Shown here piece after piece: positions 1-64,000 of a stretch of DNA of 64,000 nucleotides. The stretch comes from Segatella copri. Lineage in GTDB: Bacteria; Bacteroidota; Bacteroidia; Bacteroidales; Bacteroidaceae. Below the pieces are notes generated by a model. It saw nothing but the letters and a program-made list of their open reading frames with translations, ran no database searches and was not told the origin of the DNA. The DNA lies in assembly GCF_026015625.1 (NCBI RefSeq), contig NZ_JAPDVG010000001.1, forward strand, positions 806,001 to 870,000, written 5' to 3'. The translations under genes were made by a program, and so were the position numbers. The number at the start of each line of letters is the position of its first letter. Positions within the stretch are counted from its first letter, which is position 1.

Positions 1-54
1 TGACATAGTCTTAAATTTTTTAAACATGATAATTCTTGTTATTGGTTGTTTGAC

Positions 55-92
55 AAAAAGTGTGCCAACCCGATTCTCATCGAATTGGCACT
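55..92 (-). terminator. Rho-independent terminator of the ABC-F gene
   Basis: Read on the minus strand, GTGCCAA and TTGGCAC form a stem with an inner CGAT/ATCG stem and GAGA loop, followed by a short T tract. It lies 55 bases downstream of the ABC-F stop codon. Confidence 0.8.
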
Positions 93-146
93 ATTAAATT
101 ATAAGATAATTTGTGGTTGCTGTTTAACAGCAGAATAACTTTTTGT

Positions 147-1772
<1,626 letters not shown>

Positions 1773-1812
1773 CTAAATATCTTTTATTCTGATTATATCT
1801 TTAATTCAGCTG

Positions 1813-1820
1813 CAAAATTA
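1813..1820 (-). promoter_or_regulatory. -7 promoter element for the ABC-F gene
   Basis: The minus strand reads TAATTTTG, matching the Bacteroidota TAnnTTTG -7 box, about 50 bases upstream of the ABC-F start codon. The -33 element is less clear. Confidence 0.55.
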
Positions 1821-1914
1821 CAAAAAAATATTTGAAACACAATGATTTATTGGCAAAAGTTACTAATTTTTAGTTAAAAACATGGTGGCTTTTTGTTATT
1901 TTGCAGAAAAGTCT

Positions 1915-1922
1915 TACTTTTG
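1915..1922 (+). promoter_or_regulatory. -7 promoter element for the RluA-type gene
   Basis: TACTTTTG matches TAnnTTTG and lies about 70 bases before the ATG at 1994. A TTTTG-containing stretch lies at roughly -33. Confidence 0.55.
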
Positions 1923-1993
1923 TAGGCTGAAACGGAGAAAATGCAGTATTGATTCTGTGTTTTTCATGTTAAGAAAATGATATCGGTAACAAT

Positions 1994-2941
1994 ATGAGAC
2001 AACAAAATAGAAAAGGAAATTTTAATAAGCATACCAATAATGCTTATGGCTACGGAAACCCAAATGAATATGAGCATTACATGGTAGAAAAACCTGCTCC
2101 GTTGCTGGAATGGCTGATGGAGAATGTGAAGGGACCTAGCAAGACTAAGGTGAAGCAGACTCTGCAGGGTAGGGGAATCAAGGTAAATGGCAAAACCATT
2201 ACCCAGTTTGATTATGCCCTGAAACCAGGTATGAAGGTGAGTGTGAGCAAGACAAAGAAGAATCAGGAGGTATTTAAAAGCAGATACCTTAAGATTGTTT
2301 ATGAAGACAGATATCTGATTGTTGTCGAGAAAAACATCGGTATATTGAGTATGGCTGCCGGTCATTCTACTCTGAATGTGAAAACGGTGCTTGATGATTA
2401 TTTCCATAAGACTCGCCAGAATTGCCAGGCGCATGTAGTACACCGACTTGACCGTGATACTTCGGGCTTGATGATTTATGCCAAGGATAAGCAGACGGAA
2501 CTGGCTTTGGAGGATGATTGGCATCATAATGTGTACGACCGCAGATATGTGGCTCTGGTTTCCGGAGAGATGGAAGAAGATGAAGGTACTGTTGCTAACT
2601 GGCTGAAAGATAACAAGGCTTACATTACTTACAGCAGTGATACGGATAATGGCGGCAAGTATGCTGTTACCCATTTCCATACATTAGAGCGTACAACGGC
2701 TCATTCTCTGGTGGAGTTCAAACTCGAAACGGGCCGTAAGAATCAGATTCGTGTTCATACAGCCGATATGGGGCATCCGGTGTGTGGTGACATCAAGTAT
2801 GGTAATGGTGATGATCCATGCCAGCGCTTGTGCCTGCATGCCTATGTGCTGTGTTTCTATCATCCCGTAACGCATCAGCCTATGGAATTTGAAACTCCGA
2901 TACCGGCTGAATTCCGCAGGGCATTAAAGAATGATCGTTAA
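1994..2941 (+). CDS. RluA-family RNA pseudouridine synthase with S4 domain
   Basis: A 315-residue enzyme expected to convert uridine to pseudouridine in rRNA or tRNA. After a basic, Asn-rich leader there is an S4-like RNA-binding segment (about residues 30-90, with GRGIKVNGK). The catalytic domain carries HRLDRDTSGL with the catalytic Asp at 153, and the later RKNQIRVHTADMGHPVCGD motif of the RluA/RluD branch. Length and domain order are normal for RluD-type enzymes, but the target uridine (RluA, RluC or RluD specificity) cannot be assigned, so no symbol is given. It has its own promoter and is followed at 49 bases by a tiny membrane-protein ORF that is probably cotranscribed. Confidence 0.92.
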   Translation: MRQQNRKGNFNKHTNNAYGYGNPNEYEHYMVEKPAPLLEWLMENVKGPSKTKVKQTLQGRGIKVNGKTITQFDYALKPGMKVSVSKTKKNQEVFKSRYLKIVYEDRYLIVVEKNIGILSMAAGHSTLNVKTVLDDYFHKTRQNCQAHVVHRLDRDTSGLMIYAKDKQTELALEDDWHHNVYDRRYVALVSGEMEEDEGTVANWLKDNKAYITYSSDTDNGGKYAVTHFHTLERTTAHSLVEFKLETGRKNQIRVHTADMGHPVCGDIKYGNGDDPCQRLCLHAYVLCFYHPVTHQPMEFETPIPAEFRRALKNDR

Positions 2942-2989
2942 TAGGGTGATGAATGCTGATTGGTAGTTTATACTATATAATAATGTGAT

Positions 2990-3139
2990 ATGAATGATTT
3001 TGGATATTATGCGCTGGCATTGGTAGTCCTTGTTGTAGGACTGTTTGTCTTAAAGAAAGTGGCTACCTGCATGATTAAAGCAATGGTAGCTGTTGTTATG
3101 GTAGCCGTGCTGGCAGTTCTTTACTGGCTCTTCTGTTGA
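2990..3139 (+). CDS. 49-aa small membrane protein, unknown function
   Basis: An uninterrupted ATG-to-TGA frame of 49 codons. It encodes a very hydrophobic peptide with two predicted membrane stretches (about residues 8-21 and 31-47) separated by a short basic turn containing LKKVATC. It begins 49 bases after the RluA-type gene on the same strand with no terminator between, so cotranscription is likely. Hydrophobic pattern, codon use and an ending in Trp-Leu-Phe-Cys argue for a real product, but I recognise no family. The alternative is chance coding in an intergenic spacer. Confidence 0.55.
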   Translation: MNDFGYYALALVVLVVGLFVLKKVATCMIKAMVAVVMVAVLAVLYWLFC

Positions 3140-3313
3140 TAGTAGAGTTGTGTAATGATGGCGGGATAAGATTTTAGATATTTTTGATTGGTAAATTGGT
3201 TGCGGTTGTCTGGGTGTAAACTTTGGATGGCTGCAACTTTTTTATAGTGATATTTCAAGAGATATAAAGTGATATATAAAGGTGATATGAAATGGTATGG
3301 AGAAATATAAAAC
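3140..3313. other. Intergenic spacer before the tRNA cluster
   Basis: About 170 AT-rich bases with no convincing coding frame or RNA. Several ATATAAAGTGATAT-like half repeats occur near 3245-3290. Confidence 0.4.
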
Positions 3314-3349
3314 AAAAAAGAGCATTTCTGTTAAGAAATGCTCTTTTTT
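3314..3349. terminator. Bidirectional terminator between the small membrane protein and tRNA genes
   Basis: A perfect 15-bp stem (AAAAAAGAGCATTTC / GAAATGCTCTTTTTT) with a six-base loop. It has A and T runs on both sides, so it can end both the plus-strand RluA unit and the minus-strand tRNA transcript. Confidence 0.9.
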
Positions 3350-3350
3350 G

Positions 3351-3423
3351 TACACCCTTAGGGATTCGAACCCTAGACCCACTGATTAAGAGTCAGTTGC
3401 TCTACCAACTGAGCTAAGGGTGC
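3351..3423 (-). tRNA. tRNA-Lys (anticodon CTT)
   Basis: A 73-nt cloverleaf: acceptor GCACCCT/AGGGTGT, D-arm AGCTCAGTTGGTAGAGC, anticodon loop CTCTTAA and T-loop TTCGAAT. CCA is not encoded. It is the last of four clustered minus-strand tRNAs and its sequence is repeated at 3636-3708. Confidence 0.95.
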
Positions 3424-3436
3424 AACTATTAGTTGG

Positions 3437-3510
3437 TGACTCCGCAAGGATTCAAACCTTGAACCTCTTGATCCGTAGTCAAGTGCTCTATTCAGTTGAG
3501 CTACGGAGCC
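3437..3510 (-). tRNA. tRNA-Arg (anticodon ACG)
   Basis: A 74-nt cloverleaf: acceptor GGCTCCG/CGGAGTC, anticodon stem CTTGA/TCAAG with loop CTACGGA, and T-loop TTTGAAT. A34 is expected to be edited to inosine. The sequence is identical to the copy at 3547-3620. Confidence 0.95.
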
Positions 3511-3546
3511 AAAACCATTTGTTTCAGTGAAGCTTTGATAGGAGAG

Positions 3547-3620
3547 TGACTCCGCAAGGATTCAAACCTTGAACCTCTTGATCCGTAGTCAAGTGCTCTA
3601 TTCAGTTGAGCTACGGAGCC
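3547..3620 (-). tRNA. tRNA-Arg (anticodon ACG), second copy
   Basis: Identical to the tRNA-Arg at 3437-3510 and separated from it by 36 bases, so a recent tandem copy or one kept identical by gene conversion. Confidence 0.95.
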
Positions 3621-3635
3621 AATTCTTATCTTTCG

Positions 3636-3708
3636 TACACCCTTAGGGATTCGAACCCTAGACCCACTGATTAAGAGTCAGTTGCTCTACCAACTGAGCT
3701 AAGGGTGC
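3636..3708 (-). tRNA. tRNA-Lys (anticodon CTT), second copy
   Basis: Same sequence as the tRNA-Lys at 3351-3423. It is first in the transcript, directly downstream of the promoter at 3743-3750, so the transcript order is Lys-Arg-Arg-Lys. Confidence 0.95.
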
Positions 3709-3742
3709 AACATTTAAAAGCCTCATTTCTGAATTGCGAGTG

Positions 3743-3750
3743 CAAAGGTA
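3743..3750 (-). promoter_or_regulatory. Promoter of the tRNA Lys-Arg-Arg-Lys operon
   Basis: The minus strand has TACCTTTG with a TTTGG -33 box about 20 bases upstream and an AAAAAAGTTGC upstream element. The whole block is almost identical to that before the tRNA-Asp genes near 10490-10535. Confidence 0.8.
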
Positions 3751-3801
3751 CTACTATTTTTTGATTCCACCAAATTTTTTCGCAACTTTTTTCGAAAAAA
3801 A

Positions 3802-5502
3802 TCAATTTTTCTTCATCTTGAAGGTTCCTAACGTATGTCTATACCCCTTCTTGTTGATGCTTACCACGCGGTAGATACCCTCCTTTAAGTTTCTAACATC
3901 TAGCGTGTTATCTTTTGCATGGAGGTACAGAATATCGCATCCTTGCAGGGTTTCGACCATCAGAACGTCAAAAATGAGATTTTTGGTGGTTTCTGCTAGA
4001 TATACCTTCTTTCCGTCACATTCGAGTAATTTCGCAGCTCCTGTGCTTTGGGCAAAAAGTTGAATCTCTTCCTCTTTTTCTTGGGTTGGCTGGCTTTCTA
4101 TGCCATATCCGTCCATTGAAGTTACGGCAACAAACAGACGTTTTGCATCAGGATTTTCTATTTTGAACGAATTTCCTATGATTCGTGCGGCAACCAGGTT
4201 GCGTGCATCGGTGATGTCAACCGGATATTTCTTGCTCGCGTATACATTATTATATATATAAGGGGTTGCGATTTTAGTGCCATCCGTATAGTTTGAAGGA
4301 TTGCTCCAGGAAACTGATACCTTGTTATCGGTGGTGATTACCGATAATTGTTGTGGCTGTTCCGGTTGGTTCTTGCTTGCCCAAGTCATCGGCGGAACCA
4401 ATGAAGGGTATGGATTGAAACGTTGGGTAAAGTCGAGAATACCCTGTTTGTTGTCCAGGAGGAACTTGTTTCTGAAGAATGCATATCCCATTCCGAGGTT
4501 TCGGATGTGATACATTTCTGCCGTCACGTCATTGATGTTCCACTTTCCTTCTTTCGGATCAAGAAAGTAGATGCCCAGTCCTGGAACCACAATCTTTCCA
4601 TGGCTCTGTTCCTGCCAGTCGATGGCAAACGGATAGAAGTGTTCGTTCTTGAAATACATCATAGGGAAGAGCTCGTCCATCAGACCGCTCTTGAGCCAGC
4701 CCTGTGCATCCTGGCAGACCTTCGTGTATGCATTCCAGCCAAAGCTCCGGTATCTGCTCAAGTCATCAGACTTTCCTACAGGTGAGCAGCTCATTTTTAC
4801 CCAAGGTTTTTCAGCCTTCACTGCATCGTGAATCTTTCTTACGATGTTGGTGATATACCGGCGTCCCTGTTCCCGGCTCACTTTGATGTTCCAGGTTTCA
4901 GGGTAACGGATGTAGTCGAGGTGAATACCGTCTACATTATATTTATGTGTAATTTCCCTGCAGATGTTTGCCAGATAATCACCAGTCCGACTGTTTTCCG
5001 GATCCATGTATCCGTCGGCTCCAATCTTCTTGATGAGTTTCGGCATCTTCTGTCGGAGGGTTTTGCAGCCGAGTGCGTTCCATTTTCCTACAGGGATGGT
5101 TACCACCCAGGCATGCAGTTCCATACCGCGCTTATGGCATTCGTCGATGGCAAACTGCAGGGCATCATAGCCCGGACTTCTGCCCGGAAATCCTGACAGA
5201 CATCCATCCCAAGGTTCGTATGCCGACGGATAAATCATGGTACCTCTTACGCGGGTCTGTATCAGTACGGTATTGATTTTAGCCTGCTGTAACCGGTCCA
5301 GTATATCCGTAAGCTCCTTTTTCTGCTTTTCGGCAGAATAAGAAGACTGGGCATAAGAGTGTGGCCAGTCGATACCTCCTATGGTTGTCAGCCATACAGC
5401 TCTTACTTCATGTTTCGGCACCTGGTTATTGAACACGATACTCTGGGCTTTTGCGGCCAAAACAGAGCATAAAACGATAAAAAATATCTTAAATCTCTTC
5501 AT
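3802..5502 (-). CDS. Secreted glycosyl-hydrolase-like family 10 protein (GHL10/DUF187)
   Basis: About 566 residues from the ATG at 5502, chosen because it opens directly into a signal peptide (MKRFKIFFIVLCSVLAAKAQ); an in-frame ATG ten codons upstream would put unneeded residues before it. The mature protein starts with the family hallmark EVRAVWLTTIGGIDWP. It continues with TIM-barrel motifs such as LIQTRVRGTMIYPS, GMELHAWV and DGIHLDYIRYPE, giving a (beta/alpha)8 fold typical of YngK-like glycosidases. A fibronectin-III-like segment follows (about 395-490), then a C-terminal beta-rich tail ending in GTFKMKKN that resembles Bacteroidota secretion or sorting tails. Substrate is unknown, with peptidoglycan or envelope glycans possible. 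It stands alone, divergent from cstA. Confidence 0.85.
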   Translation of the reverse strand: MKRFKIFFIVLCSVLAAKAQSIVFNNQVPKHEVRAVWLTTIGGIDWPHSYAQSSYSAEKQKKELTDILDRLQQAKINTVLIQTRVRGTMIYPSAYEPWDGCLSGFPGRSPGYDALQFAIDECHKRGMELHAWVVTIPVGKWNALGCKTLRQKMPKLIKKIGADGYMDPENSRTGDYLANICREITHKYNVDGIHLDYIRYPETWNIKVSREQGRRYITNIVRKIHDAVKAEKPWVKMSCSPVGKSDDLSRYRSFGWNAYTKVCQDAQGWLKSGLMDELFPMMYFKNEHFYPFAIDWQEQSHGKIVVPGLGIYFLDPKEGKWNINDVTAEMYHIRNLGMGYAFFRNKFLLDNKQGILDFTQRFNPYPSLVPPMTWASKNQPEQPQQLSVITTDNKVSVSWSNPSNYTDGTKIATPYIYNNVYASKKYPVDITDARNLVAARIIGNSFKIENPDAKRLFVAVTSMDGYGIESQPTQEKEEEIQLFAQSTGAAKLLECDGKKVYLAETTKNLIFDVLMVETLQGCDILYLHAKDNTLDVRNLKEGIYRVVSINKKGYRHTLGTFKMKKN

Positions 5503-5560
5503 AATCTTACAATTTGGCAACAAAGATACCAATATTTTTTTTTATTTCAAATAAAAATAT

Positions 5561-5568
5561 TACTTTTG
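5561..5568 (+). promoter_or_regulatory. -7 promoter element for cstA
   Basis: TACTTTTG lies about 70 bases before the chosen cstA start at 5638. The longer in-frame start at 5590 would leave almost no leader. Confidence 0.5.
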
Positions 5569-5637
5569 CGGTTGAAATATTAAAATAAAGTGCATTTTGC
5601 ACCGAAAAGAGAGAAAATTTTAAGCAATAAAAGAAAA

Positions 5638-7170
5638 ATGGTCAGTTTCGTTATTAGTTTGGTCGCCCTTGTATTGGGTTACCTTCTTTATGGAAAGTTT
5701 GTGGCGCATGTGTTCGGTCCTGATGACCGCCCTACGCCTGCAGTGACCAAAGCCGATGGGGTCGACTTTATGGTACTGCCTAGTTGGAAAATCTTCATGA
5801 TTCAGTTCCTCAACATTGCAGGAACGGGTCCTATCTTCGGTGCCATTATGGGTGCCTGGTACGGACCGGTGGCTTATCTGTGGATTATCTTCGGGTGTAT
5901 CTTCGCTGGAGCCATGCATGATTACATGAGCGGTATGCTCAGTATCCGTAACGGTGGAGCTGGTTTGCCGGAATTGGTAGGTAAGTATTTGGGTGGACGC
6001 ACCAAGAAAGTGATGTTGGTCTTTTCGGTACTTTTGCTGATGATGGTGGGAGCTGTGTTTGTATACAGTCCGGCTATCATTATGAGTGGCATTTGTAATA
6101 CGGATGCATTCTGGGGCAGCCAGATGTTTTGGATTGTGGTGATTTTCGTTTATTACGTCATTGCTACATTACTTCCTATCGATAAGATTATCGGTAAGGT
6201 TTATCCGCTCTTTGCCTTCTCGCTTCTCTTTATGGCGGGTGCTCTGATGATAGGTCTCTTTGTGAAGTGGCCTACATTGCCTGAACTCTGGAGCAATTTG
6301 CAGAGTTGCAATCTCAATGAGAATCCGGCTTGGTTGGGAACGGAGTCTTTTGTACAGAAGAGTCCGATTTTCCCTTGCCTCTTTATCACGATAGCCTGTG
6401 GTGCCATCAGTGGTTTCCATGCTACGCAGAGTCCGCTCATGGCCCGATGCATGAAGAATGAGAAGATGGGTCGCCCTATTTTCTATGGAGCCATGATTAC
6501 AGAAGGTGTTGTTGCCTTGATATGGGCTACGGTTTCCATGTATTTCTTCTACTATGGTGGATGGCGTGAATGCGTAAGTCCTGAGGTGGCTCAGCAGTTT
6601 ATCGCTCAGTTTGATGGCGGCAAGTCGCTTATCCAGAACTTCGATGCGCCTACCGTTGTGAAGATAGTATGTTCCAGCTGGTTGGGTGTGGCTGGTGGAA
6701 TCCTGGCTCTGCTGGGTGTTGTTGCAGCGCCTATTACCAGTGGCGATACGGCTTTGAGAAGTGCCCGTCTGATTATCGCCGAGTTTATCGGTTTGGAGCA
6801 GCGCTCTATGCGCAAGCGTCTTTATATCTGCGTTCCGTTGTTTGCTCTAACGGTGGGCATTCTGGTTTGGCAGATGGAGAATCCTGATGGTTTCAATATC
6901 ATCTGGCAGTATTTCGGCTGGGCTAACCAGACGCTTTCTGTGTTCACTCTCTGGACATTGACGGTTTATCTGGTACAGCAGAAGAAGCCTTTTGTGATGA
7001 CGCTGGTTCCTGCCTTGTTTATGACCGTGATATGCTCAACCTTCCTGCTCATTTCGCCAACAGCTTTGGCTTTGGGTGAGAGCCTGGCTTATACGGGCAG
7101 TGTCATCATTCTGGTGATTGCCTTGGTATGGTTCCTGGGTTGGTATCGCAGTTATCAGAAGAAACAATAG
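5638..7170 (+). CDS. cstA: Carbon starvation protein A family transporter
   Basis: About 510 residues from the ATG at 5638 (MVSFVISLVALVLGYLLYGK), which starts directly with the first membrane helix; the frame is open 48 bases further up. Diagnostic CstA motifs are seen: DGVDFMVLPSWKIFMIQFL, IAGTGPIFGAIMG and FAGAMHDYMSGMLSIRNGGAG. Many further membrane helices follow, with a C-terminal segment around ITSGDTALRSARLI. The family are inner-membrane transporters for peptides or pyruvate induced in carbon limitation in enterobacteria. The protein is shorter than E. coli CstA (about 700 aa), as is usual for the compact form in Bacteroidota. It may be cotranscribed with the small beta-barrel gene 38-47 bases downstream. 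Confidence 0.92.
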   Translation: MVSFVISLVALVLGYLLYGKFVAHVFGPDDRPTPAVTKADGVDFMVLPSWKIFMIQFLNIAGTGPIFGAIMGAWYGPVAYLWIIFGCIFAGAMHDYMSGMLSIRNGGAGLPELVGKYLGGRTKKVMLVFSVLLLMMVGAVFVYSPAIIMSGICNTDAFWGSQMFWIVVIFVYYVIATLLPIDKIIGKVYPLFAFSLLFMAGALMIGLFVKWPTLPELWSNLQSCNLNENPAWLGTESFVQKSPIFPCLFITIACGAISGFHATQSPLMARCMKNEKMGRPIFYGAMITEGVVALIWATVSMYFFYYGGWRECVSPEVAQQFIAQFDGGKSLIQNFDAPTVVKIVCSSWLGVAGGILALLGVVAAPITSGDTALRSARLIIAEFIGLEQRSMRKRLYICVPLFALTVGILVWQMENPDGFNIIWQYFGWANQTLSVFTLWTLTVYLVQQKKPFVMTLVPALFMTVICSTFLLISPTALALGESLAYTGSVIILVIALVWFLGWYRSYQKKQ

Positions 7171-7217
7171 ATTTATATATAAGTATTAATCAATATACGT
7201 AAATTTATATGATACGA

Positions 7218-7700
7218 ATGAAAAAATTAGCTATTGCAGCATTGGCACTTGTCGTTTCGACAACTGCCCATGCTCAGTTTGAAAGTGGAAAACAGTATAT
7301 CGGTGCGTCGATGACGGGCTTAAACTTGAGTTATAATGGCTCTCAGGACCTCAATCTCGGTATTCAGGCTAAGGCAGGATACTTCGTAGAAGACGATTGG
7401 ATGCTGTTGGGGCAGGTAGAATATAATCATTCTGGTCTTGAAGGCGTGAAGGATTATTTCTCTGTCGGTGCCCAGGCTCGTTATTATATCGAGCAGAATG
7501 GTCTGTATCTGGGTGGCGGCGTAAAGTTGGCTCATTCCGGAGGTTATAATGATTTCATGCCAGGGGTAGAGGTAGGTTATGCTTTCTTCCTCGGCAAGTC
7601 GGTTACCATCGAGCCAGCTATCTACTACGATCAGAGTTTCAAGAAGCATGTAGATTATTCTACTGTAGGTTTGAAACTGGGTATTGGTATTTATCTCTAA
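7218..7700 (+). CDS. Small outer-membrane beta-barrel protein
   Basis: About 160 residues from the ATG at 7218 (an ATG three codons earlier is possible). A signal peptide (MKKLAIAALALVVSTTAHAQ) is followed by alternating hydrophobic/polar strands rich in Gly and Tyr, such as IGASMTGLNLSYNG, AKAGYFVEDDWMLLGQVEY and YLGGGVKLAHSGGYNDF. It ends in TVGLKLGIGIYL with a beta-barrel-like C-terminal aromatic/Leu strand. This is the OmpW/OmpX-like small barrel layout of about eight strands. Function is unknown. It sits between cstA and recR on the same strand with only 9 bases to recR, so it may be in one operon. Confidence 0.8.
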   Translation: MKKLAIAALALVVSTTAHAQFESGKQYIGASMTGLNLSYNGSQDLNLGIQAKAGYFVEDDWMLLGQVEYNHSGLEGVKDYFSVGAQARYYIEQNGLYLGGGVKLAHSGGYNDFMPGVEVGYAFFLGKSVTIEPAIYYDQSFKKHVDYSTVGLKLGIGIYL

Positions 7701-7709
7701 ACTCCTAAG

Positions 7710-8321
7710 ATGCAACAACAGTTTTCTTCGACTTTGTTGGAAAAGGCAGTGGCGGAGTTTTCTAAATTGCCAGGTATAGGGCGCAAAACAGCTTTGCGCC
7801 TTGTACTTTTTATGCTCAAGCGTAAGAGTGAGGATGTGGAACTCTTTGCTGATACCATTTCCAGGATGCGGCGTGAAGTGAAATACTGCAGAGTTTGTCA
7901 TAATATCAGCGATACTGATGTCTGTCCGATCTGTTCTGATTCCCGGCGCGATGCTTCTACCATCTGTGTCGTCGAGAATGTGCAGGATGTACTGGCGATA
8001 GAAAACACGCAGCAGTTTCACGGACTCTATCATGTCTTGGGCGGCATCATTTCGCCGATGGATGGTATCGGTCCTTCGGATATAGAGATAGAATCGCTGG
8101 TTCAGCGTGTGGCTGAAGGTGGGGTGAAGGAGGTGATTTTTGCTCTCAGCAGTACGATGGAGGGTGATACTACCAACTTCTATATCTCCCGTAAACTTGC
8201 TGATTATCCTGTTAAACTCTCTGTTATCGCCCGTGGTATCTCGGTGGGTGATGAATTGGAGTATACAGATGAGGTTACCCTCGGACGGAGTATTCTGAAC
8301 AGAACTCCATTTGGACAATAA
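7710..8321 (+). CDS. recR: Recombination mediator RecR
   Basis: 203 residues, normal RecR length. An N-terminal helix-hairpin-helix ([20 protein letters not shown]) is followed by a four-Cys zinc finger (CRVCHN...CPICSD, about residues 68-83) and a Toprim domain ([14 protein letters not shown]...[18 protein letters not shown]). The C-terminal Walker-B-like segment ends the protein. RecR works with RecO (and RecF) to load RecA on SSB-coated single-stranded DNA. The downstream membrane-protein gene begins 14 bases later. Confidence 0.97.
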
Positions 8322-8335
8322 CAAAAGACAACAAA

Positions 8336-8770
8336 ATGAAAATCAAACAAGTACAACGAATATTGATGACCAATTTCCTCTTTGTCCTGTTGGTAGGATT
8401 CCTGCTGGTCTTGCTCTATGAGACAGAGATTCTGGAACCTACTAATCTGGCAGGGGATGTCACGTTGGTCTATGTGATAACCGTAGCGATGGAGTTTCTT
8501 ACCATTGCCGTTATTCCTTTGGCGCTCAAACTCTTCAGTTTCAAGGCTATTCACCGTCAGTTGGTAACCCGTAAGGGAGATGCACTTCTTCCTCTGGGTA
8601 CTGCCCGTCTGAATATGCTCTGCTTGCCAATGCTGATCAATACGTTTATGTATTATCAGACGATGGCGCCTGCTTTTGGATATATGGCTATCATCCTTTT
8701 TCTCTGTCTCTTCTTTGTTTATCCTTCTGTCGGAAGATGTGAGGACGAAACTACAGAGGCGGAAGGTTAA
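8336..8770 (+). CDS. Hypothetical integral membrane protein
   Basis: 144 residues with four likely membrane helices (about 13-30, 44-65, 95-110 and 113-131) and short polar loops. The tail is acidic (GRCEDETTEAEG). No catalytic motif or family was recognised. It lies 14 bases after recR and 30 bases before a glycosyltransferase on the same strand, so it is probably part of a recR-membrane protein-glycosyltransferase operon. Confidence 0.75.
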   Translation: MKIKQVQRILMTNFLFVLLVGFLLVLLYETEILEPTNLAGDVTLVYVITVAMEFLTIAVIPLALKLFSFKAIHRQLVTRKGDALLPLGTARLNMLCLPMLINTFMYYQTMAPAFGYMAIILFLCLFFVYPSVGRCEDETTEAEG

Positions 8771-8800
8771 ACTCTCAGTATCTAATATTTGATATTCGGT

Positions 8801-9913
8801 ATGAAACTCAGTGTTGTCATAGTAAGCTATAATGTGAAGTACTATCTTGCCCAGTGTCTGCGTTCGGTAGAGAAAGCTATCGGCGTGTTGGAGTGTGGGC
8901 AGCAGGGTGATGCAAGTGGCGATACGGCAGAGATTATCGTGATTGATAATCATTCTCAGGATGGAACGATTGAATATCTCGAACAGTGTTTCCCGGCTTC
9001 CCGATATCCTAATCTCCATGTTGTAGCCTGTACGCATAATAACGGATTTGCCCGTGCCAACAATCTTGCTATCCGCAAGAGCGAGAGTGATCTGGTTCTT
9101 TTGCTGAATCCGGATACCATTATCGGCGAGCATGTTCTCAAGGATGCTGTCAGTTTTATGCGTTCTCATCCTGATGCCGGTGCTCTGGGTGTAAGGATGT
9201 TGGGAGCCAATGGCAAACCAGCTCCTGAGAGTAGGAGAGGATTGCCTTCTCCGATGGTGGCTTTCTATAAGATGATGGGGTTGTGCAGCCGGTTTCCTCA
9301 GCATCACAGTTTCGGTCATTATTACATGGGTTATCTTCCATGGGATAAGCCGGCAAAGATAGAGGTTGTGAGCGGTGCTTTCTGTATGATTCGTCGTGAA
9401 GCCTTGCTGAAGGTGGGGTTGCTGGATGAGGATTTCTTTATGTATGGCGAGGATATTGATCTTTCTTACCGTATCTTGAAGGGTGGTTATCAGAACTATT
9501 ATCTGCCTGTAGATATCCTGCATTACAAAGGTGAAAGTACTCAGAAGTCGAGTTTCCGCTATGTTCATGTGTTTTACGAGGCGATGCTTATCTTCTTCCG
9601 TAAACATTATTCGGGCATGTCGCATCTCTTGAGTATTCCTATCAAATTTGCCATCTATGCCCGTGCCTCTGTAGCTTTTACGCAGATGATGACTGCGAGA
9701 ATCAGAAAGAGTCTGGGATTCTTTTCTCCTTCTCATGTCGACCTGTCAAACCAGGTATTGTTTGATGCTGACGAGATGAGCTATGAAGAGATGCTGCATC
9801 AGCTTGCGCAGCGGTCTGACGAGAATATCAAACTGGCTACCTATACGAAGGACATCGGTAAGGTGATTACGGATAGGGAGGTGATGGATAAGGATGAATT
9901 TGGTTATTTATAA
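8801..9913 (+). CDS. Family 2 (GT-A) glycosyltransferase, rhamnosyltransferase-like
   Basis: About 370 residues. The ATG at 8801 gives MKLSVVIVSYNVKYYL, the standard first strand of GT2 enzymes; the frame is open four codons earlier. Further motifs: EIIVIDNHSQDGT, NNGFARANN, the DxD-type LLLNPDTII, and the acceptor-side VSGAFCMIRREAL...DEDFFMYGEDIDLSYRI typical of WbbL/RfbF-like rhamnosyl- and related transferases. The C-terminal 100 residues have an amphipathic, partly hydrophobic stretch (HVFYEAMLIFFRKHYS) that may touch the membrane. It probably adds a sugar to a cell-surface glycan; donor and acceptor are not determinable. Located downstream of the recR operon members. Confidence 0.88.
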   Translation: MKLSVVIVSYNVKYYLAQCLRSVEKAIGVLECGQQGDASGDTAEIIVIDNHSQDGTIEYLEQCFPASRYPNLHVVACTHNNGFARANNLAIRKSESDLVLLLNPDTIIGEHVLKDAVSFMRSHPDAGALGVRMLGANGKPAPESRRGLPSPMVAFYKMMGLCSRFPQHHSFGHYYMGYLPWDKPAKIEVVSGAFCMIRREALLKVGLLDEDFFMYGEDIDLSYRILKGGYQNYYLPVDILHYKGESTQKSSFRYVHVFYEAMLIFFRKHYSGMSHLLSIPIKFAIYARASVAFTQMMTARIRKSLGFFSPSHVDLSNQVLFDADEMSYEEMLHQLAQRSDENIKLATYTKDIGKVITDREVMDKDEFGYL

Positions 9914-9971
9914 GGATAGATTTATTTCTATATTATAAGGTACGCGCGTACATTATTAATAAGTGTAGTTT

Positions 9972-10481
9972 ATGAAAGAACCGAATATTCGATTACGGGC
10001 TTTAGAGTTGGAAGATCTTGATTTTCTCTACCAGATAGAGAATGATGATCGGCTTTGGGAACTGGGTGTTTCCAATGTTCCATATTCGCGCCGGGTGCTG
10101 CTCGACTATATAACCAGTGCTTCGGCAGATATTTATGTAGACAATCAGGTGCGCCTGATTGTAGAGAATGAGCAGAATGAGCAGGTGGGCATTCTGGATC
10201 TTACAGATTTTGATCCCCGTCATCACCGTGCCGAACTCGGAATTGTCATCAAAAAGGAGTTTCAGGGGCAGGGTTACGCGAAGGCTTCTGTGTCACGCTT
10301 GTTGCAATATGCTCGGAATGTACTTCATCTTCAGCAGATTTATGCTATTGTAGGTATCAGAAACCAAAAAGCGGCTAAAATGCTGCAATCTGTTGGATTT
10401 GAGGGGAATAATGTTCTGAAACAATGGCTTTGTAGCCCAGTTGGATATGAGGATGCGATGTTTTTTCAATATTTTCTGTAA
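9972..10481 (+). CDS. GNAT family N-acetyltransferase
   Basis: 169 residues covering one GNAT fold of the RimJ/SpeG-like type. It begins IRLRALELEDLDFLYQIEND, has the acetyl-CoA pyrophosphate loop QGQGYAKASV (about residues 98-107) and ends with NQKAAKMLQSVGFE. The family transfers acetyl from acetyl-CoA to an amine; the substrate here could be a polyamine, a protein N-terminus or a small molecule. A 12-bp palindrome GTACGCGCGTAC lies just upstream (9940-9951). The gene ends about 40 bases before the tRNA-Asp promoter. Confidence 0.85.
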   Translation: MKEPNIRLRALELEDLDFLYQIENDDRLWELGVSNVPYSRRVLLDYITSASADIYVDNQVRLIVENEQNEQVGILDLTDFDPRHHRAELGIVIKKEFQGQGYAKASVSRLLQYARNVLHLQQIYAIVGIRNQKAAKMLQSVGFEGNNVLKQWLCSPVGYEDAMFFQYFL

Positions 10482-10521
10482 AAAAGTTGCATAAAAATTT
10501 GGTAGAACCAAAAAAAAGTAG

Positions 10522-10529
10522 TACCTTTG
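10522..10529 (+). promoter_or_regulatory. Promoter of the tRNA-Asp cluster
   Basis: TACCTTTG with TTTGG about 20 bases upstream, preceded by AAAAAAGTTGC and followed by CACTCGCAA. It is nearly identical over about 50 bases to the promoter of the Lys-Arg tRNA cluster on the minus strand at 3735-3790. Confidence 0.8.
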
Positions 10530-10580
10530 CACTCGCAAATGAAAAATGAGCGCTAAGCCATTCAATTTGATTTCATGATT

Positions 10581-10654
10581 GGTGCGTTAGTTCAGTTGGT
10601 TAGAATGCCTGCCTGTCACGCAGGAGGTCACGAGTTCGAGTCTCGTACGCACCG
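10581..10654 (+). tRNA. tRNA-Asp (anticodon GTC), copy 1
   Basis: A 74-nt cloverleaf with acceptor GGTGCGT/ACGCACC, anticodon stem CCTGC/GCAGG, loop CTGTCAC and T-loop TTCGAGT. Discriminator G; no encoded CCA. Confidence 0.96.
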
Positions 10655-10689
10655 CTCAAAATCATCTTGCAGGTTTGCCAAAATAGTTT

Positions 10690-10763
10690 GGTGCGTTAGT
10701 TCAGTTGGTTAGAATGCCTGCCTGTCACGCAGGAGGTCACGAGTTCGAGTCTCGTACGCACCG
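10690..10763 (+). tRNA. tRNA-Asp (anticodon GTC), copy 2
   Basis: Identical in sequence to the copy at 10581-10654, 35 bases downstream of it and in the same transcript. Confidence 0.96.
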
Positions 10764-10804
10764 CTAATTTCATTTGAACATTTCGACTCCTCCATAATAA
10801 TAAT

Positions 10805-10878
10805 GGTGCGTTAGTTCAGTTGGTTAGAATGCCTGCCTGTCACGCAGGAGGTCACGAGTTCGAGTCTCGTACGCACCG
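10805..10878 (+). tRNA. tRNA-Asp (anticodon GTC), copy 3
   Basis: Third identical tandem copy. A terminator hairpin follows within a few bases. Confidence 0.96.
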
Positions 10879-10881
10879 CAG

Positions 10882-10917
10882 AAACCTTCGAGAGTGATCT
10901 CGGAGGTTTTTTGTTTT
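10882..10917 (+). terminator. Terminator of the tRNA-Asp operon
   Basis: AACCTTCGAGA pairs with TCTCGGAGGTT around a GTGA loop, followed by TTTTGTTTTT. Confidence 0.88.
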
Positions 10918-10936
10918 TATATTAATCTAAGAGAAT

Positions 10937-12373
10937 ATGGCTATCGTTATCACAGTTCTGGCATACTTCTGTGTGCTACTGCTCTTCAGTCATCTTACTG
11001 CCCGTAAAATGGCAAGTAATGAAACTTTCTATCGTGCCAACCGCCGTTCGCCTTGGTATATGGTTGCTTTCGGTATGGTGGGTGCGTCTATTTCGGGCAT
11101 CACTTTTGTCAGTGTGCCGGGCATGGTGATGAGAACGGATATGACCTACCTTCAGATGTGCATCGGTTTCATCCTGGGTTATTTCCTGGTTGCCTTTCTT
11201 TTGCTTCCTATCTATTACCGGTATAATCTCACTACGATTTACGGTTATCTGCAGCAGCGGTTGGGGGAACGTTCGTATAAGACTGGAGCTTCATTCTTCC
11301 TCTTGTCTAAGATGACGGGTGCGGCGGTCCGTTTCTTTGTCGTCTGTATCCTCTTGCAGCGTTTCGTGCTCGATGGGATTGGTGTTCCGTTCTGGGTCAC
11401 GGTTCCTGTCATGGTACTGCTTATCTGGCTTTATACGCGCAAGGGTGGCATCAAGACGCTGGTGTGGACGGATACCTTTCAGACGCTCTGTATGTTTGCG
11501 GCGCTCATCCTCATTATCTGTCAGGTGATGTCGGCGTTGGGCATGACTCCTTCCGAAGCGATTACTGCGATTGCTCACGACAGTCATTCCCGTATTTTTG
11601 TCTTTGATGACTGGATGTCGAAACAGAATTTCTGGAAACAGTTCCTCAGCGGTGTCTTTGTAGTGATTGTGATGACCGGTCTTGATCAGGACATGATGCA
11701 GAAGAATCTTACCTGCAAGTCGCTCCGTGAGGCCCAGAAGGATGTTTGCAGCTATGGTTTTGCCTTTGTGCCTGCCAATCTGCTTTTCCTGAGTCTGGGT
11801 GTGTTGCTGGTGATGCTGGCTCAGAAACAGGGAGTGGCTTTGCCTGATGCTCCTGATGATCTGTTGCCGATGTTTGCGGCTTCGGGGGCGATGGGAAACC
11901 TGGTGGTGGTCTTGTTTACCATTGGCATTGTGGCGGCAAGTTTCTCCAGTGCCGATTCTGCTTTGACCGCCATTACTACGAGTCTCTGTGTGGATATATT
12001 GGGCAGGAAAGAGGATATGAAGCTCCGCAAGCGTATGCATCTGCTGGTGGCTTTCGTCTTCATGCTCTTCATCATTGCTTTCAAGGCGATTAATTCTACG
12101 AGCGTGATAGATGCCATCTACATCCTCTGCTCTTATACTTACGGTCCGCTGTTGGGTTTGTTTGCCTTCAGTCTGCTCACCAAGCGTCAGGTAAACGACC
12201 GCTGGTCGCCATGGGTCTGCATCGCCAGTCCGCTCATCTGCTTCGCCATCGATACCCTTACCTCGCAGTATGTGGGCTATAAGTTCGGCTATGAGCTTCT
12301 GATGCTGAATGGCGCCCTGACATTTGCAGGTCTCGCCCTTATAAAAAAAGAAACAGTTAAATACAAACAATAA
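10937..12373 (+). CDS. Sodium:solute symporter family protein
   Basis: 478 residues, all-helical membrane protein with about 13 hydrophobic segments. It matches the SSS family (LeuT fold): an N-terminal helix, then NRRSPWYMVAFGMVGASISGITFVS with the unwound-helix Gly/Ser pattern. Later motifs include LDQDMMQKNLTCKSLREAQKD and FSSADSALTAITTSLCVDILGR, which contains the conserved SSADS sodium-site residues. It probably takes up a small solute with sodium, substrate unknown. Its TAA overlaps the next ATG by one base (TAATG), so it is translationally coupled to the M13 peptidase; import of a peptide breakdown product is an attractive but unproven link. Confidence 0.9.
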   Translation: MAIVITVLAYFCVLLLFSHLTARKMASNETFYRANRRSPWYMVAFGMVGASISGITFVSVPGMVMRTDMTYLQMCIGFILGYFLVAFLLLPIYYRYNLTTIYGYLQQRLGERSYKTGASFFLLSKMTGAAVRFFVVCILLQRFVLDGIGVPFWVTVPVMVLLIWLYTRKGGIKTLVWTDTFQTLCMFAALILIICQVMSALGMTPSEAITAIAHDSHSRIFVFDDWMSKQNFWKQFLSGVFVVIVMTGLDQDMMQKNLTCKSLREAQKDVCSYGFAFVPANLLFLSLGVLLVMLAQKQGVALPDAPDDLLPMFAASGAMGNLVVVLFTIGIVAASFSSADSALTAITTSLCVDILGRKEDMKLRKRMHLLVAFVFMLFIIAFKAINSTSVIDAIYILCSYTYGPLLGLFAFSLLTKRQVNDRWSPWVCIASPLICFAIDTLTSQYVGYKFGYELLMLNGALTFAGLALIKKETVKYKQ

Positions 12374-14400
12374 TGAGAACAAAAGTATTATTCGCAGCAT
12401 TGTTGCTCAGTGCAACAACTGCTTTTGCCCAGCAGGAGAAGTTGGGCTCCGGTATTGACAAGACCAACATGGACTTGACCATCAAGCCGGGTAATGATTT
12501 CTATCGCTATGCCGCAGGCAACTGGATGAAGAATCATCCACTCGATGCCGAGCATACCGACAATGGTGCTTTCACCGACCTCTTTGAGCAGAACCAGAAG
12601 CGCATCCAGGACATCATCCTTGAATATGCTTCCAAGCCACAGCAGAAGGGGTCACTCGGACAGAAGATCGGTTCGCTCTACAACCTCCGTATGGACAGCG
12701 TTCGCCTGAACAAGGAGGGATGGGCACCTATCAAGCCAACTCTCGACCGCATAGCAGCCATCAAGGACCGCAGAGAGTATCAGCTCGTTACCGCTCAGCT
12801 CGATTTACGTGGCGAGGGTACCATGATGTATGGCATCGGTGTGGGCGCCGACCTTCGTGATGCCGCCAACAACCTCGTTGAGGTAGACCAGAGTGGTCTC
12901 GGTCTTGGTGTACGCGATTACTATGTAAACGATGACGAGCAGACCAAGAAGATTCGTGATGCATACAAGGCTTATATGAAGAAGCTCTTCCAGATGGTAG
13001 GCAACGACGAGGCTACCGCCCAGAAGAAGATGGAGGCTGTGATGGCTATCGAGACCCGCATCGCTAAGGCAAGCTATAGCCAGGTACAGCTCCGCGACAT
13101 CGACAAGAACTATCACAAGATGACCTACAACCAGCTCGTGCTCGATTATCCTGGCATCGACTGGGGCAATGTGTTCCTGGCATCCGGTTTCCCTGCTTTC
13201 AAGGAAATTTGCGTGGGTCAGCCTGAACCAATCCACGAGGTTGAGAAGATTCTCGCAGAGACCTCTCTGGATGATCTGAAGACATACGCAGAGATCAAGG
13301 TGATTTCTGGTGCAACCAGCGTATTGAGCGATGATTTCCGTGCCGTATCCTTTGAGTTGAGCAAGGTAATGAGCGGTGTTCAGCAGGATCGTCCTCGCTG
13401 GAAGCGTGCCGTAAGTACCGTGAGCGGTGTGTTGGGCGAGGCTATCGGAAAGATTTACGTAGAGAAGTACTTCCCGGAGAGCAGCAAGAAGCGTATGCTC
13501 GAACTGGTTCACAATCTCCAGACTGCGCTTTCACAGCGCATCGACGAGGCTACATGGATGAGTGCTGCTACCAAGGCACAGGCTAAGGATAAGCTGGAGA
13601 ACTTTATCATCAAGATCGGCTATCCTGACAAGTGGAAGGACTATAGCGGATTGCAGGTAGATGACAGCCTTTCTCTCTACGAGAATATGGCAAATATCTC
13701 TGAGTTCTTTACCAAGGATGAAATCGCCCGCAAGGTGAATAAGCCGGTAGATAAGACAGAGTGGGGAATGACTCCTCAGACTATCAATGCTTATTATAAC
13801 CCAACTACCAACGAGATCTGCTTCCCTGCAGCTATTCTCCAGCCTCCATTCTTCGACCCAACAGCCGATGATGCGATGAACTATGGTGGTATCGGTGCTG
13901 TAATCGGTCATGAGATGAGTCATGGCTTTGACGATCAGGGCAGCCAGTTTGACAAGACCGGAAACCAGAACAACTGGTGGACTGCTGCTGACAAGAAGAA
14001 CTTCGAGTCTCGCACCAAGATCCTGGTTGACCACTTCAACCAGATTGAGTTGGCTGGCAAGAAGGTAAACGGCCAGATGACCCTGGGTGAGAACATCGGT
14101 GACAATGGTGGTTTGAACATCGCTTTCCGTGCACTTCAGAATGTGATGAAGACAGAGAAGTTGGGTGTGAAGGATGAATTTACTCCAGAACAGCGCTTCT
14201 TCCTGGCATGGGCACGTGTATGGGCAGGCAATGCCCGTCCTGAGTACCTGCAGTATCTGATGACCGTGGATGTTCACTCTCCAAACGAGGCTCGTGTAAA
14301 CGGTGCCCTCCCAATGGTGGATTCATGGTATAAGGCATTCAACATCAAGAAGGGCGACAAGCTCTTTGTTCCTAAGAACAAGCGTGCACATATCTGGTAA
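12373..14400 (+). CDS. M13 (neprilysin/PepO-type) secreted metallopeptidase
   Basis: 675 residues, full length for M13. A signal peptide ends at TTAFAQQ. The zinc site HEMSH is at residues 513-517 inside VIGHEMSHGFDDQG, with the third ligand in ENIGDNGGLNIAF (Glu573). The substrate-binding motif appears as NAYYNPTTNEICFPAAILQPPFF and the C-terminus ends with the conserved Trp (KRAHIW). It should act in the periplasm or be surface-linked, cleaving short peptides. Start codon overlaps the symporter stop. It ends 14 bases before a strong terminator. Confidence 0.95.
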   Translation: MRTKVLFAALLLSATTAFAQQEKLGSGIDKTNMDLTIKPGNDFYRYAAGNWMKNHPLDAEHTDNGAFTDLFEQNQKRIQDIILEYASKPQQKGSLGQKIGSLYNLRMDSVRLNKEGWAPIKPTLDRIAAIKDRREYQLVTAQLDLRGEGTMMYGIGVGADLRDAANNLVEVDQSGLGLGVRDYYVNDDEQTKKIRDAYKAYMKKLFQMVGNDEATAQKKMEAVMAIETRIAKASYSQVQLRDIDKNYHKMTYNQLVLDYPGIDWGNVFLASGFPAFKEICVGQPEPIHEVEKILAETSLDDLKTYAEIKVISGATSVLSDDFRAVSFELSKVMSGVQQDRPRWKRAVSTVSGVLGEAIGKIYVEKYFPESSKKRMLELVHNLQTALSQRIDEATWMSAATKAQAKDKLENFIIKIGYPDKWKDYSGLQVDDSLSLYENMANISEFFTKDEIARKVNKPVDKTEWGMTPQTINAYYNPTTNEICFPAAILQPPFFDPTADDAMNYGGIGAVIGHEMSHGFDDQGSQFDKTGNQNNWWTAADKKNFESRTKILVDHFNQIELAGKKVNGQMTLGENIGDNGGLNIAFRALQNVMKTEKLGVKDEFTPEQRFFLAWARVWAGNARPEYLQYLMTVDVHSPNEARVNGALPMVDSWYKAFNIKKGDKLFVPKNKRAHIW

Positions 14401-14413
14401 AAACATAGAACAT

Positions 14414-14455
14414 AAAAAAAGTCTTGCAGGCTACATGCTTGCAAGACTTTTTTTT
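14414..14455. terminator. Bidirectional terminator
   Basis: AAAAAAAGTCTTGCA pairs with TGCAAGACTTTTTTT. It serves the plus-strand peptidase unit and the convergent minus-strand transporter gene that ends at 14465. Confidence 0.92.
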
Positions 14456-14464
14456 ATCTAATCA

Positions 14465-15382
14465 TTACTTGGTTCCGAAGTACAGGAAGAGCATACCGAG
14501 CAGAACGAGGAGCAGATCTACGAACTTCGCCTTGAGATTCTTCTCATGGAAGATGGCTGCACCGAAGAGGAAGCTGACGATAACCGAACCGCGGCGAATC
14601 ATACTCACGATACTGATCATGGCGCCAGGCAGACTCAGAGCATAGAAATAAACGAAGTCGGCTGCCGAAAGGAAGATACTGATGAAGATGATACTCCAGT
14701 GCCAGTGGAATGGGGTAGAGTTCTTCTTGGTAGGCCACCATATCATCAGCAGCATGGCTCCCATGAGGAAACACTGGTAGATGTTGTACCAGCTCTGCAC
14801 AATCATTCTGTCTAATCCTACACCACCATTCTCTGGTGGAGCCATCAGATACTTGTCGTAGAGACCGCTTATTGCACCGAGAACGGCAGCCAGCACGATG
14901 AAGTAAATCCATTTGTTGTGCTTGAAGTCGATACCCTCTTTCTTGCCGCTGCGCGAAAGCATGGCAAAGGAGATGATGGCAAGGATGACACCAATCCACT
15001 GATACAGATTCAGTACCTCGCCATAAACCAGCAGGGCACCTACGAGGGTCATTACCGGTCGGGTGGCGTTGATAGGTCCCACGATGGTGAGCGGCAGGTG
15101 TTTCATGCCGAAATAACCGAAGATCCAGCTGCTCAATACGATGAAACTCTTGAGCACGATGTACTTGTGAACTTCCCATCCGCCTTCTGCTACATGAAAC
15201 ATCGTTCCATCCAGCGAATTTCCTGTATAGCTCATCACGATGAACGGCAGGAAGATGAGCGATGAGAAGAGCGTGTTCAGAAAGAGCACGGGAATCACTG
15301 CGTTACCTGAAAGTGCCTTCTTCTTGAAGGCATCATAAAATCCCAGCAGCGCTGCTGAGAGAAATGCTAATACTAACCACAT
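14465..15382 (-). CDS. DMT superfamily (EamA-like) transporter
   Basis: 305 residues with ten predicted membrane helices in two five-helix halves. Typical EamA features include an N-terminal MWLVLAFLSAALLGFYDAFKKKAL, the half-repeat GPINATRPVMTLVGALLVYGEVL, and the second-half equivalent ISIVSMIRRGSVIVSFLFGAAIFHEKNLKAK. The EKN element near the end corresponds to the conserved E..xxxxxxG segment. Substrate unknown. A stretch of four 7-bp repeats (15393-15420) lies just upstream of the start. Confidence 0.87.
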   Translation of the reverse strand: MWLVLAFLSAALLGFYDAFKKKALSGNAVIPVLFLNTLFSSLIFLPFIVMSYTGNSLDGTMFHVAEGGWEVHKYIVLKSFIVLSSWIFGYFGMKHLPLTIVGPINATRPVMTLVGALLVYGEVLNLYQWIGVILAIISFAMLSRSGKKEGIDFKHNKWIYFIVLAAVLGAISGLYDKYLMAPPENGGVGLDRMIVQSWYNIYQCFLMGAMLLMIWWPTKKNSTPFHWHWSIIFISIFLSAADFVYFYALSLPGAMISIVSMIRRGSVIVSFLFGAAIFHEKNLKAKFVDLLLVLLGMLFLYFGTK

Positions 15383-15392
15383 TTTTATGAAT

Positions 15393-15420
15393 GTTAAATG
15401 TTGAATGTTGAATGTTGAAT
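15393..15420. repeat. Four-unit 7-bp tandem repeat
   Basis: GTTAAAT followed by three GTTGAAT units, immediately upstream of the EamA gene and downstream of truA. It could vary by slippage and change spacing or expression. Confidence 0.7.
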
Positions 15421-15449
15421 GAGGCTCGCGCCCTTGTGTTTCTAATCAT

Positions 15450-16193
15450 TTAATCTTTGAAATCATACCCCACCTCTTCCAGGAACAATGCGTTACCCGG
15501 CATGCTTTCGCCTGCATCGCTGCGGCTTCCGTTGTGCAGGATATCGAGAAACTGTTCCATCGTAATCTTTTCTCTGCCTACATCGATGAGTGTACCCACT
15601 ACGGCTCTCACCATGTTTCTCAGGAAACGGTTGGCGGTAATCTCAAAATACCAGGTGGTAGGAGAGGTCTGTATCCATCGGGCGGCTGTTACATGGCAGA
15701 TGGTAGTCTTGTTGTCGCCACCCGCCTTGCAGAATGCCGCATAGTCTTCGTGATGCAGAAAATGCTGAGCCGCCTCGTTCATCTTTTCGAAATTCAGGGG
15801 ATAGTTCATCTGCAGTGAATAATGGCGCTCAAACGGATCCTTCTGCGTATGTATATAATAATGGTATGTGCGCGAGATGGCAGAGAAACGGGCATGCATC
15901 TCTGGGGCTACCTCCCTTACTTCGTATACGGCGATGTCGCGGGGCAGGATGCGGTTCAGACGGTATACCAGCTGGTCGGGTTCCATCGGAATCCTGTCGG
16001 TATCGAAGTGGGCTGCCATGTGTCGTGCATGTACGCCGGTATCGGTCCTTCCTGCTCCCACCACCTCCATTTCCTTTCTCATAAGTATGGAGAGGGCGCG
16101 CTGCAACTCCTGCTGCACCGAATTGGCATTGGGCTGAATCTGCCAGCCGTGGTAGTTGGTGCCGTCGTAACCGAAGAATATGAAATATCTCAT
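15450..16193 (-). CDS. truA: tRNA pseudouridine synthase A
   Basis: 247 residues, normal TruA length. It opens MRYFIFFGYDGTNYHGWQ, has the catalytic motif VVGAGRTDTGVHA (Asp about residue 52), RTYHYYIH, and the C-terminal TANRFLRNMVRAVVGTLIDVG. TruA converts U38-U40 in tRNA anticodon arms to pseudouridine. The gene has its own minus-strand promoter box at 16275-16282 and is divergent from dapA. Transcription may continue into the EamA gene 67 bases downstream, as no hairpin with T run is seen there. Confidence 0.96.
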   Translation of the reverse strand: MRYFIFFGYDGTNYHGWQIQPNANSVQQELQRALSILMRKEMEVVGAGRTDTGVHARHMAAHFDTDRIPMEPDQLVYRLNRILPRDIAVYEVREVAPEMHARFSAISRTYHYYIHTQKDPFERHYSLQMNYPLNFEKMNEAAQHFLHHEDYAAFCKAGGDNKTTICHVTAARWIQTSPTTWYFEITANRFLRNMVRAVVGTLIDVGREKITMEQFLDILHNGSRSDAGESMPGNALFLEEVGYDFKD

Positions 16194-16274
16194 GATGATC
16201 TTTGAACTTTTTTGTTTTATTTGCTATGAACTTTGAGCTTTGATTTGTTCTACGTTCTTTGCTTAATTCGGGTG

Positions 16275-16282
16275 CAAAGTTA
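16275..16282 (-). promoter_or_regulatory. -7 promoter element for truA
   Basis: The minus strand reads TAACTTTG, about 80 bases before the truA start. Confidence 0.5.
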
Positions 16283-16386
16283 CTAAAAAAACGTGAAATA
16301 TGGTATAATAATACAGATTTTTTTCAAAAATGGTACAATCTTGAAAGAAAAGTTCAATTTTATTTTGCAAATTGACAATAATTGTG

Positions 16387-16394
16387 TACTTTTG
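16387..16394 (+). promoter_or_regulatory. Promoter of dapA
   Basis: TACTTTTG with TTTG 19 bases further upstream, giving a leader of only about 20 bases before the dapA ATG. Confidence 0.65.
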
Positions 16395-16418
16395 CCAACG
16401 TTTTTGATATTATAGATT

Positions 16419-17306
16419 ATGGCACAGAACATATTCAAGGGTTTAGGTGTTGCCCTTATTACTCCTTTCAACACCGATGGCTCGGTTGATTATCAGTCGC
16501 TCAAGCGATTGGTAGAGTTTCAAATTGACAATGGTGCAGACTTCCTTTGCATCCTTGCCACAACTGGTGAGGCTCCATGTCTTACACAGGAAGAGAAAGA
16601 TAAAATCACAGAATTGGTGAAAGACGTGAACAAGGGTCGCATCAAGATATTGAAATATTGTGGCGGTAATAATACTGCTGCTGTCGTTGAAGAAATCAAG
16701 AACTCAGACTGGAGTGGCATCGATGGCATCCTCAGTATCTGTCCTTACTACAACAAACCTTCTCAGGAAGGTCTCTATCAGCACTTCAAGGCCATTGCCC
16801 AGGTTAGTCCGCTGCCTATCGTGCTCTACAATGTTCCTGGCAGAACCGGTGTCAACATGAAGCCTGAAACAACCTGCCGTATCGCCCGCGACTTCCCTAA
16901 TGTGGTAGCCGTGAAGGAGGCTAGTGGCAGCCTGGAGCAGGTAGATGAGATTATCAAGAACAAGCCTGATAATTTTGATGTTATCAGCGGCGATGATGCG
17001 CTTACCTTCTCAATGATTGCCAGTGGTGCTGCCGGCGTTATCTCTGTTATCGGCAATGCCCTGCCTAAGGCTTTCAGCCGTATGATCCGTCTCGAGTTCC
17101 GTGGCGAATATGAGCCAGCCCGTAAGATTCATCATTCTTTTACCGAGCTCTACAGTCTGCTTTTCGTTGACGGTAACCCTGCCGGCGTAAAGGCGCTGCT
17201 CAATGACATGGGCTTCATCGAGAACGAGCTCCGTCTGCCTCTGGTTCCTACCCGTATCGCAACCAAGCAGAAGATGAGCGACATTCTGAAGACTTTGAAT
17301 ATCTAA
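16419..17306 (+). CDS. dapA: 4-hydroxy-tetrahydrodipicolinate synthase
   Basis: 295 residues, full length for DapA. It condenses pyruvate with aspartate semialdehyde in the lysine/diaminopimelate pathway. Visible motifs: FKGLGVALITPFN, CILATTGEAPCLTQEE (substrate-binding Thr-Thr), PIVLYNVPGRTGVNM with the proton-relay Tyr, and VAVKEASG containing the Schiff-base Lys. The C-terminal half continues with SGDDALTFSMIASGAAGVIS. It has its own promoter. The AraC regulator gene starts 32 bases downstream and may be cotranscribed, although its role is more likely tied to uxaC. Confidence 0.95.
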   Translation: MAQNIFKGLGVALITPFNTDGSVDYQSLKRLVEFQIDNGADFLCILATTGEAPCLTQEEKDKITELVKDVNKGRIKILKYCGGNNTAAVVEEIKNSDWSGIDGILSICPYYNKPSQEGLYQHFKAIAQVSPLPIVLYNVPGRTGVNMKPETTCRIARDFPNVVAVKEASGSLEQVDEIIKNKPDNFDVISGDDALTFSMIASGAAGVISVIGNALPKAFSRMIRLEFRGEYEPARKIHHSFTELYSLLFVDGNPAGVKALLNDMGFIENELRLPLVPTRIATKQKMSDILKTLNI

Positions 17307-17337
17307 AATAGTGATTAGTTATTAATCATTTAGTACC

Positions 17338-18225
17338 ATGGTAGATGATAGAAGAATCATACACGAGATAACACCGCTGATGGGTAAGGATGTGCTCTAT
17401 ATTGCAGACCGACACAAGAAGGAGTTTACTTATCCTATCCATAACCATTCGGTGTACGAGTTGAACTTTGTTGAGAATGCAAAGGGAGTAAGAAGAATCG
17501 TTGGAGATTCGCAGGAGGTGATAGGCGATTATGATCTCTGTCTCATCACATCGCCCGATCTGGAGCATGTATGGGAGCAGAACGAATGCCACAGCGATGA
17601 CATCCGTGAGATTACCGTCCAGTTTGATTTCTCCATGAGTGATGAAACGCTCTTCGGAAGAAATCCCTACGCCAGCATTACCCGTATGATGCAGGAAGCG
17701 AAGAAGGGACTCTCATTCCCGTTGCAGGCAATCATGAAGGTATACGGATTGCTCGATACTTTAAGTTCCGTAAAAGACGGTTTCTATGCCGTACAGCAGT
17801 TCCTGACCATTCTCTACGAACTGTCACGCTGCGAAAATGCCCGCACCCTGGCTTCCAGCAGTTATGCCAAGGTAAAGGTAGAAGACGATAGCCGGCGCAT
17901 CCTGAAGGTGAAGAATTTCATCTCCAAGAACTATATGGATGAACTCCGTCTGCCGGAGCTTGCCTCGCTGGCAGGCATGAGCAGCAGTGCGTTCAGCCGT
18001 TTCTTCAAGCTCCATACCGGCAGAAATATCTCTGAGTATATCATCGACCTGCGGCTGGGTTATGCTGCCCGCATGCTGGTAGATACCGCCAAGAGTATCA
18101 GCGAGATAGGCTTTGATTGCGGATTCAACAATCTCAGCAACTTCAACCGCATCTTCAAGAAAAAGAAAGGATGCTCGCCAAGCGAGTTCCGTGAAAGCTA
18201 TCATAAGACAAGAATCATTGTATAA
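17338..18225 (+). CDS. AraC family transcriptional regulator
   Basis: 295 residues. The N-terminal half has a cupin-type effector domain signature (YPIHNHSVYELNFVENAKG, with ligand-like His residues). The C-terminal 100 residues hold the double helix-turn-helix: RLPELASLAGMSSSAFSRFFK and then ISEIGFDCGFNNLSNFNRIFKKKKGCSPSEFR. It sits between dapA and uxaC on the same strand; uxaC has its own promoter directly behind it. Control of uronate use in response to a sugar acid is plausible but only inferred. A 16-bp inverted repeat follows the stop and could be terminator or operator. Confidence 0.9.
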   Translation: MVDDRRIIHEITPLMGKDVLYIADRHKKEFTYPIHNHSVYELNFVENAKGVRRIVGDSQEVIGDYDLCLITSPDLEHVWEQNECHSDDIREITVQFDFSMSDETLFGRNPYASITRMMQEAKKGLSFPLQAIMKVYGLLDTLSSVKDGFYAVQQFLTILYELSRCENARTLASSSYAKVKVEDDSRRILKVKNFISKNYMDELRLPELASLAGMSSSAFSRFFKLHTGRNISEYIIDLRLGYAARMLVDTAKSISEIGFDCGFNNLSNFNRIFKKKKGCSPSEFRESYHKTRIIV

Positions 18226-18237
18226 TACAGCCTACGT

Positions 18238-18288
18238 AATCGTTTAAGTGAAATTATCAAAAATATTTCGCTTAAACGATTCTTTTTT
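18238..18288 (+). terminator. Terminator hairpin (possible operator) between the AraC gene and uxaC
   Basis: A 16-bp stem (AATCGTTTAAGTGAAA with TTTCGCTTAAACGATT, one G-U pair) with a 12-base loop, followed by CTTTTTT. Because it also lies within 20 bases upstream of the uxaC -7 box, it could double as a dyad operator. Confidence 0.75.
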
Positions 18289-18301
18289 CCGATATTTGTT
18301 G

Positions 18302-18309
18302 TATCTTTG
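18302..18309 (+). promoter_or_regulatory. -7 promoter element for uxaC
   Basis: TATCTTTG, about 50 bases before the uxaC ATG and directly downstream of the hairpin at 18238-18281. Confidence 0.6.
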
Positions 18310-18361
18310 CGCTACAATTTGAAATGTATAAATAAACATTTAAAAACTACGATAACGAATT

Positions 18362-19765
18362 ATGAAGCAATTTATGGATGAAAACTTCCTGCTCGACACG
18401 AAGACTGCACAGGATCTTTTCCACAATCATGCGGCTAAAATGCCAATTATCGATTATCACTGCCACCTCATCCCTGAGATGGTAGCCAATGATCACAAGT
18501 TTAAGAGTATTACAGAACTTTGGCTCGGCGGCGACCACTACAAGTGGCGTGCTATGCGTACCAACGGTGTAGATGAGCGCTTCTGCACAGGTACTGATAC
18601 TAGCGACTGGGAGAAGTTCGAGAAGTGGGCTGAAACAGTGCCTTATACTTTCCGTAACCCTCTCTATCACTGGACTCATCTGGAGCTCAAGACTGCTTTC
18701 GGTATCGATAAGCAGCTCAGCCCTAAGACAGCCCGTGAAATCTACGATGAGTGTAACGAGAAGTTGCAGTTGCCTGAATTCAGCGCTCGTGGCTTGATGC
18801 GTCATTATAACGTAGAGTGCGTTTGTACTACAGACGACCCAATCGATGACCTGCGTTACCACAAGCAGACACGTGAGAGCGGATTCGAAATCAAGATGAT
18901 TCCTGCTTGGCGTCCTGACAAGGCTATGAACATCGAGAAGCCAGATTTCGCTGACTATATGAACAAGCTCGGTGAGGTAGCAGGTGTTAACCTCGTTACA
19001 TTCCAGGATATGGTTGATGCTTTGCAGAAGCGTCACGACTTCTTTACTGAGAACGGCTGTAAGTTGAGCGACCACGGTATCGAGGAGTTCTACGATGAGC
19101 CATACACAGATTCTCAGATTGAGACTATCTTTGCTAAGGCTATGCGTGGCCAGCAGCTTTCTGCTCTCGAAATCCGTCAGTACAAGCATGCATTCCTCAA
19201 GGTTTGCGCTGAGATGGATCACGCTGCCGACTGGACACAGCAGTACCACTATGGTGCTATCCGCGACAACAATACACTGATGTACAACAAGCTCGGTGCT
19301 GATACCGGTTTCGATTCTATCGGTGAGTTCACTACAGCCAAGGCTATGAGCAGCTTCCTTAATGAGCTCAACATGGAGGGTAAGCTCACACGTACTATCC
19401 TCTATACTTTGAACCCATGCGCCAACGAGGTTATCGCTACCATGCTCGGTAACTTCCAGGATGGTTCTTGCCCAGGTAAGATCCAGTTTGGTTCTGGCTG
19501 GTGGTTCAACGATCAGCTCGATGGTATGACCCGCCAGATGAACGCACTCTCTGTATTGGGTCTCCTGAGCCGTTTCGTAGGTATGTTGACCGACTCACGT
19601 TCATTCCTCAGCTACCCACGTCACGAGTACTTCCGTCGTTTGCTCTGCAACCTCCTCGGCAATGATGTAGAGAAGGGCTTGCTTCCTAACGACATGGAGA
19701 GCCTCTCTCGTATGGTAGAGGATATCTCTTACAACAATGCTCGCAACTACTTCAAGTTCTATTAA
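18362..19765 (+). CDS. uxaC: Glucuronate isomerase (uronate isomerase)
   Basis: 467 residues, standard UxaC length. It isomerises D-glucuronate to fructuronate and galacturonate to tagaturonate, the entry step of hexuronate catabolism. It belongs to the amidohydrolase superfamily. Motifs: IIDYHCHLIPEMVAND with metal-ligand HxH, NGVDERFCTG, VECVCTTDDPIDDL, and C-terminal FVGMLTDSRSFLSYPRHEYFRRLLC. The other uronate genes (uxaB, uxuA and similar) are not adjacent. Own promoter and terminator; the AraC regulator upstream is the natural candidate controller. Confidence 0.96.
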   Translation: MKQFMDENFLLDTKTAQDLFHNHAAKMPIIDYHCHLIPEMVANDHKFKSITELWLGGDHYKWRAMRTNGVDERFCTGTDTSDWEKFEKWAETVPYTFRNPLYHWTHLELKTAFGIDKQLSPKTAREIYDECNEKLQLPEFSARGLMRHYNVECVCTTDDPIDDLRYHKQTRESGFEIKMIPAWRPDKAMNIEKPDFADYMNKLGEVAGVNLVTFQDMVDALQKRHDFFTENGCKLSDHGIEEFYDEPYTDSQIETIFAKAMRGQQLSALEIRQYKHAFLKVCAEMDHAADWTQQYHYGAIRDNNTLMYNKLGADTGFDSIGEFTTAKAMSSFLNELNMEGKLTRTILYTLNPCANEVIATMLGNFQDGSCPGKIQFGSGWWFNDQLDGMTRQMNALSVLGLLSRFVGMLTDSRSFLSYPRHEYFRRLLCNLLGNDVEKGLLPNDMESLSRMVEDISYNNARNYFKFY

Positions 19766-19795
19766 TCCATAGAACTGTAGCAATTTATACTAAGA

Positions 19796-19838
19796 CAAAT
19801 CCCTTCACGGCATCCTGGTGGTGTTGTGGAGGGATTTG
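19796..19838 (+). terminator. Hairpin terminator after uxaC
   Basis: CAAATCCCTTCAC pairs with GTGGAGGGATTTG around a loop. The T tract is short (TGTTTTAT), so strength is uncertain. Confidence 0.65.
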
Positions 19839-19870
19839 ATGTTTTATCGTGAAACCAATACTTTAAGCTT

Positions 19871-21187
19871 ATGGGGGTAATAGACAGAATACTAGGTTTT
19901 TACGAAGATATCAGGGAGTTCAATTCTTCTAATATCAAAGACTTCCGGGGCAGACTCAAGTCTTGGATCAAGATGGGTATGCTTGCCGGTCGCATCTTCT
20001 ATCTCAAGGATATGTGGGCCAGGGATGTGGCTGCCTTGACTTTTGCCTCCTTCATGGCTCTGATACCTTTCATGGCTATGATGTTTGTCATAGCCCGTGG
20101 TTTCGGCTATGTCTCTCTGCTCGAATCCTGGCTCTCTACCACCTTCGAGGCACAGCCCGTTGTAGCGCAGACCATCGTTAACTTTGTACACAATTATATC
20201 GAGAATACGCAGAGCAACTATATCATCGGTACGGGTATCGTGATGTTTCTCTATACCATCGTTTCGCTGATGCAGAAGATAGAGCTTACCTTCGATGACA
20301 TCTGGCATACGGGCGAGCGTTCGTGGAAGCAGATTGTTACCGAATATCCTACCATTCTGTTTGGTCTGGGACTGCTGATACTCTTTGCTTCCAGCATCAA
20401 TGTATGGACGGTGAATATGGTGGATAATGTAGACAGGATAGCGGATATCGGTGATACCATTCCTTCGTTCATCCTTCATCTGGCGGCTTTTGTTCCGATG
20501 TTCCTGTTCTTCGTGTTCTGCTATTATGTCATCCCGAATACCTATATCCGGGTTCGCAGTACTCTGGTTCCATCGTTCCTGGCGGGTGTCTGCATGACGG
20601 CACTTCAGTATGGATATATCTATCTGCAGGTTTTTCTGTCCAGCTACAATGTCATCTATGGTTCGCTGGCAGCCATTCCGCTTTTCCTGTTATGGCTTCA
20701 GATTTCGTGGGCTATCGTAGTGTTTGGCGCCTTGCTTTGCCATACCAACCAGAACATCCATTATTATGATGGTGATTTGCAGTACGATCACCTGAAACTG
20801 GTGCAGCGCATCAAGGTCTGTGGGGTAGTGATGCATCTGGTATGTCGTCGGTTCAATCAGGGCGAACAGGCGTATACTCCGAAAGAAATTCATGATTTAA
20901 CGAAGATACATCAACAGATTGTCAACCAGTCGGTTAAGGAACTGTTACGTGCCCGTTTGCTGGTAGAAATCCGGAATGGTAAGAAAAGCAGTTTTGAGGA
21001 ATCGGTAGTTCTTCATCCGATAGAGAAGATAGAGCATCTTACCTATGGTGTGATGATAGAGCGCCTCTTCAGTTATGGCGAGGATATCTCAAGCCTGGCC
21101 GCCTTGGAGTCGGATATGGCGATGTGGAAGGATATCGATATCGTGAATGCAGAGTTCATAGAAAAGGGAAAGCAAATCGCTTTCTGA
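19871..21187 (+). CDS. YihY/BrkB-family inner-membrane protein with C-terminal winged-helix-like domain
   Basis: 438 residues. The first 290 carry six membrane helices of the YihY family (formerly mislabelled RNase BN), including WARDVAALTFASFMALIPFMAM, TIVSLMQKIELTFDDIW and SSYNVIYGSLAAIPLFLLWLQISWAIVVFGA. The remaining about 150 residues are soluble and look like a winged helix (TPKEIHDLTKIHQQIVNQSVKELLRARLLVEI), an extension common in Bacteroidota members. Function of the family is unsettled. Monocistronic, ending in a strong terminator. Confidence 0.87.
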   Translation: MGVIDRILGFYEDIREFNSSNIKDFRGRLKSWIKMGMLAGRIFYLKDMWARDVAALTFASFMALIPFMAMMFVIARGFGYVSLLESWLSTTFEAQPVVAQTIVNFVHNYIENTQSNYIIGTGIVMFLYTIVSLMQKIELTFDDIWHTGERSWKQIVTEYPTILFGLGLLILFASSINVWTVNMVDNVDRIADIGDTIPSFILHLAAFVPMFLFFVFCYYVIPNTYIRVRSTLVPSFLAGVCMTALQYGYIYLQVFLSSYNVIYGSLAAIPLFLLWLQISWAIVVFGALLCHTNQNIHYYDGDLQYDHLKLVQRIKVCGVVMHLVCRRFNQGEQAYTPKEIHDLTKIHQQIVNQSVKELLRARLLVEIRNGKKSSFEESVVLHPIEKIEHLTYGVMIERLFSYGEDISSLAALESDMAMWKDIDIVNAEFIEKGKQIAF

Positions 21188-21198
21188 TAATAAACGGT

Positions 21199-21232
21199 GT
21201 TTTTTAGGCACGTGTAATCCGTGCCTAAAAAA
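21199..21232. terminator. Bidirectional terminator
   Basis: TTTTTTAGGCACG pairs with CGTGCCTAAAAAA around TGTAATC. It lies between convergent genes (YihY on plus, phosphoribosyltransferase-like on minus). Confidence 0.9.
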
Positions 21233-21250
21233 CTATTAATTTATAGTATC

Positions 21251-21847
21251 TTATTTCTGGTCATATCCGTCAGAAATCTTTTTTCCCAGTGCTAGCGCCA
21301 GTTCAACCTTGGCACCATATCCCTCCAGCTGGTCGGCAAACTTGGCTACCGAATTGCCGGATGCGATGATGTCATCAAAGAGAATAATCTTTTTGCCCTG
21401 GAAGAAAGCCTCGTCGATATGGAGTTCATCTACAGGATCGCCATCTTCATCTACATCATGCGTGTAGCTGAAGGCAGGGTAGGCGTTGGTCATGCCCGTA
21501 GCCTTGCATATCTCCTCGCTGAACTCCTTGAAACGGCGCTTGGTATGCGCCTCAAGAGCTGCCGGAATGCAGACCAGGGTAAACTGTGCTGCCTCTTCGC
21601 CCAAAAGACTCTTCAGCTTGTCTGATACCATTTCGATAGCCTTCTTCAGGGCTTCCTGATGGTCCATCTCCGTAGTGAGCTCAGAGTTACCTTTAAAGTT
21701 GACGATAAGGTCGCGTTTTTCCCATTCCTCTGCTGTGAGCTCAAAAGTACCGAAGGCGCTGAATGCAGCGTAGTCGACAAGCCATTTGTAGTGCAGTCCG
21801 TTTTTCAGAACTGGCCATGAGTTGATTTCATTTTCGTAATTAGCCAT
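21251..21847 (-). CDS. Phosphoribosyltransferase-like protein
   Basis: 198 residues. The PRPP-binding signature is IILFDDIIASGNSVAKFADQL (about residues 154-174), preceded by beta-rich FTLVCIPAALEAHTKRRFKEFSEEI. Both match type I phosphoribosyltransferases, closest to the ComF/amidophosphoribosyl-like group. The N-terminal 70 residues (NSWPVLKNGLHYKWLVDYAAF) were not recognised. Substrate unknown; nucleotide salvage or a competence-linked role are options. It has a minus-strand TATTTTTG box at 21888-21895. Confidence 0.75.
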   Translation of the reverse strand: MANYENEINSWPVLKNGLHYKWLVDYAAFSAFGTFELTAEEWEKRDLIVNFKGNSELTTEMDHQEALKKAIEMVSDKLKSLLGEEAAQFTLVCIPAALEAHTKRRFKEFSEEICKATGMTNAYPAFSYTHDVDEDGDPVDELHIDEAFFQGKKIILFDDIIASGNSVAKFADQLEGYGAKVELALALGKKISDGYDQK

Positions 21848-21990
21848 AGACTAGAAATTTTTGATTATTAATAATGCATAGTTTCTGCAAAAATAGGAAA
21901 TCTTTTCGAATTAAGGTGCCGGTTTTATAAAAAAGATTTGTTTTTTAAGTAATATTTCACGTAGCTGCCCTTTTTTTACTTATTTTTTAG

Positions 21991-21998
21991 TACCTTTG
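21991..21998 (+). promoter_or_regulatory. Promoter of the YitT-family gene
   Basis: TACCTTTG about 31 bases before the ATG at 22029. It overlaps a possible TTG start at 21996, which therefore cannot be in the transcript. Confidence 0.7.
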
Positions 21999-22028
21999 CA
22001 CCGCATTTTAAGAAATACGTATATTTTT

Positions 22029-22928
22029 ATGACGAGAAAAACAAAACTTCATGAAATCCGCGACTACGTTATCATTGCCCTGGCGATGATAGAAGGTAGT
22101 ATCGGTTTGAACATCTTCCTGCTTCCCAATCATATCACGATGGGTGGTGTAGGAGGTATCGCTTCTATCCTTTACTGGGGATTTGGCATCCCGGCATCTG
22201 TATCTTATCTGGCGCTCAATGTGTTCCTGCTTCTCATCGCATTCCGCATTCTGGGCTATAAGTTCTGTCTGAAGACCATCTATGGTGTTGGTATCTTTGC
22301 CTTAACTACCCGTCTGATAGAGACGCATACGGTAGGCATGACGCCGCTGCTTCACGACCAGCCGTTCATGGCAACGGTCATCGGTGCGTTCTTCATGGGC
22401 AGCAGTGCCGGTCTGGGTCTTTCCTGCAATGGTTCTACGGGTGGTTCTGATACCGTAGCGGCGATGATCAACAAGTATTGGAACATTTCCCTGGGTCATG
22501 CCATCATGATTTGCGACCTGTGTATCATCACCAGTTCTTATCTGGTATTGCGTGATTGGGAGATGGTGATTTACGGTTATGTCTGCCTCTTTGTGCAGTC
22601 GCTCTGTGTAGATCATGTGGTGAATGCGTTGCGCCGTTCGGTTCAGTTCTTCATCATCAGCGACAAATATCTGGAGCTCAGTGCAGCCATCAATACCGCT
22701 GCCGACCGAGGTTGTACGGTGATGGATGGTCATGGCTGTTACAGTGGCAAGGATGTCCACATGCTGTTTGTATTGGCGCGTCAGCGTGAGTCTCAGAAGA
22801 TATTCCGTCTCATCGACGAGATAGATCCTACCGCCTTTGTCAGCCAGAGTGCCGTCATCGGTGTTTATGGCGAAGGTTTCGACCGTTTCAAGGTAGGCAA
22901 GAAGATAGGTTTGCCGAAGAAGAAATAG
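22029..22928 (+). CDS. YitT family membrane protein (DUF2179 C-terminus)
   Basis: About 299 residues from the ATG at 22029; the frame extends 33 bases further up, but those bases lie in the promoter. Five or six membrane helices follow, with the family motifs IEGSIGLNIFLLPNHITMGGVGGIASILYW and GAFFMGSSAGLGLSCNGSTGGSDTVAAMINK. The C-terminal cytoplasmic DUF2179 domain follows (FIISDKYLELSAAINTAADRGCTVMDGHGCYSGKDVHMLFVLARQRESQKIFRLI split over about 90 residues). The family's transport role is unproven. It ends in a strong terminator and marks the left edge of the accessory region. Confidence 0.9.
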   Translation: MTRKTKLHEIRDYVIIALAMIEGSIGLNIFLLPNHITMGGVGGIASILYWGFGIPASVSYLALNVFLLLIAFRILGYKFCLKTIYGVGIFALTTRLIETHTVGMTPLLHDQPFMATVIGAFFMGSSAGLGLSCNGSTGGSDTVAAMINKYWNISLGHAIMICDLCIITSSYLVLRDWEMVIYGYVCLFVQSLCVDHVVNALRRSVQFFIISDKYLELSAAINTAADRGCTVMDGHGCYSGKDVHMLFVLARQRESQKIFRLIDEIDPTAFVSQSAVIGVYGEGFDRFKVGKKIGLPKKK

Positions 22929-22936
22929 ATAAACAG

Positions 22937-22975
22937 AAAAAGGGTGTGTCATAACTGCATGACACACCCTTTTTT
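22937..22975. terminator. Strong bidirectional terminator
   Basis: AAAAAGGGTGTGTCAT pairs with ATGACACACCCTTTTTT around AACTGC. Confidence 0.92.
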
Positions 22976-23003
22976 AGTAATTTTCTATGGATAACACTTA
23001 TTA

Positions 23004-23032
23004 TTCTTCTGTCGTTGCGCATATTTGAGAGA
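23004..23032. repeat. 29-bp direct repeat, left copy
   Basis: Matches 25653-25681 at 28 of 29 positions in the same orientation (starts TTCTTCTGTCG, ends ATTTGAGAGA). The two copies bracket the first AAA-ATPase gene, the amidase and smalltalk. Confidence 0.8.
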
Positions 23033-23090
23033 TTATCTGAAAATAAAGACATTTTATTCCGCATTATTTTGCAGATACCAACTTTTTTCG

Positions 23091-23098
23091 TAACTTTG
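23091..23098 (+). promoter_or_regulatory. -7 promoter element for the first AAA-ATPase/nuclease gene
   Basis: TAACTTTG, 27 bases before the ATG at 23125. Confidence 0.55.
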
Positions 23099-23124
23099 CC
23101 AAAAATTCAATAAAAAGCAACAAT

Positions 23125-24753
23125 ATGAAATATCCTATAGGTATACAAAACTTTAGTGAAATTATAGATGGCGGTTATGTTTATCTCGACAAGACCAAGC
23201 TCCTCTATGATTTAGTGCATAATGGGAAAATATATTTTCTGAGTCGTCCAAGACGATTCGGAAAGTCGTTGTTGATTTCTACCCTGGAATGCTACTTCCA
23301 AGGAAAAAAAGAATTGTTTAAAGGACTTGCCATCGAACAGTTAGAAAAAGAATGGAAGCAATATCCTGTTTTTCATATAGATTTCAACGGCAAGAACTTC
23401 ACACAGGCAGGCGAATTGGAAAAAACCTTGCAGACTTTTGTTGAAACCCAAGAACTGAATTATGGCAGAAACCCATTGGCCAACACCTTGGGAGACAGAT
23501 TTATGGCTGTTTTGAAAGCTGCTCACGAAAAGACAGGACTTGGCGCCGTTGTCCTGATTGATGAATATGACAAACCTTTATTGGATGTTTTAGACACAGG
23601 GTTAAAGACCTTCGATTCTGAAGGCAACGAACGTTTGCTGGAAGACCGACATCGCGAGATTATGAAAGGTTTCTACAGTGTCTTCAAGGCTGCTGACAGA
23701 GATTTGAAATTCGTGCTGTTGACAGGTGTTACCAAGTTCTCGCAAGTAAGCGTATTCAGTGGTTTCAACCAACCAGATGACATCAGCATGGACGACCGCT
23801 ACGAGGCTCTTTGCGGCATCACGGAAGAGGAACTGTATTCTGTCTTTGATGAGCAAATCAAGGCAATGGCTGCAAGATATAAAGTGTCTGAGGATGAGAT
23901 GAAATATCGGCTCAAGCGCAAATATGACGGTTACCATTTCAGCCCAAGCATGCTCGACATCTACAATCCTTTCAGTATCTTGAACTCACTGAGCAAGAAA
24001 ATCCTGAGTGATTTCTGGTTCCGTACAGGTTCACCTACTTATCTGGTCCGCTTATTAGCTCACTTCGACGAAAACCTCAATGAACTGACAGGGAAATTTT
24101 ATCCTACCAGCAGTTTTATAGATTACAAGGCGGATACAGAGGCTCCATTGCCAATGATTTACCAGAGTGGTTATCTCACCATTAAGGATTGGAACATGGA
24201 TACCGATTCTTATCTCTTGGATTTTCCAAACGATGAAGTAAAAGCTGGTTTCGTAACCATGGTGGCTGCCAACTATCTGAAGCCCAAGGAATCGCCTGAC
24301 GCTTGGGTCGTAGAAGTCGTTAATACGATGAAGATGGGAGATTGTGACAAATTGGAGAAACTACTCACTTCCTTCTTCGCCAGTATACCCTATAGCCAAC
24401 GTCGTAAAGATGACGAGCGGGAAAAAGAGCGATACTTTCAATATACCTTCTATCTGGTGATTCGCATGATAAGCAGTTTTACCGTTCTAATAGAAAAGGA
24501 GCAAAGTGAAGGACGGGTTGATTGCATTATTGAGACCCCAATGTTTGTGTATATCTTCGAATTTAAGCGTGATGGGTCAGCGACTGAAGCCTTGAAACAA
24601 ATCGAGGAAAAAGGATATGCCCGTGAGTATGCTACAGACAACAGAACGATTTACCTGATAGGCTGCAACTTCTCGTCTAAGACGGGGACGATTGACGACT
24701 GGAAGTCTAAGGGCAAAAACTTGCGAAAGCTCAGTGATTTTTCAGATAAATAG
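23125..24753 (+). CDS. AAA-ATPase-like / PD-(D/E)XK nuclease-like protein (PF09820 + PF08011), paralog 1
   Basis: 542 residues. The N-terminus has the family opening YPIGIQNFSEIIDGGYVYLDKT, then Walker A-like [11 protein letters not shown] (Lys about 47) and Walker B-like VVLIDEYDKPLLD (about 142-154). A middle region includes LLTGVTKFSQVSVFSGFNQ and KRKYDGYHFSPSMLDIYNPFSILN. The C-terminal 120 residues resemble the PD-(D/E)XK fold: RVDCIIETPMFVYIFEFKRDGSATEALKQI, with Asp466 and the EFK triad. This large Bacteroidota family is strongly expanded in genomes and its function is unknown; defence, addiction or mobile-element roles are guesses. Two diverged paralogs lie at 36417 and 46330. It has its own promoter and terminator. 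Confidence 0.9.
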   Translation: MKYPIGIQNFSEIIDGGYVYLDKTKLLYDLVHNGKIYFLSRPRRFGKSLLISTLECYFQGKKELFKGLAIEQLEKEWKQYPVFHIDFNGKNFTQAGELEKTLQTFVETQELNYGRNPLANTLGDRFMAVLKAAHEKTGLGAVVLIDEYDKPLLDVLDTGLKTFDSEGNERLLEDRHREIMKGFYSVFKAADRDLKFVLLTGVTKFSQVSVFSGFNQPDDISMDDRYEALCGITEEELYSVFDEQIKAMAARYKVSEDEMKYRLKRKYDGYHFSPSMLDIYNPFSILNSLSKKILSDFWFRTGSPTYLVRLLAHFDENLNELTGKFYPTSSFIDYKADTEAPLPMIYQSGYLTIKDWNMDTDSYLLDFPNDEVKAGFVTMVAANYLKPKESPDAWVVEVVNTMKMGDCDKLEKLLTSFFASIPYSQRRKDDEREKERYFQYTFYLVIRMISSFTVLIEKEQSEGRVDCIIETPMFVYIFEFKRDGSATEALKQIEEKGYAREYATDNRTIYLIGCNFSSKTGTIDDWKSKGKNLRKLSDFSDK

Positions 24754-24775
24754 TCCATATAACGCCGATGAAACA

Positions 24776-24810
24776 GAAAAAGCCCCACAGGAATTACCTG
24801 TGGGGCTTGA
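24776..24810. terminator. Terminator between paralog 1 and the amidase
   Basis: AAAAAGCCCCACAGG pairs with CCTGTGGGGCTT around AATTA. It can serve both convergent genes. Confidence 0.85.
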
Positions 24811-24856
24811 ATTAACTTAAAAAAATAAATATGATGAACTCCTTTCCGAAATTCGG

Positions 24857-25294
24857 CTAGATGTGGAAATCTACCAACTTCAGCCATCGCTTGACATCAA
24901 ACGACGGACAGTCTTTGTGAACGTTCGGCAAATCGCGGTGGCCCAGTATCTCTGCATCTGGATAGGAGAGGCAGAGGCTCTCCAGAAGCGAATACAGAGC
25001 CTGATTCTGGGCTGGAGTACGCGTATCGGCAGGCTTGCCGTTCTTGTCGAGACCTCCCTCATAACAGATGCCGATGCTGTGGGCATTGTAATGACGGGCA
25101 TGGGCTCCTACCTCAGACTCCGGACGACCCGGATATACCACACCATCCTTCGTGATGTAATAATGATAGCCGATACTCTTGAAACCGCGGGCAAGATGGC
25201 AGGCCTCCAACTGCTCGAATGTGAAATCCTGAGTCACTCTCGTGGCAGAACAGTGGATCACGATGAGTGAAATGCTACGATGTTTCTGTGTCAT
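24857..25294 (-). CDS. N-acetylmuramoyl-L-alanine amidase (Amidase_2, T7-lysozyme-like)
   Basis: About 145 residues from the ATG at 25294, chosen because a good GGGAGG ribosome site lies just upstream and the frame upstream overlaps the smalltalk gene. Zinc-ligand and catalytic motifs of Amidase_2 are present: LIVIHCSATR (first His), YHYYITKDGVVYPGRPESEVGAHARHYNAHSIGICYEGG, and late GHRDLPNVHKDCPSFD (His and Cys ligands). It would cleave the bond between MurNAc and L-Ala in peptidoglycan. No signal peptide is seen, so export would need a holin-like or lysis route. It is the last gene of the HU-smalltalk-amidase group common in Bacteroidales and probably phage-derived. Confidence 0.93.
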   Translation of the reverse strand: MTQKHRSISLIVIHCSATRVTQDFTFEQLEACHLARGFKSIGYHYYITKDGVVYPGRPESEVGAHARHYNAHSIGICYEGGLDKNGKPADTRTPAQNQALYSLLESLCLSYPDAEILGHRDLPNVHKDCPSFDVKRWLKLVDFHI

Positions 25295-25310
25295 GGCAAC
25301 CTCCCTTCTT

Positions 25311-25400
25311 TTAGCAGTTCTGTACACAGAATGAGCTGGCTACAGCTGTTAATACCGTGATGAGGAAGTTGATGATGTTTTTCCAATTTACTTTTTTCAT
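25311..25400 (-). CDS. Smalltalk protein (29 aa)
   Basis: A 29-codon frame, MKKVNWKNIINFLITVLTA followed by a short tail ending QNC. A basic start, one hydrophobic stretch and a C-terminal Cys match the smalltalk family of tiny proteins found directly upstream of Amidase_2 genes in Bacteroidales. The position fits exactly: it ends 16 bases before the amidase start and lies downstream of the HU-like gene. Function is unknown. A holin-like or membrane-anchor role in releasing the signal-less amidase is a reasonable guess but unproven. Confidence 0.85.
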   Translation of the reverse strand: MKKVNWKNIINFLITVLTAVASSFCVQNC

Positions 25401-25686
25401 TTTGCTTTGTTTTTTAATGATTAATACTAAGTGGATAATGATAGTCACATGCTTGTTTTAGTGGTTGAAATTTAGTTTCAGTAAGCGTTTCTGGAAGAAG
25501 AAGGGCGGGGGAGGAACTGCCAGCCCGGATACCCGTAAAAGGCAGGTTCTTGGGTCATTATGATTTGCTGTTTATCCGTAATCGTCAGGATGAAAACCAG
25601 CCGCTTTGTGCCTTCGGAATATCCCTGTCGCCGGTCAGTTCACTCCTTCCTTCTTCTGTCGTTTCGCATATTTGAGAGACGGATCA
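25401..25686. other. 286-bp spacer between the HU-like and smalltalk genes
   Basis: Contains the right copy of the 29-bp direct repeat (25653-25681) and, on the minus strand, a 26-codon ATG frame at 25478-25558 (begins MTQEPAFYGYPGW). I cannot support it as a gene. No hairpin terminator is evident, so HU, smalltalk and amidase may be cotranscribed. Confidence 0.5.
25653..25681. repeat. 29-bp direct repeat, right copy
   Basis: 28 of 29 bases match 23004-23032. It lies just downstream of the HU-like gene's stop codon. Confidence 0.8.
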
Positions 25687-26241
25687 CTACTCCAGGCCGT
25701 CTCCGATGTCGCCTGTTCCGTCGGTGCTGCCGCCTTGTGATGTGCCGCCGCCTTGTGATGTACCGCCGCCCCCAGTGGTTCCGCCGCCCTGTGTGTTATC
25801 GCCAGTGGTGGTATCGCCTGCAGCGCTCTCGCTAGAGTTGAGGAGATCCATGGCGTTCTTGGCGTTGGCATCGAGAGAGAGCTGGGTGTTGCTGAGCTTG
25901 CCGGTAGCACGTGCTCTGAGGCGGTAGCCTTCTACAAACTTGGCGAGGCTCCACTCCTTGATGCTGGCGGCTCCCATCTTGTTGATGATGCCGATGGAGA
26001 AGATGGCAAGGTTGTCTATCTTCACTGCCTTGTTCTGGAGCACGAGCTCCTTCACACAGCTCACCATATCGGTGAGAAGGCCCTTGATGGCACCCTTCGA
26101 GAACGGGGTGTTGTGGCTCGCCATGTGTTCGGCGAGTTCATCGATACCGATGGTTTCTGTCACTACTGGTCGCGCATAATACTTGCCATACGCTTCCTTG
26201 ATTGTCTTGTTCTTGTTCTTCGCTAATTTGATGAGAATCAT
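25687..26241 (-). CDS. HU-like DNA-binding protein with Gly-rich tail
   Basis: 184 residues. Residues 1-125 match the Bacteroidota HU-like domain (HU/IHF fold): KEAYGKYYARPVVTETIGIDELAEHMA, KGAIKGLLTDMVSCVKELVLQNKAVKIDNLAIFSIG. The tail from about 140 is low complexity (Gly, Thr, Gln, Ser with repeated GGGTSQGGGTSQGGSTDG). The matching DNA is a short imperfect repeat that may vary in length. It probably binds DNA in an architectural role. It heads the HU-smalltalk-amidase group; in related genomes this group is next to DUF4248 and VapE, but here those lie 6 kb upstream on the same strand. A minus-strand TATCTTTG box lies at 26324-26331. Confidence 0.88.
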   Translation of the reverse strand: MILIKLAKNKNKTIKEAYGKYYARPVVTETIGIDELAEHMASHNTPFSKGAIKGLLTDMVSCVKELVLQNKAVKIDNLAIFSIGIINKMGAASIKEWSLAKFVEGYRLRARATGKLSNTQLSLDANAKNAMDLLNSSESAAGDTTTGDNTQGGGTTGGGGTSQGGGTSQGGSTDGTGDIGDGLE

Positions 26242-26323
26242 ACTTTTAAAAATTTAGTTTTAGTAAAAGCAGTCAGTGTCTCCGCCGAGACCGTTGCTGC
26301 ATCAACCTCTCTGATTGACGATA

Positions 26324-26331
26324 CAAAGATA
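26324..26331 (-). promoter_or_regulatory. Promoter of the HU-smalltalk-amidase unit
   Basis: The minus strand reads TATCTTTG about 85 bases before the HU start. Upstream lie paired TGCGATTT direct repeats inside a CCCGAA/TTCGGG inverted pair (26339-26384), a candidate regulator site. Confidence 0.55.
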
Positions 26332-26488
26332 CAACATTCCCGAACCCCCAACTATGCGATTTGTGCGATTTGCAGGGATTCGGGAAAAAAAGGTTGAAAA
26401 AAGTGGTATTTTTTATGTTAAAATCGAAAAAAGTCTTGGTTGTATCAGGTATTTAGCGTATTTTTGCCGTAATTAGACGATTCGCATT

Positions 26489-26818
26489 ATGGAAACAAGA
26501 AATAATATTAATCCGCGTCCTTTCCAGCCGGTTAGTCCTGGTTGTATTTTGAAGGAGGAATTGGAAGCTCGCAGCCTTCCAATTTCTGACTTTGCTCATA
26601 AAATAGGGCTTGAAGAGTTTGAATTAGATAAACTTTTGAATGGAACGTTATGTTTAAGTCCTGAGATAGCTTCTTCTTTAGAACGTTTTTTGGGCATTCC
26701 TGCTTCTTTTTGGCTTTCTTTGCAATCTGCTTATGAAGAAGATTTAGATAAGAGCGATAATAAAGGCATGGTTCGAACTTTTCTTGATAAGTTTACAAGA
26801 AATCGTGTAGCATTTTAA
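26489..26818 (+). CDS. HigA-family antitoxin-like HTH protein, orphan
   Basis: 109 residues with the HigA signature: PVSPGCILKEELEARSLPISDFAHKIGLEEFELDKLLNGTLCLSPEIASSLERFLGIPASFWLSLQSAYE across residues 14-85. The fold is an XRE-type helix-turn-helix. HigA normally neutralises the HigB RNase encoded just upstream. Here no HigB frame exists in the 247 bases before it, and the next gene downstream is unrelated, so it is an orphan; it could be a stand-alone repressor. A TATTTTTG box lies about 30 bases upstream. It is followed by the hairpin at 26837-26895 that is also the left insert boundary. Confidence 0.82.
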   Translation: METRNNINPRPFQPVSPGCILKEELEARSLPISDFAHKIGLEEFELDKLLNGTLCLSPEIASSLERFLGIPASFWLSLQSAYEEDLDKSDNKGMVRTFLDKFTRNRVAF

Positions 26819-26836
26819 ATCAAAGAATTCCTATAA

Positions 26837-26895
26837 TAAACTCACCCTGGAAGGGATATGCATAATGTGTTGTATGCATTCCCTTTCAGGGTGAT
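26837..26895. repeat. 59-bp direct repeat / terminator hairpin, left copy
   Basis: Matches 32268-32326 at 56 of 59 positions, same orientation. Each copy folds as CACCCTGGAAGGGA... with TCCCTTCCAGGGTG and is followed by a T run on the plus strand. This copy would end the HigA-like transcript. The two copies bracket a 5.4-kb insert. Confidence 0.88.
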
Positions 26896-26983
26896 GAGTT
26901 TTTATAGCACAAGACAAATACTTTATTGAAAGGCGGATTAGGAGAGATTCCGCTTCAATAAACAATATAGTCCTTGGATACTT

Positions 26984-27397
26984 TTACATTTTACTAATAT
27001 CATCATCAAGTTGTTTCCTCCAGATTAAAGTTCCGATACCTGAAAAGATGAACGTGAAAATTAAAGCAGCTTGGGCATAACCCACAGGTAAGTAATCTCC
27101 TTCAAAAAAAAGATAATCAGTTTTTGAAGAATAGTATAATTTAGGAAAATACCCTGACTTTATCTTGTCCAAAATTCGATCTCCCGTATGTAATGCATAT
27201 TGTTTTGATTTATAAGTTATAAGAATTGTATTTGAACTCTTATAGTTACTTTTTTCCTCAAATCCATTATATGTATAACCAGTAATAGGCTCCTGTGTTT
27301 TTTCTATATAGTTGCCGTATAAATGGCATAGATACAAAACAAGAGTTAAAACTAATCCTGCGCAAAAAATTGTCTTAAATAATGTTTTAATCTTCAT
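26984..27397 (-). CDS. Hypothetical protein with two membrane helices
   Basis: 137 residues. An N-terminal helix (TIFCAGLVLTLVLYLCHLYG) and a C-terminal helix (AQAALIFTFIFSGIGTLIW) flank an extracytoplasmic region of about 70 residues rich in Tyr and Lys (GYTYNGFEEKSNYKSSN, YALHTGDRI, GYFPKLYYSSKTDYLFFEG). No family was recognised; the layout resembles DUF3592-type membrane proteins, which is only a suggestion. AT-rich compared with the flanking VapE cassette. It lies inside the 5.4-kb insert. Confidence 0.65.
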   Translation of the reverse strand: MKIKTLFKTIFCAGLVLTLVLYLCHLYGNYIEKTQEPITGYTYNGFEEKSNYKSSNTILITYKSKQYALHTGDRILDKIKSGYFPKLYYSSKTDYLFFEGDYLPVGYAQAALIFTFIFSGIGTLIWRKQLDDDISKM

Positions 27398-27485
27398 ATT
27401 CTTATGATTTTATAATAGTGTTATAATGGATTGTGTAATTACGGACTTTGCATCATCAAAGGACATATCTCGTTGATCTACTAAA

Positions 27486-27559
27486 GTAAGTATTATCCTC
27501 TATTGATTCGTTCTACCAATTCGTCTGGTGTAAGTATCTCCATCTTAGAGAAAACAAAC
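27486..27559 (-). pseudogene. C-terminal remnant of a second ORF6N gene
   Basis: 71 of 74 bases match 28389-28462, the 3' end of the intact ORF6N gene. On the minus strand it reads FSKMEILTPDELVERINRG and stops. The rest of the gene is absent; upstream sequence is unrelated. It shows that this block once held another ORF6N copy or was duplicated and rearranged. Confidence 0.8.
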
Positions 27560-27652
27560 TCTTCATCATAAATAAATTGTTTGCATTAGCTTCGATAGCC
27601 CAATACCCATGATTCCACATTGCCTATAGTTGATACCGCCAGTTCGTCTCAT

Positions 27653-28342
27653 TCATTTCGAGATTGGATCTGTTTTGCCCATAATACTAAGAAAGTACTC
27701 TTCTCCTGAATAGCCATCAATTTCTTGGACAATTACATTGTCAACAATAATAGATTTGAGTTCCAGTTGGATCCTTCCTGGAGAGATAGGACGCTTGTCT
27801 GCATCAAAAACAAATTGCGAAGGACATTTAAAGTTGAAAAGCACAAGATGCTGCTTTCCGCCATAGTTCAGAGTCACAGGTACTTTGCTATCGCTATATA
27901 TGATTTTCCCCATTTTGCTCGCTTCTCCTGTTTCTTCGTCAGAGCTTGCAAAAGAATAAGGTATCGAAATATCATAATCTGGCAACAACTTGACTGCTTC
28001 TGCCAATTTAGTATCTTTTATAACAAAACTTATCCAGCTGATTGGGATTTGCTGTAAGGTGACAGTCCGGTTTTCGTACCCTCCAAAAGTGTAGTGGATG
28101 ATAGGTTGACCATTTTCTGTGACCTCACCCTTCCATAAACTTTTATAATCCAACTGTTCTTGCGATGCATTATAGATTACAGGAATGAATATACTGCTGT
28201 ATTGTCCTTTAAGCTCATTACTCAGCTCCTCAATTACACTTTGACGCTGGAAGTAAGAATCCACATAAGTAGGATCCTCATGGCATCCGCTTAAACTAAT
28301 CATGGCTGAAATCGCCACAATGACCATTGATATCTTTTTCAT
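27653..28342 (-). CDS. Hypothetical lipoprotein (DUF4840-like)
   Basis: 229 residues. A lipoprotein signal peptide (MKKISMVIVAISAMISLSGC, Cys at 20) indicates attachment to the envelope. The mature part is beta-rich, with segments such as KSLWKGEVTENGQPIIHYTFGGYENRTVTLQQIPISWI, YDISIPYSFAS and GRIQLELKSIIVDNVIV. I think it belongs to the DUF4840-type Bacteroidota lipoproteins, but I am not certain. Function unknown. It lies between the ORF6N gene and its remnant, separated from the ORF6N stop by about 50 bases. Confidence 0.65.
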   Translation of the reverse strand: MKKISMVIVAISAMISLSGCHEDPTYVDSYFQRQSVIEELSNELKGQYSSIFIPVIYNASQEQLDYKSLWKGEVTENGQPIIHYTFGGYENRTVTLQQIPISWISFVIKDTKLAEAVKLLPDYDISIPYSFASSDEETGEASKMGKIIYSDSKVPVTLNYGGKQHLVLFNFKCPSQFVFDADKRPISPGRIQLELKSIIVDNVIVQEIDGYSGEEYFLSIMGKTDPISK

Positions 28343-28395
28343 TACTTACTTTATATTTATGTATTAAGTTCTTTTTCTTGAAATTTTCGTAAGTA

Positions 28396-29352
28396 TTATC
28401 CTCTATTGATTCGTTCTACCAATTCATCTGGTGTAAGTATCTCCATCTTGGAGAAACCAAACCACTTTTTGCCTAAGTCCTTAATGGATGCACCTATGTG
28501 ATATACATCATCGTCTATACAAAGGAAGCGGTCATGTGATAAACGGAATGTTTCAACATCAATCGGTGCATATTGAGCATTATGACGGTCTATGTCGAGT
28601 TGGAACTGACGGCTTATCTGCTGAGTATAGATGATTGTAGACACGTTATTATCTCTTTTATCGAGCAATGTCAGTACAGTCTCGTCAACATAGTTGTCGA
28701 TAAGGACAATACGTTTCTTCGCACTCTTAATCAAGTCGGACACGAAAGTATAGGCATCATAAATTTGACCATTGTAGAACACACCTTGTTTCGGCTTTGC
28801 ATTGCCCTCGTCCAATCTGCGAAACACCTCGTCTATGCGCTTGTCTGTTTCTTGCTGATGTTGCTGCATTTCCAGTTGATGGTACTCCATTGTTGAAAGA
28901 CGTTGGAAAACTTCTGCATTTGTCACCATGAAACGTCTCATTGCAACAAATGCATCCATAATTCGTATGCTTACACGAATTGCGGTTTCACTTCTAAGAA
29001 CAGTGGAGAGCATAGCCACTCCTTGCTCCGTGAAAGCATATGAACGAACTGTTGAGTGCTTCAAACTATTGAACCGATCACAATTTGTGACCAGTTCATT
29101 CATTTCTTCCTTAGTCAGTTGAAAACGAAAACGTTCAGGAAATCTCTCCATATTACGTTTTACAGCTTGATTTAACACCCTGGTTTCCACTCCATAAAGT
29201 TCAGCCAAGTCTCTGTCTATCATAATCTGCTTTCCACGAATAGACATTATTCGACTTTCTACAGGAGTGGTAACTACGACTTCATCATTTTGTAACTGGT
29301 CGCAATTTGCGACCAGTTCTCCTTTATCTTGATGTTCTATATTATCTGCCAT
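28396..29352 (-). CDS. ORF6N-domain DNA-binding protein
   Basis: About 318 residues from the ATG at 29352 (MADNIEHQDKGE); a longer frame to 29421 would start at the promoter itself. The ORF6N domain spans about residues 35-135: SIRGKQIMIDRDLAELYGVETRVLNQAVKRNMERFPERFRFQLT and YAFTEQGVAMLSTVLRSE. A coiled segment follows (FQRLSTMEYHQLEMQQHQQETDKRIDEVFRRLDEG). The C-terminal part (RIVLIDNYVDETVLTLLDKR, SHDRFLCIDDDVYHIGASIKDLGKKWF) looks like a degenerate phospholipase-D-like half with a conserved HDRFL. ORF6N proteins are phage- and element-borne and role is unknown. Two DNA palindromes fall inside its N-terminal coding part and a third in its leader. Confidence 0.87.
   Translation of the reverse strand: MADNIEHQDKGELVANCDQLQNDEVVVTTPVESRIMSIRGKQIMIDRDLAELYGVETRVLNQAVKRNMERFPERFRFQLTKEEMNELVTNCDRFNSLKHSTVRSYAFTEQGVAMLSTVLRSETAIRVSIRIMDAFVAMRRFMVTNAEVFQRLSTMEYHQLEMQQHQQETDKRIDEVFRRLDEGNAKPKQGVFYNGQIYDAYTFVSDLIKSAKKRIVLIDNYVDETVLTLLDKRDNNVSTIIYTQQISRQFQLDIDRHNAQYAPIDVETFRLSHDRFLCIDDDVYHIGASIKDLGKKWFGFSKMEILTPDELVERINRG
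29071..29097. repeat. Imperfect odd-length palindrome inside the ORF6N gene
   Basis: Centre TCACAA-T-TTGTGA; outer arms extend to 11 of 13 matching pairs. It encodes the LVTNCDRF peptide. Confidence 0.75.
29294..29318. repeat. Perfect 25-bp palindrome inside the ORF6N gene
   Basis: 12-bp arms AACTGGTCGCAA / TTGCGACCAGTT around a single T. It encodes ELVANCDQL. Confidence 0.85.
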
Positions 29353-29370
29353 ATTTCTATCTTTATTTTT

Positions 29371-29391
29371 AAGGTCACAAATTGTGACCTT
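29371..29391. repeat. Perfect 21-bp palindrome in the ORF6N leader
   Basis: 10-bp arms AAGGTCACAA / TTGTGACCTT around a single A, between the promoter (29419-29426) and the ATG. Same core as the two palindromes inside the gene, so a candidate operator or RNA hairpin. Confidence 0.85.
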
Positions 29392-29418
29392 AAACCTGTT
29401 GTTGCTTATTATTGAATT

Positions 29419-29519
29419 CAAAGGTAGTGCTTTTAGCCTTTAAGCCACTATTGCACAACCCTTTCTTTGAAAAGAACGTAAAATCAATAGTATTATTGCG
29501 GTGATTGTACTTTTATTAA
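29419..29519 (-). promoter_or_regulatory. 101-bp shared upstream module, ORF6N copy
   Basis: 94 of 101 bases match 32170-32270, which stands at the same position before the YhcG remnant. The gene-proximal end carries TACCTTTG on the minus strand. The distal end stops at TTTTATTAA in both copies, after which the flanks are unrelated. Confidence 0.88.
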
Positions 29520-30016
29520 TCGCTTAACTCGTTGCACGGTAAGTCCAATCGCCAATACAACAGATATTTTACCGTTTATTTTACATATTCCGAATTATTC
29601 TTGCATAAACAACCAAAAATCACCTCTGCCGTGATACCGGATTGAAATAAAAACATTACCTTTGCACTGACAGAATCCGCCTGCTTCCCGTAAGATTTGT
29701 GGACTCAATGGGGCATTTTGTAAGTTGGATATACAACATAAATTATAACGACAGGAGAACAAATAGATACTCAAAAACTATTAATACTTCAATGAAAATA
29801 GAAATTGATTTTGATATGGGTTACGAGACGAATATTCCTTGGATTGAGGCAATCTGAGGCTTTGTTGCTAGGCAATTCAAAATGATTCGTTTAAAACGAT
29901 ACAAGTCAGTTTAAATTAATATAGGTGAATAAGATAAAAAATATCGTAAAAAATAACACAAAATAGCTATTGTTGGCAAAAAAATCACTAACTTTGAAAT
30001 AAAAATGTGTTAAGCA
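29520..30016. other. Intergenic region with a promoter and a short remnant frame
   Basis: A plus-strand TACCTTTG box lies at 29657-29664, followed about 130 bases later by a 21-codon frame (29792-29857, MKIEIDFDMGYETNIPWIEAI), probably the start of a lost gene. A second plus-strand box, TAACTTTG at 29989-29996, serves the clostripain-like gene. No other coding sequence is seen. Confidence 0.55.
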
Positions 30017-31204
30017 ATGAGCATAAGTAAAAATAAATTATTACATATAATATTCATATTTATCACGTTGGCCTCACTGACTATCGTGATTTCATGTTCG
30101 AGTGAAGAAGAAATTGTTGCTCCAAAGGAAGAAAATGAACAAACAGTCATAATGTTTTTCCCTTGGAGTTCAAATTTGTTACCTTATTTTCAACAAAACA
30201 TAAAAGATTTTTCTAAAAGTATAGAAGAAAGAGGCTCACAAAATGCACGAGTCATGGTCTGTTTAGCTACAACGCCAAATACTGCGGATCTCATGGAATT
30301 AAAGTATGATAATGGAAGTTGTATCGTTGAGAATATTAGAACTTATGACAATCAAAGATTTACTTCGCAAGAGGGTATTTCTAATATATTGAAGGCTATA
30401 AAAAAATATGCGCCTGGAAAGAAATATGGATTAATTATCGGCTGCCATGGAATGGGATGGTTGCCAGTAATTCATACAAAATCCAATGAAACTCAAGAGA
30501 TATTTCATTATAATGTAAATAATGGCCCAATGACAAGATATTTCGGTGGATTAACACAGGAATATCAAATAGAAACGTCTGTCTTGGCTCAAGCAATTTT
30601 AGAGTCCGGAATTACTATGGAATATATACTATTTGATGATTGCTATATGTCTTCAATCGAGGTTGCATATGATTTAAAAGATGTCACGAAATATTTAATA
30701 GCTAGTCCCACTGAAGTAATGGCATATGGATTCCCATATCATGAATGTGGGAAATATCTTATAGGAAATGTTGATTATGAGGGAGTTATACAAGCATTTT
30801 ATGAGTTTTATAGTCAATATACATATCCATATGGTACAGCAGCCGTTACGAATTGTCAAGAATTAGAACAATTGGCAAATATTGTGAAAAGAATTAATAT
30901 CGAAAATCCAAATAATAATATATCAGCAAATAGTATCCAGGTAATGGATGGATATACTCCGACTATTTTCTTTGATTTTGAAGACTATATTAATAAGATT
31001 TGTAATGATAGAGTGCTTCTTGATGAATTTTCAAATCAATTGAGGAAAACAATATTATTCAAATGTCATACTCCACAATACTATTCTGCTTTTAAAGGAA
31101 TATTGCCCATTAATCATTATTCTGGTATTACTACTTCTGATCCTAGTAGTAATAGACTTTCAAATCCAAAAATATATACACGATGGTATAATGCCACCCA
31201 TTAA
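30017..31204 (+). CDS. Clostripain-like (C11 family) cysteine peptidase lipoprotein
   Basis: 395 residues. Lipoprotein signal peptide with Cys near 27 (TIVISCSSEEE). The C11 catalytic pair is visible: His144 in YGLIIGCHGMGW and Cys209 in ILFDDCYMSSIEVAYDLKDVTKYLIAS, followed by the conserved MAYGFPYHECGKYL. C11 peptidases in Bacteroidota cleave after Arg or Lys and include toxin- and antigen-processing enzymes. The protein is anchored in the envelope, probably surface-exposed. A truncated MATE gene begins 6 bases after its stop, so they were once an operon. AT-rich compared with neighbours. Confidence 0.85.
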   Translation: MSISKNKLLHIIFIFITLASLTIVISCSSEEEIVAPKEENEQTVIMFFPWSSNLLPYFQQNIKDFSKSIEERGSQNARVMVCLATTPNTADLMELKYDNGSCIVENIRTYDNQRFTSQEGISNILKAIKKYAPGKKYGLIIGCHGMGWLPVIHTKSNETQEIFHYNVNNGPMTRYFGGLTQEYQIETSVLAQAILESGITMEYILFDDCYMSSIEVAYDLKDVTKYLIASPTEVMAYGFPYHECGKYLIGNVDYEGVIQAFYEFYSQYTYPYGTAAVTNCQELEQLANIVKRINIENPNNNISANSIQVMDGYTPTIFFDFEDYINKICNDRVLLDEFSNQLRKTILFKCHTPQYYSAFKGILPINHYSGITTSDPSSNRLSNPKIYTRWYNATH

Positions 31205-31209
31205 TTTGT

Positions 31210-31395
31210 ATGAATTGGGATTCGATAAAGTCTATATTAAAATTATCAAATCCTCTAATTATATCTCAATTAGGCTTGTTTTTTGTCCAACTGTCAGATA
31301 CTGTAATGGTTGGACAAATAGGTTCTCGTGACTTGGCTGCAATTTCTTTTGGTGGGAATGTTTATTTTTTTATTTATTTGGAATTGGCATCGTAA
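31210..31395 (+). pseudogene. 5' fragment of a MATE efflux transporter gene
   Basis: About 55 residues match the start of MATE transporters (SNPLIISQLGLFFVQLSDTVMVGQIGSRDLAAISFGGNVYFFI), then the frame ends. A +1 frame continues as FGIGI, the expected next MATE residues, before the sequence switches to an antisense RHS fragment at about 31395. The native protein is about 450 residues, so nearly all is lost by deletion plus a frameshift. Confidence 0.85.
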
Positions 31396-31559
31396 GTGTA
31401 GGCGTTATCCATGATGGTGTTTCCACCACTATTCACCGTGAGGTTCTGCAATCTGCGACGCTGTGGGTCGTAAGTGTAGAAGGTCTCAGCACCGTAGCAA
31501 TACTTCAAGTATGTGCGCTGCTCAAACTTGTCATAGCCTATCTTGCTCACATAGTCGTC
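31377..31559 (-). pseudogene. Fragment of an RHS/YD-repeat gene
   Basis: The minus strand encodes DDYVSKIGYDKFEQR, YCYGAETFYTYDPQRRRLQN and MDNAYTYDAN, typical RHS/YD repeats. Only about 60 residues remain, fused in frame to the YhcG fragment on one side and abutting the MATE fragment on the other. No toxin tip or further repeats are nearby. Confidence 0.8.
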
Positions 31560-32145
31560 ACGATACTGGTTACCCATAAAGATAAAATCCTTTCCGAATT
31601 GAAGAATGAAATCGCGCATGTTTCTTACAATTTCCTGCTCAACTACACGTTCGTCAATGTCCTCAATCTCCAGTCCCAAATTTTCAGTATTGATGAAATC
31701 AAGCAAATATTCATCCTTAAACATTGATATTGTTTTCATTGATTGCTTAATGTCTGGTATCGCTTTCGGAAAATTGTTAGGCATATTTTTCTCCTATTTC
31801 AATACCTTCTTCTATCTTATTTTCAAGCTGTTGTAATTGGTTCGCCAATGGCGAACCAATTGAAAGGCATTGCCATTCCTCATAGAAGATACGCATTTTC
31901 TTCAAGTTGCCTGAAGAAAAGCCTCTTAATCCTGGCAATTCACGCTGCAATCTCTCACTAATAGTATCAAGAGCTTTTGCGCCCCAATGTGCTTGCTGTA
32001 AATTGATAGACACATAACGCCCTATACCATAATATAAAGACAACTGTATGGCATTACTTGACTGGCTCGCCTGTGCTTGAGCTCGCAAAATTGCCCCTTT
32101 TATGGTTTGGACAGCTTTATCTACTGTTATATTGTTTTCTTCCAT
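31560..32145 (-). pseudogene. Broken YhcG/DUF1016 family nuclease gene
   Basis: The first 122 codons (32145 to 31777) encode the DUF1016 N-terminal domain (SNAIQLSLYYGIGRYVSINLQQAHWGAKALDTISERLQRELPGLRGFSSGNLKKMRIFYEEW). The frame then ends and a second frame, overlapping by 8 bases, carries the start of the PD-(D/E)XK-like half (MFKDEYLLDFIN, RDFILQFGKDFIFMGNQYR). The central part and most of the nuclease domain are missing; the reading frame runs into an RHS fragment. Native YhcG proteins are about 350 residues. It keeps its promoter in the 101-bp shared module (32170-32270) and a perfect 27-bp palindrome (31835-31861). Confidence 0.82.
31835..31861. repeat. Perfect 27-bp palindrome inside the YhcG remnant
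   Basis: 13-bp arms AATTGGTTCGCCA / TGGCGAACCAATT around one A. It encodes the GSPLANQL peptide. Same odd-length design as the palindromes in the ORF6N gene but with a different core. Confidence 0.85.
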
Positions 32146-32169
32146 TATACTCTGTTTTGATATTATTTA

Positions 32170-32270
32170 CAAAGGTAGTGCTTTTAGCCTTTAAGTCACT
32201 ATTGCACAATCCTTTTTTTGAAAAGAACGTAAAATTAATAGTTTTATTGCTGTGATTGTAGTTTTATTAA
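32170..32270 (-). promoter_or_regulatory. 101-bp shared upstream module, YhcG copy
   Basis: Second copy of the block at 29419-29519 (94 of 101 identical), with the minus-strand TACCTTTG box at 32170-32177. Its far end runs directly into the right copy of the 59-bp hairpin repeat. Confidence 0.88.
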
Positions 32271-32326
32271 ACTCACCCTGGAAGGGATATGCATTGTGTG
32301 TTGTATGCATTCCCTTCCAGGGTGAT
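32268..32326. repeat. 59-bp direct repeat / terminator hairpin, right copy
   Basis: 56 of 59 bases match 26837-26895. It lies 3 bases from the DUF4248 stop codon and marks the right edge of the insert. Confidence 0.88.
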
Positions 32327-32329
32327 TTT

Positions 32330-32542
32330 TTATGGTTCATCCAGAAATTCGATGATTTCTGCTACTTGTTGCCGGGTGTAGAAGTGGGAAAACTTGCCGG
32401 CGTAGCCCGAACAGAGGCTCTGCTTGAGCTCGGGACACCGGTTGATCCATCTCACCAACCGGTTGAGCGCTACCCTGGGGGTAGCGGTGGGAAAGTAGAG
32501 CATGGCGAGCTCTGCCTTCCCGTAACTTCTGTCTTCTATCAT
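32330..32542 (-). CDS. DUF4248 family protein (70 aa)
   Basis: 70 residues, YGKAELAMLYFPTATPRVALNRLVRWINRCPELKQSLCSGYAGKFSHFYTRQQVAEIIEFLDEP. This matches the small DUF4248 family, which looks like a helix-turn-helix adaptor, and in Bacteroidales lies directly downstream of BT4734-type VapE genes. Spacing to VapE is 144 bases, occupied by the four-unit 21-bp repeat. It is probably in the VapE transcript. Its usual neighbour, the HU-like gene, is displaced by the 5.4-kb insert. Confidence 0.8.
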   Translation of the reverse strand: MIEDRSYGKAELAMLYFPTATPRVALNRLVRWINRCPELKQSLCSGYAGKFSHFYTRQQVAEIIEFLDEP

Positions 32543-32606
32543 AATTTGTTCTTTTTAGTCTGTTTTTGTCAGTTGCTTCTTTCTTCTGCCTGGTAGAATA
32601 AAATCT

Positions 32607-32680
32607 CTCCGAATCATAAGAAAATCCCTCCGAAAGATACGGAAATATCTCCGAAAGATAAAAAAATATCTCCGAAGCAG
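32607..32680. repeat. 21-bp tandem repeat, four units (iteron-like)
   Basis: CTCCGAA recurs at 32607, 32628, 32649 and 32670, an exact 21-base period. The two central units share CTCCGAAAGATA followed by A-rich sequence. It is non-coding, between DUF4248 and VapE. Confidence 0.85.
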
Positions 32681-32686
32681 AATTTC

Positions 32687-35002
32687 CTAAAATGGGAGAT
32701 CCCCGGGCGGAATATTCTCGCTGCCATCCATCTTCTGGTTGTTCTCTATCTCGTCAGGACGCATCTCTATCACCTTCCAGCCGTTGCCCGTCTTGCGGTG
32801 AATCTTCTTGAATCCCAGCGCCTCCATGAACATCGAAATATCCTTGTTCGACATCGACTGGCGAAAGGCGGGGTTCGTGCAGATGCGCTCCATCACATCA
32901 CTCGCCGTAACAAACTTGCAGAACTCGGACGGCGTATCGGCATCAGGAACACGGTAGAACTTGTTGATGCGCTCGGCTATATAGTTGTTTACACGGAAAT
33001 AAAGATTGTGGTGCTGAATCTCCTCGTTCTCCTCCTTCGTAAACCAGTAAACCCAGTCGCAGGGCTCACCCCTCCGGCGCTTCTCTATCACCTCCTGAGC
33101 CAGTGCCACAGCCTGGGAATAGATGCCCTCGTAATTGAAGGGGAAGTCGATGGGACTCTTGATCTTCTCGATGCGCCAGATGAGGAAACGGCGGTTCTCG
33201 TCATCATCGATGATATGAATCTCATTGCTCGTGGCACAGAACCCCGCATTGTTCTGCAAGATGCAGTCCCACTCGGCATAAGGGATTCGCATGCTGATGT
33301 TGCGCTTCGTGATGTTGCTCTTGAAGGAATCCAGGTTCTTGCCGCGCAGACAGCTGAACTCATCGAGACACACTATCGCCTTGCTGGCACACATCTGCAG
33401 GAAATCCTTGTTCTTGTAGTCGCCCGTAGAATCGTTGGCGAAATACTTGCGCAGATGGGGCGGCAGAAGATGGTCGAAAAACGTGGTCTTGAAGATGCCG
33501 CCCTTGCCTACGAAAACCATGATAGACTGGTTGGTGACATCGGGCCGAACCCAGCAAACCACCATGTTGACCAGCCATTTCCTGAAGGCATAGGCAAAAT
33601 CCTCCTCCGTATGGCGGTAACCGCCTGTCTGCATCACGGTTACCCGATGGGCTAATTCAGCGATATAGTCAGTCTTTCGGTCCCATTTCGGCAGACTCTT
33701 CAGATATTCCTCCATGGGGTTGAATTCGGGGCTGAAGTTACTTCTGATTACCGTATCCAGCTTTTTCTGGGTGGTGCAGATGTTATCCAGTTCCATCTTC
33801 ACGAACAGGGAATTGCTCACCCGGGTATCCACTTCGGTCCAGTCGAGATAGAGTTTCTCTCCGGTGTTGATGGCGCGCACTTCATACTGGTTGCTCAGCG
33901 TGTTGTGGTGCATTTCATATCGGGCTCCCAGCCATCCCAGCAGTGCTCTCATGCTGGTATAACGTTTCTGCTCATCATCTCCCTGCTGTCTTATCTTCCA
34001 GGTTCCCAGCCGCTCGGTATGCTTGTAAATCTCTCGTGCCACCCGTTCGGTATCGGCATATTCGCCGCCAAACTTATCTGCCATGTGTTTCACAGCCTCC
34101 TCCTTTTCGGCTCCGAAACAGAGGCAGAATGTGGCGTATCTCACTACGTAGCTGTTGTGATGATGCTCCTCAAACCGCTCCTCCCAGCTTTCTTCCAGTT
34201 TGTCTACATACTGCAGAATCTCTTCGGTAGTGAGCGTTTTGGGTGGTGCCTCGTCTTCCTGTTTTCGAGGGCTTTTCTTTCTGGGTTTTTCAGCCTCCGT
34301 CTGCCTTTTCCTGTTCTGTTCCTCCTGTTGCTTTGTAGCTTTTTCGAAGTTCTCCACCTCCTCCCGGGTGATGGGGAGAACTTCGGCATTCCAGTTGAAG
34401 TAAGCCTCGGGGTCGTAAGCCAGTCCGCAGCTTCTCACCATGTCCTGGCATTGTTTGTCGCTGCTGATACCCAGCAGTTTGTCGTACATGCTCATGGCTT
34501 TCCTGATGGCGACCTGGTGGAGTTCGGTGGCAGTGAGATTGCATCCTTCAGGCCGCATATATCTGAGCAGGATGCGGAATCCCTTGCCCGAGACGGTGAT
34601 GTAGAAGATCATGGTGAAGGGGATTTTCCGGGCTTTCTGCCTGAGTGCCTCGATGTTTTTGGGGGGCACGTCGTCATAATCGAGCATCAGCCAATAGGTT
34701 TCCTTCCTGAAGTCAGTCAGCTTCTTGGAGCTTCCCTTGAGCTGCACGCTGGGAGTGATGCAGGGCAGCCTGTGCTTGATGTCCTCTGCCGTTCTCTTGT
34801 CCACCTTCGTCATCGACCTGTAGCCTTCGGTATTGGTTTTCACCGGTGCTGAATGCATGATGTTGTACTCCAGCACCTCTCTGTTGGGGAGAGGCTTGCT
34901 GGTAGAGGTCTTCAGAGTCTGGAAAAAAGAGGGCAAGACCTCTTTCTCCTGTTCTGTTTCCGGGTTATTCCCGGTCTCGTTTGTGGGTTTGTTTTCTTTC
35001 AT
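32687..35002 (-). CDS. BT4734-like / VapE family primase-helicase-like protein
   Basis: 771 residues. The N-terminal region (about 60-210) is the BT4734/BF3469-type domain (YRSMTKVDKRTAEDIKHRLPCITPSV, YWLMLDYDDVPP, FYITVSGKGFRILLRY), related to archaeo-eukaryotic primases. A Lys/Glu/Arg-rich linker (about 225-255) follows. The C-terminal VapE domain has the P-loop GKGGIFKTT (Phe504 before Lys505 where a Gly is usual), Walker B IVCLDEFSC, and later NNAGFCATSNEIHIIDDDENRRFLIWRI. VapE proteins are superfamily 3-type helicases of phages and satellites. Start overlaps the upstream gene stop as ATGA, so the two are coupled. Candidate replication initiator of a former mobile element. Confidence 0.9.
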   Translation of the reverse strand: MKENKPTNETGNNPETEQEKEVLPSFFQTLKTSTSKPLPNREVLEYNIMHSAPVKTNTEGYRSMTKVDKRTAEDIKHRLPCITPSVQLKGSSKKLTDFRKETYWLMLDYDDVPPKNIEALRQKARKIPFTMIFYITVSGKGFRILLRYMRPEGCNLTATELHQVAIRKAMSMYDKLLGISSDKQCQDMVRSCGLAYDPEAYFNWNAEVLPITREEVENFEKATKQQEEQNRKRQTEAEKPRKKSPRKQEDEAPPKTLTTEEILQYVDKLEESWEERFEEHHHNSYVVRYATFCLCFGAEKEEAVKHMADKFGGEYADTERVAREIYKHTERLGTWKIRQQGDDEQKRYTSMRALLGWLGARYEMHHNTLSNQYEVRAINTGEKLYLDWTEVDTRVSNSLFVKMELDNICTTQKKLDTVIRSNFSPEFNPMEEYLKSLPKWDRKTDYIAELAHRVTVMQTGGYRHTEEDFAYAFRKWLVNMVVCWVRPDVTNQSIMVFVGKGGIFKTTFFDHLLPPHLRKYFANDSTGDYKNKDFLQMCASKAIVCLDEFSCLRGKNLDSFKSNITKRNISMRIPYAEWDCILQNNAGFCATSNEIHIIDDDENRRFLIWRIEKIKSPIDFPFNYEGIYSQAVALAQEVIEKRRRGEPCDWVYWFTKEENEEIQHHNLYFRVNNYIAERINKFYRVPDADTPSEFCKFVTASDVMERICTNPAFRQSMSNKDISMFMEALGFKKIHRKTGNGWKVIEMRPDEIENNQKMDGSENIPPGDLPF

Positions 35003-35472
35003 TTCTTTTGGGGTTTTATGAGTTTGAATTTTTGGTTTAATTCCGCCTTTTTCATCGCAACAGAATTGTAGGATAGGATATTTTTCCAGTTGCTCAAACT
35101 ATTGCTGAGGTCGTCCCAGTATACCGAACCTTTGTGCAGTATCCATTTGCTCACTTCATCGCAGTAATACCAGAATCTGGTTTTTCCGTGGATGTTTCCT
35201 TCATATTCCCAGGTCGTACCATTGCAGGCATCCTCCAGATCCATTTTTATGAGAATGGATATAATGGCTTTATCCATTGCGTAGAGGATTTCAGGAGTGA
35301 TTATCTTTTTTTTTATCTTTTCCGATATTGTGTCGCGTCCACCCATTACTATTCTGATGTCTGTGACATTTACGTCACATACTTTGGCGATAGCCAGTTT
35401 TATGCTGGCTTCTTCTTCCATTTCTGCTGAAAATTTCAGCACTTCTTGTTTTGTTACGTTATTATTTTCCAT
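34999..35472 (-). CDS. Hypothetical protein coupled to VapE
   Basis: 157 residues. Mixed alpha/beta with an acidic N-terminus (EVLKFSAEMEEEASIKLAIAKVCDVNVTDIRIVMGG). A central part predicts helices (TPEILYAMDKAIISILIKMDLEDACNG), and a C-terminal Trp/Tyr-rich segment (TRFWYYCDEVSKWILHKGSVYWDDL) precedes a basic tail. No family recognised. The stop TGA overlaps the VapE ATG (ATGA), strong evidence for one operon and stoichiometric translation. It may be a partner or regulator of the VapE-like protein. It is the promoter-proximal gene next to the 887-bp repeat region. Confidence 0.75.
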   Translation of the reverse strand: MENNNVTKQEVLKFSAEMEEEASIKLAIAKVCDVNVTDIRIVMGGRDTISEKIKKKIITPEILYAMDKAIISILIKMDLEDACNGTTWEYEGNIHGKTRFWYYCDEVSKWILHKGSVYWDDLSNSLSNWKNILSYNSVAMKKAELNQKFKLIKPQKK

Positions 35473-36359
35473 GCTGCGAAGTTACACAAAAAGCTGCACA
35501 TTGGAAGTGAAGGCTATAGCCCTCACTTTTTACAAAGAATAACCTAGGTTAAACTTTTTAACGCGGCATTTCTGCGCCCATTTTTGTTGGGGTATTTTGA
35601 AGAAGAAGTAGTGAAGAAGCGAAACATCGGAAAAGTGACGAGGTGAAGGGTGAAGGGTATATTTTAAATCTTATATTATATTCTTTTTTTTAGGATTTTT
35701 GGAAAAACCGGATAGTCAGAAAAATGAAAAAACGGATTTTTTCCCTTGCCGCGCGTATATATAAAAAAGAGTTTTCAAACCTTCACCCTTCACCTTTTTA
35801 TTTAAGGTTTTGTGTGTCAAATAGTTACGGGTGAAGGGTGGTGAAGGGTGTTTTTCGCTTTTTATAAACATATTTTAAGAATTCAGCCCGTTTTTACATA
35901 TTTTAAGCGTTTATTTTTGGTTCCGAAAGGGGTGCCATTTTTTAGAGGTCCATTTTTTTCTCTTTTCTTACCGCTGAAATCTTTGAAAAAGCGAGTGGGG
36001 TAGTGAATCCCGTCTTATGTTGTGTTAAACAATTATCAGATAAAAGAAGTTAACGATACCGAAAAAGGACTGGTTTTTAAACAAATATTAACGCAGAAAA
36101 CTTGAAGTTTTGCATATTAGATTCTGGTTTCGCAAGTTCAGAAGTTAACGAATTTTAAGGAGTTATTCAAGTTTCGCCAGTGTGGGAATTTATTGAAGTT
36201 AAAGAAGTTATCACTCCCTACGGTCGTTCGGGAAGTTAAGAGACAATAGTCTTCTAGCTTAAAATGCAGGACATTTGTCCCTTAACTTCCCTCTAACTTC
36301 CATCTAACTTCCCCCCATGCGAAAGTTCAGTAAGAAAGTGCAAAAAAGATGAGAAAAGT
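35473..36359. other. 887-bp non-coding repeat-rich region (candidate origin or control region)
   Basis: No plausible gene on either strand. GTGAAGGGT-type repeats occur at 35642-35658 and 35829-35850, with an inverted block CCTTCACCCTTCACC at 35780-35794. The heptamer GAAGTTA occurs at 36046, 36141, 36195, 36204 and 36232. Its complement TAACTTC occurs at 36283, 36294 and 36305 with an exact 11-base period. A 15-bp motif ATGCGAAAGTTCAGT at 36317-36331 recurs at 45895-45909. The region lies between the divergent VapE operon and AAA-ATPase paralog 2 and contains AT-rich tracts. Confidence 0.7.
36283..36315. repeat. Three-unit 11-bp tandem repeat
   Basis: TAACTTCCCTC, TAACTTCCATC and TAACTTCCCCC in tandem, followed at once by ATGCGAAAGTTCAGT. 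Confidence 0.85.
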
Positions 36360-36416
36360 ATGGCGGTTTCGGAAAATAATCGTAAATTTGCAATTGGAAA
36401 ACAAAGATTAGGAATT

Positions 36417-38018
36417 ATGGTAGAGATAAATGATAGAAAATTACCTGTAGGCATCCAGTCTTTTGAGAAAATCAGAAAGGATGGATATCTTTATGTTGAC
36501 AAGACAGATATCATCTGGCAACTTGCCAACAGAAACAAAACGTATAATTACCTGAGCCGCCCACGCCGCTTTGGTAAATCTGTGCTGGTCGATACGCTCG
36601 AAGCCTACTTCATGGGTAAGAAGGAACTCTTTGAGGGGTTGAAGATCATGCAGCTGGAGACAGAATGGGTGAAGCGTCCTGTCATCAGACTCGATATGAG
36701 TCGTGCAGGTGCAGAACCGGAAACATTGCGCTCTTATCTCGACATCACTTTCGACAGATTAGAGGAGGAATATGGTATTACACCTAAGCCAACCGCCAAA
36801 CTTGCCGACCGCTTCAATGCAATAATCGTGGGGGCGTATGAGCAAACCGGACAGCAGGTTGCCATCCTCATCGATGAATACGATTCTCCATTGCAGCATT
36901 CCTGGAAGACTCCTTATCACGAAGCATGTACCGCTGTTTATCGTGAAGTTTTTGCCATTCTCAAGGCAGATGATAAATACGAAAAGTTTGTCTTCATCAC
37001 TGGCATCACCAAGTTTACGCAGATTTCTCTTTTCTCTGTACTCAATAATCTGAGCAATATCAGCTTTGATTCTGAGTATGTGGCTCTCTGCGGTATCACG
37101 AAGGAAGAAGTCTTACGTGATTTCAAACCGGAAATCAACAAGTTGGCAGCAAGTAAGGGATGGACTTTCGATGAAGCCGTAGTGCAATTGACTGCTTATT
37201 ATGATGGCTATCATTTCAGCCATGAAAATATGGTTGATGTCTTCAATCCATTCAGTCTTATCAATGCACTCGCTGATTCTAAACTGAGGAACTACTGGGC
37301 TTCATCGGGTGCAACCTCGCTGCTTCCTAAGTTTGTGGATGACATGGAAATTCGTTTGAAGGATTTTGATCATAGTGCCCTGTTGGACACAATCATAGAA
37401 ACTTCTGACGTAACAGGCGGTGGAGCAGAGCTGTTTCTCTATCAGTCGGGCTATCTCACGATTAAGGGTTACATAAACGGAACTTATCTTCTTGGCATTC
37501 CTAACTTCGAGGTTCGGCAAGCCTTGAATGAAATCGTGTTGCCAACGCTTGCCATGCGCAAGAATAATGACCTTCAATCTACCCAGGCATTTCTGAATGT
37601 TCACCTCAGCCTTGGCAATCTTCCCGAAGCCATGAAATGCCTGAAGGCGCTTATTGCGGATGTGCCTTACAGCAACAAGAAGCTTGCCAGCATGGATATG
37701 GAGGAGCGCTACCGACTGATTATGAGCACCATCTTCTATGCTATCGGCTGCCGGGTAGAAGTAGAAAAGATGATTGCTACGGGCAGGATTGATATGGTGG
37801 TAGAAAACACCAATTTCATCTATGTGCTGGAGTTGAAACTGAGCAATAATGGTGGTGTGGATGCAGCCACAGAGCAGATGAAAGCCAAACAGTATGCCGA
37901 ACCTTTCAAGGCTGATAAGCGCAAGGTAATTGCCCTTGCCATAGAACTGGATGATATGGGAAAGGGACTGGTTGATTGGAAGGAAGTTAAATTTAAAAGA
38001 ATTAAGGATTATGAGTGA
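36417..38018 (+). CDS. AAA-ATPase-like / PD-(D/E)XK nuclease-like protein, paralog 2
   Basis: About 533 residues from the ATG at 36417 (MVEINDRKLPVGIQSFEKIRKDGYLYVDKT), preferred over 36360 because a TAAATTTG promoter box lies between them at 36383-36390. Walker A-like [13 protein letters not shown], Walker B-like VAILIDEYDSPLQH, the central [19 protein letters not shown] and [23 protein letters not shown] are all intact. The C-terminal nuclease-like part reads GRIDMVVENTNFIYVLELKLSNNGGVDAATEQMKAKQYAE. It is clearly diverged from paralogs 1 and 3. Its last codons overlap by 8 bases the start of a 54-aa ORF, so the two are probably translationally coupled. Confidence 0.9.
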   Translation: MVEINDRKLPVGIQSFEKIRKDGYLYVDKTDIIWQLANRNKTYNYLSRPRRFGKSVLVDTLEAYFMGKKELFEGLKIMQLETEWVKRPVIRLDMSRAGAEPETLRSYLDITFDRLEEEYGITPKPTAKLADRFNAIIVGAYEQTGQQVAILIDEYDSPLQHSWKTPYHEACTAVYREVFAILKADDKYEKFVFITGITKFTQISLFSVLNNLSNISFDSEYVALCGITKEEVLRDFKPEINKLAASKGWTFDEAVVQLTAYYDGYHFSHENMVDVFNPFSLINALADSKLRNYWASSGATSLLPKFVDDMEIRLKDFDHSALLDTIIETSDVTGGGAELFLYQSGYLTIKGYINGTYLLGIPNFEVRQALNEIVLPTLAMRKNNDLQSTQAFLNVHLSLGNLPEAMKCLKALIADVPYSNKKLASMDMEERYRLIMSTIFYAIGCRVEVEKMIATGRIDMVVENTNFIYVLELKLSNNGGVDAATEQMKAKQYAEPFKADKRKVIALAIELDDMGKGLVDWKEVKFKRIKDYE

Positions 38019-38171
38019 AAGTGAGATTAAGGGCTTTATCAACAAAGTTGAATCAGGCTTAGTTGAAGCTCAGCATGATATGTTGGTAGAAAAGGCTTTA
38101 TACAATCGTCCTGTGGTCATTAGTGACGGAAATGGCGGGGTAGTAGAAGTTTCTGCCAAGCAATTATTAAA
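37986..38171. repeat. 186-bp direct repeat, left copy
   Basis: About 97% identical to 46041-46226, same orientation. It spans the last 11 codons of paralog 2 and the whole 54-aa ORF. The copies bracket 7.9 kb holding the toxin-antitoxin pair and fimbrial operon. Confidence 0.88.
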
Positions 38172-38175
38172 TTAG
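38011..38175 (+). CDS. 54-aa conserved companion protein, copy 1
   Basis: 54 codons, MSESEIKGFINKVESGLVEA then QHDMLVEKALYNRPVVISDG and a tail NGGVVEVSAKQLLN. N-terminal half is helical and acidic, C-terminal half a probable beta hairpin. ATG lies within the last codons of paralog 2 (8-base overlap, ATGAGTGA). A second copy at 46066-46230 differs at only two residues, and most base changes are silent, which suggests selection at protein level. No family recognised; a partner, antitoxin or regulator of the AAA-ATPase is the simplest guess. Confidence 0.75.
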   Translation: MSESEIKGFINKVESGLVEAQHDMLVEKALYNRPVVISDGNGGVVEVSAKQLLN

Positions 38176-38211
38176 AAAAGGTTTTATCATTCTTTTAACC
38201 AGAGTCGCCCT

Positions 38212-38463
38212 TTGTGGCATGGATTTTTAAAACAGATGATTATGAAGCAGGTAGAAGAAAGATACATCAGCTTTGAAGCCAGCAAGATGGCATATCGCGA
38301 CATCAAGAATTCCGTAGACACTGCCAAGCGTGAAGGTATAGCTGAGGGTATGAACCAGAAAGCCTTGGATATTGCCAGGAACATGCTTGCTGATGGCATT
38401 GACATCAATCTGATTATGAAGTATTCCGGTCTTACCCAGGAACAAATAGAAAAATTGAAATAA
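38212..38463 (+). pseudogene. C-terminal remnant of an Rpn/PD-(D/E)XK transposase-like gene
   Basis: About 75 residues (EERYISFEASKMAYRDIKNSVDTAKREGIAEGMNQKALDIARNMLADGIDINLIMKYSGLTQEQIEKLK) match the helical C-terminal tail of Rpn-family recombination-promoting nuclease/putative transposase proteins, which normally follow a nuclease domain of about 200 residues. That domain is missing here. An ATG at 38236 could allow expression of the tail; more likely it is decaying. It is followed by a terminator hairpin. Confidence 0.72.
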
Positions 38464-38492
38464 GATATTATTTAAGAGATGATAACAGATAA

Positions 38493-38534
38493 ACAGAAAT
38501 CCCCCATCCGGCTTGAGAAAGCAGGATGGGGGAT
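38493..38534. terminator. Terminator hairpin shared in form with that at 47967
   Basis: AAATCCCCCATCC(G) pairs with CAGGATGGGGGATTT around CTTGAGAAAG. A near-identical hairpin stands at 47967-48002 and a half copy at 39391-39410. Confidence 0.85.
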
Positions 38535-38616
38535 TTGCTTTATGTGATAGAGAGATTTATGAATGTCTATCAGCCAGTTTTCCCGCTTTTTATTTGGTCG
38601 TTTCAGGAAAAAAGCG

Positions 38617-38624
38617 TAATTTTG
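38617..38624 (+). promoter_or_regulatory. Promoter of the GNAT toxin-antitoxin pair
   Basis: TAATTTTG with TTTGG 20 bases upstream (38593-38597), about 38 bases before the 50-aa gene. Confidence 0.65.
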
Positions 38625-38661
38625 CAGCGAAATTAGATGTTGAACTTTAAAATAATTAAAT

Positions 38662-38814
38662 ATGGCAAGACCTATAAAAGAAACGCCTATACTCTATGGT
38701 GAAGATGCCAGAGTATTTGAGGCAAGGATGAAGAATCCTCCAAAGGAGAGCCACGAGAAGATAGAAGAAATCAATCGTGACTATAATTATATCATGAGTT
38801 TATTCGCAAATTGA
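38662..38814 (+). CDS. 50-aa putative antitoxin next to a GNAT toxin
   Basis: 50 codons, starting MARPIKETPILYGEDARVFE and ending YNYIMSLFAN. A short, charged protein with an N-terminal extended part and a C-terminal helix. It lies 2 bases before the GNAT gene, in the order and spacing of a type II toxin-antitoxin operon, and has a good promoter. It is shorter than classical DUF1778 antitoxins and I see no ribbon-helix-helix with confidence. It could bind and neutralise the acetyltransferase; this rests on context. Confidence 0.72.
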   Translation: MARPIKETPILYGEDARVFEARMKNPPKESHEKIEEINRDYNYIMSLFAN

Positions 38815-38816
38815 TT

Positions 38817-39368
38817 ATGAACGATAATAAAGACATTTGCGAACCGTTAAAGATTCGACGATTAGATATTAATGACAGAATATCTAATTTTAACTGTGGG
38901 GATGAAGACTTAAATGACTTCATTCTAAATGAGTCACAGTTGTATCGTGGAGAGATGCTAGCTGTGACTTACGTTATTGAAGACAATAATGGTGTAATCC
39001 TTGCATACTTCAGTTTAGCAAATGATAAAATCTCCTTAACAGAGTTTGAGAACAACACTGAGTTCAACAGGTTTAAAAGACGCTTTAAAAACTCAAAACG
39101 TCTCAAAAGCTATCCTGCAGTAAAAATATGTAGATTAGCTGTTGATGAAAATGCACGAAAGCTGCATCTTGGGACAAAACTTCTGAATTTTATCAAAGGA
39201 TATTTTGCCAAAGACAATAAAACGGGTTGTAGATTTATAACTGTTGATGCATACATAGAGGCGATACCTTTCTATTTAAAGAATAGCTTCTTAGAGCTTA
39301 CTAAAAATGATGAAGATGCGACACATACAAGATTATTATATTATGATCTTAAAATGATGTCTTTGTAG
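38817..39368 (+). CDS. GNAT-type toxin-like acetyltransferase
   Basis: About 183 residues from the ATG at 38817. It matches the TacT/AtaT-like GNAT toxin pattern: ISNFNCGDEDLNDFILNES (the FxCGxxxLDxFL motif), VILAYFSLAND, KICRLAVDENARKLHLGTKLLNFI with the acetyl-CoA loop (here RKLHLGTKLL rather than the usual QGxGxG), and FITVDAYIEAIPFYLKNSFLEL. Such toxins acetylate aminoacyl-tRNA and block translation. The weak Gly content of the CoA loop may reduce activity. Paired with the 50-aa gene 2 bases upstream. The alternative is an ordinary acetyltransferase. Confidence 0.8.
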   Translation: MNDNKDICEPLKIRRLDINDRISNFNCGDEDLNDFILNESQLYRGEMLAVTYVIEDNNGVILAYFSLANDKISLTEFENNTEFNRFKRRFKNSKRLKSYPAVKICRLAVDENARKLHLGTKLLNFIKGYFAKDNKTGCRFITVDAYIEAIPFYLKNSFLELTKNDEDATHTRLLYYDLKMMSL

Positions 39369-39390
39369 ATAATATATAGTTTGTATTTAC

Positions 39391-39410
39391 AGAAATCCCC
39401 CATCCTGCAA
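39391..39410. other. Half terminator: truncated copy of the repeated hairpin
   Basis: Only the left arm (AAATCCCCCATCCTGC) of the hairpin seen whole at 38493 and 47967 is present; the sequence then switches to AAACTGCC. It marks a rearrangement junction between the toxin-antitoxin pair and the fimbrial operon. Confidence 0.65.
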
Positions 39411-39458
39411 ACTGCCACCTTTTCATCGTGGCATATAGACCCTTGTCGTTTAATGTTC

Positions 39459-39487
39459 GTTGCGGGCGGAACATTTCCGCCCGCAAC
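39459..39487. terminator. 13-bp stem-loop after the fimbrial operon
   Basis: GTTGCGGGCGGAA pairs with TTCCGCCCGCAAC around a 3-base loop, 3 bases from the stop codon of the last fimbrial gene. No T run follows on the minus strand, so it may stabilise the mRNA end rather than terminate. Confidence 0.6.
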
Positions 39488-39490
39488 AGC

Positions 39491-41185
39491 TTACTGCTTC
39501 CTCAAGGTAGGCAATGCTCCTTTAAGTTCGTAACGCCACTTTGAGCCTGCGTTCTGCAAGGCGGTGTTCATGGCATCAACGGCTTTCTGCCAGGTAACGA
39601 CAGAGCCGTCCACCTTCGTGACTTCGGTGCTTTCCCTATTGTAGCCGATGCCTTGTTCATGATTGTTCTTCCAATAGCAGGCGGTCATCACGTTGGCGTA
39701 GTTATTTCCCAAAAAGCCGCCGATATGTACATAGCCAGTGCTACTACCCGTACTGGTTACGTTGCCCGTGGCATAGCAGGCAAGGAGGCTGCTTCCTGCG
39801 TTCATTCCCACCAGACTGCCGCCAGCGATATTCTTTTTGGGGTCCATTTCTATGATCACGTTGCCTGTGGCATAGCAAGCGGTCAGGGTGGCACTCGAAT
39901 TCGTCTGACCTGCCACGCCGCCGACATCGACCGTTCCCTTCACTGTGGCAGAGGAACTGCATCCGGTGATGGAACCGCCTATTTGAGCACCCACCACACC
40001 GCCGACATACACCGTGCCGCTGATGCTGCCCGACACCGAGCAGTTTTCAATGGTGCCCCAGCTATATCCTACCACGCCGCCAATACTGCCGCCATATATT
40101 TGATTGCTTGTTATCTGTACGCCCTCCATCACCACGTTCTTCACCGTACCAGCTCTATTGAGCCAGCCGAACAGACCCGCATATTCGTCATTTGTCGTAA
40201 AGGTCAGCCCCGTAATGGTATGGCCGCCACCGTCGAAGGTGCCTTTGTATGAGTTATCGAAGCTTGTGCCTATCGGCGTCCAGCCTTTGCCTGTGAGGTC
40301 AATGTCAGTGTCGAGGGTAATGTTAATGTTGCTCTTACCTCCGTTCACTAATTCGGCTATATTCATCAGGCCGTCGGCGGAGGTCACGGTGTAGCTGCCG
40401 TCGTCCTCTATGATATAGCCTTTTGCCGCAGCGAGGGAGACGGTGTAGGTATATTCACCGCCCGCCTGCCAGTCGGCAGCATTCTTCATCTTATAGACGA
40501 AGACCTTGCCGTTGGTGAAGGTGCAGGTAATGAAGGCCTTGCCAGCTGCCACACTTTGCGGGGCTACGAGGGCGGTGTAGGTGTTGCTACCCTTGTCATA
40601 CGGGACGATTATATCCGGGTTGTCGCCTTCGGTGGAGAGACCCGTCAGCTGCACGGATGCCAGCCCCTCGGTGTAGTCCGTCAAAACGATGGTTACCCGC
40701 GCCGTGCGGTGGGTGAAGCGAAGCGTGGGGCTACCGTAAGTCACCGTCTGTCCGTCGGCTACGATGAGGTCACTGCCCTCAAAGTCCTTCTGGGCACTTT
40801 GGTTGGCTTTTACCTTTACCGCAGGTGGGGTTGTCTCGCCAGCGGTGTAGGGCCACCACGCTGTGACGGTGATGTCGTTGTGGTTGGTCCAGTAGTACGG
40901 GTCGGTGGAGGTCAGCGTGGCGCTGGTGGGGTCGGCGGTGGAGGGCGTTACGTCGTATGCCTTCACCGTGCCGTCCATCAGGACTGCCACGCTCTGCACA
41001 CCCTCCCAATTGCCATCCACTGGGGCACGGGTGCCGGCGGTGGCTGTCGCAGCGGGGTTCAGCCCCGTGGCGGTGAAGACGATGGATGTGCCTTCCGCCC
41101 CTTCCGGCAGGAAGCCCGCTTCGTCCTGTGTGCAGGCGCCCAATAAGAGGGCGAGCGCTGCAAGTGCAAAAAATCTTATCCTCAT
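39491..41185 (-). CDS. Fimbrillin-like lipoprotein with GLUG repeats, copy 1
   Basis: 564 residues. Lipoprotein signal (MRIRFFALAALALLLGACTQ, Cys 18). The N-terminal 260 residues match fimbrillin/Mfa-like subunits (TSIVFTATGL, TRAPVDGNWEGVQSVAVLMDG, DPYYWTNHNDITVTAWWPY, LRFTHRTARVTIVL). From about 290 there is a GLUG-repeat beta-helix-like region (YAGLFGWLNRAGTVKNVVMEG, GGVVGYSWGTIENCSVSG, GGVAGQTNSSATLTACYATGN). It ends KGALPTLRKQ. Probably a fimbrial tip or adhesin exposed at the surface. The 3' half is nearly identical in DNA to the next gene upstream (41251-42110), pointing to recent duplication or gene conversion. Confidence 0.85.
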   Translation of the reverse strand: MRIRFFALAALALLLGACTQDEAGFLPEGAEGTSIVFTATGLNPAATATAGTRAPVDGNWEGVQSVAVLMDGTVKAYDVTPSTADPTSATLTSTDPYYWTNHNDITVTAWWPYTAGETTPPAVKVKANQSAQKDFEGSDLIVADGQTVTYGSPTLRFTHRTARVTIVLTDYTEGLASVQLTGLSTEGDNPDIIVPYDKGSNTYTALVAPQSVAAGKAFITCTFTNGKVFVYKMKNAADWQAGGEYTYTVSLAAAKGYIIEDDGSYTVTSADGLMNIAELVNGGKSNINITLDTDIDLTGKGWTPIGTSFDNSYKGTFDGGGHTITGLTFTTNDEYAGLFGWLNRAGTVKNVVMEGVQITSNQIYGGSIGGVVGYSWGTIENCSVSGSISGTVYVGGVVGAQIGGSITGCSSSATVKGTVDVGGVAGQTNSSATLTACYATGNVIIEMDPKKNIAGGSLVGMNAGSSLLACYATGNVTSTGSSTGYVHIGGFLGNNYANVMTACYWKNNHEQGIGYNRESTEVTKVDGSVVTWQKAVDAMNTALQNAGSKWRYELKGALPTLRKQ

Positions 41186-41218
41186 AATATCTGTTATTTT
41201 ATTACTCTGGTTCTTTCC

Positions 41219-41247
41219 GTTGCGGACGGAACTTTTCCGCCCGCAAC
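41219..41247. terminator. Stem-loop between the two GLUG genes
   Basis: Near-copy of the hairpin at 39459-39487 (GTTGCGGACGGAA with TTCCGCCCGCAAC), duplicated with the gene. Without a T run, transcription may continue into the next gene. Confidence 0.6.
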
Positions 41248-41250
41248 GGT

Positions 41251-43032
41251 TTACTGCTTCCTCAAGGTAGGCAATGCTCCTTTAAGTTCGTAACGCCACT
41301 CTGAGCCTGCGTTCTGCAAGGCGGTGTTCATGGCATCAACGGCTTTCTGCCAGGTAACGACAGAGCCGTCCACCTTCGTGACTTCGGTGACGGTGCCTTC
41401 CTTATTGTAGCCGATGCCTTGTTCATGATTGTTCTTCCAATAGCAGGCGGTCACGGTGGTGTAGTTATTTCCCAAAAAGCCGCCGATATCAATTCTGCCA
41501 GTGCTACTACCCGTACTGGTTACGTTGCCCGTGGCATAGCAGGCAAGGACGCTGCTTCCTGCGTTGAATCCCACCAGACCGCCGCCAAGGATAGTATTTA
41601 TGGGGTCTATTTCTATGGTCACGTTGCCTGTGGCATAGCAAGCGGCCATGGTGGCACCCGAATTCGTCTCACCTGCCACGCCGCCGACATAGGCTAATCC
41701 CTTCACTGTGGCCGAGGAGCTGCATCCGGTGATGGAAGCCTCCCATTGAACACCCACCACACCGCCGGCGCGCATCGTGCCGCTGACGCTGCCCGACACC
41801 GAGCAGTTTTCAATGGTGCCTCCCCTGCTAAATCCTGCCACGCCGCCGGCAGAGCCCAACCTGCGATTGCATGTTATCTGTATGCCATCCATCACCACAT
41901 TCTTCACCGTACCGGCATCACCGAGATAGCCGAACAGACCCGCATATTGGTCATTTGTCGTAACGGTCAGCCCCATGATGGTATGGCCGCCGCCGTCGAA
42001 GGTGCCGGTGTATGAGTTGTCGTAGTCAGTGCCTATCGGCGTCCAGCCTTTGCCCGTGAGGTCGATGTCGGCGGTGAGGGTGCAATTTATCGATCTGTCT
42101 TTTTGTGCGGCTTCGTTCCATGCCAGTAGGCCGTCGGCGTTATAGACCGTGTAGGTCTTGGTGTTGCTATTGTAGATGTAGCCCAACTCGGCTGCGCCAC
42201 TCTCGCCGCCGCCGTCAGCCCAGTCGCCGATGGTGCAACCCTCTAACGTCAGACCGGTGGCGTTCACCTTGACGATGTAGGTATAGCGGTTGCCCGCTGC
42301 CAGCACGACGTTGTTCTGCGGGCGGAAGTAGAAGGTTCCGCCGCCGAGTTCCACCTTGACGAACTGCTTGCCTGCCGCAACGGTCTGCGGAGCGGTCAGT
42401 GCCTCGTAGGTGTTGCCGCTTGCGTTGTAGGTCTTGATGGCTGTCGGGTTGCCGTTATCGGCGGACAGGCTCACGAGGCTCACCGTGGCACCGGCAACGC
42501 TCGTGAATCCCGTGCCGGGCTTCAGTTCGACTGCCACGCGTGCCGTGCGGTGGGTAAATCCAAGTGTCGGGTCGTCAAATTTCACCGTCTGGTTTTCGGC
42601 GGAGATGAAGTCGCTGTTCTGGAAGTCAGCCAATATGCTCTGGTCTTCTGCCACCTTCACGACAGGCATCTGTGTGATGTCTGCATTATCCAAGGGCCAC
42701 CATGCCGATACGGTAATCGGGTTGCGGCTGGTCCAGTAGTACGGGTCGTTCTCGCGTGAGAGCGTGGCGCTCTTGTATCCGTCGGCATCCGTAGCCGTAA
42801 CGGTGTATTCCTTTACCGCATCGCCAATCTTGAGTGCCACGGAAGTGACGCCCACCCAGTCGCCGTCCACGGTGGTACGGGTTGATGGCGTTGCCTCCAC
42901 GGACAGTCCGGTGGCATGGATGACTATTGGATATTCCTCTTTGGACAGACGGCTACCGTCAGCCAGTTCGTCCTGTGTGCAGGCGCCCAGTAAGAGGGCG
43001 AGCGCTGCAAGTGCAAGAAATCTTATCTTCAT
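41251..43032 (-). CDS. Fimbrillin-like lipoprotein with GLUG repeats, copy 2
   Basis: About 593 residues from the ATG at 43032 (MKIRFLALAALALLLGACTQDE), chosen to match the sister gene; an ATG one codon earlier and a TTG at 43044 overlapping the previous stop also exist. N-terminal fimbrillin-like domain: YPIVIHATGLSVEATPSTRTTVDGDWVGVTSVALKIGD, DPYYWTSRNPITVSAWWPL and LGFTHRTARVAVEL. A GLUG region follows from about 330 (YAGLFGYLGDAGTVKNVVMDG, GGVAGFSRGGTIENCSVSGSVSG). It has a short extra insert compared with copy 1. Start region overlaps the end of the fimbrillin gene 43041-43934, so it belongs to the operon. Confidence 0.85.
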   Translation of the reverse strand: MKIRFLALAALALLLGACTQDELADGSRLSKEEYPIVIHATGLSVEATPSTRTTVDGDWVGVTSVALKIGDAVKEYTVTATDADGYKSATLSRENDPYYWTSRNPITVSAWWPLDNADITQMPVVKVAEDQSILADFQNSDFISAENQTVKFDDPTLGFTHRTARVAVELKPGTGFTSVAGATVSLVSLSADNGNPTAIKTYNASGNTYEALTAPQTVAAGKQFVKVELGGGTFYFRPQNNVVLAAGNRYTYIVKVNATGLTLEGCTIGDWADGGGESGAAELGYIYNSNTKTYTVYNADGLLAWNEAAQKDRSINCTLTADIDLTGKGWTPIGTDYDNSYTGTFDGGGHTIMGLTVTTNDQYAGLFGYLGDAGTVKNVVMDGIQITCNRRLGSAGGVAGFSRGGTIENCSVSGSVSGTMRAGGVVGVQWEASITGCSSSATVKGLAYVGGVAGETNSGATMAACYATGNVTIEIDPINTILGGGLVGFNAGSSVLACYATGNVTSTGSSTGRIDIGGFLGNNYTTVTACYWKNNHEQGIGYNKEGTVTEVTKVDGSVVTWQKAVDAMNTALQNAGSEWRYELKGALPTLRKQ

Positions 43033-43040
43033 CATATCTG

Positions 43041-43934
43041 TCAATCAGCTATATTCTCATTGTTGTTTTTTACCTCGTTCCAAGATTGGATTGTTCCCAT
43101 CATATCTACAGTGCTTCGGGTCAGCTTCACGGTGGTGTAATTGTACAAATTACCGCCCTTGAGTTCTTGGTCCATTTTCCAGACGAACGGAGCATCAAAA
43201 CCATTGTTCAATTCAAACTCTATTTCTCTGATCTTTGATGCCGTTGGAAGCAGAATGGCTTCGTATCTCTTACCGACTTGGACAGCTTTCATCTGGATGT
43301 TGTCAGGATTACCTTCGCCGGAGATTACGCCATCTGCCAGATTGAAAGTGGCTGTGGTGTTCTGGTCTTTAATGGTGACCGTCAATTTATTGAGATCGTC
43401 TTGCGTCAAACCATTACCTGCCTGAACATTCAGAACCAATTTACTCAACATATGGTTGAATTTCAACTCTACCTGTGGATTAGCTTTGTTGTATCCTGTC
43501 GTCTTGGCATACATGAAGTCGATAGCTTCCAGACTCCCTTGGTTGGTCACATTGAGTGCCACCTTGTAATTGCTTACCGTAGTATATGGATAGTAAGAAT
43601 AGAAGTCCACATCACCATCAATAGGATAGTAAATGGTCTTACCTCCAGAAATTGGTGAAAAGGCAACACTTCCATCTGTCTGATAGCAAACATTGTCAAC
43701 ACCCTCTTTGATTGCATCTGCCGAGAGAGTCTGATTTGCTCCAGTCATGAAGATACCGATCATGTCACCATCAGCCCAGGCTAAACCCGAAGCACGGGTG
43801 TTTACGCTGATACCACCAGTAAACTGTACGGCTACCTTACCATTTGGTGTTGTAGAAGCTGTATCTTCTGTATTGCATGAAACCATTGCACCAGCCAAGA
43901 GTGCAAGTGCGAAAAACTTAATCATCTTTTTCAT
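43041..43934 (-). CDS. Fimbrillin family (Mfa-like) lipoprotein
   Basis: 297 residues with lipoprotein signal (LALLAGAMVSC, Cys about 20). It matches the Mfa_like_1/FimA-type fold: VAVQFTGGISVNTRASGLAWADGDMIGIFMTGAN, KTIYYPIDGDVDFYSYYPYTT, VELKFNHMLSKLVLNVQAGNGLT and a C-terminal strand GNLYNYTTVKLTRSTVDMMGTIQSWNE. The Arg in NTRAS is positioned as in proteins matured by Arg-specific cleavage. Probably the major or accessory fimbrial subunit of this locus, working with the Mfa2-like anchor upstream. Confidence 0.85.
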   Translation of the reverse strand: MKKMIKFFALALLAGAMVSCNTEDTASTTPNGKVAVQFTGGISVNTRASGLAWADGDMIGIFMTGANQTLSADAIKEGVDNVCYQTDGSVAFSPISGGKTIYYPIDGDVDFYSYYPYTTVSNYKVALNVTNQGSLEAIDFMYAKTTGYNKANPQVELKFNHMLSKLVLNVQAGNGLTQDDLNKLTVTIKDQNTTATFNLADGVISGEGNPDNIQMKAVQVGKRYEAILLPTASKIREIEFELNNGFDAPFVWKMDQELKGGNLYNYTTVKLTRSTVDMMGTIQSWNEVKNNNENIAD

Positions 43935-43961
43935 ATTATAAATATTTTAAAAGTTATTATT

Positions 43962-44855
43962 TTATTTGATTGTTACTTCTTTGTTGAGGTCATTCCAGTC
44001 ATTGATGCCCGTTTGCAGATTCATCTTCGGCTGCATTTCTTCGTACTTGAACCTTAGTTCATACTTTCCACCAACATTCATCTTAGGAGCAGTGATGTCA
44101 AACTCCTGCAAGGTCCCGTTAGGCAGCAAGAGGCGGAGATAAACATGAGAGGCGGGGCTTCCCTGTATGGTTGGCATCAGTCGGATGACTTCCGATTTTA
44201 GGGTTGATTCCGTAGCCAGGAGGGTAGGGAGTTCCACTTCCGCTGGCTCTATGCTCGGCAAACCGTAGTCTCCATCACTGTTCTTCAGTGTTGGGAACAG
44301 GCACCAGGCACAATCCAAAGCCTTGCCACTCATCTCTGTGCCTTTCGGTATGTTCTCGATGATGATGGTCAGTTCGGCAAGCACGCTCTTTAAAGGGGTT
44401 TGCACCACATAGCTGCCTTCCTTGTTATCTATCTTCACATCGGCAACTCCGAAATAGGCATTATGCTTCACATCTTTAGGATTGGTCAAACCTATCAGAA
44501 TATTGTTCCAGTTGGTCAAAGACCGGGTCTGTTCGCTGATAAAGAACGGTTTTGTTAGGTTGGTGGTAGTCAGGATGCGATAGGTTCCTTCCGGGAGTTG
44601 GAAGCGTTGGCTTGCCACCTCCTGTGCACCGCCATATTGTTTTTCCTCTACAAGCGAACCGTCATCGGCATTGAATATCCAGAGTTTCACATCCTTCACT
44701 TCCGTACCTTGGTCGGCTTCATCAGCCCAAGTGAGCGATACCGACAAGCCGCTTTCTTCCTTGTCATCATGAACATCATGGTCGCAACTTGTCAACAGGC
44801 ATGGGACGCATAACAGCACCCATAACCAAATATTAAATCTTCTTTTTGCTTTCAT
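43962..44855 (-). CDS. FimB/Mfa2-family fimbrial anchor lipoprotein
   Basis: 297 residues. Lipoprotein signal (LLCVPCLLTSC, Cys about 24). Beta-rich domains with the FimB/Mfa2 pattern: SVSLTWADEADQGTEVKDVKLWIFNADDGSLVEEKQY, QLPEGTYRILTTTNL, KSVLAELTIIIENIPKGTEMSG, ASHVYLRLLLPNGTLQEFDIT and a C-terminal INDWNDLNKEVTIK. Mfa2/FimB cap and anchor fimbriae in the outer membrane and control their length. It is the second gene of the operon, 20 bases downstream of the beta-barrel gene. Confidence 0.87.
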   Translation of the reverse strand: MKAKRRFNIWLWVLLCVPCLLTSCDHDVHDDKEESGLSVSLTWADEADQGTEVKDVKLWIFNADDGSLVEEKQYGGAQEVASQRFQLPEGTYRILTTTNLTKPFFISEQTRSLTNWNNILIGLTNPKDVKHNAYFGVADVKIDNKEGSYVVQTPLKSVLAELTIIIENIPKGTEMSGKALDCAWCLFPTLKNSDGDYGLPSIEPAEVELPTLLATESTLKSEVIRLMPTIQGSPASHVYLRLLLPNGTLQEFDITAPKMNVGGKYELRFKYEEMQPKMNLQTGINDWNDLNKEVTIK

Positions 44856-44875
44856 TCTCTATCTTGTTTTAGGAG

Positions 44876-45646
44876 TTACGGATGATGATTGGTAAAAGGC
44901 AAGTTGATTCCTAATCTTATGCCACTTTCCCACAAGAAGTTGTTCTTATGCTGATATTCCGGCATTCCATCCATACGTTCGCCAGTAAGACGAGTCAAAC
45001 CGGAATAGATACCCAATTTCAGGCATGAGGTCAGTTGATAACCAACCTGCAAGTCTGCACCATAACCCAAATGCCAGTTGGTAGAACCTTTTATCACTTT
45101 GGCATCATCGGCTATAGTCTGAATATCAGCCTTGGTCGTTACTGCATAAATATGAGGTGATACTGCCAAATCCCATCGGCTGTCAGCTGTTTGAGGGAAC
45201 AACCCAAGGAGGTTGATATTTACGCTGGCTCCATATTGTCCCATAGAGACATGGCTTTTCAGATTGGCATACTCCCAACTATCCATGCCTAAGACACCAG
45301 CCTTGTAACGCACACCGTCGCTACCCAACCAATAGTTACGTTCTACGCAGCAGTCTTGTGCCGACAAGTTCATTTCTCCATACTTGGCAGATAACTCAGC
45401 CGAGAAGATGGAGTTGAAACGATAGCCCCCATATAAGCCAGCAGCCCAACCGGGATGCGTCTTGTCGTGTCCGAAACTTGAGAAAGTAGAGAAGCCGAAA
45501 GGCATTCCACCCTCTACTCCTACATACCAGCCTTGCTGACCGGTCTTTCCATCTTCTCTTGCTTCTGCTTTTGCGAAAGAAAATGGAAGAATTAAAGCAA
45601 GTGCTGCAACCAGTAATCGTTCTTTTCCAGTTAAATAATTTCTCAT
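44876..45646 (-). CDS. Outer-membrane beta-barrel protein at the head of the fimbrial operon
   Basis: 256 residues with a long signal peptide (VAALALILPFSFAKAEA). Alternating beta-barrel strands: GWYVGVEGGMPFGFSTFSS, WAAGLYGGYRFNSIFSAELSAKYGEM, GYGADLQVGYQLTSCLKLGIYSGLTRL and a terminal LWESGIRLGINLPF. Probable 8-stranded outer-membrane barrel. As first gene of the fimbrial operon it may help assemble or tether the fimbria; this is inferred from position. A minus-strand TATCTTTG box at 45722-45729 lies about 75 bases upstream. Confidence 0.78.
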   Translation of the reverse strand: MRNYLTGKERLLVAALALILPFSFAKAEAREDGKTGQQGWYVGVEGGMPFGFSTFSSFGHDKTHPGWAAGLYGGYRFNSIFSAELSAKYGEMNLSAQDCCVERNYWLGSDGVRYKAGVLGMDSWEYANLKSHVSMGQYGASVNINLLGLFPQTADSRWDLAVSPHIYAVTTKADIQTIADDAKVIKGSTNWHLGYGADLQVGYQLTSCLKLGIYSGLTRLTGERMDGMPEYQHKNNFLWESGIRLGINLPFTNHHP

Positions 45647-45721
45647 ATTAATCTATTATGTTTTGATTATAATTTACAATATTTTAAATCCTTCATGATA
45701 CAGATTGTAAAAATCCTGGTG

Positions 45722-45729
45722 CAAAGATA
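45722..45729 (-). promoter_or_regulatory. Promoter of the fimbrial operon
   Basis: The minus strand reads TATCTTTG, about 75 bases before the first gene. No inverted repeats suggesting an invertible promoter were seen around it. Confidence 0.55.
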
Positions 45730-45856
45730 AGGTTTTTATTTGAAAGTGGGGGGTAATATTTGTTTTTTTAGGTATGATTTTTTGTTTTTAGGTGTCTCCT
45801 TCGTGGGCAATGCGACACCTTGTTTGTATTTTTTAACGTTTCCAGACTCTATTGTC

Positions 45857-45909
45857 TTAACTCCTTAACTTCCTTAACTCCTTTAACTCCTGATATGCGA
45901 AAGTTCAGT
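45857..45909. repeat. TAACTCC/TAACTTCC array with the shared 15-bp motif
   Basis: TAAC starts at 45858, 45866, 45875 and 45884, then ATGCGAAAGTTCAGT at 45895-45909, which is identical to 36317-36331 where it also follows a TAACTTCC array. Confidence 0.75.
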
Positions 45910-46040
45910 TATTAGCCAATAATGATGTTAATTTCATTCAAATATTTGGCGTTATCAAGATTTTGCAGTATATTTGCATCCAAAAGAATTTAAAACTACT
46001 TTAGCAACCAGATCTTATTCCAACAAAGATTAAGGATATT

Positions 46041-46226
46041 GTTAAATTTAAAATAATTAAGGATTATGAGTGAAAGTGAGATTGAGGGCTTTATCAACAA
46101 AGTTGAATCAGGTTTAGTTGAAGCTCAGCATGATATGTTGGTAGAAAAGGCTTTATACAATCGTCCTGTTGTCATTAGTGACGGAAATGGCGGGGTAGTA
46201 GAAGTTTCTGCCAAGCAATTATTAAT
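46041..46226. repeat. 186-bp direct repeat, right copy
   Basis: Second copy of 37986-38171. Its first 37 bases are the end of an AAA-ATPase gene (VKFKIIKDYE then stop) whose body is absent, so it is the leftover of a full second unit. Confidence 0.88.
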
Positions 46227-46230
46227 TTAA
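46066..46230 (+). CDS. 54-aa conserved companion protein, copy 2
   Basis: 54 codons, MSESEIEGFINKVESGLVEA onward, identical to copy 1 except Lys7 to Glu and the last residue (Ile for Asn). It now has its own promoter-like TATATTTG at 45969-45976 with TTTGG about 20 bases upstream, so it may still be expressed although its original upstream AAA-ATPase gene is deleted. It lies 99 bases before paralog 3, again next to an AAA-ATPase of the same family. Confidence 0.72.
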   Translation: MSESEIEGFINKVESGLVEAQHDMLVEKALYNRPVVISDGNGGVVEVSAKQLLI

Positions 46231-46329
46231 TAGTGCAAAAGATAATTGTGAAAAATATCTCTCCCAAAATTTTCCTATTCAAAAAAATATTCGTAACTTA
46301 GCAGCGCAAAACGTAAAGCATGTAGGAAT

Positions 46330-47892
46330 ATGGCAAAAATGGTAAATTTCTATCCTGTAGGAATACAGACATTCTCGAATATCAGAGAGGGTAATTATCT
46401 CTATATAGATAAGACCCAATACATCGTGGATTTTCGAGAGAAAAAAATGAAGTATGTTTTTCTGAGTCGTCCAAGACGATTCGGAAAGTCGCTCTTTGCA
46501 TCTACCCTCCAGGCCTATTTCGAGGGAAGGAAAGAACTTTTTGAGGGATTGGCCATTGCTGATTATGAGAAGGATTGGGTGAAGCACCCTGTGCTGCATT
46601 TCGACCTGAGCGGCGCCAAGCACATGGGAGTGGAGCAGCTGGAAAGATACCTGGCTGATATGCTTGAAGAGCAGGAGACAATTTGGGGATATAAGACGCA
46701 TCAGGTGGACGCTAACCTCCGTTTGAAAGACCTGGTGAAAGAAGCATACAAGCAGACAGGTAAGAAGGTAGTGATTATCATTGATGAATATGATGCCCCT
46801 TTGCTGGATGTAGTGCATGAAAAGGAAAATTTGAAACCGCTGCGCCTCATCATGCAGAACTTCTATAGTCCCATCAAGATGCTCGACCCATACTTGGAGT
46901 TTACCTTCATCACGGGTATCACCAAGTTCTCGCAGCTCAGCATCTTCAGCGAACTGAATAACCTCGATAACATCAGTATGTTCGACCAGTATTCGGCTAT
47001 CTGCGGTATCAGCAAGAAGGAACTTACCACTCAGATGAAACCGGATATAGAGGCATTGGGAGAAGACTTGGGTATGACGTATGAGGAGTGCCTGGCAGAG
47101 CTGACAAGATTCTACGACGGCTATCATTTCAGTGAGAAATCAGAGGATGTTTTCAATCCGTTCAGTCTGGTAAAGGCGCTGAATGCACGAAAGATTGCTC
47201 CTTACTGGTTTGGCTCGGGTACGCCGACTTATCTTATCAAGACGCTGCAGAAGTATCACGTCAATGTGATGGATATAGAGAAGAAATCATGTGATGTGGA
47301 TGACTTTGATGTTTCGCCGGAAATGATGACTTCTGCGCTTCCGTTGCTCTATCAGAGTGGTTATCTCACCATCAAGAAGTATAACCCGATGCTGCAACGC
47401 TATACACTGGAATATCCTAACAGAGAGGTTAAGATTGGCATGCTCAAGAGTCTTGCACCCAACTATCTCTCGCCAATATCACTGGATAATAACAGTCTGG
47501 TAGGTGATTTCCTGGAAAAGCTCTATGAGGCAGACGTTGAGGGAGCAATGGTGCGCCTGAAGGCTTATCTTGCCAGCATCTCCAACCGATTGAGTAACAA
47601 GAGTGAACGGGATTTCCAGACGGTGTTCTATCTTATCTTTAACCTGATGGGAGCACACATGAGGGTAGAGGAGGATAGTGCGATAGGCAGGGCTGATGCC
47701 GTGGTGTATATGCCTGATGCCGTATTTGTTTTCGAGTTGAAATATGATGGCTCAGCCGAGGAAGCTATCAGACAGATAGATGAAAAGGGATATCTGATTC
47801 CATATTCTGCCGATGGTAAGCGCCTGTTTAAGATTGGCGTAAATTATGACAGCACACAGCGGACGATAGGTGATTGGATTATCAAGAAATAG
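46330..47892 (+). CDS. AAA-ATPase-like / PD-(D/E)XK nuclease-like protein, paralog 3
   Basis: 520 residues. Family opening [23 protein letters not shown], Walker A-like [13 protein letters not shown], Walker B-like [38 protein letters not shown], and [25 protein letters not shown]. The C-terminal nuclease-like fold reads [40 protein letters not shown] and keeps Asp, Glu and Lys. Closer to paralog 1 than to paralog 2 in the C-terminal part. The DNA around the Walker A (CTGAGTCGTCCAAGACGATT) is identical to paralog 1 at 23239-23258. Ends before a strong terminator; marks the right end of the accessory region. Confidence 0.9.
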
Positions 47893-47966
47893 GTTACTTG
47901 AATCCAACCTTGTTTTGCCATGATGAAATGCTATACAAGATAGATAAGTAATTATACGAAAGAAAA

Positions 47967-48002
47967 AATCCCCCATCCTGCTTGAGGAAGCAGGATGGGG
48001 GA
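47967..48002. terminator. Bidirectional terminator at the right edge of the accessory region
   Basis: ATCCCCCATCCTGCTT pairs with AAGCAGGATGGGGGAT around GAGG, with A-rich and T-rich flanks. Near-identical to the hairpin at 38493-38534. Confidence 0.88.
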
Positions 48003-48009
48003 TAGTTTC

Positions 48010-48651
48010 TTATTTCTTCTTGAGCCCCTTGTATACAAGGAAAGCTACAATAACAACGGCTAGAGCCAAGATGATGTAACCGAGCTCATGACTATACTTT
48101 AATGCCTGCTGATATACATCTTGAGTTGTTTTATAGTCTGTATATCGGTAAATACCCCAACCGATGGTTGCTAAAACAGTATTCCAGATGCCAGCACCGA
48201 TTGTGGTATAGAGCAGGAATTTGCCTACATGCATACCTGCCAAACCGGCTGGAATGCTGATTAACTGGCGAACAGCTGGTACCAGGCGCCCAAAAATAGT
48301 GGATGCGGCTCCATGCTTGCGGAAATACTCTTCTGCAACTTCTACCTTTTGGCGGTCTATCAGGCACATATGTCCGATGCGGCTGTCGGCAAAACGGTAG
48401 ATGATAGGACGACCTACCCATTTGGCTAAATAATAGTTGATAAGTGCACCGATATTGGCACCAATGGTGGCAAATACGATGACTAGGATAAACGACATTC
48501 CGCTATCAGGATCCATGGCTTTCCATGCTGCAGGTGGAACAACCACCTCTGATGGGAATGGGATGAATGAACTCTCGATAGCCATGAAAAGGGCTACTAC
48601 CCAGTAATTTAAATTGTCGAGTATCCAAAGAAAAAGCTCTGCTGTATTCAT
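48010..48651 (-). CDS. DedA family (VTT domain) membrane protein
   Basis: 213 residues with five or six membrane segments. DedA motifs: ALFMAIESSFIPFPSEVVVPPAAW (N-terminal Glu and re-entrant loop), ATIGANIGALINYYLAKWVGRP and the signature FGRLVPAVRQLISIPAGLAGM. The family are flippases for undecaprenyl phosphate or lipids needed for envelope homeostasis. The minus-strand gene ends at the terminator; glnS is 64 bases upstream, separated by a stem-loop. Confidence 0.93.
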   Translation of the reverse strand: MNTAELFLWILDNLNYWVVALFMAIESSFIPFPSEVVVPPAAWKAMDPDSGMSFILVIVFATIGANIGALINYYLAKWVGRPIIYRFADSRIGHMCLIDRQKVEVAEEYFRKHGAASTIFGRLVPAVRQLISIPAGLAGMHVGKFLLYTTIGAGIWNTVLATIGWGIYRYTDYKTTQDVYQQALKYSHELGYIILALAVVIVAFLVYKGLKKK

Positions 48652-48671
48652 TTGTTATCTTGAATCTGAAT

Positions 48672-48707
48672 AATATCTGTCTCAGCTGTTGAAACTGAGA
48701 CAGATAT
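48672..48707. terminator. 14-bp stem-loop between glnS and dedA
   Basis: ATATCTGTCTCAG pairs with CTGAGACAGATAT. There is only a weak T run on the minus strand, so partial termination or processing is possible. Confidence 0.55.
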
Positions 48708-48714
48708 AGGTGAT

Positions 48715-50430
48715 TTATTTATTCTGTTTTGCCCATGTATCCTTCAAACCAACGGTTTTGTTGAATACTGGTTTTTCTGCAGTAGAATCAAGATCGGCCA
48801 TGAAATAACCGATACGCTGGAACTGGAGATATTCACCTGGCTTCTTGCTGGCTGCATATTCCTCAACATAGCAATTAGGATAGTCGTGGAAACTGTCTGG
48901 GTTGAGCAACTCGTGGAAATCACGCTCATCAGCAGATGGATTTTCTACCATAAAGAGACGGTCGTATTCGCGCACCTCTGCCTTTACGCAGTGATCAGCT
49001 GATACCCAATGCAATGTACCCTTAACCTTACGGTTGGCACCTTCCATGCCGCTCTTACTGATAGGATCGTATTCAGCCTGAATCTCAGTGATAACGCCAT
49101 TTTCGTCCTTTGTGCATCCTGTGCACTTAACGATGTAAGCATTCTTCAGACGAACTTCTTTACCCGGAGTCATTCGGAAGAATTTTTTAGGAGCATCTTC
49201 CATAAAGTCAGCACGCTCTATCCAGAGATTCTTAGAGAATGTGATGGTGTGTGTGCCATCAGCTTCATTTTCCGGATTATTGATTGCTTCCATTTCCTCT
49301 GTTTCACCTTCCGGATAGTTGGTAATTACGAGTTTTACAGGATCAAGTACTGCACTCACACGACATGCTTTCTTGTTCAAGTCTTCTCTAACAGATGCTT
49401 CGAGTAAGGCCATATCGTTGAGAGCATCGAACTTAGTATAACCGATACTGTCGATAAACATACGAATACTCTCAGGAGAGTAACCGCGACGGCGCATTCC
49501 GCAAAGAGTAGGCATACGTGGGTCGTCCCATCCGATAACCAGTTTCTCATCAACCAGCTGGTGAAGCTTACGCTTGCTCATTACTGTATAAGTGAGGTTC
49601 AATCGGTTGAACTCAATCTGACGTGGACGATTGTCGTTTAATACATCTGCAGTTCCGTCCTTCTCCTTCAAGAAGTCGATGAACTTATCGTAAAGCGGAC
49701 GGTGAGGTACAAATTCCAATGTACAGATAGAGTGGGTTACCCCTTCAAAGTAGTCACTCTGTCCGTGAGCGAAATCATACATAGGATATGCATGCCATTT
49801 TGTTCCTGTACGGTGATGAGGAGTTTGGATGATACGATACATGATAGGATCGCGGAAATGCATGTTTGGATTCGCCATATCGAGTTTTGCGCGAAGAACC
49901 ATGCTGCCTTCTACGGCCTCAGGAGTATTCATCTTCTCAAACAAAGCAAGGCTTTCTTCGATTGGGCGATCACGGTATGGACTAGCAGTACCCGGAGAGG
50001 TAGGAGTACCCTTCTGCTGTGCTATTTCTTCAGCAGTTTGTTCATCTATATATGCATTGCCCTTCTTGATCATCCAGACAGCAAAATCCCAAAGCTTCTC
50101 AAAGTAGTCAGAAGCATAGTAGATATTGCCCCACTTGAAACCGAGCCACTGGATGTCTTGAAGAATATTCTCTACATATTCATTGTTTTCCTTGCTAGGG
50201 TTAGTGTCATCAAAACGAAGATTGCAAACACCATTATATTTCTCTGCAACACCAAAGTCCATGCAGATAGCTTTGGCATGGCCGATATGCAGATAACCAT
50301 TAGGCTCTGGCGGAAAACGAGTCTGGATTCGTCCTCCGTTTTTGCCTTCTTTGAGGTCTTCCTCAACTAACTGTTCTACGAAAGAGATACTTTTCTTCTC
50401 TTCCAAATTGTTTTCTTCATTAATTGCCAT
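48715..50430 (-). CDS. glnS: Glutaminyl-tRNA synthetase
   Basis: 571 residues, class I synthetase. HIGH motif in RFPPEPNGYLHIGHAKAICMDF (about residues 42-55), NLRFDDTNPSKE, KMSKS equivalent VMSKRKLHQLV, and the glutamine/glutamate-specific anticodon-binding beta-barrels at the C-terminus (about 345-560, with FMEDAPKKFFRMTPGKEVRLKNAY). It charges tRNA-Gln with glutamine. The presence of GlnRS means the organism does not need GatCAB for Gln-tRNA. A minus-strand TATCTTTG box lies at 50467-50474. Confidence 0.96.
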   Translation of the reverse strand: MAINEENNLEEKKSISFVEQLVEEDLKEGKNGGRIQTRFPPEPNGYLHIGHAKAICMDFGVAEKYNGVCNLRFDDTNPSKENNEYVENILQDIQWLGFKWGNIYYASDYFEKLWDFAVWMIKKGNAYIDEQTAEEIAQQKGTPTSPGTASPYRDRPIEESLALFEKMNTPEAVEGSMVLRAKLDMANPNMHFRDPIMYRIIQTPHHRTGTKWHAYPMYDFAHGQSDYFEGVTHSICTLEFVPHRPLYDKFIDFLKEKDGTADVLNDNRPRQIEFNRLNLTYTVMSKRKLHQLVDEKLVIGWDDPRMPTLCGMRRRGYSPESIRMFIDSIGYTKFDALNDMALLEASVREDLNKKACRVSAVLDPVKLVITNYPEGETEEMEAINNPENEADGTHTITFSKNLWIERADFMEDAPKKFFRMTPGKEVRLKNAYIVKCTGCTKDENGVITEIQAEYDPISKSGMEGANRKVKGTLHWVSADHCVKAEVREYDRLFMVENPSADERDFHELLNPDSFHDYPNCYVEEYAASKKPGEYLQFQRIGYFMADLDSTAEKPVFNKTVGLKDTWAKQNK

Positions 50431-50466
50431 AATTCAATAAAAAGAATAATTTTTAAATTTATGGTG

Positions 50467-50474
50467 CAAAGATA
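50467..50474 (-). promoter_or_regulatory. -7 promoter element for glnS
   Basis: The minus strand reads TATCTTTG about 37 bases before the start codon. Confidence 0.6.
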
Positions 50475-50590
50475 CAAATTTAATTGTAAGTACCGAAATT
50501 ATCTGGCAGATAATTTTGTTTTGGGAGCAATAATTCACAAAATATGTTTTTAAACATATAAAAAGATTCGTTCGTTTCGAAAAATATGTC

Positions 50591-50690
50591 TATCTTTGCA
50601 TCGTTATCCTGAATACAATCTTTTTACCTTAAATGAAACTAATACCAAAAAGAACGCCTTCGCTGTGAAGCGAGGGCGTTCTGCTTTTTA
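50591..50690 (+). ncRNA. Candidate short transcript (possible sRNA) between glnS and the lipoprotein gene
   Basis: A plus-strand TATCTTTG promoter box (50591-50598) is followed about 45 bases later by a strong hairpin with T run (50646-50690) and no gene between. Expected transcript is about 85-90 nt. It contains an 11-codon frame (MKLIPKRTPSL) that ends within the hairpin. It could be an sRNA, a leader peptide remnant or noise. Confidence 0.35.
50646..50690. terminator. Bidirectional terminator
   Basis: AGAACGCC(T)TCGCT pairs with AGCGAGGGCGTTCT around GTGA, with AAAAA on the left and CTTTTTA on the right. It ends the minus-strand lipoprotein gene. Confidence 0.85.
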
Positions 50691-50708
50691 TACCAGGTTC
50701 ATATTCTA

Positions 50709-51083
50709 TTACTTTTTGCGGAATGTTTCGTTCTTAATAATGATTGAACCTTCTTCTGTATCGAGTGTTGCCTGCTCCTGAACATCGGCATCGAGACCCT
50801 TGCGGCTCAGGATAATCACAGCTGCTTTACCTTCTGGCTTAGCTGGCAATTCCCACTTGTAAAATTCCTTGTTAAGGCCTTTTACTTTAACAGAGAAATC
50901 ACTGTTCAAAGTTACACTACGCTCACCATCTGCGCTCTTATATTCACCGGCTGCGGCAGCCTGAAATGCAGAATCGGTTACAACAGTCTGTTCTGCCTGA
51001 GCTGGTGCTGGTGCCTTTTTCTCAGAACATGCTGTGAAAGCTATCAGGCCCATAGCAAATGCAAGAATTGATAATTTCTTCAT
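50709..51083 (-). CDS. Small lipoprotein, NlpE-like N-terminal pattern uncertain
   Basis: 124 residues. Lipoprotein signal MKKLSILAFAMGLIAFTACSE (Cys 19), then an Ala/Pro-rich linker (KKAPAPAQAEQ). The single beta-rich domain reads AAAAGEYKSADGERSVTLNSDFSVKVKGLNKEFYKWELPAKPEGKAAVIIL and ends KNETFRKK. The G-E-Y...D-G...TL...Y pattern recalls NlpE/copper-resistance N-terminal domains, but the CxxC of NlpE is absent, so I leave it as a hypothetical lipoprotein. Monocistronic with terminator. Confidence 0.72.
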   Translation of the reverse strand: MKKLSILAFAMGLIAFTACSEKKAPAPAQAEQTVVTDSAFQAAAAGEYKSADGERSVTLNSDFSVKVKGLNKEFYKWELPAKPEGKAAVIILSRKGLDADVQEQATLDTEEGSIIIKNETFRKK

Positions 51084-51160
51084 AATCTTTAAATTTTATA
51101 TGTTAATAATAATGTATAATCTAAACCGTTTTTATAAGCTAACTCTTTTTATACATTTGT

Positions 51161-51859
51161 TTATCTCAGTGGTATGCTATAGAATGATAGTATTCCACTG
51201 GTACAAATGATTACCCAAATAGAAACGAGCCCCGTAATGATAGGGACGCTTGCAAATCTGATGTCGTGGTTGGTCTTAAAACGTTCGGTATGCTTCCTTA
51301 AAAAATACTGAAATATATAATAATATAAGGTGGCATAGAGAAAACCAATGAGGGTACCAATCAGGATGTCGCCAAAATAGTGTACACCGAGATACATTCG
51401 GGAATAACTGGTTATCAATGCCCATAGGCATAAGAATATCGTGAGTTTGCTCCGGCGAACCAGATATTGTGCAAAGAAGGCCATGCTCCATGCATTGGCT
51501 GCATGAGAAGATGGGAAACCATATCTGCCACCCCGATATCCTTGAACAACATGTACCATCGGACTGATAGGATTATCAGGATTGCTGGGACGCATTCTTG
51601 CTACTAATGGCTTCAGAATTCCTGATGCAGTCTGGTCTGAAAACAAGATAATCAGAGTGATGACAACTATAGTGCTCATCACAACCTTGACAGGAAAATT
51701 CTTTAGCAGTACAAAGATAAAACTGGCATAGAACGGAACCCATACAAAACGGTCTGAGAAAATCATCATGAAGTAATCCCAATACACGTTGTGAAAACCA
51801 TTGAAAAACAGAAAAATCTGCGTATCAATCTGTTCTATTTGATGAAGTAATTCTATCAT
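51161..51859 (-). CDS. PAP2-family membrane phosphatase
   Basis: 232 residues with five or six membrane helices. The three PAP2 active-site blocks are complete: KPLVARMRPSNPDNP, GFPSSHAANAWSMAFF and SYSRMYLGVHYFGDILIG. It probably removes phosphate from undecaprenyl pyrophosphate, phosphatidic acid or a lipid A precursor in the periplasmic leaflet. Upstream, 70 bases away on the same strand, lies an LTA-synthase-like enzyme, so both may modify envelope lipids. Confidence 0.92.
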   Translation of the reverse strand: MIELLHQIEQIDTQIFLFFNGFHNVYWDYFMMIFSDRFVWVPFYASFIFVLLKNFPVKVVMSTIVVITLIILFSDQTASGILKPLVARMRPSNPDNPISPMVHVVQGYRGGRYGFPSSHAANAWSMAFFAQYLVRRSKLTIFLCLWALITSYSRMYLGVHYFGDILIGTLIGFLYATLYYYIFQYFLRKHTERFKTNHDIRFASVPIITGLVSIWVIICTSGILSFYSIPLR

Positions 51860-51929
51860 AGTCTTTCTTTATGAAATTCTGTAATGTTCGCTTTCTTGTT
51901 TCTGATAATCTGTTGCCCTGTCGTTTGGG

Positions 51930-53840
51930 CTATTTTGCACTCAAGTCATCGTACAACTTCTGTAGATAAGCCATGCCTCGCTTCAGGTTATAACCTTTTT
52001 TGCCTTTATCATAAACAACCTTTTTGGATTTATTGTCGTAGATGATAGAGTTCTCCTCTGATACCATGCCGAAAGCATCGGGTACATCAAAGAATGCAAA
52101 TTTAGGAGTAGCATCACTCAACATATTCTTGCTGAACAAGAAGTCTTTGTGAGGAATGCCTAATTGTCCGAGCAGTGTAGCTGCTATATCATGCTGACTT
52201 CCTATGAGCTTAACATTCATTGGGCGAGCTATTGCTCCACCGGTCATGATAAGTGGAATCTGATAGCGGCTGCGGTCAAAGTTGTCAAGATGTTCTTTGT
52301 ATGCGCCAACATGATCGGCAACGAGTAATACCAAAGTATTTTTCCATCTAGGCAATTTGCTGTATTCACGCAGAAGATGACCTATGACACTATCAGTGTA
52401 AGCAAATGCATTTAAACGCTTGTCTTTCAGTCTGCTATATGGTACATCGAATGGCTCATGACTGCTTGATGTCTGGAATACTCTCAGCATAGGCTGTTTG
52501 GCATTCTGTTCTTTCCTGAGGTCTGCAAGCAGCCGGTTGGCTACGATATGATCGTGTACTCCCCATTTGCTCAATTTGTCTTCTATAGGGAAATCACTAT
52601 CTGAAATGATTCTCTCATAGCCCTGGGAAACCAGCCAAGAGCGTTGGTTGGCAAAATCAACATCACCACCATAATAATATGCATTGCCGTAATGCTTTGC
52701 TTTAGCCAATGAACGTGCCAATGATGGTAATTGTGCAGATTTTGCCGGGTAGCGCATGATGCTGGTTGTAGGTTGTGCAGGATAACCGCTCAAAACAGCA
52801 ACCAGACCACGATCCGTGCGGAAAGTGTTGGAATAGAATCTTGGGAAGAAAATTCCCTTTTTGGCTATTGAGTCCAAGCAGACCGCTACGTCTTTATGTG
52901 TTCCGACGGAAGGCATGATGTCGTTGGCAAAGCTTTCCATAATAATAATAAGTATATCCGGCTTTCCGTTTTTCCGAGCTTCTTCATTCAGGAGCGGGTA
53001 GGTGTTCTGGTCGCTTGAACTTACCATTTGAGCAAAGAGCTTGTTAGCTTCTTCTTCTGACATGTATCGGTATTGCGATGCAAAATCTTCCTGATGGGTC
53101 AGTGATTCAAACAGGCTGAACATCGGATTGACGGCAGCATGATTCAAAAACGCATTTTGGCTGAAATATGCCTTTCCTGTATTTGTTGTAGATACAGTAA
53201 ATCCTCCTCTGATAGGGATGAAGAGAAGGGCAGTAAGCAGCAACAGAATAAGAGAATGGCGCATACGATGATGCTCTATGTCAGAGTAGCGCGTTCTGCG
53301 ACCACTGCCGAAATCTCCAAAACCATAGTTGCTGTATCTGCTGGAATAGCGCTTCTGGGTATGAGGCATGCGGAGTGCGAACCAGACGGCTATGGTAAGC
53401 AGCATAGTGATGAGGAGAGCAAAAAAGATGTAAAGCCCTCCAACACTTGCAAGTGCATCCTTTGGCGAAGTAAAGAAATAATATAATGGAGTGCTATCTA
53501 GCGGGAAGTTCCAATATGGATATAATCCTGCATTCAGTACGAATGTAATGGAAACCAGGAAAGATGCCAGTATATAATAAGCATTCAGAATGGGACGTAT
53601 AATCTCCTTACGAAACCAAATCATTGCGATGAGCAACAAACCCGGTAGTGCGGTGAGGTAACCAGCCATAGAGAGGTCGAGTGATAAACCGTACCACATC
53701 ACTGTAGGCATTTCGCTCCAGATATTATCGATAGGTTGTGTAGCAGAAGCCTTTTCCAATATCATGAAAAATGGTTTCTGAATACTGAACAAAATGACAA
53801 ACGTAAAATACGTTTTTATAAACCACAATATTTGCTTCAT
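51930..53840 (-). CDS. LTA synthase-like membrane sulfatase-fold transferase
   Basis: 636 residues. Five N-terminal membrane helices (to about 210) and a periplasmic alkaline-phosphatase/sulfatase-type domain: PDILIIIMESFANDIM (metal Glu), FYSNTFRTDRGLVAVLSGYPAQP (nucleophile Thr in FRTDRG), YYYGGDVDFANQRSWLVSQGYERII, FQTSSSHEPFD and VLLVADHVGAYKEH (metal Asp/His). In Bacteroidota, which lack lipoteichoic acid, such enzymes probably transfer phosphoglycerol or phosphoethanolamine to surface glycans or lipids. Longer than typical phosphoethanolamine transferases. Confidence 0.88.
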   Translation of the reverse strand: MKQILWFIKTYFTFVILFSIQKPFFMILEKASATQPIDNIWSEMPTVMWYGLSLDLSMAGYLTALPGLLLIAMIWFRKEIIRPILNAYYILASFLVSITFVLNAGLYPYWNFPLDSTPLYYFFTSPKDALASVGGLYIFFALLITMLLTIAVWFALRMPHTQKRYSSRYSNYGFGDFGSGRRTRYSDIEHHRMRHSLILLLLTALLFIPIRGGFTVSTTNTGKAYFSQNAFLNHAAVNPMFSLFESLTHQEDFASQYRYMSEEEANKLFAQMVSSSDQNTYPLLNEEARKNGKPDILIIIMESFANDIMPSVGTHKDVAVCLDSIAKKGIFFPRFYSNTFRTDRGLVAVLSGYPAQPTTSIMRYPAKSAQLPSLARSLAKAKHYGNAYYYGGDVDFANQRSWLVSQGYERIISDSDFPIEDKLSKWGVHDHIVANRLLADLRKEQNAKQPMLRVFQTSSSHEPFDVPYSRLKDKRLNAFAYTDSVIGHLLREYSKLPRWKNTLVLLVADHVGAYKEHLDNFDRSRYQIPLIMTGGAIARPMNVKLIGSQHDIAATLLGQLGIPHKDFLFSKNMLSDATPKFAFFDVPDAFGMVSEENSIIYDNKSKKVVYDKGKKGYNLKRGMAYLQKLYDDLSAK

Positions 53841-53990
53841 ATCTATGCTTCTTGACTAATAATTATGATATACTCGGCTTTGAGCTTGAAAATTAATGCA
53901 AAAATAACCATTTTATTTCATATAAACGACTTTTTTGTGTTTATTTTTCAAAAAAGTGAGAAAAAATTTGGTCGTTCTAAATAAAAGTCG

Positions 53991-53998
53991 TACCTTTG
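53991..53998 (+). promoter_or_regulatory. Promoter of the small AraC-type regulator
   Basis: TACCTTTG with TTTG 20 bases upstream (53967-53970), close to the form of the tRNA promoters. Confidence 0.7.
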
Positions 53999-54023
53999 TT
54001 GTAATAAATTTTATAACATAACT

Positions 54024-54446
54024 ATGGCTAAGTACAATATTCAACCTAAAAAAGAAAAAATAGCAAGATATCAATCTATGCTGAGTGAAGAAACTAAGGA
54101 CCGCCTTCGCGACGAGATAATCCGTGTTCTTGTTACTGAAAGAAAGTACAAGGACCCAGACTATAGTTCCAAGAAACTTGCAGAGGATTTGAATACTAAC
54201 TCTCGCTATATTTCTGCTGTATGCGCAACTCGATTTCATAAGAATTATGCCGAGTTGGTGAATGATTATCGAGTAAACGATGCTATGTCTTTACTTACCG
54301 ATAAGCGTTATGCAAGAATGAGTGTAGAAGGTATCAGCGAAATGGCTGGTTTCAATACTCGTCAGAGTTTCTATGCTAATTTCTTCAAGCGAATAGGCGT
54401 TACTCCTCGTCAATATCGTGCTAATCATTTTAAGGGATTGGAGTAA
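54024..54446 (+). CDS. Short AraC-type helix-turn-helix regulator
   Basis: 140 residues made up only of an N-terminal helical lead and an AraC-like DNA-binding domain: DYSSKKLAEDLNTNSRYISAVCATRFHKNYAELVNDYRVNDAM and MSVEGISEMAGFNTRQSFYANFFKRIGVTPRQYR. No effector domain, so it may be always active or act as the output part of another system. Own promoter and terminator; divergent from the LTA-synthase-like gene and convergent with the sigma factor gene. No target is suggested by the sequence. Confidence 0.85.
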   Translation: MAKYNIQPKKEKIARYQSMLSEETKDRLRDEIIRVLVTERKYKDPDYSSKKLAEDLNTNSRYISAVCATRFHKNYAELVNDYRVNDAMSLLTDKRYARMSVEGISEMAGFNTRQSFYANFFKRIGVTPRQYRANHFKGLE

Positions 54447-54476
54447 GTTTAATTGTTAATAACTAGAACATGAAAC

Positions 54477-54525
54477 AAAAAGGAGGGTGTATCAAAAGTT
54501 AATGATTCACCCTCCTTTTTGTTTT
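54477..54525. terminator. Bidirectional terminator
   Basis: AAAAAGGAGGGTG pairs with CACCCTCCTTTTT (ATCA/TGAT extend the stem), lying between the convergent AraC-type and sigma genes. Confidence 0.88.
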
Positions 54526-54541
54526 TACAAACTATTGCGAG

Positions 54542-55159
54542 TTACCTCTTGAAGTAGTTTCTCAATGCCTGGTGGCGGATACTCCTGTTCAATCTGCGTA
54601 TGGTCAGATTTCGTATCTGGCGAACTCGCTCGCGTTTGAGCCCCATATCTTCAGCAATTTCAGCCATCGTTTCTTTAGGAACACCTATACCATAGAATTT
54701 GGTGATGATTTCTTTCTCTCGTGGCAATAAATCTGCAATGCTTTCTGCCATCTTTTTCTTCATCATTTCTATATTCAGGGTATCATCTGCAATCTTTACA
54801 TCCGGATCGTTTAATATGTCTAATAGGGTATACGGATTGTTTGCGCTTAGTGGCGCATCTACAGATACAGCCTTGTCTGCGTTTCTTGGGGCAAATTTCT
54901 TCTGGTCTTTCGGTAAACGATAAAGTCCTGATTGTTTATCGATGGCCTGTGATATAGCCTTGTGAACGAATGGACCGGCATAAGCCACAAAATCGGTGCC
55001 CCGGTCGGCTTGGAACTTTCTGGCTGCCATAAGCATTGCCAGCGTTCCTTCGCTAACCAAGTCATCAAACTCAACGCCTTTACCTTTATACTGGTTGGCT
55101 ACTGATTTTACATAGTTTAAGTTCTCACTAACTATCTTGTTTATTTCTTTTTCTGTCAT
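54542..55159 (-). CDS. Compact sigma-70 family RNA polymerase sigma factor
   Basis: About 205 residues from the ATG at 55159 (MTEKEINKIV); an in-frame ATG seven codons upstream is also possible. Region 2: ENLNYVKSVANQYKGKGVEFDDLVSEGTLAMLMAARKFQADRGTDFVAYAGPFVHKAI. Region 3 is reduced, and region 4 reads LLPREKEIITKFYGIGVPKETMAEIAEDMGLKRERVRQIRNLTIRRLNR. It lacks region 1.1 and the non-conserved region, so it is shorter than the housekeeping SigA (about 287 aa in Bacteroidota). It is thus probably an alternative group 2/3 sigma factor. Lies downstream of the AddAB-like genes on the same strand. Confidence 0.9.
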   Translation of the reverse strand: MTEKEINKIVSENLNYVKSVANQYKGKGVEFDDLVSEGTLAMLMAARKFQADRGTDFVAYAGPFVHKAISQAIDKQSGLYRLPKDQKKFAPRNADKAVSVDAPLSANNPYTLLDILNDPDVKIADDTLNIEMMKKKMAESIADLLPREKEIITKFYGIGVPKETMAEIAEDMGLKRERVRQIRNLTIRRLNRSIRHQALRNYFKR

Positions 55160-55261
55160 ACTCAATAATTCTTTTTGCAAATATACATAGAATAATTCAA
55201 AAAAGCAAGTATTTTGCGCATTTTAACCAATCATTTTGGTTTCCACATATTATATATGTTT

Positions 55262-58249
55262 CTATGATTTGCATAAAGCTGCGTATGGACAGTATTCGCA
55301 ACGATGCTTATCATCTGTAGGCCGGAATGGTTGGTCCTTGTCAAAGATGTTGGCGATGAGAACTTTCAGTTGTTTCATAAACTCTTCTTCGTATACATCT
55401 ATGCTACTGATGAGTTCCTTGCCCATTTTTAATGTCGGATCATAATCTTCTGCTCCTGCATTTTGTATAAACAACAAGCCTGGAGATACGGGCTCTTGAG
55501 CCGGATTCAGATTCCTGTTGTGGCTTACAATAATCGAGTAGAGCATAGATTGTAAATAATAATCTGTATGCTTGTTGAGCATGGATGGATCAAACACTTC
55601 GCTCAGTTCTCTTGGACGTGTTGTTGAAATACGTCCTGTTTTATAGTCTATTACGCGGATTCGTTCTGCAAGATTATTGCCATTTGCATTACCGTTAGCT
55701 GCAACAGCGTCCAGTCGGTCGATAAAACCTCCTATTGACAGAGATAAATTGCCGATACTTGTTTCTACTTCGACGTCTGTTTTTACAACCAGCTCTAATC
55801 CGAGTATGGTGAATGGAGCCTGGCGCATATCTATCGTGACAAGTTGCCGGATATATCTTGCTATTACTTCTTTATTGATCAGTTGCAGACCATTATATTT
55901 TGGACGATACCCTGCAGCGCTAACTTTAAAGAGTTCTTCTCTGAACGCCTGATCTACCAGTCGATAAACAAGCGATTCATCTTTTAAGGCTTGCTCTAAT
56001 TGCTCTTTTGATACAACGATAGGACGAGTCAGTTTGAGTTCTCCTTTACCGTCGGTTGTCAGAGCATCGCTGCTTGCTAATCCCAGATAGAACAGTTCTG
56101 CTGCACGATGGAATATATTTCCAAATACTTTGTTGTCTACTTCGTCCTCATCCATTTCATCTGGCTCAATCAGTCCTTCTACATATTTATAGTAGAATTG
56201 CTTTTCACATCTCAAATAGGTATTCAAAAATGTTGGCGTAAGCATTTTCAAATTCTTGAGCTGGCTGAGCGTATGCAGTTTTTTCTCTATTGGTTCATAA
56301 GTAGGACGCAGTGTGTTTTGTCCTGCAACCAAAGAAAAGCGCTCGATGTCATGATGGCTTTCTACCAGGAGTTGTAGCATAAAACGGCTCATCTCACCCG
56401 ATTGGCCATCTTCTGTTGCGTTATTGTAACATAAAGTGATGTCGTGTGAGCGTTGGAGCAGACTGTGAAAATAATAGGCGTATATGGCTACTTTGTTATC
56501 TACCGTAGTCAAGCCGTATGCCTTTCTCAATGAATAGGGAATAAATGAAGCATCGTTCACGCCTTTCGGCAGTTTCCCTTCGTTGCATGAGAGTACTAAG
56601 ATATGCTCGAAATCCAGATTTCGAGTTTCCAATACACCCATTACCTGTATTCCTTCTGCAGGTTCACCATGGAAAGGAATACTTGTTGACTGGATGAGCT
56701 GTTGGATGAGTCGTTCCAGAGTGATGCTGTCTACTGCTAAGTCTCCTGTCTGGATGAGTTCTTGCAGACGGTTTAATAAGGTATAAGTTCTGAAGAGCGA
56801 TTCCTGGAATAAAGGATCGTCCTGTTCTTTGCTATTCACACCTATTGTCTTCAAAATATCCAGCAGATACTGGATGAGTCTCAAGTTGTATTCATTTTCT
56901 GTTGCAGTCTCATCCAAATCTTTGAAAAGCAGTGACAAACCTTCATCACCATCCATGCTTAGGAATTGGCGGGTAGGATAGAACTGCTTCTGCTCGTCAA
57001 GAGCGCTCAAGAGTTTGCTATAGTTTTGAGAAATATAGCGTGTGTATGGATGACGGAGCACCATGAGCACATTATGTAAGCGATAGTTATTACTATGTTT
57101 GGGGTGACCTACGCCCTGCAACTTGATGAGCTGTTGCAGCAAACTGTAGAATGGTGTCTGTTGAAGCGGATAACCCAATGTTATATTATATGCTAACTTG
57201 TCGTTCTCAGAATAATCTGGCAACGACTTGATGTCTTCGTTTGTAGGAAGACTATGTATTACACTTTGCAACAATCCTTCATCGGCTAATACTATAGCCA
57301 CTTTTTTTCCATATTTATAGCGTTTCTTTTCTTTAAGCCATTGGTTTACATAACGGGCCTGAATGTTTTCTGTAGATGTCGATATGTATGTAATGTCTTT
57401 ATTGTTATCAAAGTTATGATAAATTTCACGAAGATCCTGAGGAGGCATATCATTCAATTCGTTAGGATAATATTTGAGATATTCACGAATGTAGTGACCT
57501 GCCTCATGATTGTTTTGCATATAATAGTCATCGTAGTCCCAATAGAAATGTGCTTTACCCTCTTTCATCAAGCGGTCGCAGAGTTTCCGTTCTACTACTT
57601 GCATCATATTAAAACCGACAAAGAGATATTTCTTGTGTTGGAATTTGATATTTTCATCATTTACAACTTTCCTGTATAGAGCCCCCTCATAAGCCAATCC
57701 TTGTTCTTCAAGACGCATGTTGAACTGCTTATAGATATCAAGAAAATGGCTCCATAATTGTAGAAATCTCTTTTTGAGTTCTGAGTTGTGATCATCGTTG
57801 AAATTGCTGAAAAATTTCTTAATCAGCGTTTTCTGTTCTTCTGTAAGATATGAGATGTCATCAAGTTCATGTATATTGCTAAGATTGGCAAAGAGTTTTT
57901 CTGCTTCTGCCATGTTTTTATCAATATCGTCAAAATCTGTGATAAGAAGTTGTCCCCATCCATAAAAATGGTCTAGGGTCTCATCAATACCAGTGCAGGC
58001 TACGAATGTTTTATGTAAATCGCAAACAAGTTTGATTGGGTCTCCAACTTTCAATGTGCTATGTTTGCGAAAAAGGTCGCTGATAGTTATGTAAGATGGC
58101 GACCAGATAGGGTGATCAGTCAAACGGGCCAGACTCTCGTTGAGGAAAAGAGCGGCGCGTTTATTTGGAAACACGACGGCAATGTCGCTGAGATTGTTTC
58201 CGTATTTCTCGAGAATATCTCTTGCTACATATTTTAAAAATGCTTTCAT
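55262..58249 (-). CDS. AddB-like PD-(D/E)XK exonuclease subunit
   Basis: 995 residues. N-terminal inactivated helicase-like part (AVVFPNKRAALFLNESLARL, ILVLSCNEGKLPKGVNDASFIPYSLRKAYGL). C-terminal RecB-type nuclease: RIRVIDYKTGRIS (motif with Asp and Lys) and an iron-sulfur staple, with Cys in LNTYLRCEKQFYYKYV and the C-terminal CEYCPYAALC. This is the AddB pattern: nuclease plus 4Fe-4S cluster. It works with the AddA-like helicase encoded just upstream to process double-strand breaks for recombination and degrade foreign DNA. The gap between the two genes is 76 bases. Confidence 0.88.
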   Translation of the reverse strand: MKAFLKYVARDILEKYGNNLSDIAVVFPNKRAALFLNESLARLTDHPIWSPSYITISDLFRKHSTLKVGDPIKLVCDLHKTFVACTGIDETLDHFYGWGQLLITDFDDIDKNMAEAEKLFANLSNIHELDDISYLTEEQKTLIKKFFSNFNDDHNSELKKRFLQLWSHFLDIYKQFNMRLEEQGLAYEGALYRKVVNDENIKFQHKKYLFVGFNMMQVVERKLCDRLMKEGKAHFYWDYDDYYMQNNHEAGHYIREYLKYYPNELNDMPPQDLREIYHNFDNNKDITYISTSTENIQARYVNQWLKEKKRYKYGKKVAIVLADEGLLQSVIHSLPTNEDIKSLPDYSENDKLAYNITLGYPLQQTPFYSLLQQLIKLQGVGHPKHSNNYRLHNVLMVLRHPYTRYISQNYSKLLSALDEQKQFYPTRQFLSMDGDEGLSLLFKDLDETATENEYNLRLIQYLLDILKTIGVNSKEQDDPLFQESLFRTYTLLNRLQELIQTGDLAVDSITLERLIQQLIQSTSIPFHGEPAEGIQVMGVLETRNLDFEHILVLSCNEGKLPKGVNDASFIPYSLRKAYGLTTVDNKVAIYAYYFHSLLQRSHDITLCYNNATEDGQSGEMSRFMLQLLVESHHDIERFSLVAGQNTLRPTYEPIEKKLHTLSQLKNLKMLTPTFLNTYLRCEKQFYYKYVEGLIEPDEMDEDEVDNKVFGNIFHRAAELFYLGLASSDALTTDGKGELKLTRPIVVSKEQLEQALKDESLVYRLVDQAFREELFKVSAAGYRPKYNGLQLINKEVIARYIRQLVTIDMRQAPFTILGLELVVKTDVEVETSIGNLSLSIGGFIDRLDAVAANGNANGNNLAERIRVIDYKTGRISTTRPRELSEVFDPSMLNKHTDYYLQSMLYSIIVSHNRNLNPAQEPVSPGLLFIQNAGAEDYDPTLKMGKELISSIDVYEEEFMKQLKVLIANIFDKDQPFRPTDDKHRCEYCPYAALCKS

Positions 58250-58325
58250 ATCTTAATGGACTTTTCAATGTTTGCAACTGTTCTTTATGTTGCCCTACTT
58301 TTTGGAAAGGGGCAATAGAACCATA

Positions 58326-61300
58326 TTATTTTATTACTTCAACTATTCTGTTAGGGTATACATACCATAGATAACCTTTTACTCGGTGATGTCCCATACT
58401 TTTTAACAAGCCGATGTATTTTCTAACCTGTTCATGGTGTTCTACTTTCTGTTTACCGAATTTGAAGTCTACCACGATGGTTTCTTTTCTTGAGTTTTGC
58501 ATCACGCGGTCTGGACGGTATTCTGCCACTTTTCCATTTTCAACTGTCAGGATAGAACATTCATTTAGTATGGTCAGTTCCTTATCAAACCATTTTGCGA
58601 CCTTTGGTGATTCAAGTCTTTTCCTGATCATCTCCTTTATTTTCTCTGGTGTGAGGTCTTGATCGTATAAAAGTCCGTCTAACTCCAACTGTTTCAGGGC
58701 TCCATCAATATCATCAACCGTGCGGATTGTAGAAAAGAGGTTGTGCAAAATGGTACCCATTTTGATATAAAACTTCTGTTGTTCTTCTGTTTCATCACGC
58801 TTTATAAAGTCACGGCTCTGGTTACTCTGTCTGAATTCTGGCATTTCAGGCGTAACATTTATTTTAATTTCTAAAGGTTGAGAATAGGCTGAGAGCACGT
58901 TTGTATCCTTCTTCTCGTTTGATTTCTTGGAAGAATCAGGTACATATATTTCATTATAGCAGAAAGAAATGTCATCTGTTTTGGCATCAGAACCTATTCC
59001 TGTTAACTCCATCTTTACATCATTAGCTTCAAGTCGGCTGGCTACCTTGTCGAGTACAGATTCGATAATGGCAGAACGATATGCACTATTAGCTCGTTTG
59101 CCAATTACAATCAGGTTATGACTGGCACGTGTGAAGGCTACATAAAGCAGATTCAAATTGTCGACTATGTTTTGCAGATGTTCATGATTATAATCTGCTT
59201 CATATATACTTTGCTTCATCAGTTTAGCACTGAAATCTATAGGTACCAGTGGAAGCTCGTTGTATGGAGCTTCTTGCGGTGTGCACCAGATAGTGTTGGC
59301 TTTTTCTAGTTGCCAGTCACAGTAAGGCATGATAACATGATCGTATTCCAGTCCCTTACTCTTATGTATAGTAAGGAATCTGATACCTCCATCGCCATCG
59401 CTATGAATGCTTTTTTCGTGAATACGGTTATCCCACTCTTTCAGAAATCCTGTGATATCACTACTGTTATCTGTGAGATATTTACTTAAGCAATCATAAA
59501 AAGTACAAATGTAGGCAGTTTGCTTGATCATGTCTTTTATTTCGCCAAGTTTAAGTTCTGCAAAAAGGCGTTCTGTGAGATCGAACAGTGGCATTTCCAG
59601 ATACTCAGAACGATTGGTCAAAAGTTGTTCCGGCATATTTCCAGCTACAGAATACGTGTCACAAAACTTGTTGAGAGTTGCTAATGCAATATTGTCATTT
59701 GGGTGTACCAGTATGTAGAGAGCGTTAACCAATGTGCATACTGCTTGGGAGGCATCCAGCCTGAATGCCTCATCTGAAACCAACGGATAGTCGGAATGGT
59801 TCATAAAATACTCAGCAATGTCCTGTATGTTGCGGTTGCTTCTTACCAGGATTGCTATTTTGTTGCAAGGAACACCTCTTTCAACCAACTTGTCTACAGT
59901 GTCCAATGTGGTTTGCATCATTCTGTCTTCAATATTTTCACCGCCCAGGAGCTGAATACTGATAGAACCATTAGGATTAGAATGGTGGTCTGGTACTTGC
60001 TGGCAGACATCGCTATATGCGCTTTCCAGCTGTTTACATTCCTCAGGACATTTATCTTTCAGGTCTTCAATCTCCAATTTTACTGCTTCTGTGAAAAAAG
60101 CATTATTAAACTCAATGATGTTTCTATCAGAGCGGTAGTTGGTACCCAAAGTTTCTATGCTTACTTTTTTCGCGCTTTTATTAAATTCTTTATCAATATT
60201 ATTGAGCAGTCTCCAATCGCCGGATCGCCATCTGTAAATACTTTGTTTTACGTCACCAACAATGAGGTTACCTGCATCTTCTCTACTCATGGTTTCTTCG
60301 AGCAGCACTTTAAAGTTCTTCCATTGGATGGTGCTAGTATCTTGAAACTCGTCAATCATTATATGGTCGAGTTGAGTGCCAATCTTTTCAAAGATGAATG
60401 GCGAATCGCTATCCTTTATCAGTGAGTTGAGCAAGGTCTGAGTATCGCTCAAAAGGAATCGGTTTGCCTCTCTGTTCATCTCCCTGACTTTTTTATCTAT
60501 GCTTCCCAAAAGGCGGAGCTGATTAAGATGCTTTATGGTCAGATCGGTACTTTTGAAGATTCGGGTGAGTCTTGGACGATTATCTTCTGCAAACAGCAGA
60601 ATAGGGTAGAGTACCGATTCTACATAATTGAAGATATCAGTACAATTTTTTACATCAGATTTTTTGACCCATGCTTCCGGACTTTCCCGACATTTACAGA
60701 AAGTATCATTATGTAGATCATCATCACTGTATTTGCCATTTTTCAGCTTGTTGAAATAGCTCCAAATACCTCTCGTTTTTCCAGCTAAGTCGTCTGACGT
60801 AAAACCTTCTTCTTCAAGGGAATCGAAAAAAGTAGCAGCAATTTCTTTAAGCTGCTCTTTTGCCTTATTGCGCATTTTCTTCATTCGGTCGGTAAAATCC
60901 TTGAAGAAATCTTCTTGTTCCATCAATTCTGTCAACTTGTCGGAATGAGCTTTGTAATAATCCTTGAATATGTTCTCACCGAATTTCTTGATCTGTCCTA
61001 TGACATTCCAACTCTTATCATCATCAATATTTTCTTTGATATAATCCATAATCCAGAAAAGTAGACGATCGGTATCTTCAAGACTTTCTATAAGTTCATC
61101 AACGGCATGCTGTTCTATTTGATAGTCATTGAGTTCTATCCGTAAATTGGCAGTCAGATCAAGTTCACGTGCTAGATTTCTCAATACACTCTGAAAGAAC
61201 GTATCGATGGTCATAACCCGGAAATAGTTATAATTATGTATGAGCAAATGCAGTGCTGATTCTGCATTTTTCTGAATTTGTTTGGATGAAAGATACGGTA

Positions 61301-61538
61301 AAGCCTGCTGTATTTGATTTACATAATCGTTTGCTTCTGGTAGTCCGTGTGCAATTTCGTATAATTTTCCTAAGATACGCATTTTCATTTCTTCAGTAGC
61401 TTTGTTGGTGAAGGTTACTGCAAGAATGGTTCTGTAGGAAGCAGGATTAGCTATCACGAGTGTCATATACTCGCGAGCCAAAGTAAATGTTTTACCAGAT
61501 CCTGCACTTGCTTTATAAACAGTTAGTTGTGAACTCAT
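58326..61538 (-). CDS. AddA-like UvrD/RecB-family helicase-nuclease
   Basis: 1070 residues. Helicase motif I at the N-terminus (YKASAGSGKTFTLAREYMTL, Lys16), Ia LAVTFTNKATEEMKMRI, motif II IMIDEFQDTSTIQWKNF, III NLIVGDVKQSIYRWRSGD, V/VI RFLTIHKSKGLEYDHVIMPY and LLYVAFTRASHNLIVIG. The C-terminal nuclease has ETIVVDFKFGKQK (Asp and Lys) near 1030. Architecture is AddA/RecB. It makes an AddAB-type complex with the downstream AddB-like protein. Promoter not clearly recognised. Confidence 0.9.
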   Translation of the reverse strand: MSSQLTVYKASAGSGKTFTLAREYMTLVIANPASYRTILAVTFTNKATEEMKMRILGKLYEIAHGLPEANDYVNQIQQALPYLSSKQIQKNAESALHLLIHNYNYFRVMTIDTFFQSVLRNLARELDLTANLRIELNDYQIEQHAVDELIESLEDTDRLLFWIMDYIKENIDDDKSWNVIGQIKKFGENIFKDYYKAHSDKLTELMEQEDFFKDFTDRMKKMRNKAKEQLKEIAATFFDSLEEEGFTSDDLAGKTRGIWSYFNKLKNGKYSDDDLHNDTFCKCRESPEAWVKKSDVKNCTDIFNYVESVLYPILLFAEDNRPRLTRIFKSTDLTIKHLNQLRLLGSIDKKVREMNREANRFLLSDTQTLLNSLIKDSDSPFIFEKIGTQLDHIMIDEFQDTSTIQWKNFKVLLEETMSREDAGNLIVGDVKQSIYRWRSGDWRLLNNIDKEFNKSAKKVSIETLGTNYRSDRNIIEFNNAFFTEAVKLEIEDLKDKCPEECKQLESAYSDVCQQVPDHHSNPNGSISIQLLGGENIEDRMMQTTLDTVDKLVERGVPCNKIAILVRSNRNIQDIAEYFMNHSDYPLVSDEAFRLDASQAVCTLVNALYILVHPNDNIALATLNKFCDTYSVAGNMPEQLLTNRSEYLEMPLFDLTERLFAELKLGEIKDMIKQTAYICTFYDCLSKYLTDNSSDITGFLKEWDNRIHEKSIHSDGDGGIRFLTIHKSKGLEYDHVIMPYCDWQLEKANTIWCTPQEAPYNELPLVPIDFSAKLMKQSIYEADYNHEHLQNIVDNLNLLYVAFTRASHNLIVIGKRANSAYRSAIIESVLDKVASRLEANDVKMELTGIGSDAKTDDISFCYNEIYVPDSSKKSNEKKDTNVLSAYSQPLEIKINVTPEMPEFRQSNQSRDFIKRDETEEQQKFYIKMGTILHNLFSTIRTVDDIDGALKQLELDGLLYDQDLTPEKIKEMIRKRLESPKVAKWFDKELTILNECSILTVENGKVAEYRPDRVMQNSRKETIVVDFKFGKQKVEHHEQVRKYIGLLKSMGHHRVKGYLWYVYPNRIVEVIK

Positions 61539-61609
61539 ATTTTGATTTTTTTATGATGTTATTGATATTGTGCCCTAGAAATCATGTTTTATCCATGCTT
61601 GTATGAATA

Positions 61610-63736
61610 TTACCAATCTCTAAATAGTTCAAAACCGAAGCGACAGCCTATGCCATTAAACTTCGTGTTTTTGAAGGCTGCAAAGAATCCTAATGTAATA
61701 GCTCTTGTTGTTACTCCATATCCCCATTCTGTATATGGGTGTAAATGGTTTACAACAAGACTGCTTACATACAGACGCTCTGCTTCTATATATTTCCCAA
61801 TCAGGGGGAGCCATGCAGTTGCAATCATGGGAGCTTCATAAGTGAAATTTCCGCGAACGTAATAATCACTGGCATTATACCATTGGGATGGCAGTAATTC
61901 GAATTCTCCACTCCAGCTATCATTCCAGCCTCCAGGAATATTGACGTCATGGAAATTGGTATAGTCAACGAAGTCCCAATGATCACCTTTGCGGGTATAA
62001 AAGCCAGCTCCTAACCTTATAGTATATGATTGACGGCGTGATGCTTGAAAAATAGTTTGTGCATCTGCTTCAACCCGTTCGTAGTCTATGTTTGAACCTA
62101 GTAGGTTTTTCCATCCCTTTTCATAGTCTATTTTAAAGATGGAGCCTTTCTTACCCCATGGTAAGAGTTCTAAAGCTACAGCTGGTGCTACTGACACATA
62201 TTTGCTTGGATAATTAAACAGTTTATAGAAACTTTCTACTACAGCTTTTCGTTGATGTGAAACCAAGCCAATCTCAAAACCGACATAGTCGTTGAAACTC
62301 CAGTGGTTAGTAAGACGAAGATAATCATCTTTAAACTCTGTCAGTTTCCTGTTATTAGCATCAATATCTGTTGAAATTTCCGGTAATGACAATCCTGGAT
62401 ATTCTGAGAATAGTGGATATAGAAAATCGTTATCTTCAGGTTTGCTGATGCCTAACATCTTTCGTGCAACACGATTATTCGATATTCTATTACCATTACC
62501 GATTTCTAACTTCAGATATCCATTGTGCTTCGGGTTATAGTTGAATGTCAATGGTATATTGAAATAAAATCTGTGTTGTTTCATACTGTAACCTCCTTTA
62601 AAGCGAAGCCCCAATTCCAGATTTTCTGTAAACCTGTAGCCTCCCTTCAGGTCAAACTTGTATACAATTCCTTTTCGCTCGGAGTATCCCATATAGAGTG
62701 GGTTGAGAATAGGACTGATACGGAAGTAGCCCTGATTTTGCTTTCCGAATCCTTGAGAAATCCTGTTTAATACATTGTCACCTATAACATCCCAAAGTAT
62801 GTCTTTTGCAAAGTTTTTCTCTGGTATGATGTTATTCAAGGAATCTGTTATTTGTTTCCTTTTTTCGTAGAATTTTCTGTATATGTCAGCCTCATCTTGG
62901 TTTAACTCAATAGGGCGCACTTTTGCCATTAATGCAGTGTCGGCAACATTATTGAGTGAATCACTTAATATTTTCGGCAGTCCGTATACAGTTGTATACA
63001 TGCCCGTTATCTTGTTACCCATAAAACTGAAGTTGGCTCTCATGCTGCACCTTGCAGGAGAAAGTGAACCAAATCCGTCTTTACCCATAATAATAGAGAT
63101 ATAGAAACGGGTCATATCATATTCGCCCTCAAAGTCTACCATGCTTATCTTTCCGCTTTGGGAATCAACAATGGCACGTGCTTCAATAACTTGGGTGTTT
63201 TTGAGACGTGGATATACGTAGACTTGAGCTTTGCCGAATGGTAATTGGGTGACGGCATATTTATAATATCTGCGATTCTTATAGTGGAAAGGAGAAAGAA
63301 TATTAGTTTCGAAAAGTGTTTCTCCATATACCGTTGGAGTCATGTATTTCAAAACAGATGACAATGTGTTGCTTCTATGCGGAATGGTGCTTATGTTCAG
63401 CAAACGCTTGGCAACTGGTCTGCCATTTGCGTCTAGCGTCATTTGGTTATAATACTCGCTGATGAATCTTCTGCCACCGCCATGAGCCACCGCATACATT
63501 GTCGGTACTAGCATGAGCGTTGCATTACGTTTGTTTGTTTTGATTTGAAATTTAGTGTAGGCATAACTTTTGTGCTCAGCTCTACCTGTTGTGTCAACAG
63601 ATTGTGAATATTTAAATACCAAACACATCACCGAGTCACTAAAGGTGTCTCTCGGTGACATTCTTCTTGCATTTGCTGCAAAAGCCATCATGCAGAAGAT
63701 AATCGTCAAAATGATGTGTGTTTGATATTTCTTCAT
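61610..63736 (-). CDS. DUF5686-like outer-membrane protein
   Basis: 708 residues with a signal peptide (MKKYQTHIILTIIFCMMAFAANA). An N-terminal periplasmic part (about 30-240) includes KSYAYTKFQIKTNKRNATLMLVPTMYAVAHGGGRRFISEYYNQ and AIVDSQSGKISMVDFEGEYDMTRFYISIIMG. A long C-terminal beta-barrel follows (GYSERKGIVYKFDLKGGYRFTENLELGLRFKGGYSMKQHRFYFNIPLTFNY, YTRKGDHWDFVDY, YGVTTRAITLGFFAAF). It ends in Trp (GFELFRDW), as for barrel proteins. Matches DUF5686-family proteins of Bacteroidota; function unknown. The carboxypeptidase-like N-terminal repeat often seen in the family is missing, so this is a shorter form. Confidence 0.78.
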   Translation of the reverse strand: MKKYQTHIILTIIFCMMAFAANARRMSPRDTFSDSVMCLVFKYSQSVDTTGRAEHKSYAYTKFQIKTNKRNATLMLVPTMYAVAHGGGRRFISEYYNQMTLDANGRPVAKRLLNISTIPHRSNTLSSVLKYMTPTVYGETLFETNILSPFHYKNRRYYKYAVTQLPFGKAQVYVYPRLKNTQVIEARAIVDSQSGKISMVDFEGEYDMTRFYISIIMGKDGFGSLSPARCSMRANFSFMGNKITGMYTTVYGLPKILSDSLNNVADTALMAKVRPIELNQDEADIYRKFYEKRKQITDSLNNIIPEKNFAKDILWDVIGDNVLNRISQGFGKQNQGYFRISPILNPLYMGYSERKGIVYKFDLKGGYRFTENLELGLRFKGGYSMKQHRFYFNIPLTFNYNPKHNGYLKLEIGNGNRISNNRVARKMLGISKPEDNDFLYPLFSEYPGLSLPEISTDIDANNRKLTEFKDDYLRLTNHWSFNDYVGFEIGLVSHQRKAVVESFYKLFNYPSKYVSVAPAVALELLPWGKKGSIFKIDYEKGWKNLLGSNIDYERVEADAQTIFQASRRQSYTIRLGAGFYTRKGDHWDFVDYTNFHDVNIPGGWNDSWSGEFELLPSQWYNASDYYVRGNFTYEAPMIATAWLPLIGKYIEAERLYVSSLVVNHLHPYTEWGYGVTTRAITLGFFAAFKNTKFNGIGCRFGFELFRDW

Positions 63737-63800
63737 CTATTATGAGTTAAGATGTTACTTGGCAGAAAAACTATGCTAAATATTTTGGACAGCAGCTTTC

Positions 63801-64000
63801 CTAACCAAGATATTTCATAAGGATTCCTATCTTCCCGGATTCTCTCAGTTTGGTGATGCTTTTTTCTCTTATTTGGCGAACTCGCTCACGGGTCAGCCCC
63901 ATTTTATCACCAATTTCCTCGAGCCCCTTTTCGGTTTCCCCAATTCCGTAGCATGCGCAGATAATTTTCAGTTCGCGATCCTTGAGGCAAACTTTTAAAA
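63801..64000 (-). CDS. Sigma-70 family sigma factor, C-terminal part (runs off the window)
   Basis: The last 65 codons of a minus-strand gene, ending MKYLG and TAG at 63801-63803. Region 4 is clear: LKDRELKIICACYGIGETEKGLEEIGDKMGLTRERVRQIREKSITKLRESGK. Close in layout to region 4 of the sigma gene at 54542 and of SigA-type proteins. Only the C-terminus is visible, so whether it is the housekeeping sigma or another short one cannot be told. Confidence 0.85.
   Translation of the reverse strand, partial: LKVCLKDRELKIICACYGIGETEKGLEEIGDKMGLTRERVRQIREKSITKLRESGKIGILMKYLG

Follow-up and report, generated by a model that had tools for sequence, protein, structure and literature searches.

The block of about 5.9 kb that separates the HU and DUF4248 genes of a VapE cassette in Segatella copri is likely to be a strain-variable mosaic islet, which was probably assembled in several steps by recombination over short repeats and carries no integrase of its own. 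A hairpin present near both of its ends would be an internal part of this islet rather than an attachment site. A real empty site reveals that accessory DNA is gained and lost within this conserved and unexplained Bacteroidales gene set. At the same time a tempting lead, the terminator as attachment site, is removed for want of support.

Within the 64,000 nucleotides analysed (the window), the VapE, DUF4248, HU and amidase genes, which, following an earlier sequence-only reading of this DNA, we take to define the Bacteroidales VapE-DUF4248-HU-amidase cassette, were found to be collinear (Table 1). ORF positions, strands and Pfam domains matched the gene order and the minus-strand orientation described in that reading. 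The short ORF preceding the amidase gene is presumably the one called smalltalk. The wide separation of HU and DUF4248 noticed earlier was confirmed (6.1 kb), as was the AT-rich character of the intervening block, with GC contents of 0.32-0.40 versus 0.50-0.52 in the HU and VapE genes. In the literature collection covered, searches on the VapE-DUF4248-HU cassette yielded almost nothing.

Table 1. Features of the VapE cassette and of the inserted block (positions in the window).
Feature	Position	Strand	Evidence
Final cassette gene, N-acetylmuramoyl-L-alanine amidase (Amidase_2)	24857..25327	-	ORF, Pfam
Short hydrophobic ORF in smalltalk position, within ORF 25311-25448	25311..25400	-	ORF seen
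HU-HIG DNA-binding protein gene	25687..26241	-	ORF, Pfam
ATTTTTTATG, left copy of 10-bp direct repeat; left edge of insert relative to G001	26408..26417	.	G001 alignment
HigA-like antitoxin gene	26489..26818	+	HTH_3 below cut-off; TIGR02607 46.7 bits (cut-off 47.7)
Hairpin copy 1	26834..26895	.	Direct repeat, folding
Small ORF; block 26892-27559 97% identical to G118:C24	26984..27397	-	ORF; no Pfam match
Stray second copy of ORF6N 3' end	27486..27559	-	96% to 28389-28462
Lipoprotein-like gene (DUF4840)	27653..28342	-	ORF, Pfam
Full-length gene with ORF6N domain (candidate PDC-S05 in PADLOC)	28396..29421	-	Pfam, PADLOC
Leader copy 1, upstream of ORF6N	29410..29519	-	Repeat
3'-end remnant of serine-recombinase gene	29493..29541	-	Match to intact gene in L164 (Resolvase, Pfam)
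Clostripain-family (Peptidase_C11) gene	30017..31204	+	ORF, Pfam
MATE transporter gene, N-terminal scrap	31210..31386	+	Pfam
RHS-core scrap, 172 bp, in frame with YhcG piece	31387..31558	-	Comparison
Broken YhcG/DUF1016 gene, in two blocks that G311 has 212 bp apart	31559..32145	-	Pfam, comparison
Leader copy 2, upstream of YhcG piece, 90% to leader 1	32161..32270	-	Repeat
Hairpin copy 2, contiguous with leader 2 and with the DUF4248 3' end	32265..32326	.	Direct repeat, folding
ATTTTTTATG, right copy; right edge of insert, overlapping DUF4248 stop codon	32325..32334	.	G001 alignment
DUF4248 gene	32330..32542	-	ORF, Pfam
Iteron-like 21-bp direct repeats in the VapE-DUF4248 spacer	32597..32680	-	Sequence repeats
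VapE-like gene with BT4734-like N-terminal domain	32687..35002	-	ORF, Pfam

The nearest genome among those compared (G001; one genome per species was included) has the same cassette with only 172 bp in the HU-DUF4248 gap, and provides the one empty allele known. There, window position ~26414 is joined directly to ~32326, with identities of 96.1% over 24852-26414 and 98.3% over 32326-32556, decreasing to 90.6% in the VapE part further out. By this alignment the 5.9-kb block is genuinely inserted DNA, since the G001 cassette is collinear except for its absence. The earlier claim of an inserted AT-rich block thus holds for the insertion itself; the hairpins, which had been taken as its borders, lie inside the edges seen in the comparison with G001. 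The HigA-like gene also belongs to the insert, as it is missing from the G001 cassette together with both hairpins.

The repeat ATTTTTTATG stands at each of the two edges of the insert and once in G001, where it has one extra T. Any shared 10-mer was found in 5 of 5000 random window pairs of the same size from the region, the length having been picked post hoc. An edge repeat with a single copy in the empty site is what an autonomous integrating element would show, but is equally expected of a deletion via short repeats, and with a single empty allele known, the islet may have been deleted from G001 by way of these 10 bp. Such a derived state of G001, whose sequence is almost the expected deletion product, appears rather unlikely to us: the one T more than in either copy does not fit, and a compact gap is the usual form among the cassettes examined. 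The latter follows from 17 further DUF4248 genes that have an HU gene on the same strand within the stretch compared; 15 of their gaps measured 80-832 bp, the other two 1142 and 8303 bp. Even if G001 had lost the islet, it would still represent an earlier insertion.

The two hairpin copies form a direct repeat of 62 bp with 58 identical positions, corresponding to the 56 of 59 reported in the shorter frame of the sequence-only reading. On both strands, both copies folded more stably than 200 of 200 shuffled sequences (z -7.6 to -11.7). That the ends of two unrelated genes should each carry this 62-bp hairpin is not a product of chance. Among 248 Segatella genomes the hairpin was found in one, S. 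copri Indica, as a single copy flanked by a DUF4248 tail and by the leader found next to hairpin 2 in the window; this junction thus recurs there, within a row of leader copies. A search of viral contigs with one exact pattern gave no match. With an occurrence in 1 of 248 genomes, the hairpin is not a widespread target, and its proposed role as attachment or target site is left unsupported, the element being internal to the islet. Likewise, a single ancestral hairpin between the HigA-like gene and DUF4248 had been postulated, and an empty site with one hairpin was to be expected in relatives; the sole empty site contains neither hairpin nor HigA-like gene.

The idea would be rescued by a two-step history, in which HigA and a hairpin entered at the T-tract and a block comprising 26896-32264 later entered at the hairpin, thereby doubling it, possibly by integration of a circle through homologous or site-specific recombination. 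Near-identical hairpins flanking the block in direct orientation are consistent with this order, as are the sharp junction at the right edge of hairpin 1 relative to G118, which has the abutting sequence (26892-27559, 97%) without the hairpin, and the outer 10-bp repeat, which fits an initial entry of HigA together with its hairpin. However, the one-hairpin intermediate was not found in any genome searched (one per species), the hairpin is as rare as described above, and the block contained no recognisable recombinase apart from a recombinase-tail remnant. We therefore regard this history as unlikely. Cross-joining of contigs at the hairpin or leader repeats, whose shortness could lead a short-read assembler astray, is very improbable: S. 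copri Indica independently has the DUF4248-hairpin-leader joint as well, and at the left edge, where flank sequence cleanly matching G001 gives way to the HigA-like gene, no repeat as long as these is present.

The content of the insert is a mosaic of gene scraps, some akin to those of defence and toxin loci, with pieces that lie scattered apart in other genomes. Window positions 26892-27559 were found in G118, while 27560-27641 and 27642-27780 are 1.9 kb apart in G219. The ORF6N gene has a counterpart of 94.5% identical DNA in an S. hominis plasmid and occurs in several genomes; the YhcG piece matches G311, and the RHS core a 2726-aa RHS ORF of G134. Moreover, the block contains internal duplications of 74 bp (27486/28389) and 110 bp (29410/32161, the leaders). 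Pfam detected YhcG_C and DUF1016_N pieces in 31374-32145, and no ORF of at least 60 aa was present between the HigA-like gene and the left edge. None of the eight insert ORFs scanned with Pfam encoded an integrase or transposase, as an autonomous integrating element would, and only the recombinase-tail remnant was seen. PADLOC assigned the candidate label PDC-S05 to the ORF6N gene, matched the HigA-like gene to RmrA only (E 0.0023), and returned nothing for the Peptidase_C11 gene. An orphan Rhs array was considered and rejected: the 172-bp RHS piece runs into the MATE scrap, and no C-terminal tip was recognised.

For the mosaic islet, we infer a source in a pool of scraps that also occur elsewhere in the genus, namely ORF6N and YhcG genes behind one common leader, RHS-core pieces and lipoprotein genes. 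Assembly would probably have taken more than one step of ordinary recombination over the 10-bp edge repeat, the 62-bp hairpin and the 110-bp leader, the terminator-like hairpin presumably belonging to the leader and the end of DUF4248. This account assigns no specific cause to the duplication of the hairpin. The present function of the islet is probably slight; the ORF6N and HigA-like genes may be expressed cargo, with the remainder decaying.

Several known systems show partial similarity. In orphan Rhs arrays, C-terminal tips of Rhs proteins have been displaced and are accompanied by immunity genes. Similarly, the window has an RHS-core scrap fused in frame with the 5' part of another gene, lipoprotein neighbours, and a repeated leader, the same one that stands before each of a series of units in S. 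copri Indica (L001); in contrast, it lacks a recognisable toxin tip, and the 172-bp scrap is decayed. Imperfect hairpins are features of IS200/IS605-type elements and integron attC arrays. The directly repeated imperfect hairpins near both cargo ends, with one extrahelical base, resemble these, whereas none of the scanned insert ORFs encoded a Y1 transposase or an integron integrase, no searched genome had the hairpin in multiple copies, and the outer edges lie elsewhere.

Mobile or satellite elements can house anti-phage cargo islets at hotspots. In line with this, a candidate ORF6N gene (PDC-S05) and a broken YhcG gene lie inside the VapE cassette, and the corresponding gap of a second G001 cassette (L077) is filled with different cargo of this sort, an unrelated 8.3-kb block with YhcG (PDC-S02), AbiD-like, AAA_14/DUF4143 (PDC-S01) and transposase genes. 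Unlike in such islets, several genes of the insert are broken, any role in defence would be putative, and recurrence at the gap (2 of 18) may be due to chance. The second loaded cassette raises the testable question whether the HU-DUF4248 gap is preferred by defence cargo. Repeated entry of anti-phage type cargo at this gap is a tentative and rather unlikely reading, to which both blocks point, that of L077 with the genes just listed and that of the window with ORF6N and the broken YhcG gene. However, gaps above 2 kb showed no clear excess (2/18 for DUF4248-HU versus 1/15 for HU-amidase and 1/16 for VapE-DUF4248), the PDC labels denote candidates only, and the transposase gene could account for the L077 block. 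Quite improbable is the combination in which the cassette would be a replicon-like module with its own family-specific 21-22-bp iterons and the gap a site at which defence cargo lands repeatedly; if true, cassettes would gain and exchange anti-phage genes.

The spacer between VapE and DUF4248 contains iteron-like repeats of 21-22 bp, and these raise the testable question of whether DUF4248, HU or VapE acts as the repeat binder. The repeat length is 22 bp in L082 and L083 versus 21 bp in the window.

The amidase, HU, DUF4248 and VapE genes were found by ORF calling and Pfam on the minus strand where the sequence-only reading had placed them. Its direct repeat of a hairpin and the AT-rich composition of the block between the two copies, for which GC content was measured, were likewise confirmed. 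On either strand, the folding of both hairpins surpassed 200 of 200 shuffles. The block contains two further duplications, one of a leader preceding ORF6N (leader 1) and the YhcG piece (leader 2), the other of the ORF6N 3′ end.

Coordinates of the features (window positions unless a locus is named)
Feature	Position	Observation
Direct repeat at insert edges, 10 bp	26408-26417 and 32325-32334	
Hairpins 1 and 2	26834-26895 and 32265-32326	58/62 identical
Leaders 1 and 2, 110 bp	29410-29519 and 32161-32270	90% identity
ORF6N 3′ end, two copies, 74 bp	27486-27559 and 28389-28462	96% identity
Segment shared with G118:C24	26892-27559	97% identity
Two segments shared with G219	27560-27641 and 27642-27780	matches 1.9 kb apart
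MATE scrap	31210-31386	Pfam
RHS-core piece	31387-31558	81% to two G134 places
21-bp iteron-like direct repeats	32597-32680	VapE-DUF4248 interval
Block in HU-DUF4248 gap of L077, second G001 cassette	L077 4915-13217 (G001:C1:680000-696000)	8.3 kb, unrelated to window insert

Comparison with G001, the nearest genome compared, revealed an empty site. G001 falls into one genus with the S. copri Indica genome (G059) and is accordingly regarded as a Segatella. Identity to the window was 98.3%, 98.2% and 98.7% in three stretches of 9543-22993, 96.1% in 24852-26414, 98.3% in 32326-32556 and 90.6% in 32616-36333. In G001, the match ending at window position 26414 runs straight into the match beginning at 32326, and the spacing of DUF4248 and HU is 172 bp. 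The G001 junction reads GTGGTATTTTTTTATGGTTCATC, while the window displays GTGGTATTTTTTATG, the insert and then ATTTTTTATGGTTCATC across the same site, a comparison that places the insert edges at a 10-bp direct repeat. The insert of ~5.9 kb is real, its edges are fixed relative to this one empty site, and the HigA-like gene and both hairpins fall inside it.

Other differences from G001 were observed along the stretch. Window 22994-24851 (~1.86 kb, an AAA-ATPase_like/PDDEXK_9 gene) is replaced by ~20 bp in G001, and DNA related to it is present at many other places of that genome. Near window 36.3 kb, G001 carries ~2.6 kb of its own DNA. Short dispersed repeats at 36164-36333 and 45853-45909 recur at other sites of the G001 stretch, including the DUF4248-VapE interval.

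A single terminator hairpin between the HigA-like gene and DUF4248 had been proposed as the attachment site, doubled when the AT-rich block entered. This proposal is unsupported by the empty site, by the rarity of the hairpin and by the content of the insert; since the comparison covered one genome per species, a one-hairpin intermediate may nevertheless exist. Only one of 248 Segatella genomes, S. copri Indica, contained the hairpin, as a single copy flanked on one side by a DUF4248 tail of ~60 bp and on the other by a leader. The DUF4248-hairpin-leader joint is therefore not peculiar to the window. The adjoining leader is one of eight leader matches (one partial) in a row over ~18 kb, and two of these head ORFs in which an ORF6N 5′ end reads in frame into a tail termed RHS-like from its resemblance to locus L175, not from Pfam. 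The Indica hairpin and hairpin 2 are distinguished by a single paired substitution (G-C to A-T), and hairpin 1 is intermediate between them. This pattern hints that the stem is under selection, although another Indica change disrupts a base pair of the upper stem. The row of leader-headed units covers L001 1820-14500 and L051 1-4350 of Indica, with lipoprotein-like genes in between.

The insert is composed of pieces with matches in different genomes. No hairpin lies next to the G118:C24 match. ORF6N, which matches PADLOC model PDC-S05, and its leader have 94.5% identical DNA in an S. hominis plasmid; the match there is directly next to a recombinase gene, and a clostripain-related gene is close by. 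Leader 1 is preceded by a recombinase 3′ remnant, the intact G118 counterpart of which is a resolvase according to Pfam. One G134 match of the RHS-core piece lies within a 2726-aa ORF with RHS repeats; in the window the piece reads in frame into the YhcG piece. The YhcG gene is broken, as its two matching blocks are separated by 212 bp in G311, where they are parts of a 383-aa ORF. Among the eight insert ORFs scanned with Pfam, no integrase or transposase was recognised. An RHS-like piece fused to an ORF6N 3′ end was also seen in G118 (L163).

Same-strand HU was present on the fetched stretch for 18 of 46 DUF4248 genes examined. The 18 gaps, among which there are related pairs (the window with its empty G001 counterpart, and the near-orthologous L078 and L082) and which are thus not independent, measured 80-1142 bp except for the window (6088 bp) and L077 (8303 bp). 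Gaps above 2 kb occurred in 1/16 VapE-DUF4248 and 1/15 HU-amidase intervals. The L077 block encodes a full YhcG, a DDE transposase, an Abi_2/AbiD-like protein and AAA_14/DUF4143; where scanned, its genes match PADLOC models PDC-S02, AbiD and PDC-S01. The gap sizes and the PADLOC matches of the L077 block and the window's ORF6N are suggestive of, but not significant for, a special role of the HU-DUF4248 gap for cargo. In L105 (G095:C123), a 3.1-kb interval separates HU from the amidase.

Thirteen of 16 VapE-DUF4248 gaps were tested for repeats: eight, including the related pairs window/G001 and L078/L082, had period 21-22, two had periods 16 and 14, and in three repeats were weak or absent. The 21-22-bp repeats were found in the window, L077, L078, L082, L083, L087 and L088; they are alike in architecture and largely unrelated in sequence between the paralogous cassettes. 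In the remaining gaps (L089, L095, L106) the best periods upstream of DUF4248 were 15, 10 and 9. A first pass (score at least 14) scored 18/44 upstream and 27/44 downstream DUF4248 flanks versus 10/119 controls. With p-values against Markov shuffles (p < 0.01), tandem repeats accompanied 30 representative Segatella DUF4248 genes upstream in 17, downstream in 20 and on either flank in 24 cases, compared to 15, 11 and 26 of 100 control ORFs, a rate showing that the test is lax. The excess around Segatella DUF4248 is clear; it was not seen in 15 loci from other genera (3 and 4 of 18 rows). The VapE N-terminal part weakly resembles the primase-polymerase model NF040562 (62.5 bits, far below the cut-off of 200), and from this resemblance and the repeats one might guess at a replicon-like role of the cassette. 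Several DUF4248-HU gaps contain ~10-bp repeats, and in L103, L104, L089 and L106 DUF4248 is directly followed by a long array of 24-bp units, the two halves of which are inverted relative to each other (AACTGA...TCAGTT).
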